Source: an uncultured Paracoccaceae bacterium (lineage in GTDB: Bacteria > Pseudomonadota > Alphaproteobacteria > Rhodobacterales > Rhodobacteraceae). Taken from it: a DNA stretch of 64,000 nt. How positions within the stretch are numbered: position 1 is the stretch's first letter; each line of letters begins with the position of its first letter. The translations under genes were made by a program, and so were the position numbers. The stretch covers positions 463,501 through 527,500 of the forward strand of contig CANMMF010000001.1 in assembly GCA_947498985.1 (NCBI GenBank), given 5' to 3'. Shown here piece by piece: positions 1 through 64,000 of the stretch. Under the pieces are notes generated by a model that saw only the letters and a program-made list of their open reading frames with translations, was not told where the DNA came from and ran no database searches.

Positions 1-359
1 GCTGGATGGTGGCCGAAGACACGTTCCGCCCGCCCTGGTATCACAAGAACATCATGTCCGAACTGATGGGCAATATCTACGGGCAATACGACGCCAAACC
101 ACAAGGGTTCGTGCCCGGAGGCATCAGCCTCCACAACATGATGTTGCCGCACGGGCCGGACCGTGAAGCGTTCGAGAAAGCGTCGAATGCCAATCTCGGC
201 CCCGACAAGCTCGACAACACCATGTCGTTCATGTTCGAGACGCGGTTCCCGCAGCACCTGACAGGGTTTGCCGGCAAGGAGGCGCCGCTGCAGGACGATT
301 ACATCGACTGTTGGACCTCGCTGGAAAAGAAGTTCGACGGCACGCCGGGGAAGAAGTGA
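1..359 (+). CDS. hmgA: Homogentisate 1,2-dioxygenase, C-terminal part (cut by window edge)
   Basis: Homogentisate 1,2-dioxygenase opens the ring of homogentisate to maleylacetoacetate in cytoplasmic tyrosine/phenylalanine catabolism. Only the last 118 codons are present, read in frame from base 3. They carry typical C-terminal family sequence: [20 protein letters not shown], then [16 protein letters not shown], then [11 protein letters not shown]. The [10 protein letters not shown] stretch lies in the cupin-like fold that holds the Fe(II) site. The stop codon overlaps the next gene (TGATG). The fumarylacetoacetase gene 440 bases downstream supports the pathway assignment. The start lies outside the window. 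Confidence 0.93.
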
Positions 360-712
360 TGTATGTCGAAGGCCTCGTTCTGCCCGTGAAAACCGCCCGC
401 AAGGACGACTACCGCGCGCTCTGCCACAGCTTCGGCGCGCTGTACCGCGAATTTGGCGCGACCCGCGTGGTCGAAACCTGGGCGGAGGATGTGCCGAAGG
501 GCGAGCTTACGTCCTTCCCCCGCGCCGTCGCGCTGGCCGAGGATGAGACAGTGGTGCTGTCCTGGATGGAGTTCCCCGACAAGGCGACCCGCGATGCCGC
601 GCATAAGGCTGTGTGGGAGGATCCGCGGGTCAAGGCCTTGCAGATGGACGGGATCATCGCCGGGGACCGGATGTTCCTGGGGGGCTTCGAGACGCTTATG
701 GATCTGTCATGA
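359..712 (+). CDS. DUF1428 family protein
   Basis: A 117-residue protein translationally coupled to hmgA by a TGATG overlap. The sequence [11 protein letters not shown] at the start, an ETWAEDVPKGELTSFPRAV block in the middle and the ending MFLGGFETLMD resemble the DUF1428 (YbaA-like) family, small ferredoxin-fold/dimeric alpha-beta barrel proteins of unknown function. The ATG at 359 was preferred to longer in-frame starts because those would lie inside hmgA and family members begin near this residue. Its place between hmgA and fahA suggests an accessory role in homogentisate breakdown. That role is inferred from context only. Confidence 0.8.
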   Translation: MYVEGLVLPVKTARKDDYRALCHSFGALYREFGATRVVETWAEDVPKGELTSFPRAVALAEDETVVLSWMEFPDKATRDAAHKAVWEDPRVKALQMDGIIAGDRMFLGGFETLMDLS

Positions 713-800
713 TCCGGATGCCCCGCACGCATGGTCCGACATGCATGCAGACGCCGCCCGCCACTCAACCCGAAGCGCTCACAATCGCGAAAGTGCCGAC

Positions 801-2069
801 ATGACCCAATTGCTGCTCTCCTGGATCGAAAGTGCAAACGGCGCAGACACGCCGTTCCCGCTCAACAACCTGCCTTACGGGGTGTTCTCCGTCGGTGAGG
901 GGGATCTGCGCTGCGGTGTGGCCATCGGAGATCGCATCGTCGACGCCACCGGGCTCGAGGCGGCGGGCGTGCTGCGCGCCGATGCGGATGCGGATGTGCT
1001 CGACGCGCCGTTCTGGAACGACTTCATGGCGCTCGGCCCCGCGGCCTGGGACCATTACCGCGCCGGTCTGACCGCGCTGCTCTCGGCTGAGGCGAGCGAG
1101 GCCGATCAGGACCAGGTGGTCACCTATTCGGTGCCGATGGCCGAAGCGACGCTGCACCTGCCCTTCGAGGTGACCGAATACACCGATTTCTACGCGGGCC
1201 GCCATCACGCGGTGAATGTTGGCACGATGTTTCGCGGCGCAGAGAACGCCCTGCCGCCGAACTGGCTGCACATCCCGATCGGCTATAACGGGCGCGCGTC
1301 CTCGGTGGTGGTCTCGGGCACCGACATCCGCCGGCCCTGGGGGCAGCTCAAGGGCCCCGATGACGAAGCGCCCCGCTGGGCGCCCTCCGCACGCTTCGAT
1401 ATCGAGCTGGAGATGGGGGCCATCGTCGGCCAGGCCTCAAGCGGGCCCATCGGCGTCGACACCGCGGATGGCAACATCTTCGGCTATGTGCTGCTGAACG
1501 ACTGGTCCGCGCGGGACATCCAGGCCTGGGAATACCAGCCGCTCGGGCCGTTCCAGGCAAAGGCCACGGCAACCACAATCAGCCCCTGGATCGTGACCAA
1601 GGCCGCGTTGGAGCCGTTTCGCTGCGACACGCCCGCGCGCGTCCACGAATTGCTGCCGCATCTGCGCGACACCAGCCCGATGCTCTACGATATCGAGCTT
1701 GCGGTCACGCTGACGCCGCAGGACGGCGCGGTCAGCACGATCAGCCGCACCAACTACAACGAAATGTACTACTCCGCCGCGCAGCAACTGGCGCATCACA
1801 CCACAAGCGGCTGCCCGATGCGCATCGGCGATCTTCTGGGCTCCGGCACGATCTCGGGGCCGGAGCAGGGCAATCGCGGGTCGCTGCTGGAACTGAGCTG
1901 GGGCGGCAAGGAGCCGTTCGCGCTTGCCGATGGCAGGGTCCGCAGCTTTATCGAGGACGGCGACACGCTCACGCTGCAGGGCGCGGCCCATGGCGACGGC
2001 TACCGGATCGGGTTTGGCGCCTGCACCGGCACCGTTTTGCCCGCCCATGACGACCCATTCAAAGGATAA
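801..2069 (+). CDS. fahA: Fumarylacetoacetase
   Basis: Hydrolyses fumarylacetoacetate to fumarate and acetoacetate, the last step of homogentisate catabolism. The product is 422 residues, normal for the full-length two-domain enzyme: an SH3-like N-terminal domain beginning LLSWIESANGADTPFPLNNL, then the metal-binding catalytic domain with TDFYAGRHHAVNVG, GYNGRASSVV and FDIELEMGAIVG. The acidic residues of the DFYAG and ELEMG motifs are the expected Ca/Mg ligands. The ATG at 801 matches the family start; the open frame extends upstream without support. It is 88 bases downstream of the DUF1428 gene and 6 bases upstream of the next gene, so all are probably co-transcribed. Confidence 0.95.
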   Translation: MTQLLLSWIESANGADTPFPLNNLPYGVFSVGEGDLRCGVAIGDRIVDATGLEAAGVLRADADADVLDAPFWNDFMALGPAAWDHYRAGLTALLSAEASEADQDQVVTYSVPMAEATLHLPFEVTEYTDFYAGRHHAVNVGTMFRGAENALPPNWLHIPIGYNGRASSVVVSGTDIRRPWGQLKGPDDEAPRWAPSARFDIELEMGAIVGQASSGPIGVDTADGNIFGYVLLNDWSARDIQAWEYQPLGPFQAKATATTISPWIVTKAALEPFRCDTPARVHELLPHLRDTSPMLYDIELAVTLTPQDGAVSTISRTNYNEMYYSAAQQLAHHTTSGCPMRIGDLLGSGTISGPEQGNRGSLLELSWGGKEPFALADGRVRSFIEDGDTLTLQGAAHGDGYRIGFGACTGTVLPAHDDPFKG

Positions 2070-2075
2070 GAGCCA

Positions 2076-3026
2076 ATGGCAAAAGCATTCGCGTCGCAGG
2101 GCGACCTGACGGAAAAGACCATCACCTTCGACGAGGTCGGCCGCGATCTCTGGGCGTTTACCGCCGAGGGCGACCCCAATTCCGGCGTGATCATCGGCGA
2201 CGAGAGCGTGATGATCGTGGAGGCGCAGGCCACTCCGCGCCTTGCCGGCAAGGTGATCGAGAAAGTGCGCGAGGTTACCGACAAGCCGATCTCCCATCTG
2301 GTGCTCACCCATTACCACGCGGTGCGTGTGCTGGGCGCCTCGGCTTACGGCGCCGATCAGATCATCATGTCGGAAGCCGCCCGCGCTATGGTCGAGGAAC
2401 GCGGTCAGGAGGATTGGGACAGTGAGTTCCAGCGCTTCCCGAGGCTCTTCGAAGGCCATGAGAGCATCCCCGGCCTGACCTATCCGACCACCACCTTTTC
2501 CCAAGCAATGACCGTCTATCTGGGCAAGCGCAGGGTCGATATCCGTCATATCGGCCGCGCGCACACCGCAGGTGACGCGGTGATCCACGTGCCCGACGAG
2601 AACGTCATGTTCACCGGCGACATCGTGGAGGATCACTCTGCCTGTTACTGCGGCGACGGCTATTTCGGCGAATGGGGCGGCACGCTCGACCGGATCGCCG
2701 CCTATGGCGTCGATGCCATCGCGCCCGGCCGCGGAGGCGCGCTGATCGGCAGCGAGGCGGTGAACCGCGCTATCGGCAGCACCCGCGATTTTGTCGAAAG
2801 CACCTATCGTCCGGCGGCCCGGGTCGCCGCCCGCGGCGGGTCTCTGAAAGAGGCGTGGGATGCGGTGCGCGCCGAATGTGACCCGAAATTCAGCGACTAC
2901 GCGATCTACGAACACTGCCTGCCCTTCAATGTCTCCCGCGCCTATGACGAAGCGCGCGGCATCCGGCATCCGAGGATCTGGACCGATCAGCGGGATATCG
3001 AGATGTGGGACAAACTGCAGGGTTAG
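2076..3026 (+). CDS. Metallo-beta-lactamase-fold hydrolase with degenerate metal motifs
   Basis: A 316-residue protein with the MBL fold: NSGVIIGDESVMIVEA (first strands), LVLTHYHAVRVLGASAYG (motif 2 position), RAHTAGDAVIHVPDENV and MFTGDIVED (motifs 3 and 4). The canonical HxHxDH reads H-Y-H-A-V-R, so the aspartate and third histidine are absent, and the usual PGHG segment reads PGRGG. The second metal site is therefore probably lost or altered. Only 6 bases separate it from fahA, and the FAD monooxygenase follows, so it belongs to the homogentisate-type operon. The substrate is unknown. A lactonase or thioesterase function would be a guess. Confidence 0.82.
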   Translation: MAKAFASQGDLTEKTITFDEVGRDLWAFTAEGDPNSGVIIGDESVMIVEAQATPRLAGKVIEKVREVTDKPISHLVLTHYHAVRVLGASAYGADQIIMSEAARAMVEERGQEDWDSEFQRFPRLFEGHESIPGLTYPTTTFSQAMTVYLGKRRVDIRHIGRAHTAGDAVIHVPDENVMFTGDIVEDHSACYCGDGYFGEWGGTLDRIAAYGVDAIAPGRGGALIGSEAVNRAIGSTRDFVESTYRPAARVAARGGSLKEAWDAVRAECDPKFSDYAIYEHCLPFNVSRAYDEARGIRHPRIWTDQRDIEMWDKLQG

Positions 3027-3105
3027 AGACGAAATTTGCGCGCATCGGCGGGCAACCCGTGAGCGCGCCGCCGCGCTGACAAGAGCGAAGTGGGAGGACA
3101 AGACC

Positions 3106-4746
3106 ATGGTCGCCACGCGATACGAGACCGCGTTCAAGCTCTACCCCTACGAGACGGTGGAGGCCGCGCAGTCGGGCGCTGTCACCCGGCACAAGGTGGT
3201 GATCATCGGCGGCGGCCCGGTGGGGCTGGCGCTGGCGCTTGATCTGGGGCTGCGCGGCACGCCCGTGCTGGTGCTCGATGATCATGACGGCGCCGGGCTT
3301 GGCTCCAGGGCGATCTGTTTCTCCAAGCGCACGCTCGACATCGCGACCCGCCTCGGCGCCGGTCAGGCGATGGTCGACAAGGGTGTTGTGTGGAATGTCG
3401 GCCGGGTGTTTCACGGCGCCGGGCAAATCTTCGAGTTCAACCTGCTGCCCGAGACCGGCCATCGAAATCCGGCCTTCATCAACCTGCAGCAACCCTATTT
3501 CGAGAAATATTTCGTCGACGCGATCCGCACCGCGCAGCAAAACGGCGCGCCGATCGAGATCCGTGGCCGCAATCAGGTCACCGCCGTCACCCAGGGCACC
3601 GGCCCGGCCACGCTTCAGGTGGAGACACCGGACGGACCCTACAGGCTCGAAGCGGACTGGGTGGTGGCCTGCGACGGCGCACGCTCACCCACCCGCGACA
3701 TGCTGGGGCTGAGCTTTGACGGGCGTGTCTTCGAGGATAATTTCCTGATCGCCGATGTCAGGATGAAAGCCGATTTCCCCACCGAACGCTGGTTCTGGTT
3801 CGAGCCGCCCTTTGAGGGCGCAGGTCAGTCGGCGCTGCTGCACAAACAGCCCGACGATGTCTGGCGCATCGACTTCCAGCTGGGCTGGGACATCGACCGG
3901 CAAAAGGAACTGGACCCCGACCGGATCCGCGCGCGGGTCGATGCGATGCTGTCATCCCAGACCGGCACGGTACCGGACTACACGCTGGAATGGACCTCGA
4001 TCTACACGTTCCAGTGCCGCCGCATGCAGAGTTTTCGCCACGGCAACGTGTTCTTTGCCGGCGACAGCGCGCATCAGGTCTCTCCGTTCGGCGCGCGCGG
4101 GGCCAACTCGGGTGTGCAGGACGCCGAAAACCTCGCCTGGAAGCTCGATCTGGTGATCCGCGGGCTGGCCCCGGAGGCACTGCTCGACAGCTATTCGGAG
4201 GAACGGGTCTGGGGCGCTGACGAGAACATCCTCAACTCCACCCGCGCGACCGACTTTCTGACACCGAAGACCGAGATCAGCCAGATCTTCCGCAACGCGG
4301 TGCTGGATCTCGCCGCCCATGCGCCCTTTGCCCGTCCGCTGGTCAATTCGGGCCGCCTTTCGGTGCCTTGCGTCTATGACGGGCTGTCGCTCAACGGGCC
4401 CGACGGCTTCGACGGCCCTGCCCTGTCGCGGCCCGGGGCGGCCTGCCCCGACGCGCCGGTGGGCGCGGGCTTCCTGCTCGATCACCTGACCGGCGGGTTC
4501 GTGGTGCTGGCGCTCAACACCGACGTCCCGGATATCGCGGAGGTGGACGGTATCCCCGTCACCTGCCTGCAGCTCGACCCGCATAAGGATGATCCCAGCG
4601 GCGCGTTGGCCAACCGCTATCTCGGCGGCGCGGCAAAGGCGCATTACCTCATCCGTCCCGACCAGCATATCGCCGCGCGCTTTGCGCATGCGCGCCCGGA
4701 CGGCATCCGCGCCGCCCTGCGCCGCGCCATCTGCAGAAAGGGCTGA
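3106..4746 (+). CDS. FAD-dependent aromatic monooxygenase (MhpA-like)
   Basis: A 546-residue class A flavoprotein monooxygenase of the 3-(3-hydroxyphenyl)propionate hydroxylase/PheA/TfdB type. The dinucleotide fold VIIGGGPVGLALALDLGLRG is near residue 30, the DG motif is VACDGARSPTRD, and the ribose-binding motif is FFAGDSAHQVSPFGARGANS. A C-terminal domain of about 130 residues has the length of the thioredoxin-like domain of this family. The ATG at 3106 follows GGAGGACAAGACC. The open frame upstream overlaps the MBL gene and was rejected. It probably hydroxylates a phenolic acid feeding the homogentisate route; the exact substrate cannot be read from sequence. Confidence 0.9.
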   Translation: MVATRYETAFKLYPYETVEAAQSGAVTRHKVVIIGGGPVGLALALDLGLRGTPVLVLDDHDGAGLGSRAICFSKRTLDIATRLGAGQAMVDKGVVWNVGRVFHGAGQIFEFNLLPETGHRNPAFINLQQPYFEKYFVDAIRTAQQNGAPIEIRGRNQVTAVTQGTGPATLQVETPDGPYRLEADWVVACDGARSPTRDMLGLSFDGRVFEDNFLIADVRMKADFPTERWFWFEPPFEGAGQSALLHKQPDDVWRIDFQLGWDIDRQKELDPDRIRARVDAMLSSQTGTVPDYTLEWTSIYTFQCRRMQSFRHGNVFFAGDSAHQVSPFGARGANSGVQDAENLAWKLDLVIRGLAPEALLDSYSEERVWGADENILNSTRATDFLTPKTEISQIFRNAVLDLAAHAPFARPLVNSGRLSVPCVYDGLSLNGPDGFDGPALSRPGAACPDAPVGAGFLLDHLTGGFVVLALNTDVPDIAEVDGIPVTCLQLDPHKDDPSGALANRYLGGAAKAHYLIRPDQHIAARFAHARPDGIRAALRRAICRKG

Positions 4747-4748
4747 CC

Positions 4749-4952
4749 ATGGCATTGACGCTCACCCCCAATATCTCCGATCCCGACGGTTTCTACGACA
4801 CGCTGCTTGCCGCGCATGAGGGGCTCAGCAAGGCCCAAAGCGATGCGCTGAACGCCCGCCTGATCCTCGTTCTTGCCAACCATATCGGCGACAGGGCCAT
4901 TCTTGAGGCCGCATTGAAGCTCGCGGCCCGCGACGGCGCGTCGGCGTCCTGA
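4749..4952 (+). CDS. DUF2783 small protein
   Basis: A 67-residue protein starting 2 bases after the monooxygenase stop. The sequence (ISDPDGFYDTLLAAHEGL, then SDALNARLILVLANHIGD, then LEAALKLAARDG) resembles DUF2783, a family of short helical proteins that commonly follow an MBL-fold gene and an MhpA-like monooxygenase in alphaproteobacteria. No membrane segment or catalytic motif is visible. An accessory or adaptor role for the preceding monooxygenase is plausible but inferred only from the conserved gene order. Confidence 0.85.
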   Translation: MALTLTPNISDPDGFYDTLLAAHEGLSKAQSDALNARLILVLANHIGDRAILEAALKLAARDGASAS

Positions 4953-5019
4953 TCGCCAAGCGCTCTTGTCGCGCTGAACCCGCACCACTATCACCGGAAA
5001 AAAGCGACAGGCGGGGACC

Positions 5020-6033
5020 ATGAGACGCATTTTCATCACCGGTACGGCGGGCTTCATCGGCTTTCATCTGGCACAGCTTTTGCTGGAGGAGGGGTTTACC
5101 GTCGCAGGCTATGACGGGATGACCGACTATTACGACGTCCGGCTCAAGACGCGCCGTCACCAGATGCTGCTGCAGAGTGAGCGGTTCACCGCCACCGAAG
5201 CCATGCTGGAAGATCGCGAGACGCTCGACGCTGCCATCGACGCGTTTGCGCCGGATGTGATCGTGCATCTCGCCGCGCAGGCGGGGGTGCGCTATTCGCT
5301 GGAAAACCCGCGCGCCTATATCGACGCAAATGTCGTGGGCGCATTCAACGTGATGGAGGCCGCCCGCCGCCACGCGGTGGATCACCTGCTGATGGCCTCC
5401 ACCTCTTCGGTCTACGGTGCCGAGACCGAGATGCCGTATCGCGAGACGCAGAAGGCCGACAGCCAGATGACGATCTACGCCGCGACCAAGAAGGCCAATG
5501 AGGCGATGTCGCACGCCTATGCGCATCTCTACGATCTGCCGGTCACGATGTTCCGCTTTTTCACGGTCTACGGGCCCTGGGGGCGGCCCGACATGGCGTA
5601 TTTCAAGTTTGTCGATGCCATTCTCGAAGGGCGGCCCATCGACATCTACAATCACGGCGACATGTATCGCGATTTCACCTATGTCAGCGATCTGGTGCGC
5701 GGCATCCGGCTGCTGATCGACGCGGTCCCGGAACGGCCAGCCACGCCTGACGACATTGCCGACGGTGACAGCCTGTCTGCCGTGGCGCCGCACCGGGTGG
5801 TGAATATCGGCAATTCCGACAAGGTGCGTCTGCTTGATTTCATCGAGGCCATCGAGGACAGTCTGGGCATGAAGGCCACGCGCAACATGATGGACATGCA
5901 ACCCGGCGACGTGCCCGCCACCTGGGCCGACGCCAGCCTTTTGCAAAGCCTCACAGGCTATCGCCCGCAGACCGATGTGCGCGACGGGGTGGCGCGGTTT
6001 GTCGCCTGGTACAGAGACTATTCCGCCAAATAG
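5020..6033 (+). CDS. lspL: UDP-glucuronate 4-epimerase-like NAD-dependent epimerase
   Basis: A 337-residue extended SDR. The N-terminal NAD motif is [13 protein letters not shown] (GxxGxxG). The active site is STSSVYG followed by the catalytic pair in [24 protein letters not shown] and the [12 protein letters not shown] block are typical of UDP-glucuronate 4-epimerases, which interconvert UDP-GlcA and UDP-GalA for capsule or LPS. The ATG at 5020 follows GGCGGGGACC. It stands apart from the homogentisate operon by 67 bases and no other polysaccharide gene is nearby. The symbol is by family resemblance; UDP-glucose epimerase specificity is the main alternative. Confidence 0.85.
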
Positions 6034-6188
6034 AGACTGAATTCGGGCAGGTCCCCCGCCGTCCTCTGCCTGCCGGCCAACGCTTGATCATCCGTCACGC
6101 CGCAGGGACGCAGTCGCAAGCAGGATGACGGCGGACGGATGGCCTGCCGGGCCACTCTTGTCACGACCAAGCCGCCGCGCCCGCCCTC
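6034..6188. other. Convergent intergenic region, no gene seen
   Basis: This 155-base stretch separates the convergent epimerase gene and the UdgX operon. No convincing coding frame, RNA gene or T-tract terminator was recognised. Confidence 0.5.
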
Positions 6189-7646
6189 TCAGACGCCCGG
6201 AGGTGACAGGCCAGTCTGTTCCGCTGAGAGCCACGCCACAGCACGCGCCAGATCGGCCCGGAAGGCCGCTTCCTCACGCAAACGCGTCTGCGGCTCCGGA
6301 ATGCGGAGCAGGTAGGACGGGTGCGCGGTGAGCAGGACCTTCACACCGTCCGCCCGCGTCTCGATCCTACCCCGGCGCTTGAGGATATCCGCGCCCGATC
6401 CGGTCAGAGCTTCGGCGGCCGTCGCGCCCATGCCGACAACCAGACGCGGCGCCACCTGCCGCAGTTCCGCATCGAGCCACCAGCGGCAATGCGTGATCTC
6501 GGACCGGTTCGGGCGTTGATGCAAACGCCGTTTGCCCCGCGGCACAAATTTGAAATGCTTGACCGCATTGGTCACGAAAGCGCGGGCGCGATCCAGCCCG
6601 GCCTCCTTCGCGACACGGTCAAAAAGCTGCCCCGCAGGCCCGACAAAAGGCCGCCCCTGAAGGTCTTCTTGATCCCCCGGCTGCTCGCCCACGATCATCA
6701 ACTCCGCATCGCGCGGCCCTTCGCCCGGCACAGCCTGCGTGGCGGACCGGTGCAACGGGCAGCGCGTGCAGTCGTGAATCGCGGCGGGCAAGGCTTCGCT
6801 CGGGCCGTCCCAGGCCGAGGCCAGATCCTGCAGCTGCGCCTGAACCCGCCCGACCCGCGCAGGCGGCAATGTGGGCGCAGAGGCAGCCATCGCCCGGGCA
6901 CGGGCCGGCGCTTCGGCAATCAGTTCCGGAATGGCGGCGGCTTCGGGCATGTTCTTCCAGTATTTCTTTGGCATCTCCGACTGCATCGCCTGCACTTTCA
7001 GCCGCGCCGGGTTGAAGATGTTGCGAAAATAAGTGACCCACAGCGCTTCGCTGGCGTCCTCGGGCAGATCCGGATTGGGCTGATCCTCGACAAAGCGGAG
7101 TTCGCCATTCTCGAAGATCGCCGAGATATCCGGCGTCACGATACGCCAGTCCATATCGGCAAAGCGGCGTCGGAAAAACTGCGCCGTGGGCTCCACCGTG
7201 TGATGCGTGGGCTCGAACCACGCGGCAAAGGAGCGGCGGGTCGCGTCACGCGCGCCAATCTCGCGGAAGCGCACAAAGGCCTTCATCTTGTGCTGGCAGC
7301 GATGCACGTTCTTTTCCATCCGCCGCAGCCGCGCCAGATCCGCGTCACCCCGGTCGCCCATCAGATGCGGCGCCTCCCGCAGACGCCACAGGAAGCCGTA
7401 GAGCCGCGCAAATCGTTCGGGATCCGCGTGCCAGACCACACTGTCGGCGAGCGGAATAAAGCTGCGCGGAACGGTGAGGGCCCGTGCCTGAGGGATCGGC
7501 GCATCGGTGTCAAACAGCCCGCGCGGCGTCTCGCTGTCGCCCCATGTGACCTGCGACGGCGGCACACCCGCGCCCAGCAGATCGCGCGCCGCATCGCGCC
7601 ACGCGCCCGCCGCACCAATGCGCGGAATGGTGATCTGGCGTGTCAC
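6189..7646 (-). CDS. udgX: UdgX family uracil-DNA binding protein with N-terminal DUF4130 domain
   Basis: A 485-residue two-domain protein. The first half is DUF4130-like (WHADPERFARLYGFLWRLRE, then HKMKAFVRFREIG). The second half, from about residue 270, is a family-4-like uracil-DNA glycosylase fold: CTRCPLHRSATQAVPGEGP (Fe-S cysteines), GEQPGDQEDLQGRPFVGPAG, and C-terminal LLTAHPSYLLRIP. The insertion RGKRRLHQRPN matches the UdgX signature loop whose histidine bonds covalently to DNA at uracil sites in mycobacterial UdgX. The GTG at 7646 overlaps the stop of the upstream radical SAM gene (GTGA) and was preferred to upstream starts that lie inside that gene. Both genes share the LexA box at 8881. 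Confidence 0.92.
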   Translation of the reverse strand: MTRQITIPRIGAAGAWRDAARDLLGAGVPPSQVTWGDSETPRGLFDTDAPIPQARALTVPRSFIPLADSVVWHADPERFARLYGFLWRLREAPHLMGDRGDADLARLRRMEKNVHRCQHKMKAFVRFREIGARDATRRSFAAWFEPTHHTVEPTAQFFRRRFADMDWRIVTPDISAIFENGELRFVEDQPNPDLPEDASEALWVTYFRNIFNPARLKVQAMQSEMPKKYWKNMPEAAAIPELIAEAPARARAMAASAPTLPPARVGRVQAQLQDLASAWDGPSEALPAAIHDCTRCPLHRSATQAVPGEGPRDAELMIVGEQPGDQEDLQGRPFVGPAGQLFDRVAKEAGLDRARAFVTNAVKHFKFVPRGKRRLHQRPNRSEITHCRWWLDAELRQVAPRLVVGMGATAAEALTGSGADILKRRGRIETRADGVKVLLTAHPSYLLRIPEPQTRLREEAAFRADLARAVAWLSAEQTGLSPPGV

Positions 7647-8878
7647 AAGAGGCTCAGCTGCTCGGGCGGCGGTGCAAAGCGGGCGCGCAGATCGGCGCTG
7701 TCGGTCAGCGCGCGCGGGCTCCAGCCACCGGCGGTCACGAAGGCGCGCGCTTTCTTCATCGAGGCCCCCATGCGGGTGATGTCCTCGTAGCGCAGCGCCC
7801 GGTGCCGCCGCGTCGTGAGAATCCGCTTGACCGTCTTCACCCCGAAGCCCGGCACACGCAGCAGCATCTCGCGGCTGGCGCGGTTCACATCCAGCGGAAA
7901 CAGCCCGCGATGCTTGAGCGCCCAGGCCAGCTTGGGGTCGATCTGCAGATCGAGATTGCCATCCTGCGTCGCGCCGGTGATCTCGTCCAGATCGAACCCG
8001 TAGAACCGCAAGAGCCAATCGGCCTGATAGAGCCTGTGCTCGCGTTGCAGCGGCGGCCGGATCAGCGGCAGCTTGGCGGAACTGTCGGGGATCGGAGAAA
8101 AGGCCGAGTAATAGACCCGTTTCAGCCGGTAACTGGAATAAAGCCGCGTCGATTGCCCCAGGACCGCCGCGTCGTTGGAGCCATCCGCCCCGATGATCAT
8201 CTGCGTCGACTGCCCGGCGGGCGCAAAACGCGGCGGGCGCTTGCCGGTATAGCTGCGATCCTTCGCGGTTTCCTTGCGCAGCCGCACATCCGCCATGGCG
8301 CGGCGGATCTGGTCGGGCTTCTTTTCCGGCGCATAGCGCTTCACCGCGGCGTCCGTGGGCAGCTCCACATTGATCGACAGCCGGTCCGCCAGCAGCCCCG
8401 CCTCCTCGATCAGTTCGGGGGCAGCATCGGGGATCGTCTTGAGGTGGATATAACCGCGAAAATTCTCGTCATGCCGCAAGCGGCGGGCGATGCGCACCAT
8501 GTCGAGCATCGTGGCGTCCGGAGAGCGGATCACACCCGAGGACAGGAACAGACCCTCGATATAGTTGCGGCGATAGAACTCGATTGTCAGGCGCACCACC
8601 TCGTCCACGGAAAACCGCGCGCGCGCCACGTTGGAGGACACGCGGTTGATGCAATAGCTGCAATCGTAGATGCAGAAATTCGTCATCAGGATTTTCAGCA
8701 GGCTGATGCAGCGGCCATCGGGCGCATAGGCGTGACAGATGCCGCTGCCTTCATTCGACCCCAGCCCCTTGCCATCGCGCGAATCCCGCCGGGTTGACCC
8801 CGAAGAGGCGCAGGAGGCGTCGTATTTCGCCGCGTCGCTCAGAATCGCAAGCTTTTGTTCAAGTGTTTGCTTTGCCAT
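7643..8878 (-). CDS. Putative DNA modification/repair radical SAM protein
   Basis: A 411-residue protein with a radical SAM Fe-S motif C-IYD-C-SY-C at about residues 69-76 (CxxxCxxC) and a C-terminal helix-hairpin-helix (VPGFGVKTVKRIL, about residue 335) typical of DNA-binding repair proteins. The architecture matches the family long paired with DUF4130/UdgX genes and annotated as a putative DNA-repair radical SAM protein. Its reaction is not known to me. It is the first gene of the operon, translationally coupled to udgX. Its start codon is only 2 bases from a perfect LexA box, so the transcript may have a very short or no leader, or the true start may lie slightly downstream. Confidence 0.9.
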   Translation of the reverse strand: MAKQTLEQKLAILSDAAKYDASCASSGSTRRDSRDGKGLGSNEGSGICHAYAPDGRCISLLKILMTNFCIYDCSYCINRVSSNVARARFSVDEVVRLTIEFYRRNYIEGLFLSSGVIRSPDATMLDMVRIARRLRHDENFRGYIHLKTIPDAAPELIEEAGLLADRLSINVELPTDAAVKRYAPEKKPDQIRRAMADVRLRKETAKDRSYTGKRPPRFAPAGQSTQMIIGADGSNDAAVLGQSTRLYSSYRLKRVYYSAFSPIPDSSAKLPLIRPPLQREHRLYQADWLLRFYGFDLDEITGATQDGNLDLQIDPKLAWALKHRGLFPLDVNRASREMLLRVPGFGVKTVKRILTTRRHRALRYEDITRMGASMKKARAFVTAGGWSPRALTDSADLRARFAPPPEQLSLL

Positions 8879-8880
8879 AT

Positions 8881-8895
8881 GTTCTTATAATGTTC
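8881..8895 (-). promoter_or_regulatory. LexA (SOS) box, GTTC-N7-GTTC
   Basis: GTTCTTATAATGTTC is a perfect alphaproteobacterial LexA operator (GTTC-N7-GTTC; GAAC-N7-GAAC on the minus strand). It lies 2 bases upstream of the radical SAM start codon at 8878, in an AT-rich spot where a minus-strand promoter would be expected. It predicts repression of the radical SAM-udgX operon by LexA and induction by DNA damage. The divergent gene at 9029 is about 130 bases away and need not be affected. Confidence 0.85.
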
Positions 8896-9028
8896 TCATC
8901 CACCCATGCGCAAGCCATCTGCCCGCCCGGGACGGCGATGCGACAGGAAACGGCAGATTTTCGCGAAGTTTTTCGGAACGCTCCTGCCGCTTGGTCGTTA
9001 TACCCCCAAGCAAACAGGAGGATCCAAG

Positions 9029-9433
9029 ATGACACAGTTCACCCACGGACCCATTCAACAGATTCCGACCGACGCGCCGAACGTCTACGCGTTCCGCATC
9101 ACCGGCCATATCGACGACGACGCCTCAGAGGCGATGGCCGAGTACATGAACGACGTGTTCGACGCGACGGAGCACGGCAAGGTCAACATGCTGATGGACC
9201 TGACCGGTTTTACCGGCAGCGACTGGGACAGCATGCTTGATGGCGACGTGATCGAATCGCGGTTCAAGGCGCTGACCCATGTGCACCGCTACGCCGTTGT
9301 CGGCGCGCCCGAGAAGGCGTCGAAGATGGTCAATTTCATGGACAAGCTCATTCCCGTCGAGGCACGCGCCTTTGCGGCGAACGAAAGCCATGAGGCGTGG
9401 AGCTTTGTCGGCGCGACCGAAAAAGCCGCGTAA
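9029..9433 (+). CDS. STAS/SpoIIAA-like protein
   Basis: A 134-residue soluble protein resembling the SpoIIAA-like STAS/SEC14-type family: VYAFRITGHIDDDASEAM, then VNMLMDLTGFTGSDWD, then RYAVVGAPEKASKMVNFMDK. Family members are thought to bind lipids or act in regulation, but no function can be assigned here. The ATG at 9029 follows AGGAGGATCCAAG, a strong ribosome binding site, which decides against the longer upstream frame. It is monocistronic, followed by a rho-independent terminator, and divergent from the SOS operon. Confidence 0.85.
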   Translation: MTQFTHGPIQQIPTDAPNVYAFRITGHIDDDASEAMAEYMNDVFDATEHGKVNMLMDLTGFTGSDWDSMLDGDVIESRFKALTHVHRYAVVGAPEKASKMVNFMDKLIPVEARAFAANESHEAWSFVGATEKAA

Positions 9434-9460
9434 AGCGTTTCAGAGTACGAGTTCAAAAGG

Positions 9461-9490
9461 CCGTCCCGCCATGCGGGGCGGTTTTTTTTT
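9461..9490 (+). terminator. Rho-independent terminator after the STAS-like gene
   Basis: CCGTCCCGC (9461-9469), a 3-base loop, and GCGGGGCGG (9473-9481) form a 9-bp stem with one G-U pair, directly followed by nine T residues (9482-9490). This is a canonical intrinsic terminator 28 bases after the stop codon. Confidence 0.92.
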
Positions 9491-9554
9491 GTTTTCGGAT
9501 TGCTTGCGGAGCGGCTAGATTGGCTTGCCGCGGCGCCACCGCTACAGTCGCGCC

Positions 9555-10703
9555 ATGTCCTCACCCCCTCAGATCACCCATATGAGCGCCGCCGCATACC
9601 GCGTGCCGCTCGAGAGCCCGGTCTCCACCTCATTCGGCCGCATGTTCGACCGCCCCGCCGTGTTCCTGCGCGTCGAGGCGTCCGACGGCGCGTTCGGCTG
9701 GGGAGAGGTCTTTGCAAACTGGCCCGCGGCGGGGGCCGAACACCGCGTGCGGCTGCTGGAACGGGACATCGCGCCACTGGTCCTGGGACAGCCCGCTGAC
9801 ATGCCCCAAGAGGTGACCGCGTCGCTGATGGCGGCGACCCACATCCGCGCGCTGCAATGTGGAGAGCCGGGGCCCTTCGCACAGGTCATTGCCGGGCTCG
9901 ACATCGCGCTCTGGGACATGGCGGCGCGGCGGGCCGGATTGCCATTGCGCCGGGTGCTGAGCGACACCGCCCGTGACAGCGTACCGGTCTACGCCAGCGG
10001 CATCCAGATCGACGCGGCGGAGAGATTGATTGCGGGCGCCCGCGCGCAGGGTATCGCCGCGTTCAAGCTCAAGGTCGGGTTCGACGCGGACCGTGATCCC
10101 CGGCTTCTGGCAGAGATCCGGCGCAGCCTAGCCGCTCACGAAGATCTGGCCTGCGATGCCAATCAGGGCTGGAGCGCGGATCAGGCGCTGCAGTTTCTGG
10201 GCAGGCTAGAGGCGCAGGATCTGCTCTGGCTGGAAGAGCCGATCATCGCCGATGCACCGGATGCCTGTTGGGCGCGCATTGCCGCCGCCACGCCGATCCC
10301 GCTGGCCGCCGGTGAGAACATCGCGGGTCTCGCAGCGTTCGAGGCGGTCATCGCCGCAGGCCATATCCGCGTCTTCCAGCCGGACGTGGCAAAATGGGGT
10401 GGACTATCGGGGTGCCGCAAAGTTGCGCAGGCCGCGACGGCGGCGGGCCATCGCTATTGCCCGCATTTCCTTGGCGGCGGGATCGGGCTCATCGCCTCGG
10501 CAGAGCTTCTGGCCGCGGTTGGCGGCACCGGCTTGCTGGAGCTTGACGTCAATCCGAACCCGTTGCGCGAAGATGTCCTGCCGGACGGGCTGCCGCTTTC
10601 GGATGGTCTCTGGCAATGCAGCGCCGCGCCGGGCCTTGGCATCGAAACGCTCCCTCCTTCGCTTGACCGGTTTCAGACCGCGACGGCCGAGATCTCCGCC
10701 TGA
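9555..10703 (+). CDS. Mandelate racemase/muconate lactonizing enzyme family protein
   Basis: A 382-residue enolase-superfamily protein. The capping domain begins ITHMSAAAYRVPLESPVSTS. The barrel carries the KxK motif in FKLKVGFDADRD (about residue 175), the first metal ligand in CDANQGW, the second in WLEEPI and the third in AAGENIAG. The C-terminal half has CPHFLGGGIGLIA, where a histidine occupies the place of the usual general acid/base. These residues predict a Mg-dependent dehydratase, racemase or cycloisomerase acting on a carboxylate alpha-proton. The substrate is unknown. The ATG at 9555 was chosen over one 30 bases upstream; no clear ribosome site is visible for either. Confidence 0.87.
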   Translation: MSSPPQITHMSAAAYRVPLESPVSTSFGRMFDRPAVFLRVEASDGAFGWGEVFANWPAAGAEHRVRLLERDIAPLVLGQPADMPQEVTASLMAATHIRALQCGEPGPFAQVIAGLDIALWDMAARRAGLPLRRVLSDTARDSVPVYASGIQIDAAERLIAGARAQGIAAFKLKVGFDADRDPRLLAEIRRSLAAHEDLACDANQGWSADQALQFLGRLEAQDLLWLEEPIIADAPDACWARIAAATPIPLAAGENIAGLAAFEAVIAAGHIRVFQPDVAKWGGLSGCRKVAQAATAAGHRYCPHFLGGGIGLIASAELLAAVGGTGLLELDVNPNPLREDVLPDGLPLSDGLWQCSAAPGLGIETLPPSLDRFQTATAEISA

Positions 10704-10710
10704 CGCGCGC

Positions 10711-11862
10711 CTACGACACCCCGTAGATTGACAGCAGCGACCTCATCCGCGCCACCGCCAGATCCGGATCGCGCAACAACCCGCATGCATCCGCCTCTTT
10801 GAAGATCGTCACGAAATCGGGCAATGGCCGCGCGGCCTGCGCGCCGTTGAGCATCACAAAATGCTCCTGAAACCCGTTCAGCCAGGCAAGGAACACCACG
10901 CCGGTCTTGTAATATTGCGTCGGCGCGCGAAAGATCTGCCGCGCGAGCGGTACGGTGGGGTCGAGCGTGCCGCGAAAGCTCTTGGCATCGCCCTCGCTCA
11001 GCCTGGACACCGCATAGGCCGCCGCCGGGGCCAGCGGATCGAAAATACCCAGCAGCGCATGCGAAAATCCCGCCTCATCACCTTCGATGAGTTCGGGATA
11101 ATTGAAATCGTCGCCAGTATACATCTTGACGCCGGCGGGCAGCCTGCGGCGCAGGATCACCTCTTTCTGCTTGTCGAGGAGCGAGATCTTGATCCCGTCG
11201 ACCTTGTCCGGATTGGCCGATATCATGGCAAGACAGGTCTCGAGACAGTCTTCAAACCGGTCGCTGCCCCAATACCCCTCAAGCGCCGGATCGAACATCG
11301 GCCCCAGCCAGTGCAGCACAACCGGCGCATCGCAGGCGTCCAGCACCCTGCCGTACACGTTGAGATAATCTTCGGGGCTGTTGGCGGCCCGCGCCAGCGC
11401 GCGCGACGCCATCAGGATGAGCCGCCCGCCGATCTTCTGGATCGCCTCCACCTGTTCAAGATAGGCCGCCACCACATCGTCGAGCGTCGTGTTGTCATCG
11501 GCCTGCAGCTGATCGGTGCCGCACCCGTTGAAGACCAGCGCATCGGGCAGTTCGGCCTTCGTGCGGGTGATCAGTTCCAGCGCGCCGGGCCAGTCGAGCC
11601 CCATGCCGCGCTGCGCCGTGTCCATCGCCTCGGCAATGCCGAGACCAAGCCCGTCGAGATACCGGCGGAAGGCCATCGTCGCCTCCCAATCCACGGCGGC
11701 CGATCCGTAGGGGTCCGCCGCGCTGAGCGGGTCGGCCACCACATGCGCCGCCGAAAACACCACCCGGGCTGAGGCAGGCGTCAGCCGCGCCTCGGCAATC
11801 GGGCTGCCGGTCAGGTGGTAGTTGGTAAGGCTGCCTCTGTCGTCCGGAAGCGCGAGTTTCAT
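10711..11862 (-). CDS. DUF993 family protein (dihydrodipicolinate-synthase-like)
   Basis: A 383-residue predicted TIM-barrel protein of the DUF993 family, related to dihydrodipicolinate synthase/N-acetylneuraminate lyase aldolases. Visible blocks are LDWPGALELITRTKAE, DAPVVLHWLGPMFDP, VDGIKISLLDKQKE and GVKMYTGDDFNYPELI. The lysine in DGIKIS is at the place expected for a Schiff-base residue. The ATG at 11862 is preceded by GGAGGAATCATC, a strong ribosome site. The gene is convergent with the enolase-family gene and divergent from the cupin gene. An aldolase or lyase role in a carbohydrate- or amino-acid-like pathway is an inference. Confidence 0.8.
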   Translation of the reverse strand: MKLALPDDRGSLTNYHLTGSPIAEARLTPASARVVFSAAHVVADPLSAADPYGSAAVDWEATMAFRRYLDGLGLGIAEAMDTAQRGMGLDWPGALELITRTKAELPDALVFNGCGTDQLQADDNTTLDDVVAAYLEQVEAIQKIGGRLILMASRALARAANSPEDYLNVYGRVLDACDAPVVLHWLGPMFDPALEGYWGSDRFEDCLETCLAMISANPDKVDGIKISLLDKQKEVILRRRLPAGVKMYTGDDFNYPELIEGDEAGFSHALLGIFDPLAPAAAYAVSRLSEGDAKSFRGTLDPTVPLARQIFRAPTQYYKTGVVFLAWLNGFQEHFVMLNGAQAARPLPDFVTIFKEADACGLLRDPDLAVARMRSLLSIYGVS

Positions 11863-12262
11863 GATGATTCCTCCGGACTGGTGCATGGGCTTCTGAGGTG
11901 CGTCAAGTGGGCTGGGCAGAGAGCATATCCGTGGTCAGCGGCCCTCGGGCGCTTTGTCGCAACGATCACTGACATGGCACCTCACCCACCTTGGTACAAA
12001 GAAGTGCGCCGAGCTTATGCGTGGACAGAGGGGCCAGCAAGCGCCCGTCAATCTGCGCTTTGACAGGCGCGCTGCGTGCATGGTGCGGATCGAACGGGGT
12101 CCGCGCAGGTCCGGTGCTCAGTTCACCCACGCCCTTGTGCCGGGAAATCTTTCGCGCAACAGTTTTTTTGAAACAAATGACGCTTGACCGTTCTCGCTGC
12201 CGTCTCCCGAAGGCGTCCCGGCAGACCGGTCTCAGGGCCACGCACAGGAAAGACCTCCACCC
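11863..12262. other. Divergent intergenic region of 400 bases, no convincing gene
   Basis: Between the divergent DUF993 and VOC-cupin genes. Short frames exist on the plus strand (for example 11954-12187), but they have no ribosome site, no recognisable motif and an arginine-rich composition. A locally AT-richer patch (12155-12185, with a T7 run) could hold promoter elements for the plus-strand gene. Nothing further was recognised. Confidence 0.5.
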
Positions 12263-13372
12263 ATGGCGGCAGATCCACCCAAGACCGACCGCATCACATC
12301 TGCGGAGATCTGCCTGCCGGTCGATGATCTGAAAACGGAGATGCCGTTTTTCCTGACCGATCTCGGATTCCGGCTGGAGGAGATCTATCCCGCCGATGAC
12401 CCCGCCGTCGCCGTGATCTCCGGCCATGGTCTGCGCATTCGGCTGGACCGTGGGCAGCCCTCCGGCCCCGGACATCTGCATTTGCGCTGCACCGATCCAA
12501 AAGCCTTTGCCGGTGGAAAACAGTCTCTGACAAGCCCCAGCGGCCATGTGATCGACATCGTCGACGCCAATCCAAAGCTGCAGACACCCGAGACCCGGCA
12601 CGCGTTTCTGGTGCGCCACATGCGCGACAGCGACAGTTGGGTCATTGGCCGCGCCGGGATGCGCTACCGCGATTTGATCCCTGACCGGCTCGGCGGGTCG
12701 ATCATCGCTTCGCATATCCGCATTCCCGATGGCGGCCCGGTGCCCGACATGGTGCATTACCACACGGTCGGGTTTCAGCTGATCTTCTGCCTGAGCGGCT
12801 GGGTGCGTCTGGTCTACGAGGATCAGGGCGCGCCGTTTATCCTCGAGGCCGGAAATTGCGTGATCCAGCCGCCGCAAATCCGCCATCGCGTGCTGGAGGC
12901 GTCGGACAATGTGGAGGTGCTGGAGATCGGTGTGCCCGCCGAGCATATGACCACCATCGATCACGAGATGACGCTGCCGAACGCCGAGGTGAACCCGGCG
13001 CGCAAGTGGCAGGGCACCCGGTTTCTGCACCACAAGGCGAAAGAGGCCAACTGGGCGCCCTGGCGGCTTGCCGGGTGGGAAAGCCGCGATACCGGGATTG
13101 ACCGCGCGACGGGGGGTCTGGCCGGTGTACATGTGGCGCGGGCTCTGGACGGCTCCGAAGGCTGGAGCCGCCATGAAGGCGACATCCTCTTTACCTTCGT
13201 GAAAACGGGCGCGATGACGCTAGAGGTTGCGGACAAGGCACCTCATCCTCTGGTGGCGGGTGACGCCTTTGTCGTGCCGCCGTTTCTGCCGACGCGGTAT
13301 TCGGGGATGAGCCCGGATTGCGAGATCATCGAAGTGTCTCTACCGGGCGGTTTCGAGACTGAATCCGTCTGA
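12263..13372 (+). CDS. VOC-like plus double-cupin protein, function unknown
   Basis: A 369-residue protein with three apparent modules. Residues about 10-100 look like a glyoxalase/VOC half-barrel (SAEICLPVDDLKTEMPFFLT, then RLDRGQPSGPGHLHLRC). Residues about 150-230 are a cupin (VHYHTVGFQLIFCLSGWVRL, then GNCVIQPPQIRHRVLE). Residues about 285-365 are a second cupin (GWSRHEGDILFTFVKTGAM, then GDAFVVPPFLPTRYSG). The first cupin keeps metal-type histidines and the second is poorer in them. A dioxygenase or isomerase role is possible. It is followed 25 bases later by a RidA-family gene, suggesting an operon. Confidence 0.75.
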   Translation: MAADPPKTDRITSAEICLPVDDLKTEMPFFLTDLGFRLEEIYPADDPAVAVISGHGLRIRLDRGQPSGPGHLHLRCTDPKAFAGGKQSLTSPSGHVIDIVDANPKLQTPETRHAFLVRHMRDSDSWVIGRAGMRYRDLIPDRLGGSIIASHIRIPDGGPVPDMVHYHTVGFQLIFCLSGWVRLVYEDQGAPFILEAGNCVIQPPQIRHRVLEASDNVEVLEIGVPAEHMTTIDHEMTLPNAEVNPARKWQGTRFLHHKAKEANWAPWRLAGWESRDTGIDRATGGLAGVHVARALDGSEGWSRHEGDILFTFVKTGAMTLEVADKAPHPLVAGDAFVVPPFLPTRYSGMSPDCEIIEVSLPGGFETESV

Positions 13373-13397
13373 ATCAATGTCACGCGCGAGGACAGGC

Positions 13398-13802
13398 ATG
13401 ACCAACCGAAGAACCCATATTTTCAGCGGCTCGATCTACGAGGATATGGCCGGTTACGCGCGCGCGGTGCTGGTGGGCGACGCCATCTATGTTTCGGGCA
13501 CGGTCGGGATCGATCCTGAGACAGGCGCGCTGGCCGACGGGGTCGTGAACCAGACACATGCCGCGTTCGACACCATCGAAGCAACGCTGGTTGAGGCGGG
13601 ATCGGGTCTGCACGACATCGTGCGCGTGCGGGTCTACGCGCCGGACCCCGCGGATATCGCGGCGATCTCTGGCGTCTTGAAAGCCCGCGTGGGGTTCACC
13701 CGGCCAACAAACACCACGGTCTGCACCGCGCTGGCGGTGCCTGGCGCCCGTGTGGAGCTGGAGGTTGAGGTGATGCGGGGGTCCGGGACGCCGCGCGGCT
13801 GA
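13398..13802 (+). CDS. RidA (YjgF/YER057c) family protein
   Basis: A 134-residue Rid-family protein: YARAVLVGDAIYVSGTVGID, then the VNQTHAAFDTIEATLVEAGS helix, then DIVRVRVYAPDP. In true RidA enamine/imine deaminases an arginine follows PA at the conserved PARSCVEV site. Here the segment reads RPTNTTVCTALAVPG, so that arginine is missing. This points to one of the Rid subfamilies without demonstrated imine hydrolase activity. The ATG at 13398 follows GAGGACAGGC; a start at 13377 is possible. It lies just after the VOC-cupin gene. Confidence 0.88.
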   Translation: MTNRRTHIFSGSIYEDMAGYARAVLVGDAIYVSGTVGIDPETGALADGVVNQTHAAFDTIEATLVEAGSGLHDIVRVRVYAPDPADIAAISGVLKARVGFTRPTNTTVCTALAVPGARVELEVEVMRGSGTPRG

Positions 13803-13823
13803 CCTCTTGCGCGCCGAACGTCG

Positions 13824-13848
13824 GGCGCCCCGCCAGTGGCGGAGCGCC
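13824..13848. terminator. Hairpin between convergent genes
   Basis: GGCGC and CCGCC (13824-13834, one mismatch base between) pair with GGCGG and GCGCC (13838-13848) around an AGT loop. The 10-bp interrupted stem lies between the convergent RidA-family and substrate-binding-protein genes and could end transcription from both sides. There is no clear T-tract, so the call is tentative. Confidence 0.5.
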
Positions 13849-13858
13849 AAGGACAGCG

Positions 13859-15118
13859 TTACTGCGCCATTGCCGTCATTGCCTCTGACACCTGTTCGGT
13901 GGTCATCTGGCCAGTGGTCACAACCTCGCCGCCTTCGATCTTCCACAGTCGGAACGGGCCGGAGATGTCGCCGACCTCGTCAAAGGCGACCGGGCCGATC
14001 ACGCCTTCGTATTTGATCGGCTTGCCTTCCGCGATAAGCGCCAGCGCCTTGCGGAACTCCTCTGCGCCCGCAAAGATCGGCTCTCCCGCCGGGTCCACCA
14101 CAGCACGGATGGCATCGCGGATTGCATCCGCTTCGGCCACACCGGCCTTGGCGATGGCCAGACCGACGATGGCACCGGCATCATAGGACCGGTCCGCCGC
14201 AGGTGCGGACGGGGCGATGCCGCCGGAGAATTCCTCGTAATTGGCGTAGAAATATTTGGTCGAGTCCGTCTCTGTTGTGCCCGACGACGTCCCGAACGCG
14301 CCTTCCAGGAACTTGGCGCCCACCGCTTCGATGAAGTCGGTGGAGTTCATCCCGTCATTGAGCAGATATTTCTGCGGCCCGCCCTGCGACACCCAGGCTC
14401 GCGCAATCGTCGCGCCATCGACCGGGTAGGAAATGAGGTAAAGCGCTTCGGGATCGTCGCCCAGCGCAGCCGTCACCTCCGAGCCGTAATTGGGCTGGTT
14501 CTCGTTATAAGGCGTGATCGAGGTGATCGTGCCGCCCATCGCCTCGAACGCAGCGGAAAACTCGCGCATCAGGTTCACGCCGAAATCGTTGTTCACGTGA
14601 ATGATCGCAAGGTTGTCGAGCCCGCTGTCGCGCGCGTATTTCGCAGCCGCCACACCCTGCAGCGCATCCGAGGTGATGGTGCGGAAGAAATAGCCGCCGG
14701 TCTTCCCTTCGCGGCCCAGCTGCGTGAGCGTCGGCGACGAGGACGCGGGCGAGACCTGCACAACCATCGCAGGCGCTGTGACCGAGGTCAGGATCGGCAC
14801 CGACACCGACGAGATGATGCCGCCGATGATCACCGGCACATCCTTGATATTGACCAGCTGCGTGGCCTGATCCACCGCGACATTGCCCTGGCTCTGGCTG
14901 TCGCGGGTGTCGGTCACAAGATCGCAACCGTCGATCACGCCGCCCGCCTCGTTGAGATCTCGGAACGCCATCTCGATGGATTTGGCGCCGGCCTGACCGT
15001 AGACGCCCGCCGGGCCGGTCAGTTCCATGACCACGCCGACGGTGACCTCGCAGGCCATCGCGGCGCTGGAACCGAGCGCGAGCGCGGTGGTGAGTGCCGC
15101 TTGTCTGAAGTATTTCAT
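13859..15118 (-). CDS. ABC transporter substrate-binding protein (branched-chain amino acid type)
   Basis: A 419-residue periplasmic binding protein of the LivK/Leu-Ile-Val family. A Sec signal peptide (MKYFRQAALTTALALGSSAA, cut after AMA) is followed by CEVTVGVVMELTGPAGVYGQ. Other family blocks include SVPILTSVTAPAMVVQVSP, LAIIHVNNDFGVNLMREF and YDAGAIVGLAIAKAG. It presumably delivers its ligand to the Liv-type permease encoded at 17773-21157; no other binding-protein gene lies in that module. It heads a minus-strand group with the NTF2-like, aldo/keto reductase, TIGR04076-like and GntR genes on the same strand upstream. The ligand is unknown. Confidence 0.92.
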   Translation of the reverse strand: MKYFRQAALTTALALGSSAAMACEVTVGVVMELTGPAGVYGQAGAKSIEMAFRDLNEAGGVIDGCDLVTDTRDSQSQGNVAVDQATQLVNIKDVPVIIGGIISSVSVPILTSVTAPAMVVQVSPASSSPTLTQLGREGKTGGYFFRTITSDALQGVAAAKYARDSGLDNLAIIHVNNDFGVNLMREFSAAFEAMGGTITSITPYNENQPNYGSEVTAALGDDPEALYLISYPVDGATIARAWVSQGGPQKYLLNDGMNSTDFIEAVGAKFLEGAFGTSSGTTETDSTKYFYANYEEFSGGIAPSAPAADRSYDAGAIVGLAIAKAGVAEADAIRDAIRAVVDPAGEPIFAGAEEFRKALALIAEGKPIKYEGVIGPVAFDEVGDISGPFRLWKIEGGEVVTTGQMTTEQVSEAMTAMAQ

Positions 15119-15173
15119 GAGGGTCTCCCTGTTGGTGTCAGTTCTTCGCTTTGTGCTTATTCAGTCTCTGGTT

Positions 15174-15578
15174 TCACGCGATCCAGGTTTCCTGCAGATG
15201 CCGCCAGCGCACGCCGTTGGGCGCGTTGGGGAACCGTTCGAAGACAGCCGTGCCGCGGCGCGAATTCGGCCCCTTGGCGGTCTCCTGATGCTCATCGAAC
15301 GTCATCAGGCACAGCTCGGCGCTGAGCGCGACGGCGTGGTCTATGTCGATGCGGATGTCGAATTCCGGCCCGGTTGAGTTGCGCGCGCGGCGCAGCGCCC
15401 CGAGCAGCGGAGCGCGGTCCATGGAGCCACCGGACGGCCAGATGATACGGAAATCCGGTGCAAAGCTGGCGGCACAGATCTCCATCGCGTCTTCGGATGC
15501 GGTGCCGCGATACCACTCGACAAAGAACATGTGCCGCGCGCGGATCTCGGTCTCCGCCAGTTGAAGAAGGTCGGTCAT
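15174..15578 (-). CDS. NTF2/SnoaL-like protein
   Basis: A 134-residue protein predicted to adopt the NTF2-like cone fold: AETEIRARHMFFVEWYRGTA at the N-terminus, then FAPDFRIIWPSGGSMDRAPL, then a beta-rich C-terminal half ending WRHLQETWIA. Such proteins are isomerases, dehydratases or binding proteins; no catalytic residue can be named. Its ATG overlaps the stop of the aldo/keto reductase gene (TGATG), so the two are translationally coupled. The longer open frame upstream is the antisense of that gene and was rejected. Confidence 0.75.
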   Translation of the reverse strand: MTDLLQLAETEIRARHMFFVEWYRGTASEDAMEICAASFAPDFRIIWPSGGSMDRAPLLGALRRARNSTGPEFDIRIDIDHAVALSAELCLMTFDEHQETAKGPNSRRGTAVFERFPNAPNGVRWRHLQETWIA

Positions 15579-16627
15579 CACGTGGATTCCGTGTTGAGGT
15601 TGTACTTCATGATCGCGCCATGCCGCCCGCTGCGGTCGCGTTCCAGCGCGTAGACATCGCCGGGAATGGTGTTGGACCGGGACAGGACAGTCTCTATGTC
15701 GGCGCGATCGGCCTCCGTCAGCGTCAGCGCCGCGATCTGTGCGTTCATTGCCAGATGCGACCGGTTGCGCGCGCCGACAATCACCGCCGCGACACCGGGC
15801 CGGTCCAGCACCCAGCGGCTGGCCACGGAGGCGATGTCCGTCCCGTGGCGATCCGCGATGTCGCGCAAGACCTGCAGAAGGTCCTGAAACAGGGCCCAGC
15901 CGCCGAACTCGTCGACGACAAGCTTGTATTTCGTGAGCGAGCGGGTCTCGTGCGGCTCCTGCAACTCGGGCTGTCCCAGCCAGCGATCCGACAGCAGCCC
16001 GCCGGACACGGACCCGTAGCAGATGAGCTGCACGCCGGGCTTGGCAAAGGCCTCGACCATCTGCCGCGCGGGACGGTTGTCGATCAGCGAATACTGCACC
16101 TGGAGCGAGACAAGCGGCACGCCAGCCTCGATCATCGCAAGGCTGCGGGACGTGTCGAAATTGGTGCCGCCGATGTTGCGGATCTTGCCCGCCGCGCGCA
16201 ACTCGGTCAGCCAGCCTGCCGCCTCGACAAAATCGCCCTGATCGTAATCCCACCAGTGGAACTGCACGAGATCGAGCCGGTCGGTTTTCAGGCGGAACAG
16301 AGACGTATCTATCGCCGCCTCGACATCGCTCTTGCGCAGCTGGGCGAGGCTTTCGAGATTGGGCACGTATTTGGTATGCACCCTGAGCGCGTCGAGTGCC
16401 GCCTTGCCGCGGGCCCGCGCGAGATCCGAGCGAAACGCGCCGATCATCTCTTCGACACCGGTGTAGATGTCGGCGCAATCGAAGGTCGTGATGCCCGCAT
16501 CGTAGAACGCCGCCATATCGGTGATCGACGCGTCGCGGTCGACCTCTCCATGCCCGCCTGCCAGCTGCCAGCCGCCTTTGACAACGCGCGAAATCCGATG
16601 GCCGGGAGCGAGGTCGGTGTAGATCAT
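15578..16627 (-). CDS. Aldo/keto reductase
   Basis: A 349-residue NADPH-dependent AKR barrel. The catalytic tetrad is visible: D and Y in FDCADIYTG, K in RVHTKYVPN and H in LVQFHWWDY. The cofactor-binding end is SRWVLDRPGVAAVIVGARN. It is clearly paralogous to the N-terminal part of the fusion protein at 21147-22598 (shared QFHWW, LSDRWLGQP and GVAAVIVGAR-type blocks). The ATG at 16627 overlaps the stop of the TIGR04076-like gene (ATGA). Both AKRs flank the same ABC transporter, suggesting they act on the imported compound or a derivative. The substrate is unknown. Confidence 0.88.
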   Translation of the reverse strand: MIYTDLAPGHRISRVVKGGWQLAGGHGEVDRDASITDMAAFYDAGITTFDCADIYTGVEEMIGAFRSDLARARGKAALDALRVHTKYVPNLESLAQLRKSDVEAAIDTSLFRLKTDRLDLVQFHWWDYDQGDFVEAAGWLTELRAAGKIRNIGGTNFDTSRSLAMIEAGVPLVSLQVQYSLIDNRPARQMVEAFAKPGVQLICYGSVSGGLLSDRWLGQPELQEPHETRSLTKYKLVVDEFGGWALFQDLLQVLRDIADRHGTDIASVASRWVLDRPGVAAVIVGARNRSHLAMNAQIAALTLTEADRADIETVLSRSNTIPGDVYALERDRSGRHGAIMKYNLNTEST

Positions 16628-16968
16628 GGCGTGTCTTTCAAAGAGGTTGCCGTGGTCTCGGCATGGGTAAAGTCGCGCAGCTGCAGCCGGGTGATTTTCA
16701 GACGCGACGGGCAATTGGGATCGGGGCAGGCGATTTCGGCATCCGTGCTCATCCAGTCGGCGGGGTCGGTCTGGCGCTGCTTGGCGGCCAGCAGCGGCAG
16801 CACCGAGGCCAGCGAGTAGATCGAGATGCCCTGGCCGGGTGGCAGATGCAGCATCTCGCCCCGGAGTTCGAAATAATCGCCGACAATGGCGCCGCACCAA
16901 AGCCTGGCGCCTTCAGGTGCGACGACCTCGACCCGCAGATCCCAAAGCTGAAACTGGCCGTCAGACAT
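16624..16968 (-). CDS. TIGR04076-like protein
   Basis: A 114-residue protein resembling the TIGR04076 family: LWDLRVEVVAPEG at the start, VGDYFELRGEMLHLPPGQGI, SLASVLPLLAAKQRQT, then WMSTDAEIACPDPNCPSRLK. The conserved CPDP segment is typical of the family, whose function is unknown. The ATG at 16968 overlaps the end of the GntR gene by 8 bases, and its stop overlaps the aldo/keto reductase start. The three genes are therefore almost certainly one transcript. Confidence 0.72.
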   Translation of the reverse strand: MSDGQFQLWDLRVEVVAPEGARLWCGAIVGDYFELRGEMLHLPPGQGISIYSLASVLPLLAAKQRQTDPADWMSTDAEIACPDPNCPSRLKITRLQLRDFTHAETTATSLKDTP

Positions 16969-17671
16969 GCCCGTCCTCCCCCCAGATTGCGGCATCGGCG
17001 CGTTCCAGAATGTCGAAGGGTTGAGAAAGATCCGCGTGCAGCGCTGCGACAAACGCCTCTGCGTCGCGCTGCCTTGCGGCGGCGATGATCGCATGGTGAC
17101 AGCGCGTGGCGGAGGTGTCGAGCGGCGCGGACACCAGCCTGGAGGCGGTGCGGATATAGGGCCCGGCCTGCATCCAGAGGCTTTCGGCGAAGGGGATCAG
17201 CACCTGCGCATCGGCACGCGCGTAGATGGTGAAGTGAAAGGCATGGTTGGCCAGCGCGATCTCGGTCTCGCCCTGCGCGGCCTCGTAGGTGTCGGTGAGA
17301 CGGGCGAGCGCGTCGATATCCTCATCGGTGATCCGGTCGAGCGCACAGGCGGCCAGTTCGCCCTCTATCAGCTTGCGCGCCTGGAAGATGCCGCGCATGC
17401 GCGTGCGGTCGAGCAGGGGCACGCGCACGCGCCGGTTGGGCATCGACTCAAGCGCGCGTTCCGAGACCAGCCGCGCCAGCGCCTCGCGCACGGGCATGGA
17501 GCTGACCGACATCCGCCCGGCCACTTCGGCGGGTTTGAAGACGTCACCCGCATCGAACCCGCCGCAGATCAGTGAGCTTCGCAACTGGTTGTAAACCATG
17601 TCCTGCGCGGTTTCGCGCGCAATCGGATGCAGACCGTCGAGGCCCTGCAAACTGACGGATGGCTGGTTCAA
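16961..17671 (-). CDS. GntR family transcriptional regulator (FadR-like, FCD domain)
   Basis: A 236-residue regulator. The winged helix-turn-helix is near the N-terminus (FKPAEVAGRMSVSSMPVREA is the recognition region). An all-helical FCD ligand domain follows, with FQARKLIEGELAACAL, FHFTIYARADAQVL and RCHHAIIAAARQRDAE supplying likely metal-binding D/H residues. The TTG at 17671 was chosen because GGGAGGG stands 5 bases upstream on the minus strand; another TTG at 17725 would add 18 residues. It is divergent from the ABC transporter operon, and the palindrome at 17738-17763 is its likely operator. Confidence 0.88.
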   Translation of the reverse strand: MNQPSVSLQGLDGLHPIARETAQDMVYNQLRSSLICGGFDAGDVFKPAEVAGRMSVSSMPVREALARLVSERALESMPNRRVRVPLLDRTRMRGIFQARKLIEGELAACALDRITDEDIDALARLTDTYEAAQGETEIALANHAFHFTIYARADAQVLIPFAESLWMQAGPYIRTASRLVSAPLDTSATRCHHAIIAAARQRDAEAFVAALHADLSQPFDILERADAAIWGEDGHV

Positions 17672-17737
17672 ACGGTCCCTCCCGTGGTCGGATCCGCTGT
17701 GCCTGGAGGCTTTACGGATGCGCAATAATATGGTTCT

Positions 17738-17763
17738 AGTTGATTAATGATAATTGATCAACT
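17738..17763. promoter_or_regulatory. Palindromic operator between gntR and the ABC operon
   Basis: AGTTGATTAA-TGATAA-TTGATCAACT: 10-base arms with a single mismatch, in an AT-rich patch of a GC-rich region. It sits between the divergent GntR gene and the first ATPase gene (start 17773). Position and symmetry fit a GntR-family dimer site controlling both transcripts. The assignment to this GntR protein is inferred. Confidence 0.75.
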
Positions 17764-17772
17764 TTTCTTGCA

Positions 17773-18558
17773 ATGACGTCTGTCGCGCCTTCCGGTCCCG
17801 CGCTGGCGGCTCAGTCGCTGGTCAAGACCTTTGGCGGGCTGGACGTGATCCGTGGCATGTCGCTGGAGCTGGGGCCGGGCGAGCTTCTGGGGCTGATAGG
17901 ACCCAATGGCGCGGGCAAGACCACGATGTTCAACCTGCTTGCGGGCACGCTGGCACCAAGCTCCGGCGCCATTCTCCTGCAGGGGCGCGACGTGACCACC
18001 CTCTCGCAGGAGCGTCGCTGCGCTGGCGGGCTCAGCCGCAGCTTTCAGATCCCCCGGCCATTCGCCCGGATGAGTGTTCTCGAAAACGTCATGACCTCGG
18101 CGCAGGGGCAGCTTGGCGAGAGCGTGATTTCGGCTCTGTTCCGGCCCAATCGGGTCGCAGCGCAGGAGCGCGCCCATGCCAGACGCGCGCGGGAGCTGCT
18201 GGATTTCGTGTCGCTCAGCCATCTGGAGGATCAGCCAGCATCGGTGCTGTCGGGCGGACAGCGCAAGCTGCTGGAGCTTGCGCGCGTTTTGATGACAGAG
18301 CCCAGGGTGATCCTGCTCGACGAGCCTGCCGCAGGCGTGAACCCGGCGCTGCTGGACCTGATCATCGACCGCATCGCGCAGATCAACGCAAGCGGCATCG
18401 CGGTGCTGTTGATCGAGCACAATATGGAGATGATTGCCCGGCTCTGCCCCCGCGTCATCGTCATGGCCGCCGGTCAGTTATTGGCCGAAGGTGCCCCGGA
18501 GGAGGTGACGAGACGCGCGGATGTCGTCGATGTCTATCTCGAAGGCATGCCCGCATGA
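17773..18558 (+). CDS. ABC transporter ATP-binding protein (LivG type)
   Basis: A 261-residue ATPase of the branched-chain amino acid type importers. Walker A is GPNGAGKTT (about residue 43), the signature is VLSGGQRKLLELARVL, Walker B is RVILLDEPAAGVNPALL, and the switch histidine is in VLLIEHNME. LSRSFQIPRPFARMSV is typical of LivG. The ATG overlaps no gene but lies 9 bases after the palindromic operator, so bound repressor would block initiation. The stop overlaps the LivF-type gene start (ATGA). First gene of a four-gene transporter operon. Confidence 0.93.
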   Translation: MTSVAPSGPALAAQSLVKTFGGLDVIRGMSLELGPGELLGLIGPNGAGKTTMFNLLAGTLAPSSGAILLQGRDVTTLSQERRCAGGLSRSFQIPRPFARMSVLENVMTSAQGQLGESVISALFRPNRVAAQERAHARRARELLDFVSLSHLEDQPASVLSGGQRKLLELARVLMTEPRVILLDEPAAGVNPALLDLIIDRIAQINASGIAVLLIEHNMEMIARLCPRVIVMAAGQLLAEGAPEEVTRRADVVDVYLEGMPA

Positions 18559-19286
18559 GCGCACTTACCGTCACCGGTTTCAAGGCGGGCTACGATCCGG
18601 ATCTGCCGATCGTCAAAGGTGTCAGCTTTGCGGTCGACACGGGTGAGGCCATCGCGGTGCTGGGCCCGAACGGGGCGGGAAAATCGACCCTGATCAAGGC
18701 GATTGCGGGCCAGGTCGCCTGCCTTGGCGGGCGCGTCATGCTGGGCGGCGACGACATCACCGGCCTCAGATCACATGATCTGGCGCGGCGTGGGCTGGGC
18801 TTCGTGCCGCAGACCGACAACATCTTTACCGGGCTCACCATTCGCGAAAACCTGCAGATCGCCTCGGAGCTTGTCGCCAAACCGCAGCGCGCGTCCCGGA
18901 TCGAGCAGATGTTCGAGATGTTTCCGGACCTGAAATCGCGTCCCTCGGAGCTCGCTGGCGCGCTGTCGGGTGGGCAGCGTCAGATGCTGGCCGCCGCGCG
19001 GGCCCTGCTGACCGATCCGCCGGTGCTGATGCTGGACGAGCCCTCTGCCGGGTTGTCGCCAAAGCTGGTGGCGCAGGTCTTCGAGACACTGCGCCGGATC
19101 CACGCATCAGGCGTCACACTGATCCTGGTGGAGCAGAACGTGCGCGCCGCCCTGTCCCTGGCCAGCCGCGCGCTTGTGCTTGTCGACGGCGAGTTGGCGC
19201 ATGAGGGGCCCACGGACGATCTGCATGACGGCGACAGGCTGGGCCGGCTCTTTCTGGGGCGCCGCGCAGGGGCGACAGCCGGATGA
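18555..19286 (+). CDS. ABC transporter ATP-binding protein (LivF type)
   Basis: A 243-residue ATPase, the second nucleotide-binding subunit of the importer. Walker A is LGPNGAGKSTLIKAI, the signature is ALSGGQRQMLAAARAL, Walker B is PVLMLDEPSAGLSPKL, and the switch is LVEQNVRAALSLA. The ATG at 18555 overlaps the preceding stop; a longer frame on the same strand is the out-of-frame shadow of the LivG gene and was ignored. The stop overlaps the permease start at 19283. Confidence 0.93.
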   Translation: MSALTVTGFKAGYDPDLPIVKGVSFAVDTGEAIAVLGPNGAGKSTLIKAIAGQVACLGGRVMLGGDDITGLRSHDLARRGLGFVPQTDNIFTGLTIRENLQIASELVAKPQRASRIEQMFEMFPDLKSRPSELAGALSGGQRQMLAAARALLTDPPVLMLDEPSAGLSPKLVAQVFETLRRIHASGVTLILVEQNVRAALSLASRALVLVDGELAHEGPTDDLHDGDRLGRLFLGRRAGATAG

Positions 19287-20200
19287 ACCCGCAGGCCATC
19301 ATCGACGGGCTCATCGCGGGCTCGACCATCGGGCTTGGCGCCATCGGCCTGACGCTCACCTATTCGATCCTGCGCTTTGCGAACTTCACCCATGGCGATT
19401 TTCTCGCCTGGGGGGCGTATCTGACGCTGACCGTCTCGGGTTTTCTCGGCGGGTTGCTGGCCGGGCTGGGCGCGGGCGCGCCGCTTGCACCCTTCAGCTT
19501 TGGATGGGGTCTGCCGGTGGCCTTGCCGGCAGGCGTCGCGGTCACGATCCTGCTGACGCTCGGGCTCGACCGGGTCCTGTTCGGGCAACTCAGGCAGCGC
19601 GGGGCGGATGCGATCATCATCGTCATGGCGAGCTTTGGCGCCTCGATGGCGCTGCGGTCCCTGCTGGAGTTCATCTACTCCTCAGAGCCGCAATATTTCA
19701 CCCGCGAGCTGCAGATCGCCCAGAAGATCGGGCTGGGTATGCGCGCCACGCCGGACCAATTGCTGACCATCGCCATGACCGCGCTGCTGGTGGTGCTGCT
19801 GCATATCGTGGTGACCCGCACCCCGACCGGCCGGGCGATGCGCGCGGTCAGCGAGAACCCGTCGCTGGCGGGGGTCTACGGCGTCGATGTGGACCACGTC
19901 ATTCGCGTGACCTGGATCATCGGCGCTGGCCTTGCCTGTGTCGCCGGGGTGATGTCCGGGTTGCTGGTGCAGATCCGTCCCTATATGGGCTTCGATCTGC
20001 TGCTGCCACTGTTCGCGGCGGCGATTCTGGGTGGAATAGGCTCGATTCCCGGCGCGATGATCGGCGGCCTGATCATCGGGCTTGCCGAAGCCTTTACCGT
20101 GCAGTTGATCGGCGCGGAATGGCGCGCGGCGGTGGCGTTTGTCGTGCTGGTGCTGGTGCTGCTGGTCCGGCCTGCCGGGCTGTTCGGACGGGCGGCGTAG
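19283..20200 (+). CDS. Branched-chain amino acid ABC transporter permease (LivH type)
   Basis: A 305-residue integral membrane protein with about eight hydrophobic segments. The N-terminal LGAIGLTLTYSILRFANFTH and central RTPTGRAMRAVSENPSLAGV (EAA-like loop contacting the ATPase) are typical of LivH. The C-terminus has AAILGGIGSIPGAMIGGLII. It forms the inner-membrane pore with the LivM-type protein encoded immediately downstream (zero-base gap). Confidence 0.92.
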   Translation: MNPQAIIDGLIAGSTIGLGAIGLTLTYSILRFANFTHGDFLAWGAYLTLTVSGFLGGLLAGLGAGAPLAPFSFGWGLPVALPAGVAVTILLTLGLDRVLFGQLRQRGADAIIIVMASFGASMALRSLLEFIYSSEPQYFTRELQIAQKIGLGMRATPDQLLTIAMTALLVVLLHIVVTRTPTGRAMRAVSENPSLAGVYGVDVDHVIRVTWIIGAGLACVAGVMSGLLVQIRPYMGFDLLLPLFAAAILGGIGSIPGAMIGGLIIGLAEAFTVQLIGAEWRAAVAFVVLVLVLLVRPAGLFGRAA

Positions 20201-21157
20201 ATGGAATATCTCGCATATGGCGCGTTCTTTCTGACGGTGGCGATGACCTACTCGATCATCTGCCTCGGGCTGAATGTGCAATGGGGCCAGACCGGGCTTT
20301 TCAACGTCGGCGTGGCGGCGTTTGTCGGGGTCGGCGCCTATACCTCCGCCTTGCTGACCACACCCGAGACCGCAGAGCGCGTCGGCGGTTTTGGCCTGCC
20401 CATCGCGGTGGGCTGGATCGGTGCGGCGCTGGTCAGCGCTGCGGTGTCGTTCCTGGTGGGCGCGCTCACCATTCGGATGCGCGCGGATTACCTCGCGATC
20501 ACCACGTTCGGCATCGCCATCGCGCTTCAGCTGTGTTTCCAGAACCTCGAACCATTGACCGGCGGCGTGTTCGGCGTCGGGTTCATCCCGCGCGCCTTTG
20601 CCGGGGTGCAGGGCGATGCGATCCTGTTCAACCTGCTGAACCTCGCGCTGGCCGGGGCGCTGGTTCTGGCGATCTACCTGCTGCTCGAACACCTGATGCG
20701 CGCGCCCTGGGGGCGGGTGCTGCGCGCGGTGCGCGAGGATGAGACCGCGGCGCAGTCGCTGGGCAAGAACCCCACCGCCCTGCGCCTGCAGGCCTTTGTG
20801 CTGGGCGGCGGGATCATGGGGCTCGCGGGGGGCGTGCAGGCGCATTTCGTGGGCTTCATCGCGCCCGCCAATTACCTGCCGATGATGACGTTTCAGGTCT
20901 GGGCGATGCTGATCGTCGGCGGGTCGGGCAACAATCGCGGCGCCATTCTGGGCGCGGTGCTGGTCTGGGCGATCTGGGCCTTGTCGGGCAGCCTGATCTC
21001 GGAGGTCTTCCCGGCCGACCAGCAGGCCCGCGCCGCATCCTTGCAGATCGTCATCATTGGCGTGATGCTGTGCCTGATCCTATTGTGGCGGCCGCAGGGA
21101 CTCCTGCCGGAGCGCGCGTCTGTCTCCAAACATCTCGGGAACCGTCATGACACCTGA
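20201..21157 (+). CDS. Branched-chain amino acid ABC transporter permease (LivM type)
   Basis: A 318-residue membrane protein, second pore subunit. It has VQWGQTGLFNVGVAAFVGVG in the N-terminal third, LRAVREDETAAQSLGKNPTA as the EAA-like cytoplasmic loop, and LIVGGSGNNRGAILGAVLVW near the C-terminus, all LivM features. The gene ends 11 bases inside the start of the AKR-RidA fusion gene, so that enzyme is translationally coupled to the transporter and probably acts on the imported substrate. Confidence 0.92.
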   Translation: MEYLAYGAFFLTVAMTYSIICLGLNVQWGQTGLFNVGVAAFVGVGAYTSALLTTPETAERVGGFGLPIAVGWIGAALVSAAVSFLVGALTIRMRADYLAITTFGIAIALQLCFQNLEPLTGGVFGVGFIPRAFAGVQGDAILFNLLNLALAGALVLAIYLLLEHLMRAPWGRVLRAVREDETAAQSLGKNPTALRLQAFVLGGGIMGLAGGVQAHFVGFIAPANYLPMMTFQVWAMLIVGGSGNNRGAILGAVLVWAIWALSGSLISEVFPADQQARAASLQIVIIGVMLCLILLWRPQGLLPERASVSKHLGNRHDT

Positions 21158-22598
21158 TCGCTTCGACCTCACTCCGGACCTCAACATCTCGCGCGTGCTG
21201 ACCGGCCTCTGGCAGGTGGCCGATCAGGAGCGCGACGGCGGGCAGAGCGATCTCGACGCCGCCGCACAGGCGCTGGTGGCCTATGCGCGCGACGGCTTCG
21301 ACACGTTCGACATGGCCGATCACTATGGCAGCGCAGAGCTTATCGCCGGGCGTGCGCTGCAGCATGTGCCCGCGACGGCCTTTACCAAATGGTGCCCGGA
21401 GCCCGGGCCGATGACCGCAGAGGTGGTGCGCGCCGGCGTGCAGGAGAGGCTCGACCGGCTGGGGGTCGCGCGTGTGGATCTCTTGCAGTTTCACTGGTGG
21501 AGCTTTGAGCATCCCGCCTGGCTCGACGCTCTGAAGGAGATGACAAAGCTGCAGGAGGAAGGGCTGATCGGCGCGCTCGGTGTGACCAATTTCGACGCAG
21601 CCCATCTGGAAGTGGCGCTGGAAGAGGGTATCCCGCTGGTCTCCAACCAGGTGTCGTTTTCGCTGATGGACCGCCGCGCGGCGGGGCCGTTGGCCACGCT
21701 GTGCGCCGAGCGGGGCGTGCGACTGCTGGCCTATGGCACGCTCTGCGGCGGGTTTCTGACCGACAGGTGGCTGGGCCAGCCGCGTCCCGACGCCGTGGCC
21801 GACTGGAGCCGGATGAAATACCAGCGCTTCATCGACACCGCCGGTGGCTGGGACGCGTTTCAGGGCGTGTTGCAGGCGGCAGGACAGATTGCGCGCAAAC
21901 ATGGCGTGTCGGTCTCCAACGTGGCAACGCGCTGGGTGCTGGAACATGCCCATGTGGCCGGTGTCATCGTCGGCGCGCGGCTGGGAGAAAACGAGCACCG
22001 CGCCGATAATGCGCGGCTCTTTGGTTTTGCGCTGGACGCCGAGGATCACGCCGCGCTGAACGCGGCCTTTGCGCAGACTACGGAAATCCCCGGCGATTGC
22101 GGCGATGAATACCGCCAGCCGCCGTTCCTGACCGCCAGTGGCGATCTCAGCCACCATCTGAGCCAGATCCCGTCGGTGCTGGAGGTGCGCGAGGATGCGG
22201 ATGGCCGGCGGCGGGCGTTTTCGGGCTCCCGATGGGAGCCGATTGCCGGCTATTGCCGCGGGCTGCGCGAGGGCGACCGGATCCTGATCTCCGGCACCAC
22301 CGCGACGCATGGGCATGACCACGACATCGCGCCGGGGCACGCGCAGGCACAGGCGACCTACATCCTGGACAAGATCTCTGCCACGCTCACCGCGCTTGGC
22401 GGGTCGATGGCGGATGTTGTGCGCACGCGGACCTATCTCGCGGGTGACGCGGATGTGGAGGGCGCAAGCCTTGCCCATGGCCGCGTCTTCGGCGCGCATC
22501 CGCCCGCCAACACCACGTTCATCGTTGGCCGCCTCGTCGGCGCCTTCCGGGTGGAGATCGAGGCGGAAGCGGTTGTCAGGCAAACAGCCGAACCCTGA
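21147..22598 (+). CDS. Fusion of aldo/keto reductase and RidA-family domain
   Basis: A 483-residue fusion. Residues 1 to about 325 are an AKR barrel with the tetrad residues in FDMADHYGS (D, Y), FTKWCPE (K) and LLQFHWWSF (H), and cofactor region ATRWVLEHAHVAGVIVGARL. Residues about 356-483 are a Rid domain (GLREGDRILISGTTATHG, then DKISATLTALGGSMADVVRT). The Rid domain reads PPANTTFIVGRLVG where RidA has PARS, so the imine-deaminase arginine is replaced by N. It is a paralogue of the single-domain AKR at 15578. It overlaps the LivM gene by 11 bases. The substrate is unknown. Confidence 0.88.
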   Translation: MTPDRFDLTPDLNISRVLTGLWQVADQERDGGQSDLDAAAQALVAYARDGFDTFDMADHYGSAELIAGRALQHVPATAFTKWCPEPGPMTAEVVRAGVQERLDRLGVARVDLLQFHWWSFEHPAWLDALKEMTKLQEEGLIGALGVTNFDAAHLEVALEEGIPLVSNQVSFSLMDRRAAGPLATLCAERGVRLLAYGTLCGGFLTDRWLGQPRPDAVADWSRMKYQRFIDTAGGWDAFQGVLQAAGQIARKHGVSVSNVATRWVLEHAHVAGVIVGARLGENEHRADNARLFGFALDAEDHAALNAAFAQTTEIPGDCGDEYRQPPFLTASGDLSHHLSQIPSVLEVREDADGRRRAFSGSRWEPIAGYCRGLREGDRILISGTTATHGHDHDIAPGHAQAQATYILDKISATLTALGGSMADVVRTRTYLAGDADVEGASLAHGRVFGAHPPANTTFIVGRLVGAFRVEIEAEAVVRQTAEP

Positions 22599-22711
22599 TC
22601 CTGCGGGCCATGTTTGCGCGCCCGTCGCGCCGCGGCGATGTATTTGCAGTTGCACATAATTTGCCGATTTGCCAGATTTGCAGGGGTGTCGCGCGTCGCA
22701 GGAGAACCCGG

Positions 22712-23189
22712 ATGCCCCAGCTTGACGCCGCCGCCGCATCGCTGCCGACGCTTGACGAGATCGGGCCGGAACGGTTTGCGCCGTATCTGATGAACCGCAT
22801 CATGGGTCGCTGCAACGCGTCGGTCCGCGAGGCATTTCAGCCGCATGGTCTGACCGTCGTGCAGATGCGCGCTGGCGGTGCTGAGCCTGCGCGACGGGGT
22901 GACGATTACCGAATTGACGGTGCTGTCGGTCTCGGAGCAATCGACGATGAGCCGCACGCTGGACCAGATGGAGAGCTCCGGCTGGATCGAGCGGCGCGCG
23001 GACCGGATCGACAACCGCGCCAGGCGGATCTTCATCACCCCGGGCGGGCGCGCGCTCTTCGAAACGCTCTGGCCGGTGATGGCCACCCGGGCCGAGCGGA
23101 CGTTCGACAGTGTGTCGGCGGCAGAGCGGGCCGCGTCGCACCCGGTGCTGCGAAAGATCCTGCACAGCATCCGGCAACATGAGGTCTGA
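22712..23189 (+). pseudogene. MarR family regulator, frameshifted
   Basis: Two reading frames together make one MarR protein. The first (ATG 22712, after GGAGAACCCG) gives LMNRIMGRCNASVREAFQPH and continues to VVQMRA near 22875. The second, in the next frame, gives VLSLRDGVTITELTVLSVSE and the winged-helix region TMSRTLDQMESSGWIERRAD through IRQHEV at 23189. The join is at CGCGCTGGCGG, where family sequence would expect R-A-L-A-V; loss of one GC from a GCGCGC run (or a 1-base insertion) explains it. The first frame alone continues without a MarR-like end. Either a real pseudogene or a sequence error. Confidence 0.8.
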
Positions 23190-23199
23190 GGTGCAGGGC

Positions 23200-23364
23200 A
23201 TGGCGGAACGGTCGTTCAGCAAAAAGGTCGAGATGCTCGCCGCGTCGGAGCATGACCCGATCCGCGGCGCGGTGGCGTTCAAGTCGACCGTGAGCAACAA
23301 TCTGACCTCCGACGCGCGGGCCAACCTGTCCTGCGGCGGGAAGACCGGCGGCGCTGATGGATAA
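23200..23364 (+). CDS. Small open frame of unknown function, possible gene remnant
   Basis: A 54-residue frame with ATG at 23200 preceded by GAGGTGCAGGGC. It begins MAERSFSKKVEMLAASEHDP and continues VAFKSTVSNNLTSDARANL. I do not recognise it. It lies between two broken genes and is followed by a 15-base tandem repeat and a second short frame (23357-23428), so it may be the start of another damaged gene rather than a complete one. Confidence 0.35.
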   Translation: MAERSFSKKVEMLAASEHDPIRGAVAFKSTVSNNLTSDARANLSCGGKTGGADG

Positions 23365-23365
23365 C

Positions 23366-23400
23366 GACGGCACCGCGCTCGACGGCACCGCGCTCGACGG
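23366..23400 (+). repeat. 15-base tandem repeat
   Basis: GACGGCACCGCGCTC occurs twice in direct tandem (23366-23380 and 23381-23395), followed by a diverged start of a third unit (GACGG). Being a multiple of three, it adds a repeated DGTAL to a short frame at 23357-23428. It may be a slippage product within a decaying gene. Confidence 0.8.
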
Positions 23401-23436
23401 TGCGGTGCACACGATCAAAGAGATGTGAGGCCAGAG

Positions 23437-24117
23437 ATGCATGACGTGTCCATCCGCGACGAGATCCGCCAGCGCGTGATTGCGCGCCGCGGCAGGTTTC
23501 ACCTGTTCGATGCTCTGGACGCGCGCAAAACCGCGGTGATCGTAATCGACATGCAAGGCACGTTCTGCGCCGAGGGGGCGCCCGCGGAAGTGCCTCTGTC
23601 CCGCACGCTGGTGACGCCGATCAACCGTCTCAATGAATTTGTCCGGCAGGCGGGCGGACATGTGATCTGAGTGAACCACGCCAACCAGGGGGATGAGACC
23701 GGCAGCGACTGGGCCGGGTTCTTCGACCACTTCGTCGCCGATGACATACGCGCCCGCACCGTCGAAAGCCTGGCCCCCGGCGGGCAGGGGCAGCAGATCT
23801 GGCCGGGTCTGCAGGTCGAGGCGCACGACACGCAGATCCTCAAGAACCGCTACTCCGCGCTGATCCCCGGCGCCTCACCGCTGGAGCGGATCCTGCGCAG
23901 CCGCGGCATCGATACGCTTCTGATAACCGGCACAAAAACCAATGTCTGCTGCGAATCCACGGCGCGCGACGCGATGATGCTCGACTTCAAGGTGGTGATG
24001 GTTTCGGACGCGACGGCAACGCTTTCGGATGACGAACACCGCGCCACCCTGGAGACGATATTCCAGCAGTTCGGCGATGTGCTCAGCGTCGACGAGATCT
24101 GCGAACGGCTGGCCTGA
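23437..24117 (+). pseudogene. Isochorismatase-family cysteine hydrolase with in-frame TGA
   Basis: A 226-codon frame interrupted once by TGA at 23668-23670. The first part has the catalytic aspartate (VIVIDMQGTFCAE) and ends GGHVI. The second part, same frame, continues VNHANQGDETGSDWAGFFDH and holds the catalytic lysine (ILKNRYSALIPG) and nucleophile (TKTNVCCESTARDAMMLD). Family members usually read HVIW-VNHA at this point, so a TGG-to-TGA change is likely. Without readthrough no triad can form. Amidase or ureidohydrolase chemistry is typical of the family. ATG at 23437 follows GAGGCCAGAG. The whole region 22712-24117 appears to be decaying, or contains sequence errors. Confidence 0.85.
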
Positions 24118-24119
24118 AT

Positions 24120-24152
24120 ATATTTTAGGCACAAAATATTCAAGATTGAAAT
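24120..24152. promoter_or_regulatory. AT-rich inverted repeats upstream of second ABC operon
   Basis: ATATTTT (24120-24126) and AAAATAT (24133-24139) form a perfect 7-base inverted repeat. It abuts TTCAAGATTGAA (24139-24150), itself an inverted repeat, whose minus strand contains ATTTCAA, the core of the strong inverted repeat at 42779. The position is 150 bases upstream of the binding-protein gene and just after the broken hydrolase gene. A MarR-type operator is plausible; the first repeat could instead be a weak terminator. Confidence 0.5.
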
Positions 24153-24300
24153 ACGGACGCGACGCGGCTAGGCTCCCATGTCAGGCGATCCGAAAAACAA
24201 GCCTGCAGGACAATGACCGCTTGTGTGAAACGCGCGCATGGGAAAGTCTGTCCGATGTATTGCCCGGCCTGAACGGGCAGACAACGACTGGGAGAAGAAC

Positions 24301-25461
24301 ATGAAATTCAAGTCACTGACGAAATTTGCGCTGTGCTCCGTTGCAGCTCTGGGATTGTCCGGGGCGGCGATGGCCGAGAGCCATGGCGGCAAGGTCAAGA
24401 TCGGCATGATCACTACGCTGACCGGCGGCGGCGCGGGCATTGGCGCGGATATCCGCGACGGCTTCATGCTGGCGATGGATCAGGCCGGCAACGACAATAT
24501 CGAGGTGGTGATCGAGGACGATCAGCGCAAACCCGAGATCGCGGTGCAGCTGTCCGACAAGCTCATCCAGTCCGAGAAGGTCGATATCCTGACCGGGATC
24601 ATCTGGTCGAACCTCGCGCTGGCCGTGGTGCCGGCCGCCACCGCGCAGGGCAAGTTCTACCTCTCGCCCAATGCGGGCCCCACGCAGCTTGCGGGCAAGG
24701 GCTGCCACGAGAACTATTTCAACGTCGCCTGGCAGAACGACAACCTGCACGAGGCCGCAGGCGCACATGCCACCGCATCGGGGTTCGAGAACGCCTTTAT
24801 CCTGGCGCCGAACTACCCTGCGGGTCAGGACGCGCTGACCGGGTTCAAACGTCTCTACGAAGGCGAACTGGCCGGTGAGCTCTATACCAAGCTGGGCCAG
24901 ACCGATTACGCCGCCGAGATCGCGCAGATCCGCGCGTCGGGGGCGGACGGGATCTATTTCTTCCTGCCCGGCGGCATGGGGATCTCTTTCCTCAAGCAAT
25001 ACGCCGACAGTGGCATCGACCTGCCGGTTGTGGGCCCGGCCTTCAGCTTTGACCAGGGCATCCTGCAGGCTGTGGGTGAGGCCGCGCTGGGTGTGCAGAA
25101 CACCTCGCAATGGTCCAAGGATATCGACAACGAGACCAACAAGGCCTTTGTCGAGACGTTCCAGGCCGCCTACGGGCGTCTGCCATCGCTCTACGCGTCG
25201 CAATCCTTTGACACCGCCAACCTGATCCTGAGTGCGGTCGCAAAGGCCGATATCGCCGATCAGGATGCCTTCCGCGAGGCGCTGCGGGCGGCGGATTTCG
25301 CGTCTGTCCGCGGCGATTTCAGGTTCGGCAACAACCAGCATCCGATCCAGGACATCTATGTGCGCGAAGTGGTCAAGGAGGGTGAGATCTATACCAACAA
25401 GATCATCGGCCCCAGCCTGACCGACCACCAGGACGTCTACGCGGCGGAATGCGCGCTCTGA
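24301..25461 (+). CDS. ABC transporter substrate-binding protein (branched-chain amino acid type)
   Basis: A 386-residue periplasmic binding protein. The signal peptide is MKFKSLTKFALCSVAALGLS with cleavage after AMA. The mature chain begins ESHGGKVKIGMITTLTGGGA, followed by VVIEDDQRKPEIAVQLSDKL and FILAPNYPAGQDALTGFKRL. This subgroup is often linked to uptake of aromatic acids or amides rather than leucine. ATG 24301 follows GGGAGAAGAAC. It is the first gene of a five-gene importer operon ending at 28875, placed beside aromatic catabolic genes. The ligand is inferred, not shown. Confidence 0.93.
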   Translation: MKFKSLTKFALCSVAALGLSGAAMAESHGGKVKIGMITTLTGGGAGIGADIRDGFMLAMDQAGNDNIEVVIEDDQRKPEIAVQLSDKLIQSEKVDILTGIIWSNLALAVVPAATAQGKFYLSPNAGPTQLAGKGCHENYFNVAWQNDNLHEAAGAHATASGFENAFILAPNYPAGQDALTGFKRLYEGELAGELYTKLGQTDYAAEIAQIRASGADGIYFFLPGGMGISFLKQYADSGIDLPVVGPAFSFDQGILQAVGEAALGVQNTSQWSKDIDNETNKAFVETFQAAYGRLPSLYASQSFDTANLILSAVAKADIADQDAFREALRAADFASVRGDFRFGNNQHPIQDIYVREVVKEGEIYTNKIIGPSLTDHQDVYAAECAL

Positions 25462-25530
25462 CACGCTGATCCGACAGGTCACAAGCGGCGGCCCGGCGGT
25501 CGCCGCTTGCTCCCGAGGGGCATCTCATCC

Positions 25531-26448
25531 ATGACAACCATCCTGTTCTTCGAGCAGCTTCTGAACGGGCTGCAGTTCGGCGTGATGCTGTTCCTGATGG
25601 CCGCCGGGCTGACGCTGATCTTCGGCGTCATGGGGCTGATCAACCTCGCCCATGGCTCGCTCTACATGGTTGGCGCCTTTGCCGCGGCGGCGGTTGCGGG
25701 CTGGACCGGATCCTTTGCGCTGGCGCTGGTGGCGAGCCTTGCCGCCGCGGCGATGTTCGGCGCGATCATCGAGCTCACGATCATCCGCAGGCTTTACGCG
25801 CGCGATCACCTCGACCAGGTGTTGGCCACCTTCGCGCTGATCCTGATCTTTTCCGAAGCCACGCGCTGGGTCTTCGGCTCCTTCCCGCTCTTTCTCAATG
25901 TGCCCGACGCGCTGTCTGGCACGGTGATGCTGCCCGGCGGCATCCAGTATTCGCTTTACCGGCTGACCATCATCGTGATCGGTCTCATCGTCGCGGCGGG
26001 ACTTTTCCTGCTGATCTCGAAAACCCGCGTCGGCATGCGCATTCGTGCGGGCGAAAACGACCGCGAGATGATCGGCGCACTGGGGGTCGACATCTCGGTG
26101 CTCTACACGCTGGTCTTTGCGCTGGGTGCCGCACTGGCCGGGCTTTCGGGCGCCTTGGTAGGTGCCATCCAGTCGGTCGAGGTCGGCATGGGAGAACCGG
26201 TGCTCATCCTGGCCTTCGTGGTGATCGTGATCGGCGGCATCGGCTCGATCAAGGGCGCGCTCGCCGGGGCAATCCTCGTGGGGGTAACCGACACGATGGG
26301 GCGCACGCTGCTGCCCATCCTGTTTGGCACCTTCATGGAGGCGTCCTCGGCCACCGCTGTCGGCTCCGCGCTGGCGTCGATGGCAATCTACATTCTGATG
26401 GCCGGGGTGCTCTTGTACAAACCCACCGGCCTGTTCGGGGAGGCCTGA
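25531..26448 (+). CDS. Branched-chain amino acid ABC transporter permease (LivH type)
   Basis: A 305-residue membrane permease: FFEQLLNGLQFGVMLFLMAA and FGVMGLINLAHGSLYMVGAF at the N-terminus, RVGMRIRAGENDREMIGALG as the EAA-like loop, and VIGGIGSIKGALAGAILVGV near the end. ATG 25531 was chosen over an upstream frame because the protein then starts at the usual MTTILF-like position. It lies 69 bases after the binding-protein gene and 3 bases before the LivM-type gene. Confidence 0.93.
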   Translation: MTTILFFEQLLNGLQFGVMLFLMAAGLTLIFGVMGLINLAHGSLYMVGAFAAAAVAGWTGSFALALVASLAAAAMFGAIIELTIIRRLYARDHLDQVLATFALILIFSEATRWVFGSFPLFLNVPDALSGTVMLPGGIQYSLYRLTIIVIGLIVAAGLFLLISKTRVGMRIRAGENDREMIGALGVDISVLYTLVFALGAALAGLSGALVGAIQSVEVGMGEPVLILAFVVIVIGGIGSIKGALAGAILVGVTDTMGRTLLPILFGTFMEASSATAVGSALASMAIYILMAGVLLYKPTGLFGEA

Positions 26449-26451
26449 GCG

Positions 26452-27438
26452 ATGCTGCCCGAACGTCTTCTCAACGCGGTGATCCTGCTGACGCTGCTGG
26501 CGGTCCCCCTTGCGGCATTGGCGCTGGACGAGCCGTTCATCATCACCCTGGCCACCAAGGTGACCATTCTGGCGCTGGCCGGTGTCGGTCTCAACCTGGC
26601 GCTTGGTCAGGGCGGGCTGGTCAGCTTTGGTCACGCGGCCTATTTCGGTCTCGGCGGCTACGCGATGGGCATCCTTGCCAGCCACGCCCAAAGCTTCACC
26701 CCGCTGATGGAAGTGCCCTTCCTCATCGAAGGCACCAAGTCGATGCCGGTGATCTGGATCACAGCGATCATCGTCAGCAGTCTCGCGGCGCTGCTGATCG
26801 GCGCGCTGAGCCTGCGCACATCGGGTGTCTACTTCATCATGGTCACGCTCGCCTTCGGGCAGATGTTCTACTATTTCGCCATCTCCTGGCCCGCTTACGG
26901 CGGCGAGGACGGGCTGTCGATCTATGTGCGCAACGGCTTTCCGGGGCTGAACACGCTGGTGCCGATCCAGTTTTTCGGCATCTGTTTCGTGCTGCTCTGC
27001 GTGGTGCTGTTCTTCGTTTCGCGGCTCAACCGGTCGGCCTTCGGCCTCGCGCTCGACGGTGCGCATCAGCATTCGGAACGGGCGCTGACCGTAGGCATCA
27101 ACATCAACCGCGTGCGGCTGGTGGCCTTCGTGATCTCGGGCGGCATCACCGGTCTCGCGGGCGCGCTCTTTGCCGATCTCAACCGGTTTGTCAGCCCCAC
27201 GATGTTCAGCTGGCACACCAGCGGCGAGATCATGATCTTTATCATCCTCGGTGGCGTGGCACGGATCTGCGGGCCCATCGCCGGGGCCGCGGCCTATATC
27301 ATTCTCGAGCATTACCTCGGCGACGTGTCGGAATACTGGCAGGTCTATCTCGGCTTCATCCTGCTTTTTGTCGTGCTCTTTGCCAAAGGCGGCATCGTGG
27401 GCGCGCTGACCGGATCGAGGGGCAAGGCGCATGGCTGA
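26452..27438 (+). CDS. Branched-chain amino acid ABC transporter permease (LivM type)
   Basis: A 328-residue membrane protein: VGLNLALGQGGLVSFGHAAY in the N-terminal third, ALSLRTSGVYFIMVTLAFGQ, and the late block GGITGLAGALFADLNRFVSP. The last helices (YLGFILLFVVLFAKGGIVGA) are followed by a short basic tail. It overlaps the next ATPase gene by 8 bases, consistent with tight coupling of the transporter subunits. Confidence 0.93.
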   Translation: MLPERLLNAVILLTLLAVPLAALALDEPFIITLATKVTILALAGVGLNLALGQGGLVSFGHAAYFGLGGYAMGILASHAQSFTPLMEVPFLIEGTKSMPVIWITAIIVSSLAALLIGALSLRTSGVYFIMVTLAFGQMFYYFAISWPAYGGEDGLSIYVRNGFPGLNTLVPIQFFGICFVLLCVVLFFVSRLNRSAFGLALDGAHQHSERALTVGININRVRLVAFVISGGITGLAGALFADLNRFVSPTMFSWHTSGEIMIFIILGGVARICGPIAGAAAYIILEHYLGDVSEYWQVYLGFILLFVVLFAKGGIVGALTGSRGKAHG

Positions 27439-28186
27439 GGCGATCCTGTCGGTCTCCGACATCCACAAGAGCTTTGGCGCGCTGAAGGCCAGCGACGGCA
27501 TTTCGCTCGACCTTTTTCCAGGTGAGATCCACGCGCTGATCGGCCCCAACGGCGCAGGCAAATCGACCCTGATCAAGCAGATCGCCGGTGGGCTGAAGCC
27601 CGACAGCGGCCGGGTGCATTTCTGCGGGCAGGACGTGACCACGCTCAACGTGCCCGAACGCGCGCGCATGGGTCTGGCGCGCACCTTCCAAATCTCGGCG
27701 CTGGCGATGAGCTTTACCGTTCTGGAAAACGTCATGCTGGGCTGTGTCGGAGAGGCGCGCGGCGTGTTCAGTTTCTTCCGCCCGGTGATGACGCATCCCG
27801 GTCTGCTCAAACGCGCCCACGCCGCGCTTGACCGCGTGGCGCTGCGCGACTTTGCCGATGTCACCACGTCGGAGCTTTCGCACGGGCAGCGGCGGCAGCT
27901 GGAGGTCGCGGTGGCGCTCACCCTGAACCCCACCGCGTTCCTGATGGACGAGCCGATGGCCGGGCTGGGGGCAGAGGGCTCCAAAGCGCTGACCGACCTT
28001 CTGGCAGAACTGAAACAGGAGGCGCCGATCCTGCTGGTCGAGCATGACATGGACGCCGTGTTTGCGCTGGCCGACCGTATCTCGGTGCTGGTCTACGGCA
28101 AGATCATCGCCACCGGCAGCGTCGACGACATCCGCTCCAACGCCGATGTGCGCAGCGCCTATCTGGGTGAAGAGGACGAGGCATGA
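27431..28186 (+). CDS. ABC transporter ATP-binding protein (LivG type)
   Basis: A 251-residue ATPase. Walker A is GPNGAGKSTLIKQI, the Q-loop region is LARTFQISALAMSFTVLENV, the signature is ELSHGQRRQLEVAVAL, Walker B is AFLMDEPMAGLGAEG, and the switch is LLVEHDMDAVFALADR. The signature has H in place of the second G (SHGQ), a common LivG variant. It overlaps the next ATPase gene start by 4 bases. Confidence 0.93.
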   Translation: MAEAILSVSDIHKSFGALKASDGISLDLFPGEIHALIGPNGAGKSTLIKQIAGGLKPDSGRVHFCGQDVTTLNVPERARMGLARTFQISALAMSFTVLENVMLGCVGEARGVFSFFRPVMTHPGLLKRAHAALDRVALRDFADVTTSELSHGQRRQLEVAVALTLNPTAFLMDEPMAGLGAEGSKALTDLLAELKQEAPILLVEHDMDAVFALADRISVLVYGKIIATGSVDDIRSNADVRSAYLGEEDEA

Positions 28187-28875
28187 GCGCGCTGCTGGAT
28201 CTCAGGGGGGTAGAGGCGTCCTACGGCGCGTCGCAAGCGCTTTTCGGCGTGGATCTGCAGGTGCGCGAAGGCGAGCTTGTGGCGCTCATGGGCCGCAACG
28301 GCATGGGCAAGACAACCACGATCAAGGTGATCTGCCGGTTGCTGAAGAACAGCGCCGGCGACGTCGCCTTTGCCGGGCAGGACCTGCGCAGCCTGCCGTC
28401 GCACAAGGCCGCTCAGCTGGGGCTGGGGCTGGTGCCGGAAGGGCGGCGCTGCTTCACCAATCTCAGCGTCTGGGAAAACCTTTACGCCGCGGCGCGGCCC
28501 GGCGCATGGGATCTGGCCAAGGTCTACGAGCTGTTCCCGCGGCTGGGCGAGCGCGCCGATCAGATGGCCAAGTCGCTCTCGGGTGGCGAGCAGCAGATGC
28601 TTGCCATCGGGCGCGCGTTGATGACCAACCCGCGGCTGCTGATCCTGGACGAGGCGACAGAGGGGCTTGCCCCGGTGGTGCGGCAGGAAATCTGGGCCGC
28701 CATCGGCACGCTCAAGAGCACCAGCGGCCTGTCGATCCTCGTGGTCGACAAGACCATCAGCGAGCTGCGCCGGATCGCCGACAGCGCGGTGATCCTCGAA
28801 CGCGGCAGGTCTGTCTGGCAGGGGCGGATCGACGCTCTGACCAGCGATCTGCGCAACAAATATCTGGGGGTCTGA
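28183..28875 (+). CDS. ABC transporter ATP-binding protein (LivF type)
   Basis: A 230-residue ATPase closing the importer operon. Walker A is MGRNGMGKTTTIKVI, the signature is SLSGGEQQMLAIGRAL, Walker B is RLLILDEATEGLAPVV, and the switch position reads LVVDKTISEL, with D-K replacing the usual EQN/EHD, as seen in some members. LGLVPEGRRCFTNLSVWENL is typical of LivF. Confidence 0.92.
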   Translation: MSALLDLRGVEASYGASQALFGVDLQVREGELVALMGRNGMGKTTTIKVICRLLKNSAGDVAFAGQDLRSLPSHKAAQLGLGLVPEGRRCFTNLSVWENLYAAARPGAWDLAKVYELFPRLGERADQMAKSLSGGEQQMLAIGRALMTNPRLLILDEATEGLAPVVRQEIWAAIGTLKSTSGLSILVVDKTISELRRIADSAVILERGRSVWQGRIDALTSDLRNKYLGV

Positions 28876-29163
28876 GGCGCGGGGTCCTCGTCTGTCGGCA
28901 AGGCCGAAATGTCACGACAGGGCACCACGCGCGGACACAAAGCGCCACCTGTGACGCCGAAGCCCCTCGGGTTGGCGATGACCATGCGCCGGGTGAGTCT
29001 TTCGCCTGTTCTGGGGGCCTGGCAGGCACAAAGCGGTCCTGATTCCCGTCAGATCGCCATCCCGCGATCTGGCAATGCGCGGATCCGAAAACCCGGGATT
29101 TCAGGTTCGGTTAAAGCTGGAAACACGCTCGGGAAATCACCTTTCCCTGCACGTTTCCCCCGC
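28876..29163. other. Convergent intergenic region, no gene seen
   Basis: This 288-base stretch lies between the end of the importer operon and the end of the minus-strand FAH-family gene. No coding frame with support, clear terminator with T-tract, or RNA gene was recognised. Confidence 0.5.
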
Positions 29164-30096
29164 TCACCGCCCCCGCGGACGGACAGTGCTGTCGATCACC
29201 GGATGGCGCAGCGTGCCGATGCCCTGCACATGCGCTTCGATCACATCTCCGGGCCAGAGCCATTCCTGCGGATCGCGCCCCGCACCCACCCCTTCGGGGG
29301 TTCCGGAGGCGATGATATCGCCGGGCTCCAGCGTGATCCCCTTTGACAGATCGGCGATCAGCTTACCCACCTTGAAGAGCATGTGGCTGGTGTTGGAGCG
29401 TTGTTTTTCCACCCCGTTCACCGTCAGCCAGAGATCGAGCTTCTGCGGATCGGGGATCTCGTCGGCGGTGACGATGCAGGGGCCAAACGGCGCGTAGCTG
29501 TCCTGCCCCTTGGAAAAGATCCACTGTCCGGCGCGGCGGTTGTCGCGGGCGGAGATGTCGATCAGCACCGAATACCCGAACACATGCGACAGCGCGGTTT
29601 CGCGCGCCACACGCCAGGCGCGGGTGCCGACGATCACCGCAAGCTCGACTTCCCAGTCGAGCTGCTGGGTCATGTCGGCATCGTGACAGACCGGATCGCC
29701 CGGCCCGATCACCGCGGTGGGCGGCTTGGAGAACACCACCGGCTCTTTCGGCAGGCTGTCATCGGTATCCAGCGCCTTGGCGCTTTCGGTGATGTGATCG
29801 AGGTAATTCAGCCCGATGCCGAACACGTTCTTGCGCGGGCGCGGGATCGGGGCGAGCAGGCGCACATTCTCGATCGGGCGGGTGTTGCCGCTGCCCCAAT
29901 CGCCCTGCGCGGCCTCCAGCGCCTTGCCCAGCTGCGCCGCCGCATAGGGGCCTTCGTCGATGAGATCGAGCATCCGGTCGGGCACCGCGTGGCCGATATG
30001 GGCGCCGAACCCGGCGGCGTCGATCACCAGCCCGTCGCGCAGGATGCCCAGCCGGGCGGCGGCCTCGGCATCGGCCATGTAGGTCACAAGTTTCAT
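29164..30096 (-). CDS. Fumarylacetoacetate hydrolase family protein, probable fumaryl/maleylpyruvate hydrolase
   Basis: A 310-residue FAH-family enzyme: VFGIGLNYLDHITES (start of the catalytic domain), VIGPGDPVCHDADMTQQLDW, metal ligands in DWEVELAVIVG, SARDNRRAGQWIFSKGQDS and the late GDIIASGTPEGVGAGRDP. The preceding gene on the same strand encodes a gentisate 1,2-dioxygenase, whose product maleylpyruvate (or fumarylpyruvate after isomerisation) is hydrolysed by FAH-family enzymes. That role therefore fits best. No isomerase gene was seen nearby. Confidence 0.88.
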   Translation of the reverse strand: MKLVTYMADAEAAARLGILRDGLVIDAAGFGAHIGHAVPDRMLDLIDEGPYAAAQLGKALEAAQGDWGSGNTRPIENVRLLAPIPRPRKNVFGIGLNYLDHITESAKALDTDDSLPKEPVVFSKPPTAVIGPGDPVCHDADMTQQLDWEVELAVIVGTRAWRVARETALSHVFGYSVLIDISARDNRRAGQWIFSKGQDSYAPFGPCIVTADEIPDPQKLDLWLTVNGVEKQRSNTSHMLFKVGKLIADLSKGITLEPGDIIASGTPEGVGAGRDPQEWLWPGDVIEAHVQGIGTLRHPVIDSTVRPRGR

Positions 30097-30107
30097 GAGG
30101 ATCGTCC

Positions 30108-31250
30108 TTATTGGATCTGGTGGCCGTTATTGTCGCCAAACGCCTCTTCGCGGTAGAGGCCGAGCGCCCGCATCACCGGCAGGTCGGACAGGCAAAAGAG
30201 GCAGGCATCGTCGCTGTCGGAGGCATTGCCATGCTCGTGCCAGGCCCAGCTTGGCACGCAGAAGATGTCCCGCTCCGTCCAGTCGAAGCGCTGGCCGTTG
30301 ATGACCGAATAGCCGCTGCCCTTGGCACATTGGTAAAGATAGCTGCCGGTGTGGCGATGCGCCTTGGTGCGCGCGCCGGGGGCCAGGCGCTGCATGCTGG
30401 CCCCCATGGTCTGCATCACCGCGCCGTTGGTCACCGGGTTCACGTATTCCATCAGCGTACCGTCGAAGGGCGACGGGTCGGACGCCGCGGCGTAGCTTGC
30501 AAGCGCCTCATAGGTACGGTCCCATTCGTATTTGAACATCGGGCTGTAACCCTTGTCCCAGGCACCACCCCCCGGCGTGAGACCGGCATTGCCCCAGGTC
30601 TTCGTCATGTCGTCCACGGGGTAGGTCACGGCCTGTGTCAGGTCCGGATGCACCTCGTAGAAATTCGCTTCCATCGCGTTCACAAAGGGAATATCGAGCC
30701 CGTCCTGCCAGATACACGGGCTGCCGTCTGCCGAGACGCCGTGCTCGTGCCAGGTGCCGTTGGGCGTCAGCACGAAGTCATTGGCGTTGAGCGTCATCTT
30801 GTGGCCGTCGACCACCGTATAGGCGCCGCTGCCTTCCATGATGAACCGGATCGCGCTGGCGGAATGGCGATGGGCGGAGGCGACCTCTCCGGGATGCATC
30901 ACCTGCAGACCGGCATAGAGCCAGCCCACCGCTGCGGCCACATCCGTGCGTCCGGGATTGTTGAGGTAGATCACCCTGCGGCCCGCCTTTTCCGGCGTCA
31001 CCAGATCGACCGAGCGCAGCACCTTCTCGCGCAGATCGCCGTAGCGCCAGAGCACCGGGCGCGATTGCGAGGCAGGCTCCCAGGGTTCGATCTTGTTGGC
31101 GACGGTCCAGAGCGCGCCGGCGTCGAAGCCTTCCAGCTCGTCGTAATAGGCCAGAAGCTCGGGCGTGTCCTCGACATTGGCGCGGCCCGCGACGTCTTCG
31201 CGGTGGTTTTCGCGGTGCTTCTCACGGTGTTGCTCACGGTCTACTGGCAT
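30108..31250 (-). CDS. Gentisate 1,2-dioxygenase (double cupin)
   Basis: A 380-residue bicupin. The first cupin has AGLQVMHPGEVASAHRHSAS and GTWHEHG, which supply the Fe(II) histidines. The second has MQRLAPGARTKAHRHTGSYL and PSWAWHEHGNASDS. Ring cleavage of gentisate gives maleylpyruvate. ATG 31250 was chosen because GGGGG lies about 6 bases upstream on the minus strand; an ATG at 31268 would add six residues. The N-terminus has an unusual REQHREKHRENHRED repeat. It is 11 bases upstream of the FAH-family gene. 1-hydroxy-2-naphthoate or salicylate dioxygenases share the fold and cannot be fully excluded. Confidence 0.88.
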   Translation of the reverse strand: MPVDREQHREKHRENHREDVAGRANVEDTPELLAYYDELEGFDAGALWTVANKIEPWEPASQSRPVLWRYGDLREKVLRSVDLVTPEKAGRRVIYLNNPGRTDVAAAVGWLYAGLQVMHPGEVASAHRHSASAIRFIMEGSGAYTVVDGHKMTLNANDFVLTPNGTWHEHGVSADGSPCIWQDGLDIPFVNAMEANFYEVHPDLTQAVTYPVDDMTKTWGNAGLTPGGGAWDKGYSPMFKYEWDRTYEALASYAAASDPSPFDGTLMEYVNPVTNGAVMQTMGASMQRLAPGARTKAHRHTGSYLYQCAKGSGYSVINGQRFDWTERDIFCVPSWAWHEHGNASDSDDACLFCLSDLPVMRALGLYREEAFGDNNGHQIQ

Positions 31251-31407
31251 GTCGGCCCCCTTCGCCATGGTCGTCCGGACTGTGGCACCGGATGACCGGT
31301 GAAACAACAATTTCCGCCCAGCGGGACAGCGCGCTTGCACCCGGATCGCAGGCAGGCCATCACCGGTGGACCGCAGTTATTGCCTCACGCTTTTCAGGAC
31401 TCTGCTC

Positions 31408-31812
31408 ATGAGCTTCACACTGCCGATCAAGATCCTGTTCCAGCATTGCGACCCGGCGGGGATCGTGTTTTTTCCGCGCTATTTCGAGATGATCAACCTG
31501 GTGGTCGAGGAGTGGTTCGAACAGTCGCTCGGCTATCCATTTGCGCAGATGCAAAGTGACGGGTTCGGCGTGCCGACGGTGACGATCAAGACGGATTTCA
31601 CCGCGCCGTCGCGGCTGGGCGACAGGGTCGATTTTCAGCTTACCGTGGCCAAGCTCGGGCGCACCAGCGTCACTCTCGATTACGTTGCCAAGGCCGGAGA
31701 AGAAACCCGGCTCACCGCGCAATCAGTGCTGGTCTACATGGACAAGAGCACCGGGCGGCCGCTGCCCTGGCCAAGCGCGGTGCGGGACCGGATTGCCGCG
31801 CATCTCGACTGA
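31408..31812 (+). CDS. Acyl-CoA thioesterase (4-hydroxybenzoyl-CoA thioesterase type)
   Basis: A 134-residue hotdog-fold protein. FQHCDPAGIVFFPRYFEM carries the catalytic aspartate typical of 4-hydroxybenzoyl-CoA thioesterases of the Pseudomonas type. It continues VTIKTDFTAPSRLGDRVDFQ and ends in the usual helix. It is divergent from the gentisate dioxygenase and near two CoA-ligase genes, so a role in releasing an aromatic acid such as gentisate from its CoA ester is plausible. ATG 31408 gives the standard family start. Confidence 0.88.
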   Translation: MSFTLPIKILFQHCDPAGIVFFPRYFEMINLVVEEWFEQSLGYPFAQMQSDGFGVPTVTIKTDFTAPSRLGDRVDFQLTVAKLGRTSVTLDYVAKAGEETRLTAQSVLVYMDKSTGRPLPWPSAVRDRIAAHLD

Positions 31813-31830
31813 CAGAAGCGGCGCGACACG

Positions 31831-33114
31831 TCAGCTCTCGCTGCGGCGGTCGGTGAAGCGCTGCGGTTTGAAAGCGCCTTCAAAGCCCTGCGCCACTGCG
31901 CCCGGCGCAAGCGCAGTGATCCGCGGGGTGACCTCGAAACTGTCCCTGACGCTGCGGATCAACCGGTCGCGGGACGCGCCTTCGGCCAGTTCGACCTGCA
32001 GGTCGAGCACATCGCTTTGTCCATCAAACAGGATCTCCACCCGGAAATCGGCGACGTCCTCGCTGCGGAACATCAGATCCTCGAAATCGGTGAAGCCGAT
32101 ATTGACGCCGCGCACCTTCACGAATCCCGCAGTGCGATGGGTGTGCTTGATCAGCGGAAAGACATCGTAAGGGCCGCCGCCCGGCACATCTCGGCGAATC
32201 GTCACGATGTCGCCGGTGTTCCAGCGCAGAAACGGCGTGGCGTTGTTGGTCACCAGCGGTGTCACGACCAGCAGGCCCGGCCTGCCGTCTGCCACCGGCT
32301 CCATCGTGTCGGGGTCGAGCACTTCGGGGTAGCAGTAATCCGACCAGAAGCGGAATCCGTCGACCAGCGCATCCTCGCAGCCCAGCATCATCGCTTCGGT
32401 CATGCCATAGCTGTCGCGCACCACGGCGCCGAACAGCGCCTCGAGCTTGGCGCGTTTGGAGGCCGAAAGCGGCTCTGCGGTGCAAAGAATCCTGCGGATC
32501 GTACCTTGCGAAAGATCGATCCCTTGCGCGCGGGCCAGATTGGCCAGTTGCAGCCCGTAGCTTGCCATGCCGATCCAGGCCGTGGGCTGGAACAGCGCCA
32601 TCATCTCGATCTGCATCGCCGAGGGCAGCGTGTTGCCACCGCCCGCCCAGACCACGCCAAGCTCCGCTTCGGCAGAGGCGCGGCCCATCAGGTGCCCGGC
32701 GGGGTGCATGCCCAGCGGCAGCGACAGGTGGGTCACGTCCTGCCGGGTCAGCCCGGCGCAGGCCAGCACGCGGGCGAACCCCTGCAGCCCGAAGGCCATG
32801 TCCTCGCGCGTGCGCGGGTAGAAGAGCGGCCGCCCGGTGGAGCCGCCCGAGCGCCAGTATTCCGCGATCTGCGACCGGTCCGCGATGCAGAACCCGGTAT
32901 AGAACTGCGTGGCGCTCATCTCGCGCAGCATGTCCTTGTCGAGGATCGGCAGGCGCTGCCAGGCGTCCGGTTTCGTGATCCCGTCGAGCTCGACCTCCCC
33001 CAGCCGTGCAGCCATGAAGGGCGATTTCAGCGCCTGAACCACGGCGCGGCGCCGACCCTGCACCTGCCGGGCCTCGAGGTCCGCGGCGGTCCGGGGGATA
33101 TTCAGATCGGTCAT
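31831..33114 (-). CDS. Phenylacetate-CoA ligase family protein
   Basis: A 427-residue adenylate-forming enzyme of the PaaK type. The nucleotide-binding loop is YWRSGGSTGRPLFYP (about residue 90), with VVRDSYGMTEAMMLGCED as the adenylation motif and TPFLRWNTGDIVTIRRD as the hinge. The C-terminal lid includes VKVRGVNIGFTDFEDLM. It should activate an aryl carboxylate to its CoA ester. ATG 33114 follows GCGCGC without a strong ribosome site. It converges on the thioesterase gene and diverges from the dehalogenase-like gene. Benzoate, salicylate or a phenylacetate are all possible substrates. Confidence 0.87.
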   Translation of the reverse strand: MTDLNIPRTAADLEARQVQGRRRAVVQALKSPFMAARLGEVELDGITKPDAWQRLPILDKDMLREMSATQFYTGFCIADRSQIAEYWRSGGSTGRPLFYPRTREDMAFGLQGFARVLACAGLTRQDVTHLSLPLGMHPAGHLMGRASAEAELGVVWAGGGNTLPSAMQIEMMALFQPTAWIGMASYGLQLANLARAQGIDLSQGTIRRILCTAEPLSASKRAKLEALFGAVVRDSYGMTEAMMLGCEDALVDGFRFWSDYCYPEVLDPDTMEPVADGRPGLLVVTPLVTNNATPFLRWNTGDIVTIRRDVPGGGPYDVFPLIKHTHRTAGFVKVRGVNIGFTDFEDLMFRSEDVADFRVEILFDGQSDVLDLQVELAEGASRDRLIRSVRDSFEVTPRITALAPGAVAQGFEGAFKPQRFTDRRSES

Positions 33115-33161
33115 GCGCGCAGCCTCGTCTTTGCCCGCCTCCCGCACAAGGGGGTGGATTT

Positions 33162-33170
33162 ATTTCAAAC
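33162..33170. promoter_or_regulatory. Possible MarR-type half-site ATTTCAAAC
   Basis: ATTTCAAAC lies in an AT-rich patch of the divergent region 33115-33216, between the PaaK-type ligase and the dehalogenase-like gene. It matches seven of nine bases of the left arm of the inverted repeat at 42779 (ATTTCAAGC). No good partner arm is seen, so the call is weak. Confidence 0.3.
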
Positions 33171-33216
33171 CTAAACTATTATATCCCGATGCGTATAGAA
33201 AGCCGGAAGTCGCGTG

Positions 33217-34548
33217 ATGCCGCTTGAGGACCAGACACCGGAGGACGCAGGGCCGCTGTTTCCCGACCCCACCCCGGCGCCCGCGACACCTGAGCGCTTC
33301 GCGATGTCCCGCCATGTGGAGGTCACCCCCGACTTCCGACCTTTCGATCAGCCCAACGACATGTTCAGCCGCGGCTTCTGGGATCCGCGATTTGCCAACC
33401 GGGTGACGATGAAGTTCTTCCGCTCCTTCGTGAAACCGCAGGAACGGATGCGCGACGAGGAGGGGTTCGGCCAGCAGGATTTCGCGCTGCGCAACGGACC
33501 CTGGGTGGTGACCGAGATGTTTGCCGAGATGCATAAGGCCAAGGGGCGGCGCGACGGGTTTACCGACGATTTCACCCCGCATCTGCCGCCAAGGGTGGAT
33601 CCCGCCGAGATCGGCAGCCCGCAGGAGGCGGCGCGGGGCGTCAGGAAAGTGGCAAAGCTCTACGGCGCGGATCTGGTGGGCATCACCGCCTATGACCCGC
33701 GCTGGACCTACCGGTCGAAATTTTCCGCCCGCACCCAGACAAGCCGTCCGGTGGAGCTGCCCGAGGGGCTGACCTCGGTCATCGTGCTGGGCAAGGCGAT
33801 GGACTATGACATCATCCGCATGTCGCCTTCGGCCACCGCTTCTGCCGGGCCGGCCTCGGGCTATGCCGAAGACGCGATCACCCTGCTGGCGTTGGCGCAA
33901 TATATCCGGTCGCTGGGCTACATCGCGGTCGCCAACCAGAACGACACGACGCTGGCGGTGCCCTATGCAGTGCAGGCGGGTCTGGGGGAATACGGGCGCA
34001 ACGGGCTTTGCATCACGCCGGAATACGGGCCCCGCGTCCGGTTCGGGCGCATCCTGACCAACATGCCGCTGGCCCATGACGCCCCGCAGCGATTTGGCGT
34101 GGAGGAGACCTGCGCGCTTTGCCGTCGCTGCGCCAATAATTGCCCGCCGCAGGCCATCGATCACGGCGTGCCGTCGACCTACAGGTTCAACCGCTCCAAC
34201 ATCAAGGGTGTGCGGAAATGGACCACCGATGGCGAGAAATGCTTCAAGTTCTGGGTCTCGCGCGGCACCGATTGCGCCAATTGCGTGCGCGTCTGCCCCT
34301 ATAACAAGGACCGGCGCAGGCCGCTGTCGCGCCTCGTGCTCTGGATGCTGCGCCAGCCCGCGCTGCGTCGCCTTGCCCTCAGGCTCGATGACCACTTGCG
34401 CCTGCACGACCAGATCAAGCCCTCGGCCTGGTGGAAAGGCCGGGTCGAGACGCTGGACAAGGCCAGGGACAGCCCGCCCGATCCCGATCTCAAGGCACAG
34501 CAGGACCGGCTCAAGGCCATCCGGGACGAAAAGTATGGCACCGGCTGA
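33217..34548 (+). CDS. Reductive dehalogenase-like cobalamin/iron-sulfur protein
   Basis: A 443-residue protein resembling the RdhA family, which removes halogens from organohalides with a corrinoid and two [4Fe-4S] clusters. The first cluster motif is CALCRRCANNCP (about residues 299-310, CxxCxxCxxxCP). The second uses C342 and CANCVRVCP (353-361). Upstream blocks VELPEGLTSVIVLGKAMDYD and GLGEYGRNGLCITPEYGPRV match the B12-dependent domain. There is no twin-arginine signal, so it should be cytoplasmic, like the respiration-independent catabolic enzymes. No fused reductase domain or membrane anchor gene is seen. A GTG 3 bases earlier is an alternative start. Epoxyqueuosine-reductase-like proteins are the main alternative. 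Confidence 0.8.
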   Translation: MPLEDQTPEDAGPLFPDPTPAPATPERFAMSRHVEVTPDFRPFDQPNDMFSRGFWDPRFANRVTMKFFRSFVKPQERMRDEEGFGQQDFALRNGPWVVTEMFAEMHKAKGRRDGFTDDFTPHLPPRVDPAEIGSPQEAARGVRKVAKLYGADLVGITAYDPRWTYRSKFSARTQTSRPVELPEGLTSVIVLGKAMDYDIIRMSPSATASAGPASGYAEDAITLLALAQYIRSLGYIAVANQNDTTLAVPYAVQAGLGEYGRNGLCITPEYGPRVRFGRILTNMPLAHDAPQRFGVEETCALCRRCANNCPPQAIDHGVPSTYRFNRSNIKGVRKWTTDGEKCFKFWVSRGTDCANCVRVCPYNKDRRRPLSRLVLWMLRQPALRRLALRLDDHLRLHDQIKPSAWWKGRVETLDKARDSPPDPDLKAQQDRLKAIRDEKYGTG

Positions 34549-34769
34549 CGCGACCTTCCGCGCCGATCGCGACGGTGTCGCTCTTTGACGTCAGTGTTCT
34601 GACCGCGCCTCAGGTTCTGCGGAAAAGTGGCCCACCGCCGTCAACAGAGTGGTACGCATGTTGCCGCGCCATCCGAGGATGGCGGTCGAGCGGCTGGTGA
34701 ACTTGCTTCCGATCTTCCCGAAACCGGCGCTGTCGCTGCAGGCGCTGAACCAGAGGTAGCCCGCGTGTC
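34549..34769. other. Convergent intergenic region, no gene seen
   Basis: A 221-base stretch between the dehalogenase-like gene and the RidA-family gene. The minus-strand frame runs on through it but has no start or recognisable domain. No clear terminator was found. Confidence 0.45.
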
Positions 34770-35174
34770 TCAGGCATCCGGTCCGAGACAGGCGGTCGCC
34801 TCGATCTCCAGCAGGGCGTCGTCTTCGATCAGACCGGCCACCACCAGCATCGACATCGCCGGGAAGTGACGGCCCAGCACGCGGCGATAGACCTCGCCCA
34901 CTTCGCGCTGCCGGGCGAGATATTCGCGCTTGTCGATGACAAACCAGGTCAGTCGGGTGATGTCCTCGATCTCGCCGCCCGCTTCGCGCACGATGTCGAC
35001 GATGTTGCGCAGCGCCTGCTCCATCTGGCCAATGAAGTCGTGGCTCTGGAACACCTGCTCGGCGGTCCAGCCGATCTGCCCGCCGATATAAAGCGTGCCG
35101 TCGCGCGCCAGCATACCGTTGGCATAGCCCTTGGCAGGGGCCCAGCCCTGAGGTTGGATGGTTTTCGCGGACAT
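34770..35174 (-). CDS. RidA family protein
   Basis: A 134-residue Rid protein: GYANGMLARDGTLYIGGQIG, then FIGQMEQALRNIVDIVREAG and DITRLTWFVIDKREY. At the site of the imine-deaminase arginine it reads FPAMSMLVVAGL, so the arginine is replaced by M. It lies 24 bases downstream of the CoA-ligase gene on the same strand, as is common for Rid proteins in anthranilate/aminobenzoate clusters, where handling of a reactive enamine or imine intermediate would make sense. Activity is unproven because of the missing arginine. Confidence 0.88.
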   Translation of the reverse strand: MSAKTIQPQGWAPAKGYANGMLARDGTLYIGGQIGWTAEQVFQSHDFIGQMEQALRNIVDIVREAGGEIEDITRLTWFVIDKREYLARQREVGEVYRRVLGRHFPAMSMLVVAGLIEDDALLEIEATACLGPDA

Positions 35175-35198
35175 GAGAAACGCTCCGATCTTGCTGCG

Positions 35199-36809
35199 CT
35201 AGTGCTTCAACAGGAAGCGCTGGATTTTCCCGGTCTGCGTCTTTGGCAGAGCCTCTGCAAAGACGACGCGGCGGGGGTATTTGTAAGGGGCGATGCTTGC
35301 CTTGACGTGATCCTGCAAGAGCTTGGCGGTTGCCTCCGACGGCGCGCCATCGGCCAGAACCACATGCGCCTCGACAATCATGCCCCGCGCGTCGTCCGGC
35401 GCACCGATCACCGCGCATTCGGCGACCTGCGGATGCGAAAGTAAGGCCGCCTCGACCTCCGGCCCCGCGATATTGTAGCCCGAGGACAGGATCATGTCGT
35501 CGTTGCGCGCGGCGAAATGCAGATAGCCGTCGGCATCCATGGAAAACGCATCACCGGTGATGTTCCAGCCGTCCAGCACATAGCCCGCCTGCCGATCGTC
35601 AGCGAGATACCGGCAGCCGGTGGGGCCGCGCACGGCCAACCGTCCGACCTCTCCGCGCGGCAGATCCTCGCCGTCTTCACCGATGATCTTCGCCTGATAC
35701 CCGGTGACCGGACGCCCGGTGCAGGCGGGCCGGTGGTCGTCGAAGCGGTTGGAGACAAAGATGTGCAGCATCTCCGTGGCGCCGATCCCGTCGAGCATCG
35801 GCTTGCCGGTCTTGGCCATCCAGTCCTCGTAGACCGGGGCGGGCAGTGTCTCTCCGGCAGAGACGGCGGCGCGCAGGCTCGACAGATCCGCGCCCTCCTC
35901 CATCGCCGCCAGCATCGCACGGTAGGCGGTGGGCGCGGTGAAGCAGACGGTGGCTTTGTACTTCTCGATGATCTCGATCATGTTCGGCGGAGAGGCGGTT
36001 TCCAGAAGCGTCGCGGTGGCGCCGAACCGCAAGGGAAAGATCGCCAGCCCGCCCAGCCCGAAGGTGAAGGCCAGCGGCGGCGAGCCGACAAACACGTCCT
36101 CGGGCACCACGCCCAGCACCTCGCGCGCATAGCCGTCGGCGATGATCAGCAGATCGCGGTGGAAATGCATCGTGGCCTTGGGCGCCCCGGTGGAGCCCGA
36201 CGTGAAGCCCAGCAGCGCCACGTCATCGCGCCCGGTCTCCACCGCGTCAAAGCGCACCGGCTTTTCCAGCGCCAGCCGGTCCAGCTCCGCATCGTGGTTG
36301 GACGTGCCGTCGAACCCGACCACGGTTTTCAGGAACGCGCTGTCCTTGGCGCATCTGGTCATCTCGTCCATCAGCCGCGTGTCGCAGAGCGCGTGGGTGA
36401 CCTCGGCCTTGTCGACAATCGCCGTCAGCTCTCCGGCGCGCAGCATCGGCATGGTGTTGACCACCACCGCGCCCGCCTTGGTCGCGGCCAGCCAGCAGGC
36501 GACCATCGCGGGATTGTTGGCGGACCGGATCAGCACGCGGTTGCCGGGCTTCACCCCCAGATCGCTGACCAGCGCATGGGCCAGCTTGTTGGTCCAGTCG
36601 CTCAGCTCCTTGTAGGTGCGGATCCGGCCGTTGCCGATAAGGGCGGTGTGATCGCCAAAGCCCTGATCGACCATCCTGTCGGTCAGCTCGACCCCGGCAT
36701 TCAGCCGCTCGGGATAATCGAACCCGTCGAGCAGGAAATCCGGCCATTGATCGCGCGGCGGCAGGTTGTCGCGCGCGAAGCTGTCGGTATGAGCGGAAGG
36801 GCCAAGCAT
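35199..36809 (-). CDS. 2-Aminobenzoate (anthranilate)-CoA ligase-like enzyme
   Basis: A 536-residue ANL-superfamily ligase of the benzoate/2-aminobenzoate-CoA ligase group. The P-loop motif is LGFTSGSTGAPKATMHFH. MLDGIGATEMLHIFVSN is the A5 motif, WNITGDAFSMDADGYLHF the A7 motif, and SSGYNIAGPEVE with the final PKTQTGKIQRF supplies the catalytic lysine. The gene neighbours a fused 2-aminobenzoyl-CoA monooxygenase/reductase-type gene and the kynurenine pathway that yields anthranilate. This context makes anthranilate the best substrate guess; benzoate or salicylate cannot be excluded. Confidence 0.88.
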   Translation of the reverse strand: MLGPSAHTDSFARDNLPPRDQWPDFLLDGFDYPERLNAGVELTDRMVDQGFGDHTALIGNGRIRTYKELSDWTNKLAHALVSDLGVKPGNRVLIRSANNPAMVACWLAATKAGAVVVNTMPMLRAGELTAIVDKAEVTHALCDTRLMDEMTRCAKDSAFLKTVVGFDGTSNHDAELDRLALEKPVRFDAVETGRDDVALLGFTSGSTGAPKATMHFHRDLLIIADGYAREVLGVVPEDVFVGSPPLAFTFGLGGLAIFPLRFGATATLLETASPPNMIEIIEKYKATVCFTAPTAYRAMLAAMEEGADLSSLRAAVSAGETLPAPVYEDWMAKTGKPMLDGIGATEMLHIFVSNRFDDHRPACTGRPVTGYQAKIIGEDGEDLPRGEVGRLAVRGPTGCRYLADDRQAGYVLDGWNITGDAFSMDADGYLHFAARNDDMILSSGYNIAGPEVEAALLSHPQVAECAVIGAPDDARGMIVEAHVVLADGAPSEATAKLLQDHVKASIAPYKYPRRVVFAEALPKTQTGKIQRFLLKH

Positions 36810-36812
36810 CGC

Positions 36813-37262
36813 TCAGTCGTTGGCTTCGGGCGGCAGGAAATCGACATCGTGCTCGGCAGAGACCTTCACCACCGCTTCGACATCGGTCATGTCGTGCAGC
36901 TCTTCGAAAAGCTCCCTGAGCTTGCCGGCGGGAGAAACCCAGAAAAGCGCGCGGCAGGGCTTGTCGGACTTGTTGAAATAACCGTGCGGGATGCCACGCG
37001 GCATGCGCACGACGTCGCCCTCGCGGGCCTTGGTCCAGACCCCGTCAAGCTTCAGATCCAGCTCACCCTCCTGCACGAGGATGAATTCGTCCTGCGTCGG
37101 ATGGATATGTACCGGGACAAAATCACCGGGGGCGGAATTGGTCTCGAACGCGAAGGTCGAGTCGCAGATTGCCTTGGGGTAATAGGTCTGGCCGAGGATG
37201 TTCCAGGTTGTTTCCTTATAACCGACGCCGTTTCCGGTGATGCCTTTTTCAAGATCTGCCAT
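36813..37262 (-). CDS. Single-domain cupin protein
   Basis: A 149-residue cupin. Motif 1 is PGDFVPVHIHPTQDEFILVQ (two histidines and a glutamate) and motif 2 is GDVVRMPRGIPHGYFN with the last histidine, so the metal site is complete. ATG 37262 follows AGGAGGATAACCC, a perfect ribosome site. It is 3 bases upstream of the CoA-ligase gene. A role as dioxygenase, isomerase or binding protein in the same pathway is possible; none can be assigned. Confidence 0.85.
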   Translation of the reverse strand: MADLEKGITGNGVGYKETTWNILGQTYYPKAICDSTFAFETNSAPGDFVPVHIHPTQDEFILVQEGELDLKLDGVWTKAREGDVVRMPRGIPHGYFNKSDKPCRALFWVSPAGKLRELFEELHDMTDVEAVVKVSAEHDVDFLPPEAND

Positions 37263-37266
37263 GGGG

Positions 37267-38424
37267 TTATCCTCCTGTGAATGCGCCGAGCGTCTGGCGC
37301 GCGATGATGATTTTCTGAACGTCCGAGGCACCTTCGTAGATGCGCAAGGCACGGATTTCGCGGTAGAGGCTTTCGACCGTCTCGCCCCGACGCACGCCGT
37401 CGCCGCCATGCAACTGCACAGCCCGGTCGATGACCTTCTGCGCCTGGTCGGTGGAAAAGAGCTTGGCCATCGCCGCCTCGCGCGTGACCCGCGGCGCGCC
37501 GGAATCCTTGGCCCAGGCGGCGCGGTAGACCAGCAGCGCGCTGGCATCGACATCAAGCGCCATGTCGGCGATGTGGCCCTGCACCATCTGCAGATCGAAA
37601 AGCGGCGCGCCCTGAACATGGCGGGAGGTGACCCGCGCCAAAGCCTCGTCCAGCGCGCGGCGGGCAAAGCCCAGCGCGGCGGCGGCAACGGTGGCGCGGA
37701 AGACATCGAGCACCGACATGGCGATCCGGAAGCCCGCGCCGCTGTCGCCAAGACGGGCCGTGGCCGGGATACGGCAGCCGTCAAACGAAAGCGTCGCCAG
37801 AGGGTGTGGCGCGATGGTCTCGAGCCGGTCCGTGACGCTTAGTCCGGGTCTACCCGCAGGCACGATGAAGGCCGATAGCCCCTTTGCGCCCGGCGCGTCT
37901 CCGGTGCGCGCGAACACTGTGTATACATCTGCTATACCGCCGTTGGAGATCCAAGTCTTTTCTCCATCGAGCACATAGTCTTCACCGTCTGCGGTCGCCG
38001 TCATCGTCGAGTTGGCCACGTCGGACCCCGATGCCGGTTCGGTCAGCGCAAAGGCAGAGATCGCCTCGCCCCGCCGCACCTTCGGCAGCCATTCCTCCTG
38101 CTGGTCACGTGTGCCGAAAAGCGAGATCGCGCCGGTGCCCAGCCCCTGCATCGCAAAGGCAAAATCCGCGAGCCCGTCATGCCGCGCCAGCGTCTCGCGG
38201 ATGAGGCAGAGCGTGCGCACGTCGAGCGCATCGCCCGACCCCGGCGCCACCGCCGCATGCTCCAGCCAGCCAGCCGCGCCCAGCGCGGCGACGATGTCGC
38301 GGCAGGCCTGATCGGTGTCGGAATGATCCACCGAAAGATCTGCGGCAAACGCCTCCAGCCGGTCGCCAAGGACGCGGTGCCGGTCGTCGAAAAACGGCCA
38401 GGTGAGAAAGGACCGGTCTGCCAT
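37267..38424 (-). CDS. Acyl-CoA dehydrogenase
   Basis: A 385-residue flavoprotein with the usual fold: helical N-domain, middle domain [20 protein letters not shown] and [20 protein letters not shown], and helical C-domain with [20 protein letters not shown] followed by [15 protein letters not shown]. The glutamate in RIYEGAS is at the catalytic-base site of many members. It would oxidise or, run backwards, reduce a ring-derived CoA ester. Its ATG overlaps the enoyl-CoA hydratase stop. Confidence 0.9.
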
Positions 38425-39224
38425 CAATTGCCCTCGAACACAGGTTTTTCCTTGGCGACGAAGGCCCTGTAGGCGCGTTCGAAATCGCCGGTCTGCATAC
38501 AGATCGCCTGCGCCTGCGCTTCGGCCTCGATGGCCTGCTCGATCGACATCGACCATTCCTGCGCCAGCATCGTCTTGGTCATCATATGGGCAAAATTGGG
38601 CCCCGCCGCGATGCGGCTGGCCAGAGCGCGCGCATCGGTGTCCAGATCGTCAGTGAGCGCAGTGTAGAACCCCCAGGCGTGGCCTTCCTCGGCGCTCATC
38701 GAGCGGCCGGTGTAAAGCAGCTCCGCCGCGCGGCCCTGTCCGATGATCCGCGGCAGGATCGCGCAAGCGCCCATATCGCAGCCCGCCAGCCCCACGCGGG
38801 TGAAGAGAAACGCGCATTTGGCCTCAGGTGTCGCGATCCGCAGGTCCGAGGCCATGGCAATGATCGCGCCCGCGCCGACGCAGATTCCGTCCACCGCGGC
38901 GATCACCGGCTTGCCGCAGTTGACCATCGCCTTGACCAGATCGCCGGTCATGCGCGTGAAGGTCAGCAGGTCCTTCATATCCATCCGGGTGAGCGGGCCG
39001 ATGATGTCATGCACATCGCCGCCAGAGGAAAAGTTGCCGCCATTGGCCGCAAAGATCACCACATCGACATCCTCGGCATAGACAAGATCGCGGAACCAGT
39101 CGCGCAGCTCGGCATAGCTGTCGAAGGTCAGCGGATTCTTGCGGTCCGGACGGTCAAGCTGCACCGTCGCGATACGATCCTCGATCCTGCAATTGAAGTG
39201 TCTGACATCGGTGCGTGTGCTCAT
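38424..39224 (-). CDS. Enoyl-CoA hydratase/isomerase family protein
   Basis: A 266-residue crotonase-fold protein. The oxyanion-hole segments are [19 protein letters not shown] and [39 protein letters not shown] carries the second active-site region, with D in place of a typical glutamate, as in several ring-hydrolase and isomerase members. It lies in a chain of overlapping genes with the MarR regulator upstream and acyl-CoA dehydrogenase downstream. Hydration or C-C cleavage of an alicyclic CoA ester is expected from context. Confidence 0.88.
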
Positions 39225-39694
39225 GCGCCGGATCCCCCGTTCATCTGATCAAAGCGCGCGCTGAGCGCAAAGGCTTCTTCGGCGCTGAAATCCTCCAGCA
39301 TTTCGTCGATCCAGCCTTCATGGGCTCTGGCCTGCCGGGCGAATTCCTCGCGCCCTTTCTGCGTCAGGCGCACGCGTGAGGCGCGGCGGTCGCCGGGCAC
39401 CGCGATGCGCACCATCAGGCCGTCCTCCACCAGCCGGTCGACGATGCCGGTGACGTTGCCGTTGGAAACGCGCAGCACCCCCGACAGCTCGCTCATCTTG
39501 AGACCCTGCTCATGCCGCGACAGGGCCGCCATCACGTCGAACCGCGGCAGGGTTGTGTCGAACTCGGTTCGGAGGTTCTCGCGCAGCTGCGTCTCAACCA
39601 CCCGCGAGGCACGCAGCAGGCGCAACCACAGCCGCAGCCGTTCTTTCGACGGTGTGCCGATCTTGGCGTCGGAATCGGAATGAGCCCGGGTCAA
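39221..39694 (-). CDS. MarR family transcriptional regulator
   Basis: A 157-residue winged-helix regulator: [20 protein letters not shown], then the DNA-binding part [20 protein letters not shown] and the wing [20 protein letters not shown]. The start is a TTG at 39694 overlapping the SDR stop (TTGA) with AGGAGGCGAAA directly upstream; the longer frame would lie inside the SDR gene. It sits inside the catabolic operon and is the likely sensor of a CoA-ester intermediate. The inverted repeat at 42779-42809 is its best candidate operator. Confidence 0.88.
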
Positions 39695-40434
39695 ATTTCG
39701 CCTCCTGACAGGCTGAGCGCATGGCCGTTCACCGACCGCGCCGCGTCCGAACAAAGCCAGAGGGCGGCGCCCGCGACCTCGTCGGTCTGGATGAACCGGC
39801 GTTGCGGATTGACACTGGTCAGCGATGCCGCCGCGTCGTCCCCGCTCATGCCGGTCTTGGCCACGATATTGTCCAGCGAGCGTTGCAGCATGGGGGTTTC
39901 GACAAAGCCCGGGCAGATGGCATTGACGGTGATGCCGGTGCTGGCCAGCTCAAGCGACAAGGCCCGGGTCAATCCGACCACGCCGTGCTTGGCCGCGCAA
40001 TAGCCCGAAACGTAAGGATAGCCCTTGAGCCCCGCGGTGGAGGCGATGGCGATCATCCGGCCCTCGCCTGCCGCTTTCATGTCCGCCAAAGCGGCCTGCC
40101 AGACGTTGAAGACACCCAGCAGGTTCACCGATGTCATCTCGTCCAGATCGGCGGCGGTCATCTTTGCAAAGGGTTTCGAACTGGCGGCACCCGCGTTGGC
40201 AATGACCACCGTCACCGGCCCCTGTGCGGCGCGCGCGGCTTCGAACGCGCTGGCCACGGCCTCGGTCGAGGTGACGTCGCAGATCTGGTAAGGCAGGTTC
40301 TGGTCCCTGAGCGGCGCGTCGCGGCGGCCCATGATGGTGACGCTGGCGCCTGCCCGTGCAAAGGCCTGCGCGGTCTCGGCCCCCACGCCGGAGCCGCCGC
40401 CGGTCACCACCACATGTGCCTTGTCGAGCTTCAT
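39691..40434 (-). CDS. Short-chain dehydrogenase/reductase
   Basis: A 247-residue classical SDR. The cofactor motif is [20 protein letters not shown] (TGxxxGxG), with NAGAA, the catalytic serine in [12 protein letters not shown], and the YCAAKHG pair (Y and K). [16 protein letters not shown] follows. It resembles 3-hydroxyacyl-CoA dehydrogenases of aromatic CoA pathways. It is translationally coupled to the fused oxygenase gene upstream (ATGA overlap) and to the MarR gene downstream. Probable role: oxidation of a hydroxy-cyclohexene or hydroxyacyl-CoA intermediate. Confidence 0.9.
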
Positions 40435-42722
40435 ACCCGCGTCATCTCCGCCTCGCGATCCGCCAGCCGCCAGGCCTGATCCCGGCCTGCCTCGTAGGGC
40501 AGCGGCCAGGTCTCGTGCCGGTCGCCCAGCGCGGTGGCGGTGTGCAGCGTCCAGTAGGGATCGGCCAGATGCGGGCGGGCCAGACAGACCAGATCGGCGC
40601 GCCCGGCCATCAGGATCGAGTTCACGTGGTCCGCCTCGTAGATATTGCCGACCGCCATCGTCCGGATGCCGTTTTCGTTGCGGATCCGGTCCGAAAACGG
40701 TGTCTGGAACATGCGGCCATAGACCGGCTGCGCCTCGGTCGAGGTCTGCCCGGCGGATACGTCGATGATATCGGCACCGGCGGCTTCGAACATCGCGGCA
40801 ATCTCCACCGCCTCTTCGGGGGTCACACCATCGTCGCCCGCCCAGTCGCTGGCCGAGATCCGCACCGCCATCGGCTTGTCCTCCGGCCAGACCGCGCGCA
40901 TCGCGGCAAAGACCTCCAGCGGATAGCGCATGCGGTTCGCAAGGCTGCCGCCATAGGCATCGTCGCGGGTGTTGGACAATGGCGAGATGAAGGACGAGAT
41001 CAGATAGCCATGCGCCGCGTGCAATTCGATCATGTCGAAGCCCGCGCGCTTTGCCATCTCTGCGGCGGCCACAAACTGAGCCGTCACGCGGTCCATATCG
41101 GCGCGGTCCATCGCCTTCGGTGTCGCGTTCCCATCCGACCAGGGAATGGCCGAGGCGGAGATCAGCGGCCAGTTGCCGGATGTCAGCGGCGTGTCCATAC
41201 CTTCCCATCCCAGATTGGTGGAGCCCTTGCGCCCGGAATGGCCGATCTGGCAGCAGATCCTTGCCTCCGTCTCATCATGCACAAACCGGGTGAGCCGCGC
41301 CCATTCGGCCTCGTGTTCGGGCGCGTAAAGCCCCGGGCAGCCCGGCGTGATGCGGCCTTCGGGCGAGACGCAGGTCATCTCCGTGTAGACAAGCCCGGCG
41401 CCGCCCTTGGCGCGCTCGCCGTAATGGATGAGATGCCAGTCGGTCGGGCAGCCGTCGACGGCCTTGTACTGCGCCATCGGCGACACCACGATGCGGTTTT
41501 TGAGCGTCATGCCGCGCAGCTGGAAGGGTGCAAACATCGGCGCGCGCACCGGGCCGTTGGACCCCCCTCCGGCCTGTTCCATGAACCACGCTTCGGCCGA
41601 TTGCAGCCATTCCGGGTCGCGTTCGCGCAGGTTCTCGTGGCTGATGCGCTGCGAACGCGTAAGCATCGAGTAATTCAGCTGCACCGGGTCGAGATCGAGA
41701 TAGCGTTCCACATCCTCGAACCATTCCAGCGAGTTGCGCGCCGCCGATTGCAGGCGCAGAACCTCGAGGCGGCGCTTGTCCTCGTAGTTCCGGAACGCGG
41801 TTTCGAGGTCTGGCCCGGCGACCACCTCATCGGCCAGCGCGATGGCGCTTTCCATCGCAAGCTTGCTGCCCGACCCGATGGAGAAATGCGCGGTTGCCGC
41901 CGCATCGCCCAGCAGCACCACGTTCTTGTGGCTCCACCGCTTGCAGAGCACGCGCGGGAAACGGATCCAGGCGGAGCCGCGAATATGGTTGGCGTTGGTC
42001 ATCAGCTTGTGACCACCCAGATGATCCCTGAAGACCTCTTCGCAGACCGCGATTGTCTCCGCCTGGCTCATCTCGCCAAAGCCGAAATTGTCAAAGGTCC
42101 GCTGGCTGCATTCCACGATGAATGTCGCGGTGTCGTCGTCGAACTGGTAGGCATGCACCCAGAGCCAGCCCTTGTCGGTCTTCTCGAAGATAAAGGTGAA
42201 GGCGTCGTCGAATTTCTGATGAGTGCCGAGCCAGACGAACTGGCACTTGCGCAGGTCGATATCGGGCTCGAACGCGTCTTCGAACTCCATCCGGGTTCTC
42301 GAGTTCAGACCGTCACTGGCAACCACCAGATCGTAATCGTGCATGTGGTCGGAGGCGGCACCAACCTCTGTCTCGAAGCGCAGATCGACCCCCAGCTCGC
42401 GGGCGCGCGCCTGCAGGATCAGCAGCAGCTTCATCCGTCCGATACCGCAGAACCCATGGCCGCTCGAGACCAGTTTCTGACCTTTGTAATGCAGCGCGAT
42501 ATCGTCCCAATAGGCAAAGCTGGCGCGGATCTCCTGCGCGCTGACCGGATCGTTGGCCGCGAGGTTGTCGAGAGTTTCGTCGGACAGAACGACACCCCAG
42601 CCAAAGGTGTCATCGGGCCTGTTGCGCTCGAGAACGACGACCTCTGCGCCGGGGTCGCGCAGCTTCATCGAGATGGCGAAGTAGAGACCGGCGGGTCCGC
42701 CGCCGAGACAGGCTATGCGCAT
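40431..42722 (-). CDS. Fused FAD monooxygenase/old-yellow-enzyme: 2-aminobenzoyl-CoA monooxygenase/reductase or salicylyl-CoA 5-hydroxylase type
   Basis: A 763-residue fusion. Residues 1 to about 385 are a class A flavin monooxygenase: [20 protein letters not shown], then the DG-type [17 protein letters not shown], then [20 protein letters not shown]. Residues about 395-763 are an old-yellow-enzyme barrel: [20 protein letters not shown], then [20 protein letters not shown] and [20 protein letters not shown]. This architecture is that of 2-aminobenzoyl-CoA monooxygenase/reductase, which hydroxylates and then reduces the ring, and of proteins annotated salicylyl-CoA 5-hydroxylase. The anthranilate context favours the first reading; the gentisate dioxygenase favours the second. 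It diverges from kynB. Confidence 0.92.
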
Positions 42723-42778
42723 CGGTATGCCCTGACTTTGGTTGGACTGCCGGAAAAACCTACGCCCAACGGATAGTC

Positions 42779-42809
42779 ATTTCAAGCATAAATATTTTGA
42801 GCTTGAAAT
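42779..42809. promoter_or_regulatory. Inverted repeat operator, probable MarR site
   Basis: ATTTCAAGC (42779-42787) and GCTTGAAAT (42801-42809) are perfect 9-base arms 13 bases apart, so their centres are about 22 bases (two helical turns) apart. They lie in an AT-rich part of the divergent region between the fused oxygenase gene and kynB. This is a likely regulator site controlling both directions; the MarR protein at 39221-39694 is the best candidate. Confidence 0.72.
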
Positions 42810-42917
42810 ATAAATAGAGTAGGGATGACCCGGAAGGCCGCGACGGGTGATCAAGCCGGGCTAGCTTTGAACATAGCGCGCTTGCCCGGGCCGGGCAGCA
42901 CAAAAGGAGACCAGATC

Positions 42918-43727
42918 ATGCCGAACCGCGATTGGGACGACGCCTATGCCAACATGGCCCATATCGAAGGCTCCGACAAACTGCCCGCCCTCTGGTCGGA
43001 GCGCGCGGCCGCCTATCGGCAAAGTGCTGTGCGCATCGAAGAGGGTATCGCCTACGGCGATGACCCGCGCGAGCGGTTCGATCTGGTCTGGCCCGATGGT
43101 GACCCCAAGGGCCTCGCGGTGTTTGTGCATGGCGGCTACTGGCTGCGTATGGACAAATCCTACTGGACCGATCTCGCCGAGGGCGCGCGCGCCAATGGCT
43201 GGGCGGTGGCCTTGCCGCAATACACGCTGGCCCCGGCCGCGCGTCTTGCGCAGATGACGCAGCAGATCGGTGCCGCCATCTCGCAGGCCGCGACGCTGGT
43301 GCCCGGGCCGCTCCGGATTGCCGGGCATTCGGCGGGTGGGCATCTGGTGAGCCGCATGACCTGTGCGGACAGTCCGCTCTCCGAGAATGTCAGATCGCGG
43401 CTGCAGCACACGCTCTCGATCAGCGGGCTGCACGATCTGCGCCCGCTGATGTGGACGGCGATGAATAAGGATCTGCAGATCGACGAGGATGAGGCGCAGC
43501 GCGAAAGCCCCGCCTTGCTGCGCCCCCTGCCCGGGACACGGATCACTGCCTGGGTCGGCGGTGGCGAGCGGCCGGAATTCATCCGGCAATCGAGGCTGCT
43601 GGCGATGATTTGGCAGGGGCTCGACGTGCAGACCGATGTCGTCATCGACGGGAAGCACGACCATTTCTCGCTGCTGGAAGGTCTGAAACAGGCCGAAAGC
43701 CCGCTGACGGCCGCCTTTGTAGAATAA
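42918..43727 (+). CDS. kynB: Arylformamidase (kynurenine formamidase), alpha/beta hydrolase
   Basis: A 269-residue alpha/beta hydrolase. The oxyanion segment VFVHGGYWLRMDKSYW is at about residue 71, the nucleophile elbow is GHSAGGHLV (S138), and the late histidine is in GKHDHFSLLEG. HGGYW is typical of hydrolase-type kynurenine formamidases, which hydrolyse N-formylkynurenine to kynurenine. ATG 42918 follows AAAGGAGACCAGATC. Tryptophan dioxygenase and kynureninase genes lie just downstream on the same strand, which fixes the role with good confidence. The symbol is used for function; this is not the metal-dependent KynB fold. Confidence 0.88.
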   Translation: MPNRDWDDAYANMAHIEGSDKLPALWSERAAAYRQSAVRIEEGIAYGDDPRERFDLVWPDGDPKGLAVFVHGGYWLRMDKSYWTDLAEGARANGWAVALPQYTLAPAARLAQMTQQIGAAISQAATLVPGPLRIAGHSAGGHLVSRMTCADSPLSENVRSRLQHTLSISGLHDLRPLMWTAMNKDLQIDEDEAQRESPALLRPLPGTRITAWVGGGERPEFIRQSRLLAMIWQGLDVQTDVVIDGKHDHFSLLEGLKQAESPLTAAFVE

Positions 43728-43785
43728 TATATGATTCTGTATTTCGTGTGATATATCGCGGAAAACACATGAAAGCGAATCGCCC

Positions 43786-44553
43786 TTGTCCGACCTCCGC
43801 GCCAAATCGGAACCTCTCTTTGACAGGATGCGTGACGATATCCTGACGCTGGCGCTGGAGCCCGGTGCGGCCCTGCGTCTGCCCAGCCTGTCGGAACGTT
43901 ACGGGATTGGCGTGACACCGCTGCGCGACTGCCTGAACCGGCTCAGCACGGAAAAGCTGGTGGTTGTGGAGCACAACAAGGGGTTTCGCGTCTCGGCGCT
44001 GACAACCGCCGACCTGCTCGATCTCGAACGCAGCCGCAACGCCATCGAGGGCGCGCTTTTTGCCCGCGCGGTGGAGGATGGCGACGATGCCTGGGAGGCC
44101 GGTGTGATCGGCACCTACCACCAGCTGTCGCGCACCGAGTTGCCGTCGATATTGCTGCCCGATGACCGGCTGGCGCGCTGGACCAGCCGCCATGCGGCGT
44201 TTCACGATGCGCTGATTGCCGGTGCGCCGTCGCACTGGATGACCCGGTTCCGGACCCAGCTCAACGACCATCTCAGCCGCTACCAGCGCTATATCCAGTC
44301 CGGTCTGCGGCAGATGGCCGGGACCCGTCCGGCGCTCGCGTCCGAAGCCGCGACGATCTTTGAAACCGCAATGGCGCTGGCGCCGCACACGGCACTCTAC
44401 CGGGCCGCGCTGGACCGCAATGCAACCGCGGCCCGCCAGACCATCGAGGCGCATGCCAGGCTCTCGATCACCGCCTTCGAAAACCTGATCGCGCTGGTCG
44501 CCACCACACCGGAAAAGACCGCCGCAACCCGACCCGAGGAGCTGATCCTATGA
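43786..44553 (+). CDS. GntR family transcriptional regulator (FCD domain)
   Basis: A 255-residue regulator. The helix-turn-helix is [20 protein letters not shown], the wing is [20 protein letters not shown], and a helical FCD domain follows with [20 protein letters not shown] and [18 protein letters not shown]. The start is a TTG with no strong ribosome site; no ATG is in frame nearby. An AT-rich stretch (43728-43760) upstream may hold its operator. The stop overlaps kynA (ATGA), so it is probably a local regulator of tryptophan catabolism. Confidence 0.88.
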
Positions 44554-45380
44554 GCGTCTACGACCCCGCCAGCGATGGCGCCAAGATGTCCTTTGCCAAG
44601 GACATGTCCTATATCGACTACCTGTCGCTCGACCCCATTCTGGGCGCGCAGAACCGTCAATCCGATGCGCATGACGAGATGCTGTTCATCATCCAGCACC
44701 AGACCTCCGAGCTCTGGATGCGGCTGGCGCTGCACGAGCTTTCCACCGCGCGCGAGATGCTGGCCAAAGGCGCGTTCCCGCCCGCTTTCAAGATGCTGAC
44801 GCGGGTGGCGCGGATCTTTGACCAGCTCAACAACGCATGGGACGTGCTGCGCACCATGACGCCCAGCGAATACACCGAATTTCGCGAGACGCTGGGGTCG
44901 TCCTCGGGCTTTCAGTCGCATCAATACCGGCTGATCGAATTCATTCTCGGCAATCGCAACCGGGCGATGATGAAGGTTCACGAGCATCGGCCCGAGCTGC
45001 ATCACATGCTGGGGCAGGAGCTTGAGACCAAATCGCTTTACCACGTGACACTCGACATTCTGGCGCATGAGCTTGACGTCATCTTCGATCCCGCCATCTA
45101 CCGGCTGGACGCGCCGCACAAGGCCGATGACGCGGTGATGGCGGCGTGGACAATGGTCTATCGCGACCCCAGCAGCCACTGGTCACTATACGAGCTGGCC
45201 GAAAAGCTGGTCGATCTGGAAGATTATTTTCGCCGCTGGCGATTCAACCACGTGACCACGGTGGAGCGCATCATCGGTTTCAAACGCGGCACCGGCGGCA
45301 CGTCCGGCGTCACCTATCTGCGCAAGATGCTCGAGGTCGAGCTTTTCCCAGAGCTCTGGAACATGCGAGGCAACCTATGA
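44550..45380 (+). CDS. kynA: Tryptophan 2,3-dioxygenase
   Basis: A 276-residue heme dioxygenase that converts L-tryptophan to N-formylkynurenine, the first and usually controlling step. Family blocks are [55 protein letters not shown] and [18 protein letters not shown]. The R-rich and GTGGT segments shape the tryptophan and heme pockets. Length is normal. The stop overlaps kynU (ATGA) and the start overlaps the GntR gene, giving a tight kynB-gntR-kynA-kynU operon. Confidence 0.96.
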
Positions 45381-46579
45381 AAGACGGCACCATGACCCTT
45401 CCGATGAAGCACCGGTTCCACCTGCCCGAAGGGGTGATCTATCTCGACGGCAACTCCCTCGGGCCGCTGCCGAAAGGCGTGACGGAGCGGGTGTCGGTGA
45501 TGCTCTCGGACGAATGGGGCGCGCATCTCATTCGCGGCTGGAATGTCGATGACTGGATGGGCCAGCCGATGCGCGTGGGCAATATGGTGGGACGGCTGAT
45601 CGGCGCGCCGGATGGGTCCACGGTCATGGGCGACACGCTGTCGGTCAAGGTCTATCAGGCGCTGGATGCGGCGCTGAAGATGCGCCCGGACCGCAAGGTG
45701 ATCCTGTCGGACAACAGCAACTTTCCCTCCGATCTCTATATGGCGCAGGGGCTCATCGCGCAGCTGGGTCAGGGCCATGAGCTGCGCATCGTCGATCCCG
45801 AAGAGGTGATGGACGCGCTGACCGATGAGGTCGCCGTCGCGATGATCACGCAAGTCGGCTACCAGACCGGCTATATGCACGATATGAAGGCAATGACCGC
45901 AAAGGCCCATGAGGCGGGCGCGGTCATGCTTTGGGATCTGGCGCATAGTGCCGGTGCCGTGCCGGTCGATGTCAGCGCCAGTGGCTGCGAATTTGCCGTG
46001 GGCTGCACCTACAAGTACCTCAATGGCGGGCCGGGCGCGCCGGCCTTCATCTATGTACGGCCCGATATCGTCGATCAGATCCGGCCCGCGCTGGCCGGCT
46101 GGCTGGGCCACGACGCGCCCTTTGCCTTCGAGGGCGATTACCGCCCGGCCAAGGATGTAGAGCGGATGCGCGTCGGCACGCCGCCGGTGGTGCAGATGAC
46201 GGCGCTGGAAGAGGCGCTGAAGATCTGGGACGAGGTCGACATGGCCGCGCTGCGCGCCAAAAGCATCGCGCTCTGCGAGCTTTTCATCGCGGAGGTGGAG
46301 CAGAGATGTGAGGGTGTGACCCTTGCCAGCCCGCGTGACGCGGCGATGCGCGGCTCGCAGGTCTCTTTCGCGTTCGAGAACGGCTATGCGGCGATGCAGG
46401 CGCTGATCTCGAAAGGGGTGATCGGCGATTTCCGCGCGCCCGACATCATGCGCTTTGGCTTCACGCCGCTTTACATCGACGAAGACGATGTGCGCGCCGC
46501 GGTGGATATCCTCGCGGACGTGCTGGGCAACCGGCTATGGGACACGCCGGAGTTCAAGCGCACGAGCCGCGTCACCTGA
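45377..46579 (+). CDS. kynU: Kynureninase
   Basis: A 400-residue PLP-dependent enzyme that splits kynurenine into anthranilate and alanine. [16 protein letters not shown] is at the N-terminus and [18 protein letters not shown] follows. The PLP aspartate and lysine are in [14 protein letters not shown] and [16 protein letters not shown] (K213). [16 protein letters not shown] closes the active site. No kynurenine 3-monooxygenase or 3-hydroxyanthranilate dioxygenase gene is seen, so the product should be anthranilate, the substrate of the CoA-ligase pathway next door. ATG 45377 overlaps the kynA stop. Confidence 0.96.
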
Positions 46580-46612
46580 CGGGGGCGCGTATCGCCAAAC
46601 AGCGCTGCGCGG

Positions 46613-48535
46613 TCAGCTCGGGCGCAGATGAATGATCTTGCGCTCGACACCGAGGGCGGTGCGCGCGGTCTCCATGATATCGTGCCGCGTCAGACCGGCA
46701 TCCGCATACATGTCGTCCGGGCTGGCCTGATCGATGAACCGGTCGGGCAGCGTCAGCGTGCGGATCGCAAGGCCGCGGTCAAACGCGCCCTCCGCGGCCA
46801 GCGCATGCAAAACCATTGCGCCAAAGCCGCCCTGCGCCCCCTGCTCCACGGTGATCAGCGCCTTGTGATTGGCGGCAAGATCGCGGATCAGATCCATGTC
46901 GAGCGGTTTGGCAAAACGGGCATCGGCCACCGTGCAGCTCACGCCGTCCTCCTCCAGCATCCGCGTGGCGGCGAGCACCTCATCGAGATGCGCGCCGAAG
47001 CTGAGAAACGCCACGTCGGATCCTTCCTGCACCACCCGGCCCTTGCCGATCTGCAGGACGTGGCCACGCTCCGGCAGCTCCACGCCTATGCCGGAGCCGC
47101 GCGGATAGCGGAAGGCGATCGGCCCGTCATCATGCGCGGCGGCGGTGGCCACCATATGCATGAGCTCCGCCTCGTCGGATGCCGCCATCACGGTGAAGCC
47201 CGGCAGATTGGCCAGATAGGCCACGTCAAACGCCCCGGCATGGGTCGCGCCGTCGGCCCCCACAAGCCCGGCCCGGTCGATAGCGAAACGTACCGGCAAC
47301 CCTTGCAGCGCCACGTCATGCACCACCTGATCATAGCCGCGCTGCAGGAAGGTCGAATAGATCGCGCAGAAGGGCTTCAGTCCCGAGGCGGCCATGCCCG
47401 CGGCAAAGGTCACGCCATGTTGCTCGGCGATGCCGACATCGAAGACCCGTCCCGGAAACCGGTCGGCCATGATGTTCACGCCGGTGCCCGAGGGCATCGC
47501 GGCGGTGACCGCGACAATCGAGGGATCGCGCGCGGCCTCATCGGTCAGCGCGGTGCCAAAGACGGACGTGTAGCTTGGCGCATTGGGTTTCGATTTGGCC
47601 TGTTGGCCCGTGACAGGGTCGAATTTAGACACGCCGTGGCCGCGGTCGGCGCTGCCTTCGGCGGGCGCGAACCCCTTGCCTTTCACGGTGCAGACATGGA
47701 TCAGAACCGGCCCGGTCGCCCGCGCCCGCGCGGCGCGCAATACCGGCAGAAGCTGATCCAGATCGTGGCCGTTGATCGGGCCGACATAGTCGAAGCCCAG
47801 TTCTTCGAAAAGCGTGCCGGAGCCTTGCACCGCGCCGGTCACCAGTTGCCGCGCCCGCTTGGCGCCTTCCCGCATCGGCATCGGCAGCGCCTGTTCGAAC
47901 CCTTCGGCAAGCGACTTCATCCGCGACAAGGGCTCATTGGCATAAAGTCGCGACAGGTATGAGGACATGGCCCCCACCGGCGGCGCGATGCTCATTTCGT
48001 TGTCGTTGAGGATGACGAACATCCGGCGGCCTTCGTGGCCTGCATTGTTCATCGCCTCATAGGCCATGCCTGCCGAGATCGACCCGTCGCCGATCACCGC
48101 GATCGCGTCACCCGTGGGCTGGCCCATGTCACGCCCGACCGCAAAACCCAAAGCGGCGGAAATCGAGGTGGAGCTGTGTGCCGCGCCAAACGGATCGAAG
48201 GTCGATTCAGAGCGTTTGGTAAAGCCGCTCAGCCCGTCCTTCTGGCGCAGGGTGCGGATGCGGTCGCGCCGCCCGGTCAGGATCTTGTGCGGGTAGCACT
48301 GGTGCCCGACATCCCAGACAAGCTTGTCCATCGGCGTGTTGAACACCGCGTGGATGGCGACGGCCAGTTCGACCACACCCAGCGAGGATCCCAGATGCCC
48401 GCCGGTTTCGGAGACGGCAGAGATCACTTCCTGGCGCAGCTCGTCAGCCAGTAGCGTCAGCGTCTCGTCATCGAGCTGCCGCAGGTCGGCGGGACCGGCC
48501 ACGCGGTCGAGATTAGGGGTTTCGGGCGATGTCAT
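46613..48535 (-). CDS. dxs: 1-deoxy-D-xylulose-5-phosphate synthase
   Basis: A 640-residue thiamine-diphosphate transketolase-type enzyme that makes DXP from pyruvate and glyceraldehyde 3-phosphate, the first step of isoprenoid synthesis. [19 protein letters not shown] and the ThDP motif [19 protein letters not shown] are in the first domain. [19 protein letters not shown] and [19 protein letters not shown] are in the second, and the C-terminal domain has [21 protein letters not shown] 48535 follows GGAGGACCATAAC. Its place behind pufC supplies precursors for carotenoids and the bacteriochlorophyll tail. A separate housekeeping copy may exist elsewhere. Confidence 0.95.
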
Positions 48536-48694
48536 GTTATGGTCCTCCAACAGAGGGGCAGTTTGACGTCGCGACCATACGGGGGGTGCCGATGATCGCG
48601 ACGCCAGCTCCTGTAGCCAACAGGAAGGGAACCGGGGTAGGTGAACCCCGACATCCGGTCTTCCGATGGGAAATGCAAAAGACCGGATCTGGCG

Positions 48695-48726
48695 CCGGAA
48701 GGGCGAGGTGTCCCTCGCCCTTCCGG
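48695..48726 (-). terminator. Strong hairpin downstream of pufC
   Basis: A perfect 14-bp stem: arms 48695-48708 and 48713-48726 (CCGGAAGGGCGAGG and its complement) with a 4-base loop. It begins one base after the pufC stop on the minus strand. There is a short T run further on (TTTT about 15 bases later) but no adjacent T-tract, so it may act as a terminator, an mRNA-stabilising end, or both, for the puf operon. Confidence 0.8.
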
Positions 48727-48727
48727 A

Positions 48728-49972
48728 TCAGTTTGAGTCGCCGTCCGCCGGAGCGTCGTCTCCGGTGGCCGCGTCGTCTGCCGCCGCATCGTCTGCGGCA
48801 CTGTCATCCGCAGCCGCTTCGGCGGTGTCGTCCTCGGCAGGCGCCGCTTCTTCGGCGCTTGCGTAAACCGGGGCCTCGGTTGTGGCCAGTTCCGGCCAGT
48901 CCGCGATCACGTTGAGACCCTGCATCGGCTGCTGATAGCCTTTGTGGCAGGTCTTGCAGGCGGCTTTCGGCGCGTCGGCAAAGACCGGTCCCAGACGTTC
49001 GGGCGGGTATTCGTCCTTCAGCGGCACCAGGTAGTCGTTGTTGATCTCCTGAACCATGCCGATGCCCAGCTGTTCGGTGCTCCATTGCGGGGTCACCTGC
49101 TCGGGATCGTAGAACGCCCGGCTGTTGTGGCAGAAGTTGCAGTTCACCCCGAGCGAATTGGAGACGTAGTTCATCAGGCTGAACGTGCGCTCGGTGTCCT
49201 GCCAGGTGGTCACACCCTCTTCGTCCGGATACTCGGCCACGTGGGACTCGAGGTTGTGCACACCGATGCGGCCATAATCGAGAAGGAAGGTCTCCAGCGC
49301 ATCCGATGGCAGCGAGGTGTATTGCGACTGCACCGTCACACGGTTCTGGACCGCCGCCCAACCCGCCGTCGCTTCGGTGGTCGGCCCGATCTTGAACCAG
49401 ATGTCGGAGGGCACGTTCTGGCCGCGGTGGCAGGTGTAGCAGTTCACACCGACCTGCGCATTGGCGTTCACATGGCCGTCCCAGCCTTCGTTGATGTTCT
49501 GCGTCATCTGGATCATCCGGCGCGAGACCACCTTGGTGTAAAGATTGTCTTCGCCGTAATCCTCCAGATCCGCATCGCCGTGGCAGTAGGCACAGCCCTC
49601 ATCGGGTGCGACCCACTGGGTCATGGCATTCATCAGCCGGTTGAAGTTGTCGACCGTCAGATCGCCCAGCACCTGGACGTTCTGGTATTCGTCCTTTGCC
49701 AGCGTTTCTCCGCCTTCGGGCAGATAGGGCTCTTCGGTGTAGTAGGCCTCGATCGTGGGGTCGGCCATCTTCACTTCGGTCACGAACTCCGGCACCGACA
49801 TGCCGGTGCCACGCGGGCCGGTCTGCATGCTGTCGGTCTTGTAGGGCTGGCCAAGCGTGACCAGCGCAATCGCGACAAACACGGCACCCCCCAGCGTGCC
49901 CACCAGAATGGCCGGGCCGTAGATATCGGCGGGATTCTTGGAATTCCAGTCATTGAACCACTTGGGTAGCAT
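48728..49972 (-). CDS. pufC: Photosynthetic reaction centre tetraheme cytochrome c subunit
   Basis: A 414-residue periplasmic cytochrome that re-reduces the oxidised special pair. Four heme motifs are present: CAYCH, CYTCH, CNFCH and CKTCH. The N-terminus has an uncleaved anchor helix (YGPAILVGTLGGAVFVAIAL) and no lipobox cysteine. The last roughly 50 residues are an Ala/Asp/Glu-rich tail (for example AEEAAPAEDDTAEAAADDSA) beyond the last heme. The gene is 2 bases after pufM. PufC replaces PufX found in Rhodobacter sphaeroides. Confidence 0.96.
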   Translation of the reverse strand: MLPKWFNDWNSKNPADIYGPAILVGTLGGAVFVAIALVTLGQPYKTDSMQTGPRGTGMSVPEFVTEVKMADPTIEAYYTEEPYLPEGGETLAKDEYQNVQVLGDLTVDNFNRLMNAMTQWVAPDEGCAYCHGDADLEDYGEDNLYTKVVSRRMIQMTQNINEGWDGHVNANAQVGVNCYTCHRGQNVPSDIWFKIGPTTEATAGWAAVQNRVTVQSQYTSLPSDALETFLLDYGRIGVHNLESHVAEYPDEEGVTTWQDTERTFSLMNYVSNSLGVNCNFCHNSRAFYDPEQVTPQWSTEQLGIGMVQEINNDYLVPLKDEYPPERLGPVFADAPKAACKTCHKGYQQPMQGLNVIADWPELATTEAPVYASAEEAAPAEDDTAEAAADDSAADDAAADDAATGDDAPADGDSN

Positions 49973-49974
49973 GA

Positions 49975-50967
49975 TCAGTCCCCTCCCTGTCCGATGAAGG
50001 CCTCGTAAGAGCCGTATGCCTCGTAGCCGTAGCTGCCGTCATACATCGGAGCGAAGTGATGCTCCTGCGCCCAGATGAACCAGTTATCCACAACCGTGCC
50101 GGTCAGCAGGATGCCGATGCCGCCCGTTATCGGGGTGAGCACCGCAAACCACCAGGCCCAGCGGTGAATGCCTTCCATCGTCGCGTTGAATCCCATGGTC
50201 CAGCGCCAGAACAAAGCCGCCCGTTCAGAGGCCGTGCCGCGGTCGATGATCTGCTCAAGCTCCCGGTCGCCGCCGTAGCGGGTGACGGCCAGGATCGTCG
50301 CACCGTGCATCGCAAAGAGCAGCACGGAGCCGTAGAGGAAGACAATCGAGAGCGCGTGGAACGGGTTGTAGTAAAGGTTGCCGTAGCGGATCGAGAAGGC
50401 CGTGGTCCAGTCGAGATGCGGGAAGATCCCGTAGGGCACCGCCTCTGACCAGGATCCCATCAGGATCGGCCGGAAGAGACCCAGCACCAGAAAGAGCCAG
50501 ATCGCCGAGCCGAAGGCCCAGAAGACGTGTTTGCCCATCTTGTGTTCCATGGCGAGCAAGTAGGTTCGCGCCCACCAAGACATCACCGAGATGAGCAGGA
50601 AGAAGCTCGCGATGATGTACCAGCCGCCATCGTTGAGCGGCGGGATGGTCAGGCCATATTCGGGGCTCGGCGGCTCTAGCGCCAGCCAGAACAGCTGCCG
50701 GATGAACTCCGGGATCGACCAGTCAACCTGCGCCAGCATGTTGAACCCGATGATGTTGAGCGCCAGGATTCCTGTCGCGATCGACACCATGCCGGTCCAG
50801 CCCAGATAGAGCGGGCCAAGCTGCGCGTTGCCCATCCATCCGACCAGTACCGAGAACCGGGCCCAGGTGCCGCGCTCGCGTTCGGCGCTTTCGATATCCA
50901 TGCCCCATTCCGGAGGACCCTGGACCTGCACCTGCGTGAAGATGTTCTGATATTCAGGATACTTCAT
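49975..50967 (-). CDS. pufM: Photosynthetic reaction centre M subunit
   Basis: A 330-residue membrane protein with five transmembrane helices. [20 protein letters not shown] carries a histidine ligand near the special pair and iron. [20 protein letters not shown] includes the glutamate and histidine that bind non-heme iron. [20 protein letters not shown] is the last helix. It pairs with PufL to hold bacteriochlorophylls, bacteriopheophytins and quinones. It starts 3 bases after pufL and is the classical phylogenetic marker for these phototrophs. Confidence 0.98.
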
Positions 50968-50970
50968 GTC

Positions 50971-51810
50971 TCAAAGCCCCACATTGGCGCCCCAGATGGG
51001 GAGCTCGAGCCACCAGTTCCACCACTCCGGCCAGCCCTTGGTCCAGACCGGGCCCGAAATGATGATGCAGACGGCGCTGAAGAAAACAGCGTTGATGGCC
51101 AGCAGGAAGCCGAGGCGGTGAATGCCCAGCGTGCCGACCGAATAGCCGATGAAATCGCGAAAGAACGTGTCCTCGTGATCCGGTGTGCGCATCTCCTCGC
51201 CCTTTTCGGGGTTAGCCGCGCTCAGGATCAGACCACCATGCAGTGCCAGCGCCAGCGTGGTGGTGAAAAACAGCGTCACCGCCAGCATGTGGGCCGGGTT
51301 GTAGTGGAAATGCAGGTAGGCGTAGCCGGTGTTGGAGACCCAGTCGAGATGGCTGAAGATCCCGTAGGGAAAGCCGTGCCCCCAGGCGCCCATCAGGAGC
51401 GGACGGAAGATCACCAGCGTCACGTAAGCCAGGATCGCAAAGCTGAAGGCAAAGGGCACGTGATAGCCGATGCCGAGTTTGCGGGCAATTTCGACCTCGC
51501 GCAGCGCCCAGCTGATGAACGCGCCGGTGGCACAGATCGTGATGATCTGCCAGAGCCCGCCCTCCATCAGTGGCGCCATGCCCAGACCGTAGGCCAGATC
51601 CGGCGGCGCGATGTTGATGAGCCAGGGGTTGAAAGTGCCCTGCTGCGACGCACCCCAGAAAATGAGGATCGTGCCGAGCAAGGCGAAAAAGGCGGTCGTG
51701 ACCCCGAAGAAGCCCACGTAAAAGGGCCCTACCCAGAAGTCGAACAGATCGCCGCCGATCAGCGTCCCTCCGCGGACGCGATACTTTTTCTCGAAGCTGA
51801 GAAGCGCCAT
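50971..51810 (-). CDS. pufL: Photosynthetic reaction centre L subunit
   Basis: A 279-residue membrane protein, normal length. [20 protein letters not shown] is the conserved cytoplasmic N-terminus. [20 protein letters not shown] and [14 protein letters not shown] carry the histidine ligands for bacteriochlorophyll and iron. [20 protein letters not shown] is the fifth helix. It lies 127 bases downstream of pufA, with a hairpin in the gap that is expected to keep antenna mRNA in excess. Confidence 0.98.
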
Positions 51811-51880
51811 CTTGTAGTTCTCCGCGTTTGGCGGCGTGTCCTGTCTCAGGCCCGGCCGTCATGTTTCTTGGTCGTTTGCC

Positions 51881-51912
51881 GCGGGCGAACCGGTCAGAGA
51901 CGGCCCGCCCGC
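51881..51912 (-). other. Intercistronic hairpin between pufA and pufL
   Basis: GCGGGCG (51881-51887) pairs with CGCCCGC (51906-51912), with an inner CCG/CGG pairing. In Rhodobacter a hairpin at this place protects the pufBA message from 3' decay, giving more antenna than reaction-centre protein. The same role is inferred here from position. Confidence 0.65.
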
Positions 51913-51937
51913 AGCGCGTTTCTGTCCCTTCCCGGGC

Positions 51938-52096
51938 TTAGCCGGCTCCGGCTGCGGCTGCTGTCTCGAACCAGTTGATGCCGTTGGACAGCACCACCAG
52001 ATGGATCATGACAGCGAGAAGGAAGAGGAAGACGCCCTGGGCCACAAACACGCGGCGCGGGTCGAAAACCAGCCAGATCTTGTAGAACTTTGCCAT
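51938..52096 (-). CDS. pufA: Light-harvesting 1 alpha polypeptide
   Basis: A 52-residue antenna peptide. [20 protein letters not shown] is the conserved cytoplasmic N-terminus, and [20 protein letters not shown] is the single membrane helix with the bacteriochlorophyll ligand H32. The C-terminus is [12 protein letters not shown]. With the beta polypeptide it forms the LH1 ring. The stop is TAA (51938-51940). It follows pufB by 14 bases. Confidence 0.97.
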
Positions 52097-52110
52097 TTTC
52101 TATGTCTCCC

Positions 52111-52260
52111 TCAGAACCACGGACGCCAGATGAAGGTCGCGAGATGTGCGACCACGGCAACCGCCGAGAACAGCCAGAGGCCGCTCATATAGACGGAATG
52201 CAGTTCCTGCGCCTGCTCGTCTGTGAGACCTGTGAAGGACAGGTCGGTATTATCAGCCAT
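52111..52260 (-). CDS. pufB: Light-harvesting 1 beta polypeptide
   Basis: A 49-residue antenna peptide: [20 protein letters not shown] then [20 protein letters not shown] and TFIWRPWF. H39 in the helix binds bacteriochlorophyll, H21 is the second conserved histidine, and the WRPWF end is typical of LH1 beta. ATG 52260 follows CCGGAGGAAAGTT. The leader between pufQ and pufB is rich in hairpins. Confidence 0.97.
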
Positions 52261-52289
52261 AACTTTCCTCCGGATAGTTGAGGACTGAC

Positions 52290-52405
52290 GCCGCACACCC
52301 TGCGGCTGGGTTTCCCGTGGTGACACGGGAGTCTCATCGCCCCGAAAACGGGACGACCAGCTGTTGCTCCCCTATTGAGATCCGGCGCGGACACCCCTCC
52401 GCGCC
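52290..52405 (-). promoter_or_regulatory. Series of four RNA hairpins in the pufQ-pufB leader
   Basis: Within 116 bases there are four perfect stems: GCCGCA/TGCGGC (52290-52306), CCCGTG/CACGGG (52314-52329), CCCG/CGGG around AAAA (52341-52352) and GGCGCGGA/TCCGCGCC (52384-52405). The last lies 5 bases after the pufQ stop on the minus strand. They probably set mRNA processing or attenuation between pufQ and the abundant pufBA message, as known for related species. No U-tract follows, so simple termination is less likely. Confidence 0.65.
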
Positions 52406-52410
52406 TGAAA

Positions 52411-52629
52411 TCAGGCGGAGAAGATCAGCGGCGTGATCCTGTCGGCTTCACCCCAGGCGCGGGCCAGCGGGCCGTGCAGCATGAGGGTCTGCTTCTGGAA
52501 CACGTCCAGCAGCCAGAACACCGTGGCAAAGGGGATCGCCAGCAGAAAGATCAGACTGAAATAGACCATGTACTCCGCGCCCCGCTTGTTGCGGTGGTGA
52601 CGCGGTTCGTTCGAGGTGAAATCCGTCAT
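52411..52629 (-). CDS. pufQ: PufQ protein
   Basis: A 72-residue protein: [20 protein letters not shown], then a membrane helix [20 protein letters not shown], then [18 protein letters not shown] at the C-terminus. PufQ is a small inner-membrane protein that promotes bacteriochlorophyll synthesis or pigment delivery during assembly. The start overlaps the bchZ stop (ATGA). Confidence 0.9.
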
Positions 52630-54095
52630 GTCGCGGGTCCTCCTTTTGAACTGTTGGTGAGCGCCTGAACCGTCTCGATCACGACACGGTCGGCCCCCTG
52701 TTTGAGCGCGGCCGCCTCGGCGGCGTCGCGCAAATTCTTGGCGGCTGAAATGCGGGTCAGCACCGGGTGGCTCGACACGATGCGGTCAAGCTCCGCCTGG
52801 GCATCGGCATCCCACGGGAAATCCCTGCGCAGCGGCGTGAGCGTGGCGTCGGTCTGGTCCATCTCGGTACCGAGCGGCAGGATGTGAAAGAGCGCATCAA
52901 AAAGCCCGTTGCACACTTCCTGCAGCAGATAGGTGGCCCCGGCATAGCCCATGAAGGGCGTGCCGGTGTGCCGCCGGATCGCCGCCCCGGGAAACGAGGC
53001 CGGCAGGAATACCGGCTGCGGCCCATGCCCGGCCCTGGTCTCGGCGAGGTACATCTTTTCGTTGATCGAGCCCATCAGGATCAGCGGGCGCTTCTCATGC
53101 ACCAGATGGCGCACCTCTTCGTTATTGGTCTTCGATCCCGCACAGCGCGCGACCGCAAAAGCGCAAGGCAGTCCGAGATCGGTTTCCAGATAATTGCGGA
53201 TGCCGCGCGCATAGGTCTCGTTCGCGACGATCCCGAAATTCGCGGTGGCGAAGAAATCCTGCGTGACCGAGCGCCAGAGATCCCAGACCGGCTTCAGCGT
53301 CGAATGCTTTTCCCGCTCGATGAAAGGCTCCGGATCGAGACCCAGCATCTCGCCCAGCATGCGCAGGAATTTCGTCGTGCTCTCCACCCCGATAGGGGCC
53401 TGCAGATAGGGCTTGCCCAGCACCTCGCAGAGGCCACGACCAAACTCGCGATACATGCAGACATTGACATCGGCATTCACCAAGCCGCGCATCTCGGCCA
53501 GATGCGCGCCCAGCGGCATCACCATGTTGATCTCAGCCCCGATGCCTTCGATGAGGCGCCGGATCTCGGCCAGATCGGAGGGCATGTTGAAGGTGCCATA
53601 CATCGGCCCGAGGATGTTCACCCGCGGCCTGGCCCCCTCCTCGCGCTTTTTCTCGGGTGGCATGCGGCCCTTGGTCATGCCGAACTCGGTAAAGATCCAG
53701 GTCATCGCGCGATCCGCGCTTTCCCACTGATCCTCGTCGATGGTGCGCGGCAGAAAGCGCTGCAGGTTGGTGCCCATGGGTGTGACGCCGCCACCGATCA
53801 TCTCGGCAATCGATCCGGTCACGACAACAGAAGGTAGAGCCGGGTCGAGCACACCCCAGGCGCGTTTCATGGCGCCTTCGGTCCCCTCCCGACCCAGCTC
53901 CTCCTCACCGAGTCCGGTGACCACGATGGGGAGTTCATGTGGCGGCAGCGCGTCGGTGTAATGCAACACGCTGGTCACCGGCAGGTTTTCGCACCCCACC
54001 GGCCCGTCGATCACCACCTGCAGGCCCTTGACGGCGCAGAAGGCGTAGACCGCACCCCAATAGCCACCCGCCCGGTCGTGATCCTGGATCAGCAT
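52626..54095 (-). CDS. bchZ: Chlorophyllide reductase subunit Z
   Basis: A 489-residue nitrogenase-like component. With BchY it forms the catalytic part of chlorophyllide a reductase, which reduces ring B on the way to bacteriochlorophyll a. [20 protein letters not shown] (Fe-S ligand) and [20 protein letters not shown] are near the N-terminus; [18 protein letters not shown] and [20 protein letters not shown] are later. The start overlaps the bchY end by 7 bases. Confidence 0.96.
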
Positions 54096-55660
54096 TTCAC
54101 ACCCCCGTTGGCTGCAAGCCGCGCCTTTTCGGCGCGCTCCAGCTTCTTGAGGTTGGTCGCGCGGAATTCGGGGCGCAGGTTCGGGCTGCCTTCCCAGACG
54201 CCCGCGGTGTCACCGGTGCCCACGCCTTCGAAGAACTCTTTCATGTGGTCCATGCGCGCCTTGCCCCCGATGGCGGCATTGACCACTTCGGCCAGCGATC
54301 CGGCGCCCGCAGGCCCCATCAGCGGCCGCGCGGAAATCAGGTTGGTGTAGTAAAGCCCGGGGATGCCAAGCTCCTTGGCCTTTTGCACCACCGGCGTGGT
54401 GCCGATGGCGAGATCCGGCTGCACAGCTTCCATCGCGGCGCAATCATCCTCGAGAGAGGCGCGGAACTTGACCTTGATGCCCTTCGCCTCGAGCCATTCG
54501 CGATCCGGATCGGACCATCTGGTGCGCGGACAGGCGGTGCCGACATAGGCCAGATCCGCGCCGCTTTCGACCAGCAGCCGGGCGACCAGCAGTTCGGAGC
54601 CTTCGTATCCCGAAAGCGTGATCCGCCCCTTGATCGGTGCGGAAGCCAGCGCGCCCTTGATTGCAGGCAGGAACGCATTCTGCGCCGCGGCGATCTGCGC
54701 CTCTGCCACGCCATGCGCCTCACCGATCGCGCGCAACCACGCGGCGGTGCCGTCATGACCCACGGGCGCGGAGCCCACAACTGGCCGTCCTGCCGCTTCA
54801 AACTCGCGCACGGCGGCGGTGTAGAACGGATGGATCGCCGCCACGACAGAGCTGTCCAACGCAGCGTAAAGCTCGCGCCATTCCCGGCAGGGCACAACTG
54901 GCCCTGCGGCCATACCCATGGGTGCCAGCATCGCGCCGATCATCATCGGGTCCGCCGGGAACATCTCGCCCAGCAAGGCCACGGTGGGCCGGTCCGACTT
55001 GCCGCCCTCGGGCGCCGCCACCGGGCCCGCCTCGACCTCTTTCCGGGCGTAGTTGAGCATCGCGCCGGCCAGAATGTCCTTGGCTTCCGCATGGGTCGGC
55101 ACACCAAAACCCGGCACGTCGATGCCGACGATGCGCACGCCGTTGATCTCATCGGGCAGGAGCCTGAGCGGCACGCCTGACGCGGTCGGCACACACAGAT
55201 TGGTCACGACGATGGCATCAAACCGGTCCGGATCGGCCATCTCATGCACCGAATCCCGGATATCCTCGAACAGCTTGCCGGTCACCAGCGTCTCGGAGTT
55301 GAACGGCACATAGCCCACCGACCGCCGCGCGCCGTAGAAATGGCTCACGAAGGTCAGCCCGTAGACGCAACAGGCCGAGCCCGAGAGCACCGTCGCCACC
55401 CGCTTCATCCGCAAGCCGACGCGCAACGACCCGAAGGCCGGGCACATCGATTGCGGCTGATCGTGCGGCCCTTGCGGATAATCCTCCGCGTAGCGATCCA
55501 GCAGCTCGGAGTTGCCCGCCATCCGTGCGGCCTTCTCCATCTCCGAGCCCGAATGACAGCCCAGCCCGTCCACAGGCTCCGCAACGGGCGCCGCCTCGCG
55601 CGGCGCTCCGCGGATCACCTCGACATCCGCCGTCTCGTCATATGTGGTCTCGTTGCTCAC
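54089..55660 (-). CDS. bchY: Chlorophyllide reductase subunit Y
   Basis: A 523-residue partner of Bch[21 protein letters not shown] and [20 protein letters not shown] carry Fe-S-ligand cysteines, and [20 protein letters not shown] follows. The C-terminal part includes [20 protein letters not shown]. The GTG at 55660 gives an N-terminus [17 protein letters not shown]; the upstream frame continues into bchX and was rejected. A strong hairpin lies in the 68-base gap to bchX. Confidence 0.93.
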
Positions 55661-55698
55661 GTTTTCGTCTTCTTCTCTTTCCAAATACCGCCGGGGGT

Positions 55699-55716
55699 CC
55701 GGGGGCTGGCCCCCGG
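55699..55716 (-). other. Hairpin between bchX and bchY
   Basis: CCGGGGGC and GCCCCCGG with a TG between them form an 8-bp stem (inner C-G pair probably open), with further G-C pairs beyond a T-T mismatch. It lies in the short bchX-bchY gap and could be an mRNA processing or stability element, or a copy of a small GC-rich intergenic repeat. Confidence 0.55.
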
Positions 55717-55728
55717 TCCGACCGCGCA

Positions 55729-56730
55729 TCACGCGTCGTCGTAGATCACCTCGAGCGACGGTTTCGGTTCGGCATTCTTGCCGCGCATATCCATGTCGGT
55801 GGCGGGCTCCAGCACCACACCCGCCCCGGTATCGGAGCCGTCGAAGAGCGCCAGCAGCCCGTCCTGATCGAGCGCTTTCGGGCGTTGCGGCGGGGCCACG
55901 GCCACGTTTTCGCCCAGCGCGGCGAACAAGGCGCCCCACTGGCTCTCGGCGGTGCCGACAATCTGGTAATTGGCGGATTTCTTGCGCAGATCGTCATCCT
56001 GCGGGATCGAGGCCAGCACCGGGATCTTCACCGCCTCGGCAAAGGCCTGCGCCTCGCCGGAGCCGTCATCCTTGTTGATCACCAGCCCCGCAACACCGAC
56101 ATTGCCGCCGAGCTTGCGGAAATACTCCACCGCTGAGCAGACATTGTTGGCGACGTAAAGCGACTGCAGATCGTTCGAGCCCACAAGGATCACCTTCTGC
56201 GCCATGTCCCGCGCAATCGGCAGACCGAAGCCGCCGCAGACCACATCGCCGAGGAAATCCAGCAGCACGTAGTCGAAATCCCAATCGTGGAAGCCCAGCT
56301 TTTCGAGCAGTTCGAACCCGTGGATGATGCCGCGCCCGCCGCAACCGCGACCAACCTCCGGACCGCCCAGCTCCATCGCAAAGACACCGCCGCGCTTGAA
56401 GCAGACATCGCCGATCTTGACCTCTTCCCCGGCCAGTTTCTTCTTGGTCGAGGTCTCGATGATTGTCGGACAGGCCTTGCCGCCAAACAGCAGCGAAGTT
56501 GTGTCGGATTTCGGATCGCAGCCGATGAGCAGCACGCGTTTGCCCTGCTCGGCCATCATGTGGCTGAGATTGGCCAGCGTGAAGCTCTTGCCGATGCCGC
56601 CCTTGCCGTAGATCGCGATGATCTGCGTCTTGGAGGTCGGCTCGCCCTGCGGCACTTCGAGGCTGGGCTCTGCCGCCTCGTCGCGCAGCCGCGCGTCATA
56701 CCCTTTCAGGTTGGGCACTTCGTCTTTCAT
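55729..56730 (-). CDS. bchX: Chlorophyllide reductase iron protein subunit X
   Basis: A 333-residue NifH-like ATPase that passes electrons to BchYZ. The P-loop is [20 protein letters not shown], the switch is [20 protein letters not shown], and the [4Fe-4S] cysteines are in [12 protein letters not shown] and [21 protein letters not shown] 56730 overlaps the bchC stop (ATGA); an upstream frame inside bchC was rejected. Length is normal. Confidence 0.97.
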
Positions 56731-57668
56731 GCGGCTTTCTCCCAGTCGAGGATCATCTTCAGGCAGGAGGCGTCCTCGAACGCGGTCCTGTAGGCGCGGC
56801 TGGCATCGCGCGCCGCGGCTTCGTGGGTGATCAGCCCGCCGAGGCTGAGCGCGCCGTTTTCGACCAGCGCGCGCGTTGCTGTCAGATCGTCGCGATCCCA
56901 TTCCGCCGCCACGCGGAAGCGCGCCTCTTTCATGAAGGCGGGGGGGAAGGCGAATTGCAGCGGCTGGGTGTAGAACCCGGCCAGCACGATCTCTCCGCCC
57001 CTGGCGATGCGACCGACCAGATCGTTGAGCAACGCGCCGTTGCCCGACGCGTCATAGATCGCCTGGTAGTCGCGACGCTCATCCGCGTCGGGATGCAAAA
57101 CCTCGTAGCCCTGCGCACCGGAGGCCCGGCTTTCGTCGATCTCCCAGACAGTGGGCGCGGGGGCGCCTGCGGCGATGGTGAGCCGCGCCAGCAGCCGTCC
57201 AAGCACACCGTGGCCGACAATCAGATCCGGCACCGATTTGTTGAGCCCCGCCATCGCGTGACGTGCGGTTGCCGCCAGCGCCAGCAACGCGGCCTCAGCG
57301 CCATGACCGGAGTCGATTCGGGTGACACGGGTGGCGTCTGTCACCACCCGGGCGGCGGCTCCGCCGAAAAGGCCGAAGGCCCCGTCATAACAATTGGCGC
57401 CCGGAACAAAGACATGTTCGCCGACGCGGAACCCGCTGTCGGCCCCGGCTTCGACCACCTCTCCGGCCGCCTCGTATCCCGGCACAAGCGGATAGCCCAT
57501 GCCCGGGAAAGGCGGCATTTCACCGGACCAGAAAAGCTTTTCCGTCCCGGTGGATATGCCGGAGTGATGAATGTCGATGACAAGGTCGTTTGGACCGGGC
57601 TCCGTCAATGTCAGTTCGGACAGCGCCAGGTCCTTTGGACCACGCAGAAGGACGGCATGTGTTTTCAT
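56727..57668 (-). CDS. bchC: 3-hydroxyethyl bacteriochlorophyllide a dehydrogenase
   Basis: A 313-residue medium-chain dehydrogenase-type enzyme that oxidises the C3 hydroxyethyl group to acetyl in bacteriochlorophyll a synthesis. [20 protein letters not shown] and [20 protein letters not shown] are typical BchC N-terminal blocks, and [18 protein letters not shown] is the nucleotide-binding segment. It is the first gene of the bchCXYZ-puf transcript. Two PpsR-type sites lie 76-120 bases upstream. Confidence 0.95.
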
Positions 57669-57743
57669 CGATCAGTCCCCCTTGATCCTGGGTCGACGCG
57701 GCTTTGGCGAATCTGCGCGCAGCGCGACCGGTATCTCTCTGCC

Positions 57744-57787
57744 TGTCAGTTTAACCTTACATACCTATGTGTCAATATTAATGGACA
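57744..57787. promoter_or_regulatory. Twin PpsR/CrtJ sites upstream of bchC
   Basis: TGTCAGTTTAACCTTACA (57744-57761) and TGTCAATATTAATGGACA (57770-57787) are both perfect TGT-N12-ACA sites, 8 bases apart. This is the arrangement known for the bchC promoter of Rhodobacter, where PpsR/CrtJ binds cooperatively and represses in air and light. They lie between crtF (end) and bchC (start), where the bchC promoter must be. Confidence 0.92.
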
Positions 57788-57800
57788 CTTCCGGCGTGAG

Positions 57801-58943
57801 TCAGGCGGAGCGCTTGCGGGCCGTGACAACCGAGGTCACGTAGGGCCGCGCGGCGCGCGGGGTTTGCACCGCCTCGAAGCCGGTGGAACGCAGCAGTTCT
57901 GCGATCTCCGACTGGCTGCGCACGGTGCCGGTGCGCATCGCCATGCAATAGAACGCAAAATAGACATCGCCAGCTCTGTCTGGCGTTTGACCGCCCGACA
58001 TCGGCTCTGACACAATGAGCCGCCCACCTTCGGGCAGCGCCTGATGGACCTTGCGCAGAAGCGCCCTCACTGTCTCGTCCTCGTGGTCGTAGAGCACGCG
58101 GATAAGCGAGATGGCATCGACATCCACCGGCAGGGGATCGTCCCGGAACGAGCCCGCAGAGGTGTCAATCCGACTGGACACTTTCGATCCAGCGAGCCGT
58201 TTGCGCGCGCTGTCGATGACGTCGGGCAGGTCGAAAAGCGTGACAGTCATGCCCGGCGTCGCCAGCGCTGCGGCTTCGGCAAAGGCGCCGGACCCACCCC
58301 CGAGATCCAGCAGACGCCGCACCCCCCTGAGCGAGACCGCGCGCAACGTATCCTCGGCCACGAGACCCTGGCTTTGTGCCATGAGATCGGAATAGATGGC
58401 GACGGTCTGCGGATCCTTTGCGCCGCTGGCACCGAAGACATAAGGCCAGAAACCCGCAAGCTCGGTCTGCGTCTCTTCGCGCAGGAAGGCCACCGGATCG
58501 GCAAGATCACGGTAAAGCACATCATGGTGCCGGATCATCTGCTCCAGCCCCGGCACACCGACCAGCGCAGAGCCTTTGCGGGTGATGGCAAACCGGTCGC
58601 CGCGGCGCGACATGAGGCCCAGCGCAGAGGCCGCCTGCAGAAGACGGCGCATCCTGTCAGGCGCGATGCCGGTGCCGTTCGCCAGATTGGCAAGCGTGGC
58701 GGGACCGTCCATGAGCTTGTGCAGAAGGCGCAGTTCGACAACCGCAAAAAGGACCTGAGAGGACACGAAGCCCTGCACCAGATCGAAGAGATCCTGACCT
58801 TCGCGGCGCACCAGCCCGCGTGTCAGGAAAAACCGGGACGCCCAGCGCTGAAAGCCGGGTTTCGCCACCAGCCGGTTGAGCCGTGTGCGCAGGTCGGGAC
58901 GTCTGGGTCGCAGGGGGACAGGGTCTTCGGCGGTCAGCGCCAC
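57801..58943 (-). CDS. crtF: Hydroxyneurosporene/demethylspheroidene O-methyltransferase
   Basis: A 380-residue SAM-dependent methyltransferase that methylates the C1 hydroxyl of the carotenoid. A winged-helix dimerisation domain (residues about 50-125, LANLANGTGIAPDRMRRLLQ) is followed by the SAM motif RRLLDLGGGSGAFAEAAALA and the acidic VDVDAISLIRVLYDHEDE. It ends 133 bases before bchC begins and starts 4 bases after crtE. Length is normal. Confidence 0.95.
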   Translation of the reverse strand: MALTAEDPVPLRPRRPDLRTRLNRLVAKPGFQRWASRFFLTRGLVRREGQDLFDLVQGFVSSQVLFAVVELRLLHKLMDGPATLANLANGTGIAPDRMRRLLQAASALGLMSRRGDRFAITRKGSALVGVPGLEQMIRHHDVLYRDLADPVAFLREETQTELAGFWPYVFGASGAKDPQTVAIYSDLMAQSQGLVAEDTLRAVSLRGVRRLLDLGGGSGAFAEAAALATPGMTVTLFDLPDVIDSARKRLAGSKVSSRIDTSAGSFRDDPLPVDVDAISLIRVLYDHEDETVRALLRKVHQALPEGGRLIVSEPMSGGQTPDRAGDVYFAFYCMAMRTGTVRSQSEIAELLRSTGFEAVQTPRAARPYVTSVVTARKRSA

Positions 58944-58947
58944 CCGC

Positions 58948-59817
58948 TCAGACCCGCGCCTTCAAGGCGGCGGCGGGCACCAGCTTTTCGGCATACATCC
59001 GTACCATCTGCGCAAGACCCGCTTCACCCGGACAGGCCGGGATCGAGGCGATGGCACCCGACAGGATGTCGTTGAGCCGACCCACTGCACCGTTCAGGCC
59101 AAGCTCCGTGACCGCGTTGGGCCGTCCGTGCAGATCGTCCTGCCCCACCGGCTTGCCAAGCTCCGCTTCGTCGCAGAGCGCGTCGCGCAGATCGTCGGCG
59201 ACCTGAAACGCCTCACCGATGCGCGCGCCAAGCTCGAACCAGGGTTCGGCCTCCTGCCCGGCGGCCACCGCGCCCATCTGCGTCGCGGCGATAAAGAGCG
59301 CGCCGGTCTTCGATTGGTGATAGGCCGAAAGGTCGATCTGCTCCTCGCTCTCCCAGCCCTGCCCGGCGCAAATGCCGTGCGGCATGCCGGTCTGCCGTGC
59401 CAGGATCGAGATCAGCTGCAACGCGCGGTCCGGCGCAAGCACCGAGGCTGACGCCAGTACCGCAAAGGAATTGATGATCAGCGAATCACCGGTCAGGACC
59501 GCCAGCGGCTCCGAATAGGCGCGATGTACCGAGGGTTTGCCGCGCCGCGTCTCGGCATTGTCGAAACAGGGCAGGTCGTCATGTACGAGGCTGGCGCAGT
59601 GGATCATCTCGAGCGCGGCCGCGGCGGCATCGGTCAACCGGGGCTGATCGTCGCCGCAGGCAAGCGCCACGGTCATCAGGATTGTGGGCCGGATCCGCGC
59701 ACCGCCCGGTGTACAGGCATAATGCAGCGCCGACGACAGCCGCGTCGGGGCCGATCCGCCCTGCCCCATTGCGATGGCGCGTTCGATGGCGGTGTCGATC
59801 CGTGTGTGCAGGGCCAT
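58948..59817 (-). CDS. crtE: Geranylgeranyl diphosphate synthase
   Basis: A 289-residue trans-prenyltransferase. The first aspartate-rich motif is HDDLPCFDNAETRRGKPSVH and the second is FQVADDLRDALCDEAE. It supplies GGPP for phytoene and for the bacteriochlorophyll tail. ATG 59817 follows AGAGGAGACGTGC. A start 24 bases upstream would overlap the PpsR site and lacks a ribosome site. Confidence 0.95.
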   Translation of the reverse strand: MALHTRIDTAIERAIAMGQGGSAPTRLSSALHYACTPGGARIRPTILMTVALACGDDQPRLTDAAAAALEMIHCASLVHDDLPCFDNAETRRGKPSVHRAYSEPLAVLTGDSLIINSFAVLASASVLAPDRALQLISILARQTGMPHGICAGQGWESEEQIDLSAYHQSKTGALFIAATQMGAVAAGQEAEPWFELGARIGEAFQVADDLRDALCDEAELGKPVGQDDLHGRPNAVTELGLNGAVGRLNDILSGAIASIPACPGEAGLAQMVRMYAEKLVPAAALKARV

Positions 59818-59835
59818 GCACGTCTCCTCTGAATG

Positions 59836-59877
59836 TGTCACATCTGTTTGACACTTGACTGTAAATCATACTGGACA
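59836..59877. promoter_or_regulatory. Twin PpsR/CrtJ sites between crtE and crtD
   Basis: TGTCACATCTGTTTGACA (59836-59853) and TGTAAATCATACTGGACA (59860-59877) are perfect TGT-N12-ACA sites separated by 6 bases, in the 89-base divergent region between crtE and crtD. They should place both carotenoid promoters under PpsR/CrtJ control. The 6-base gap is shorter than the 8-base gap upstream of bchC. Confidence 0.92.
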
Positions 59878-59906
59878 CGCAGCCGAAGCGAGTCAACTAT
59901 CGCTCT

Positions 59907-61505
59907 ATGAAAAGATCGCCTTACATGCCATCGCGCGCGCGCTCTGGCCCCATCGTCGTGGTGGGTGCCGGGATCGGCGGGCTCTGCGCCGCCTTGCCGC
60001 TGGTGCATGCCGGACACGATGTAACGGTGGTCGACACGCATGACTGGGTTGGCGGAAAAATGCGCCGCTTGCAAAGCGACGCCGGGCCCGTCGATGCCGG
60101 GCCAACCGTTCTGACCTTGCGCGCGGTGTTCGATGCCCTGTTCGCGTCGGTGGGCGAGCGCCTTGACGATCACGTGACGCTGCACCGTCAGGACGTGCTG
60201 GCGAGGCACTGGTGGCCGGAGAGCGGGCCGCTTGATCTGCATGCCGATCCGGCCCGGTCGGCAGAGGCCATCGGTGCCTTTGCAGGCCCACGCGCGCAGA
60301 CGCAGTTCGAGGCGTTTTGCGCCAGAACAGAGTCGCTTTTCGAGGCGTTCCGCGCCCCGATGATGGAAGCGGCGGAACCCGATACGCTGGCATTGGCACG
60401 TCTCGTGATGCAGCGCCCGAGCCTTGCGCGGGCGATGGCGCCGCTGTCGAGCCTGTCGGCGCTGTTGTCGCGGTCCTTTTCGGACCCGCGTCTGCGCCAG
60501 CTCTTTGGCCGCTATGCGACCTATGTGGGCGGTTCGCCCGACCGGTCGCCCGCGCTTTTGTCGTTGATCTGGCAGGCGGAGGCGGGTGGGGTCTGGGTTG
60601 TCGAAGGTGGCATGCAGAAGCTGGCGCGCGCCATCGCGGCCATGATCACCGCCCGAGGCGGGCGGCTTTTGCTGGGCACCCATGTGAGCCGCATCCTCAG
60701 CGACAGCGACGGGGTCACGGGGGTTGCGCTTGACGGCGGCCGAATCCTGCCCGCGTCACGGGTCGTCTTCAACGGCGATCCGCGCGCACTGGCGCTTGGC
60801 CTGCTGGGCGATCCGATGCGCAATATCGCGCCCGCGCAGGCCACCCGCCCGCGCAGCCTTTCGGCGCAGGTCTGGGCTTTCGGGTCCACACCAAAGGGGC
60901 CCGATCTGACCCATCACAACGTCTTTTTCTGTCAGGATCCAAAGGCCGATTTCAGAGCGCTGGACCGCGGCTCCACCGCCGAGGACACCACGCTCTATAT
61001 CTGCGCCGAAGATCGCGGGATGGCGCAACCGCCGCCGGACATGGAACGGTTCGAGATCATTCTGAACGCGCCGCCGCTGACCCGACGACCGACACCGGAC
61101 AAGGAGTATGAGACATGCCACCAACGGACATTCCCGACTCTGGCCCGGTTCGGCCTGACCTTTTCCCCGGAACCGGGCAGAGCTGCGCTGACGACGCCGG
61201 AAAGGTTCGACGCGCTCTTTCCGGGCAGCGCCGGGTCGCTTTACGGGCAGAGCCCACATGGGATGCTGGCAGCGCTGACGCGACCGAGGGCGCGCACGAT
61301 ATTGCCGGGCTTGACGCTGTGCGGGGGCGGTTGCCATCCGGGGGCGGGAGTTCCGATGGCGGCGCTCTCCGGGCGGCACGCGGCCGCAGAGATATTGACC
61401 GCCCGAATTTCAACCTCGACGTCCCGCGGAACGGGTATGCGTGGTGGTATGTCGATGCCCTCTCGGATTGCGGCACGCGCGCGCTTTCGGTCATCGGGTT
61501 CATAG
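59907..61505 (+). CDS. crtD: Hydroxyneurosporene/methoxyneurosporene desaturase
   Basis: A 532-residue FAD-dependent carotenoid desaturase. VVVGAGIGGLCAALPLVHAG is the dinucleotide fold and GGKMRRLQSDAGPVDAGPTV follows. The C-terminal flavin motif is LCGGGCHPGAGVPMAALSGR. It introduces the C3,4 double bond in the spheroidene route. The final 40 residues (after RHAAAEILTARIS) are low-information because the same DNA encodes the conserved start of CrtC in another frame. The start has no clear ribosome site; an ATG 18 bases later is possible. Confidence 0.93.
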   Translation: MKRSPYMPSRARSGPIVVVGAGIGGLCAALPLVHAGHDVTVVDTHDWVGGKMRRLQSDAGPVDAGPTVLTLRAVFDALFASVGERLDDHVTLHRQDVLARHWWPESGPLDLHADPARSAEAIGAFAGPRAQTQFEAFCARTESLFEAFRAPMMEAAEPDTLALARLVMQRPSLARAMAPLSSLSALLSRSFSDPRLRQLFGRYATYVGGSPDRSPALLSLIWQAEAGGVWVVEGGMQKLARAIAAMITARGGRLLLGTHVSRILSDSDGVTGVALDGGRILPASRVVFNGDPRALALGLLGDPMRNIAPAQATRPRSLSAQVWAFGSTPKGPDLTHHNVFFCQDPKADFRALDRGSTAEDTTLYICAEDRGMAQPPPDMERFEIILNAPPLTRRPTPDKEYETCHQRTFPTLARFGLTFSPEPGRAALTTPERFDALFPGSAGSLYGQSPHGMLAALTRPRARTILPGLTLCGGGCHPGAGVPMAALSGRHAAAEILTARISTSTSRGTGMRGGMSMPSRIAARARFRSSGS

Positions 61506-62335
61506 GCTCGGTCTTTTCGCCCTGGTATGCCTGGTCCGGACGGCGCGATCCGGACAACCATGTCTGCATCAACGTCGCGACCTACGGGCCCGGCGGGCGG
61601 TTCACCATGACCGACAGAGGGCGCAGCGCGTTGCGGCAAAGCCCCAGCCGCTTCGAGGTCGGGCCGTCGTCGATGACCTGGAGCGACGGGCAGCTGGTGA
61701 TCGATGTCAACGAGATCTCCGGTCCGCCGGTGATCAGCCGCGTGCGTGGCCAGATCCGTGTGACACCCAGCGCCATCACCTCGGTCGAGCTTCCGCTGAC
61801 GCCCGATGGCAGCCATGTCTGGCGCCCCTTCGGCCCGGTCTCGACGGTGGAGTGCGACCTGGAATCCAAAGGCTGGCAATGGAGCGGGCATGGCTATTTC
61901 GACGCCAATTTCGGCACGCGCGCGCTGGAACAGGATTTCAGCTACTGGACCTGGGGCCGCTACCCGCTGAAATCCGGCGCCACCTGCTTTTACGATGCGA
62001 CGCGGATCGACGGCTCTGAGCTGGGCGCGGGGTTTCATTTCGATACCGACGGTACGGCGCATCAGATCGACCTGCCGGAGAAACGGCCGTTCAGGAGATC
62101 GCTCTGGGCCGTGCGTCGCGAGACCCGTGGCGATGCGGGAACGCAGCCGAAACAGAGACTGAATATGCTTGATGCGCCGTTTTACTCGCGCTCGGCCGTC
62201 GAGACGCAGATCGATGGCGAGCGCACGATCGGGGTGCATGAGGCGCTGGATCTCAGGCGCTTCCGCTCACCGATTCTCAAGCCGATGCTGGCGGTTCGGG
62301 TGCCCCGTCGCGGTAACTGGCGATTTGGTCTCTGA
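61319..62335 (+). CDS. crtC: Hydroxyneurosporene synthase (carotenoid 1,2-hydratase)
   Basis: About 338 residues from a GTG at 61319, overlapping crtD by 187 bases in another frame. Conserved family sequence begins LDVPRNGYAWWYVDALSDCG and SVIGFIGSVFSPWYAWSGRR. Later blocks are HVCINVATYGPGGRFTMTDR, WSGHGYFDANFGTRALEQDF and WTWGRYPLKSGATCFYDATR. It adds water at C1,2 of the carotenoid end. The true start is uncertain: no ATG is in frame near the conserved region, and an open frame runs back to 61115. The C-terminus is normal. Confidence 0.9.
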   Translation: MRGRLPSGGGSSDGGALRAARGRRDIDRPNFNLDVPRNGYAWWYVDALSDCGTRALSVIGFIGSVFSPWYAWSGRRDPDNHVCINVATYGPGGRFTMTDRGRSALRQSPSRFEVGPSSMTWSDGQLVIDVNEISGPPVISRVRGQIRVTPSAITSVELPLTPDGSHVWRPFGPVSTVECDLESKGWQWSGHGYFDANFGTRALEQDFSYWTWGRYPLKSGATCFYDATRIDGSELGAGFHFDTDGTAHQIDLPEKRPFRRSLWAVRRETRGDAGTQPKQRLNMLDAPFYSRSAVETQIDGERTIGVHEALDLRRFRSPILKPMLAVRVPRRGNWRFGL

Positions 62336-62806
62336 TCAGGCGGCGCGGGCGTCTTCCTCGGGGTTCAACCGCAGGACGCTGGCATTGAGCGCCCCCGCGA
62401 TGGTCACCCAGACAAGGTAGGGGATGAACAGCACGCCCGCGATCCAGTCAACCGACCAGAGCGCAACCATCGCCGCGGCCACCGAAAGCCACAACCCGCA
62501 GAGCACCACCATCCCCAGCCGGATCTTCTTCAGCCCGAAGAACACCGGGGTCCAGAGGCCGTTGAGCCCGATCTGCAAGGACCAGAGCGCCATGGCAAGA
62601 CCATTGTCCTCGGCCAGCGCCACGCGGGCCCCGGCGGCGGACATGCAAAGATAAAGCGTGGTCCATGTGACGGGAAACACCCAATCCGGGGGTGTCCAGC
62701 TTGGCTTGTTCAGATCACGGTACCAGGGGCCCGGCGGAAAGAGGCCGCCGGTCGAGCCCACCGCGAGGCATGCGGCGAGGAATATCGCGAACAAAAGCCA
62801 GAACAT
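62336..62806 (-). CDS. tspO: TspO/MBR family tryptophan-rich sensory protein (CrtK)
   Basis: A 156-residue membrane protein with five helices. LNKPSWTPPDWVFPVTWTTL is the family signature, and YLVWVTIAGALNASVLRLNP closes the fold. TspO in Rhodobacter is an outer-membrane-associated porphyrin-binding protein that tunes photosynthesis genes to oxygen. It is 4 bases after crtB on the same strand and converges on crtC with a zero-base gap. Confidence 0.95.
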   Translation of the reverse strand: MFWLLFAIFLAACLAVGSTGGLFPPGPWYRDLNKPSWTPPDWVFPVTWTTLYLCMSAAGARVALAEDNGLAMALWSLQIGLNGLWTPVFFGLKKIRLGMVVLCGLWLSVAAAMVALWSVDWIAGVLFIPYLVWVTIAGALNASVLRLNPEEDARAA

Positions 62807-62810
62807 TCAT

Positions 62811-63848
62811 TCACGTAACGCGCGTGCGGCTCTCAAGCAAGCTTTGATGCCGCGCGCGGTCGGTTTTCGCCAGCTGCGTGAGCGCGTCGATCAGCCCGTC
62901 GGCGCGACTGAAATCGGCCTGATGGCGGGCCGCGGCGTCCACGAGAAACGCAACCTCGGGCAAGGGCCGGGCGTAAAGGGTGGCGGCACGCGGTGTGACC
63001 AGCGACAGCGAACTGCGCAACCCTGCCTCGACAAGCCAGCCCAGTTTCTGGCCGCGCGAGGTATGCGCCCGCGTCGAGATCGAATCGTACCCGGCCTGCG
63101 CCACTTCGGAGCCGATGCCGGCATAGATCAGGCGGGCGGCAAAAATGCCGGGCCGGCAGCGGCGCGGCAGCACCGCAATCCCCGGCTCCGAGCGGTAATA
63201 GAGCCTGTTCGCCTCCATCACCAGGCGCCGCGCCATGTAGCGAATCGCCTTGGTCGGTCTGGGATCGGCAAAAAAGGCGTCGGGGTCGATCCCGGCCTCA
63301 TCCATCCAGTCGAGCGGCACGTAGAGCCGCTGTTCCAGCGCGTCCTCTCCGATGTCGCGGGCGATGTTGGTCAGCTGCATCGCGACACCGAGATCGCAGG
63401 CCCGGGCGAGCGCGTCGCGATCCCGAACACCCATCAGCACCGCCATCATCGTCCCCACGGCAGAGGCGACGCGCGCGGAGTAGGAATAAACATCCGACAG
63501 CGTTTTGTACCGCCGCCCCATCGCATCCCAGGCCAGCCCCTCCAGCAGCGCTTCGGGCAGGGCGCGCGGCATTTCGAACTCTTCGACCACGGCGGCAAAG
63601 GCCCTGTCCGGCGCGGCGTTGCGCGGGCAACCGGCATAGACGGCTTCGAGGCGTTCCTGCAATTGCAGCACCGCCGCGGCTTTCTCCGCGTTGAGATCAA
63701 CCGCGTCATCCGCAAGCCTGCAGAATGCGTAAAGTGCCAGCGCCGGGTCGCGCACGGATTGCGGCAAAAGCTTTGAGGCGGCATGAAATGACAGCGATCC
63801 GTGGCGGATCATCTCGGCGCAGGCCTGCATGTCGGCACTTTGGGTCAT
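62811..63848 (-). CDS. crtB: Phytoene synthase
   Basis: A 345-residue squalene/phytoene synthase family enzyme joining two GGPP molecules. The two aspartate motifs are FCRLADDAVDLN and LTNIARDIGEDALEQRLYVP. YCxxVAS is replaced by VYSYSARVASAVGTMMAVLM. It overlaps the crtI stop (ATGA) and precedes tspO, giving the crtI-crtB-tspO order typical of these clusters. Confidence 0.95.
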   Translation of the reverse strand: MTQSADMQACAEMIRHGSLSFHAASKLLPQSVRDPALALYAFCRLADDAVDLNAEKAAAVLQLQERLEAVYAGCPRNAAPDRAFAAVVEEFEMPRALPEALLEGLAWDAMGRRYKTLSDVYSYSARVASAVGTMMAVLMGVRDRDALARACDLGVAMQLTNIARDIGEDALEQRLYVPLDWMDEAGIDPDAFFADPRPTKAIRYMARRLVMEANRLYYRSEPGIAVLPRRCRPGIFAARLIYAGIGSEVAQAGYDSISTRAHTSRGQKLGWLVEAGLRSSLSLVTPRAATLYARPLPEVAFLVDAAARHQADFSRADGLIDALTQLAKTDRARHQSLLESRTRVT

Positions 63849-64000
63849 TCTGCCGCGAGCCGCTCTGCCACAGCGGCAAACTCTGGGTCCGGCACCAGCT
63901 GGCTCAGCACTTCGGCGGAGGAGATCACACCGGGCATGCCCGCCCCGGGATGGGTTCCGGCGCCGGTCAGGTAGAGCCCCTGCACCTCTTCGGAGACATT
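63845..64000 (-). CDS. crtI: Phytoene desaturase, C-terminal end (cut by window edge)
   Basis: The last 51 codons of CrtI. GLYLTGAGTHPGAGMPGVIS is the C-terminal FAD-binding signature of bacterial phytoene desaturases, and the chain ends VPDPEFAAVAERLAAE. The enzyme turns phytoene into neurosporene or lycopene. The rest lies beyond the window edge. Its stop overlaps the crtB start. Confidence 0.95.
   Translation of the reverse strand, partial: NVSEEVQGLYLTGAGTHPGAGMPGVISSAEVLSQLVPDPEFAAVAERLAAE

Follow-up and report, generated by a model that had tools for sequence, protein, structure and literature searches.

A predicted tryptophan-to-anthraniloyl-CoA catabolic island in an uncultured Paracoccaceae bacterium, and candidate enzymes for its lower steps

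In a 64,000-nucleotide stretch of DNA from an uncultured Paracoccaceae bacterium (the window), two groups of genes diverge from a common promoter region. The plus-strand arm carries, in this order, a kynB-like hydrolase, a GntR regulator, KynA and KynU. The minus-strand arm is headed by ACMR, and is followed in the direction of transcription by genes for an SDR, a MarR regulator, a crotonase, an ACAD, a cupin, a ligase and a Rid protein. A sequence-only reading had proposed these genes, their order and their strands, all of which were borne out by gene calls and family matches. The features of the island and of its left flank are the following, with the basis of each assignment in brackets.

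24238 to 28875, plus strand: Liv-type ABC transporter, comprising a binding protein, two permeases and two ATPases (family matches; Liv identities in ACMR loci)
31366 to 31812, plus strand: 4HBT-type thioesterase (Pfam; matches in ACMR loci)
34770 to 35174, minus strand: Rid-family protein of 134 aa, a candidate for deaminating the enamine that ACMR would make (Pfam PF01042; PDB alignments)
35199 to 36809, minus strand: AMP-forming aryl-CoA ligase, predicted anthranilate-CoA ligase (PDB 4wv3; identity to the pAL1 ligase)
36813 to 37262, minus strand: small cupin, an optional member (Pfam Cupin_2)
37267 to 38424, minus strand: acyl-CoA dehydrogenase (ACAD), with Glu364 in the motif RIYEG (Pfam; conservation)
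38424 to 39224, minus strand: crotonase-fold enzyme, candidate ring-opening hydrolase (NF006107; alignment to FadJ-like hydratases; fold search)
39221 to 39694, minus strand: MarR-family regulator (Pfam; in 79 of 80 named loci)
39691 to 40434, minus strand: short-chain dehydrogenase/reductase, SDR (Pfam/NCBIfam; in 76 of 80 named loci)
40431 to 42722, minus strand: ACMR, an FAD aromatic monooxygenase fused to an old-yellow-enzyme (OYE) reductase, 763 aa (NF006101; FAD and OYE motifs)
42780 to 42808, no strand: palindrome TTTCAAGC-N13-GCTTGAAA of the divergent promoter region, a candidate site for MarR (conservation counts)
42918 to 43727, plus strand: alpha/beta hydrolase, predicted N-formylkynurenine formamidase of the animal AFMID type (PDB matches; motifs)
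43786 to 44553, plus strand: GntR/FCD-family regulator (Pfam)
44550 to 45380, plus strand: tryptophan 2,3-dioxygenase KynA (TIGR03036)
45377 to 46579, plus strand: kynureninase KynU (TIGR01814)

The Rid gene had been expected within 35199-46579; it is present, yet lies just outside this interval. From ACMR through Rid, neighboring genes overlap by 1-4 bases or are separated by 3-24 bases, a spacing as in one transcript. At the other end of the island, the 33-base gap that had been noted between the stop codons of kynU and dxs, which are convergent genes, is indeed there. The start of KynU is most likely at 45377, the longest frame beginning at 45146.

Judging by their homology to characterised enzymes, KynA, the kynB-like hydrolase and KynU would together convert L-tryptophan to anthranilate, alanine and formate. 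KynA, encoded by a single copy in the genome, at the island, scores 381.3 bits with TIGR03036, slightly below the cut-off of 390.7, and is 74.5% identical to a Ruegeria pomeroyi protein annotated as tryptophan 2,3-dioxygenase. KynU exceeds the cut-off of TIGR01814 (286.3 versus 246.4 bits). The sole NCBIfam match of the hydrolase, above cut-off, is NF058665 ("hormone-sensitive lipase"); the protein also matches the Drosophila-type kynurenine formamidase in PDB entry 4e11 (E 3.5e-13) as well as entry 2pbl (E 4.8e-67), and contains HGGYW and GHSAG motifs. By the same kind of homology, the ligase would turn anthranilate into anthraniloyl-CoA. Its top solved relative in a PDB search is 4wv3, "Anthranilate-CoA ligase", and across 535 aa it shares 52.9% identity with the ligase adjoining ACMR on pAL1 of Arthrobacter sp. 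Rue61a. Anthranilate-CoA ligase activity is reported for this strain in PMC3534580, and by its position we take the pAL1 ligase to be the assayed gene. The ligase of the island is thus predicted to be of the assayed type.

ACMR scores 1296.5 bits with NF006101 (cut-off 1078), and its FAD motifs and the OYE motif HAAHGY are invariant across 16 aligned rows; we take these motifs to be the active sites of the monooxygenase and OYE parts, respectively. By homology, the enzyme would hydroxylate anthraniloyl-CoA and then reduce the ring, yielding 2-amino-5-oxocyclohex-1-ene-1-carboxyl-CoA. As for other fates of the intermediates, the 3-hydroxyanthranilate branch had been said to be absent, which holds for its ring-cleaving dioxygenase, the one enzyme searched (TIGR03037 finds nothing at E up to 1e-30 anywhere in the genome), and anthranilate 1,2-dioxygenase has no TIGR03228 match above cut-off in the genome. 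Homology and gene context support the route originally proposed, from tryptophan via anthranilate to anthraniloyl-CoA and on to hydroxylation and reduction. We put the probability that the island serves aerobic tryptophan catabolism through anthraniloyl-CoA and on to a reduced CoA ester that is no longer aromatic at roughly 85%.

Having the whole route in one block had been called unusual. Our comparison does not support this. Of 385 alphaproteobacterial genomes sampled, 71 have ACMR. For comparison of gene content, loci reaching up to 10 kb to either side of ACMR were collected (80 named loci and 60 of the class sample), and island genes were counted at set identities and 40% coverage, contigs that end early being scored as lacking the gene. 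The class sample holds 74 ACMR places, of which 60 were fetched; the remainder consists of the place in the window itself and 13 that were not used, among them several that are partial or sit on short contigs. A six-gene ACMR core is collinear in 63 of the 80 named loci, and the fetched flank includes kynA in 32 and both kynA and kynU in 22; R. pomeroyi has a very similar block. In an even sample the linkage is less frequent: of 44 genomes with both genes, only 7 have them at most 12 kb apart. This counts against the best explanation, as does the lack of any other island gene in 20 of the 60 class-sample loci. In its favor, 44 of the 71 genomes with ACMR also have KynA, versus 14 of the 314 that lack ACMR (Fisher p 5.6e-27, uncorrected for kinship); against it, 20 of the 71 carry 3-hydroxyanthranilate dioxygenase as well. 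On a FastTree phylogeny of ACMR, which carries a long-branch warning, kyn linkage, here counted with no coverage threshold (38 of 140 loci), needs at least 19 changes, which again favors the best explanation. The locus itself is ordinary, another instance of a tryptophan/anthranilate cluster that is widespread in alphaproteobacteria. What is new here are a Rid protein without the catalytic arginine, a crotonase without the hydratase glutamate, and a palindrome conserved upstream of ACMR.

The same counts bear on the idea that the lower operon is a general sink for anthranilate, be it from indole acetate, quinolines or tryptophan, with the kyn genes as one plug-in among others. In its favor, the core is collinear in 63 of the 80 named loci, yet kynA is nearby in only 32; 29 of the 80 have a Liv-type importer close to ACMR, and Rue61a is held to use ACMR on anthranilate derived from quinaldine (PMC3534580). 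Against it, kynBAU are contiguous in the present genome and share the promoter region between the two arms, and the search for ACMR yielded no further full-length copy. The sink is compatible with tryptophan catabolism as the best explanation for this genome; taken as an explanation of its own, we regard it as a possibility that falls clearly short of even odds.

In 2022 the reactions downstream of ACMR were still unassigned: GapMind excluded tryptophan breakdown through ACMR because too little was known (PMC9007349). This is why the locus matters: the conserved operon supplies a short list of enzymes for the gap. We propose that the Rid protein would hydrolyze the enamine to 2,5-dioxocyclohexane-carboxyl-CoA, the SDR would reduce a ring ketone, the crotonase would open the cyclic beta-keto thioester hydrolytically to 4-oxo- or 4-hydroxy-pimeloyl-CoA, and the ACAD would start beta-oxidation. 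This assignment of the lower half is tentative, in our estimate a little under an even chance. Rid and crotonase are the candidates for deamination and ring opening, respectively, and their two residue changes (arginine to methionine, glutamate to phenylalanine) allow specific and cheap predictions.

PDB alignments show that the island Rid lacks the deaminase arginine of RidA (Arg105 in Salmonella enterica) and has Met107 in its place. Rid is found in 70 of the 140 loci (43 of 80 named, 27 of 60 class-sample), and among the 52 linked relatives called as open frames, the position is Met in 51 and Val in one. It was not found in 37 of the 80 named loci, where contigs ending early count as absence; it also occurs near ACMR on plasmids of Arthrobacter, Comamonas, Aminobacter and Haladaptatus. 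In our proposal, a Rid clade with methionine instead of the carboxylate-binding arginine would deaminate a beta-enamino CoA thioester, a substrate that offers no carboxylate to bind; that the methionine is fixed along with a single type of operon suggests that the substrate is out of the ordinary. A C7H8O4-CoA was seen in anthranilate-grown Rue61a, for which the authors consider that it might be cyclohexanedione-carboxyl-CoA (PMC3534580); if so, it is the predicted Rid product and counts in favor of our proposal. Counting against the Rid step, Arg-less Rid4-7 proteins have so far no demonstrated deaminase activity according to PMC8113886. This also suits the alternative that Rid merely guards against stray reactive enamines outside the main flux, with deamination being spontaneous, as do the dispensability of RutC for the use of its pathway in laboratory conditions (PMC8113886) and the instability of the 2-amino-5-oxo product below pH 5 (PMC3534580). 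The near-fixation of methionine speaks against a guard, which we deem conceivable but on balance improbable. In the literature searched, which omits most subscription papers, no paper connected the ACMR product with a Rid protein, and "2-amino-5-oxocyclohex" appeared in one paper only; given that omission, this is no proof of novelty.

The proposal of beta-oxidation-like steps is borne out in part, by the ACAD and not by the crotonase. In the ACAD, Glu364 of the motif RIYEG, presumably the catalytic glutamate of the family, shows at least 97% conservation across 88 rows. The crotonase scores 470 bits with NF006107 (cut-off 330), and at position 141, where we assume hydratases to have their first catalytic glutamate, Phe is found in 60 of 60 operon crotonases (60 of the 100 available rows were aligned) versus Glu in 18 of 18 FadJ-like rows; Asp150 is invariant. 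A fold search with a model of pLDDT 81.7 returned 6-oxocamphor hydrolase (Z 27.1) and beta-diketone hydrolase (Z 25.9), but since ordinary hydratases reach higher values (up to 30.1), it leaves ring hydrolase versus hydratase undecided. The cupin, 80% identical to the R. pomeroyi cupin at the equivalent place, was detected in 6 and not found in 74 of the 80 named loci, early contig ends again counting as absence.

It is very unlikely that the island degrades salicylate instead, by way of salicylyl-CoA made by the ligase, hydroxylation by the fused enzyme and cleavage of gentisate by a dioxygenase-like enzyme and a hydrolase, both encoded at 29164-31340: NCBI's name for NF006101, salicylyl-CoA 5-hydroxylase, and its score speak for it, as do the gentisate 1,2-dioxygenase-like gene 9 kb from ACMR (320.8 bits, under the cut-off of 442.1) and a fumarylacetoacetate-hydrolase-family (fah) gene and the thioesterase, all within 12 kb, but a tblastn search of the 140 ACMR loci (E up to 1e-8, up to 10 kb to each side) gives no match to the dioxygenase-like protein, so that its linkage is not conserved, fah reaches at least 40% identity in just 2 of 140, the OYE motif kept by the fused reductase domain would be needless for gentisate, this island has its kyn genes side by side, ACMR and KynA tend to occur in the same genomes, and among solved structures the ligase is most like anthranilate-CoA ligases. 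We rejected this route as the main reading, and suggest that the public name misleads for the ACMR clade.

With regard to regulation of the tryptophan island, the palindrome TTTCAAGC-N13-GCTTGAAA was found upstream of ACMR with at most two mismatches in 32 of 79 named loci (one of the 80 gave no usable upstream stretch), versus a mean of 0.1 in shuffled sequence. In the class sample it is present in only 7 of 60 loci (shuffled mean 0.0), which we counted against the best explanation. The genome contains one exact copy, the one upstream of ACMR. The MarR regulator probably binds there and, from the divergent promoter region, could govern both arms.

The island may be larger than its core, since the Liv-type transporter resembles those beside ACMR elsewhere and may extend it to 24238. 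The best identities of its subunits to Liv genes in ACMR loci are 71-84%, and matches at E up to 1e-30, weaker ones included, occur in 22-38 of the 140 loci. The thioesterase, with matches in 31 of 140 loci (best identity 59%), is possibly part of the pathway, or it may belong with the left-flank genes. A reductive-dehalogenase-like gene (33214-34548) adjoining the island was rejected as a pathway part and is retained as a lead only. With TIGR02486, 45 of 385 genomes give a match at E up to 1e-20, and in 34 of the 256 genomes of the family the gene is present. Relatives of at least 40% identity were found in 17 of 32 regions, chosen from about 90 places listed, with kynA and kynU within 3 kb in two of the 17 (L246, L254). 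The three kyn-linked genes form no clade (3 changes on the tree versus a shuffled mean of 3.0), and in the five other family genomes with the gene and a placed kynA, the two never share a contig at a distance of 90 kb or less.

The closeness to puf had been read as the sign of a phototroph that burns tryptophan, for which we found no support. Among 61 relatives, pufM is present in 18, ACMR in 19 and both in 8. The two are seen to be close only in this genome; in one they are 0.7 Mb apart, and in six they are on different contigs of draft genomes, where closeness is not strictly excluded. In the sister species, the island and the dxs-puf block lie on separate contigs, each at least 30 kb from the contig ends. 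A link to photosynthesis was considered and set aside as unsupported, and the place of the island looks accidental.

Two known systems can be compared gene by gene. On pAL1 of Arthrobacter sp. Rue61a (NC_009453; PMC3534580), the anthranilate-CoA ligase likewise adjoins ACMR, with Rid and cupin genes nearby. Identities to the island are 48% for ACMR, 53% for the ligase and 31% for Rid, and the cupin is barely similar; within the compared stretch, kyn genes, SDR, crotonase and ACAD are absent, and the regulators are of the PaaX type. The block on the megaplasmid of R. pomeroyi DSS-3 (NC_006569, SPO_RS21860-SPO_RS21905) is much closer, with an alpha/beta hydrolase and kynA diverging from ACMR, SDR, MarR, crotonase, ACAD, cupin, ligase and Rid in the same order, at 50-85% identity gene by gene. 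It differs in its megaplasmid location and in that, within the compared stretch, neither GntR nor KynU lies beside kynA and photosynthesis genes are absent. Two further related systems have been described: the 2-aminobenzoate clusters of Azoarcus evansii, reportedly characterized by Schuhle et al. in 2001, and tryptophan-grown cells of P. inhibens, which a study of 2014 is said to have shown to proceed from tryptophan via kynurenine to 2-aminobenzoate, and onward as in A. evansii.

The sequence-only reading had proposed a catabolic island leading from tryptophan to anthraniloyl-CoA, and for the genes that it named the island proves to be real and well conserved. It lies in an alphaproteobacterial genome of 5.29 Mb (given as 100% complete) and is organized in two divergent operons. 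ACMR denotes the FAD aromatic monooxygenase fused to an old-yellow-enzyme (OYE) reductase, SDR a short-chain dehydrogenase/reductase and ACAD an acyl-CoA dehydrogenase.

Minus strand: operon of ACMR, SDR, MarR, crotonase, ACAD, cupin, ligase and Rid
Plus strand: operon of alpha/beta hydrolase, GntR, KynA and KynU
42723-42917: region common to both divergent operons, 195 bases
42780-42808: exact copy of the palindrome TTTCAAGC-N11/12/13-GCTTGAAA, the only one in the genome

In a profile search, ACMR scores 1296.5 bits against NF006101 (cut-off 1078), and its sequence shows the FAD motifs as well as HAAHGY, the motif of the OYE part. Judged by this enzyme, the closest named relative among the matches listed is Oceaniglobus ichthyenteri (87%). 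The top solved relative of the ligase is an anthranilate-CoA ligase (4wv3, 296 bits, versus 261 for the best benzoate-CoA ligase), and the protein shares 52.9% identity over 535 aa with the product of the ligase gene adjoining ACMR on pAL1, the plasmid of Arthrobacter sp. Rue61a that carries its anthranilate genes. The Rue61a report describes anthranilate-CoA ligase activity for an expressed pAL1 gene, which by its position we take to be the one adjoining ACMR, and its authors conclude that the CoA-thioester pathway is the sole route of anthranilate degradation in that strain (PMC3534580). KynU scores above its family cut-off and KynA slightly below (381.3 versus 390.7). The alpha/beta hydrolase is kin to a solved kynurenine formamidase, although its single NCBIfam match bears another name.

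Because kynA is present in a single copy, 3-hydroxyanthranilate dioxygenase, the ring-cleaving enzyme of the branch claimed to be absent, has no match in the genome at E up to 1e-30, and no anthranilate 1,2-dioxygenase rises above the cut-off there (best 96 bits versus 672), the anthraniloyl-CoA route is the only recognised exit for anthranilate in this genome among the exits searched.

Two proteins of the minus operon depart from their families at key positions. In Rid, Met107 takes the place of the Arg found in characterised Rid deaminases; among the 52 linked relatives examined the residue is Met in 51 and Val in 1, and its equivalent is Met in Rue61a and Aminobacter and Leu in Haladaptatus. 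In PDB alignments, PH0854, YabJ and UK114 carry Arg at this position, whereas 5v4f does not. The catalytic Arg is described as touching the substrate carboxylate and being required for deaminase activity, and Arg-less Rid4-7 proteins are described as having shown no deaminase activity so far (PMC8113886). Because the corresponding group in the product of ACMR is a CoA ester, one would expect a carboxylate-binding Arg to have been lost here. The crotonase has Phe141 in 60/60 rows, versus Glu in 18/18 FadJ-like hydratases, and keeps Asp150 in 60/60; ACAD retains Glu364. Anthranilate-grown Rue61a holds C7H8O4-CoA, which its authors say might be cyclohexanedione-carboxyl-CoA (PMC3534580). This compound fits a deamination step, enzymatic or non-enzymatic.

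Rid sequences occur at ten places in the genome, and Arg is kept in one of the nine that can be aligned at the catalytic position. Within the window, a further Rid gene lies at 13377-13802, and one open frame at 21147-22598 (plus strand) encodes an aldo/keto reductase with a Rid domain fused to its C terminus.

With at most 2 mismatches allowed, 32 of 79 named loci (shuffled mean 0.1) and 7 of 60 class-sample loci have the palindrome upstream of ACMR; among 800 pieces drawn at random from the named loci, 4 contain it. As the MarR gene is constantly present (79/80 named loci), we infer that MarR binds this candidate operator.

The claimed gap of 33 bases between kynU and dxs is confirmed, with dxs as the convergent neighbour, followed by pufC, pufM, pufL and bchZ. 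The meaning suggested for this adjacency, however, is not supported. Of 61 relatives, 18 have pufM, 19 have ACMR and 8 have both, and among these 8 the two genes are seen close together only in the window's own genome; in one other they are 0.7 Mb apart, and in six draft genomes they fall on separate contigs. In the sister species, which belongs to the same genus, the two are clearly apart: the island lies on a contig of 72.6 kb, with ACMR at position 32 kb, and dxs-puf on one of 127.9 kb, with pufM at position 45 kb. Chance is the best reading of this adjacency.

Several further genes lie to the left of the two operons in the window, and some of them may extend the island.

453-2069, plus strand: fumarylacetoacetase (TIGR01266, 497 bits), near the left end of the window
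24238-28875: Liv-type transporter, best 71-84% identity by subunit to Liv genes in ACMR loci
Between transporter and island: fumarylacetoacetate-hydrolase, gentisate-dioxygenase-like, thioesterase, PaaK-like and reductive-dehalogenase-like genes
33214-34548, plus strand: reductive-dehalogenase-family gene (TIGR02486, 174.9 bits, cut-off 160.35), adjoining the Rid gene

Liv subunits find matches in 22-38 of 140 ACMR loci (E up to 1e-30, weaker ones counted). Of the intervening genes, the thioesterase alone often has a relative close to ACMR (31/140 loci). The stretch 29164-33147 (fumarylacetoacetate-hydrolase, gentisate/5-aminosalicylate dioxygenase-like, thioesterase, PaaK-like CoA ligase) forms a second aromatic-acid block adjoining the island. 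Given the fumarylacetoacetase near the window's left end, at least two routes for aromatic amino acids share a span of 46 kb. The nearest solved relatives of the reductive-dehalogenase-family protein are tetrachloroethene dehalogenases. A relative of its gene adjoins kynA and kynU in two other genomes, in one of them in the same direction; in the sister species a search at E up to 1e-60 finds none. The enzyme might act on halogenated tryptophan products. In the regions fetched from those two genomes (L254, 4821-19497; L246, 16872-18662), kynA/kynU and the dehalogenase-like gene have as neighbours an amidase, a CoA-transferase-like gene and CapA/CapB-like (hydantoinase-type) genes; this neighbouring group might form a module that opens the indole or oxindole ring.

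Of 385 class genomes, 71 have ACMR at E up to 1e-200 and 58 have KynA; both occur together in 44 and KynA without ACMR in 14 (Fisher p 5.6e-27, with no correction for kinship). The distance between kynA and ACMR is at most 12 kb in 7 of these 44, and 15 of them also have 3-hydroxyanthranilate dioxygenase. The named loci are the 80 top-ranked ones out of at least 593; the six core genes are collinear in 63 of them, with Rid in 43, kynA in 32, kynA, kynB and kynU together in 12, and cupin in 6; a thioesterase is nearby in 21, a FadJ-like enzyme in 12 and a PcaF-type thiolase in 4. The 60 class-sample loci fetched include 15 with a collinear core, 27 with Rid, 6 with kynA, 4 with kynA and kynU, and 20 in which ACMR stands without any other island gene. 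On an ACMR tree of 140 rows, kyn linkage requires at least 19 changes.

The whole route in one block had been called unusual, but kynA and kynU lie near ACMR in 22 of the same 80 named loci, and Ruegeria pomeroyi DSS-3 has a near-identical layout, differing in its lack of GntR and KynU. In Sagittula stellata, kynA and kynU follow the ligase, and a thioesterase and a 3-hydroxyacyl-CoA dehydrogenase are also present. ACMR is plasmid-borne with several island partners in Aminobacter sp. MSH1 (kynU included) and Comamonas and, more distantly, in the archaeon Haladaptatus. The haloarchaeal cluster (L184, 7366-20356) holds a ligase, an ACMR-like enzyme, Rid, ACAD, MaoC, SDR and crotonase-family genes. 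Its proteins are 24-45% identical to those of the window, and a pathway resembling the one described here may extend to archaea. In outline the pathway is already described from A. evansii and Rue61a, and reportedly also in a P. inhibens study; what the locus usefully adds is a Rid without the catalytic Arg, a crotonase without the hydratase Glu and the candidate operator.
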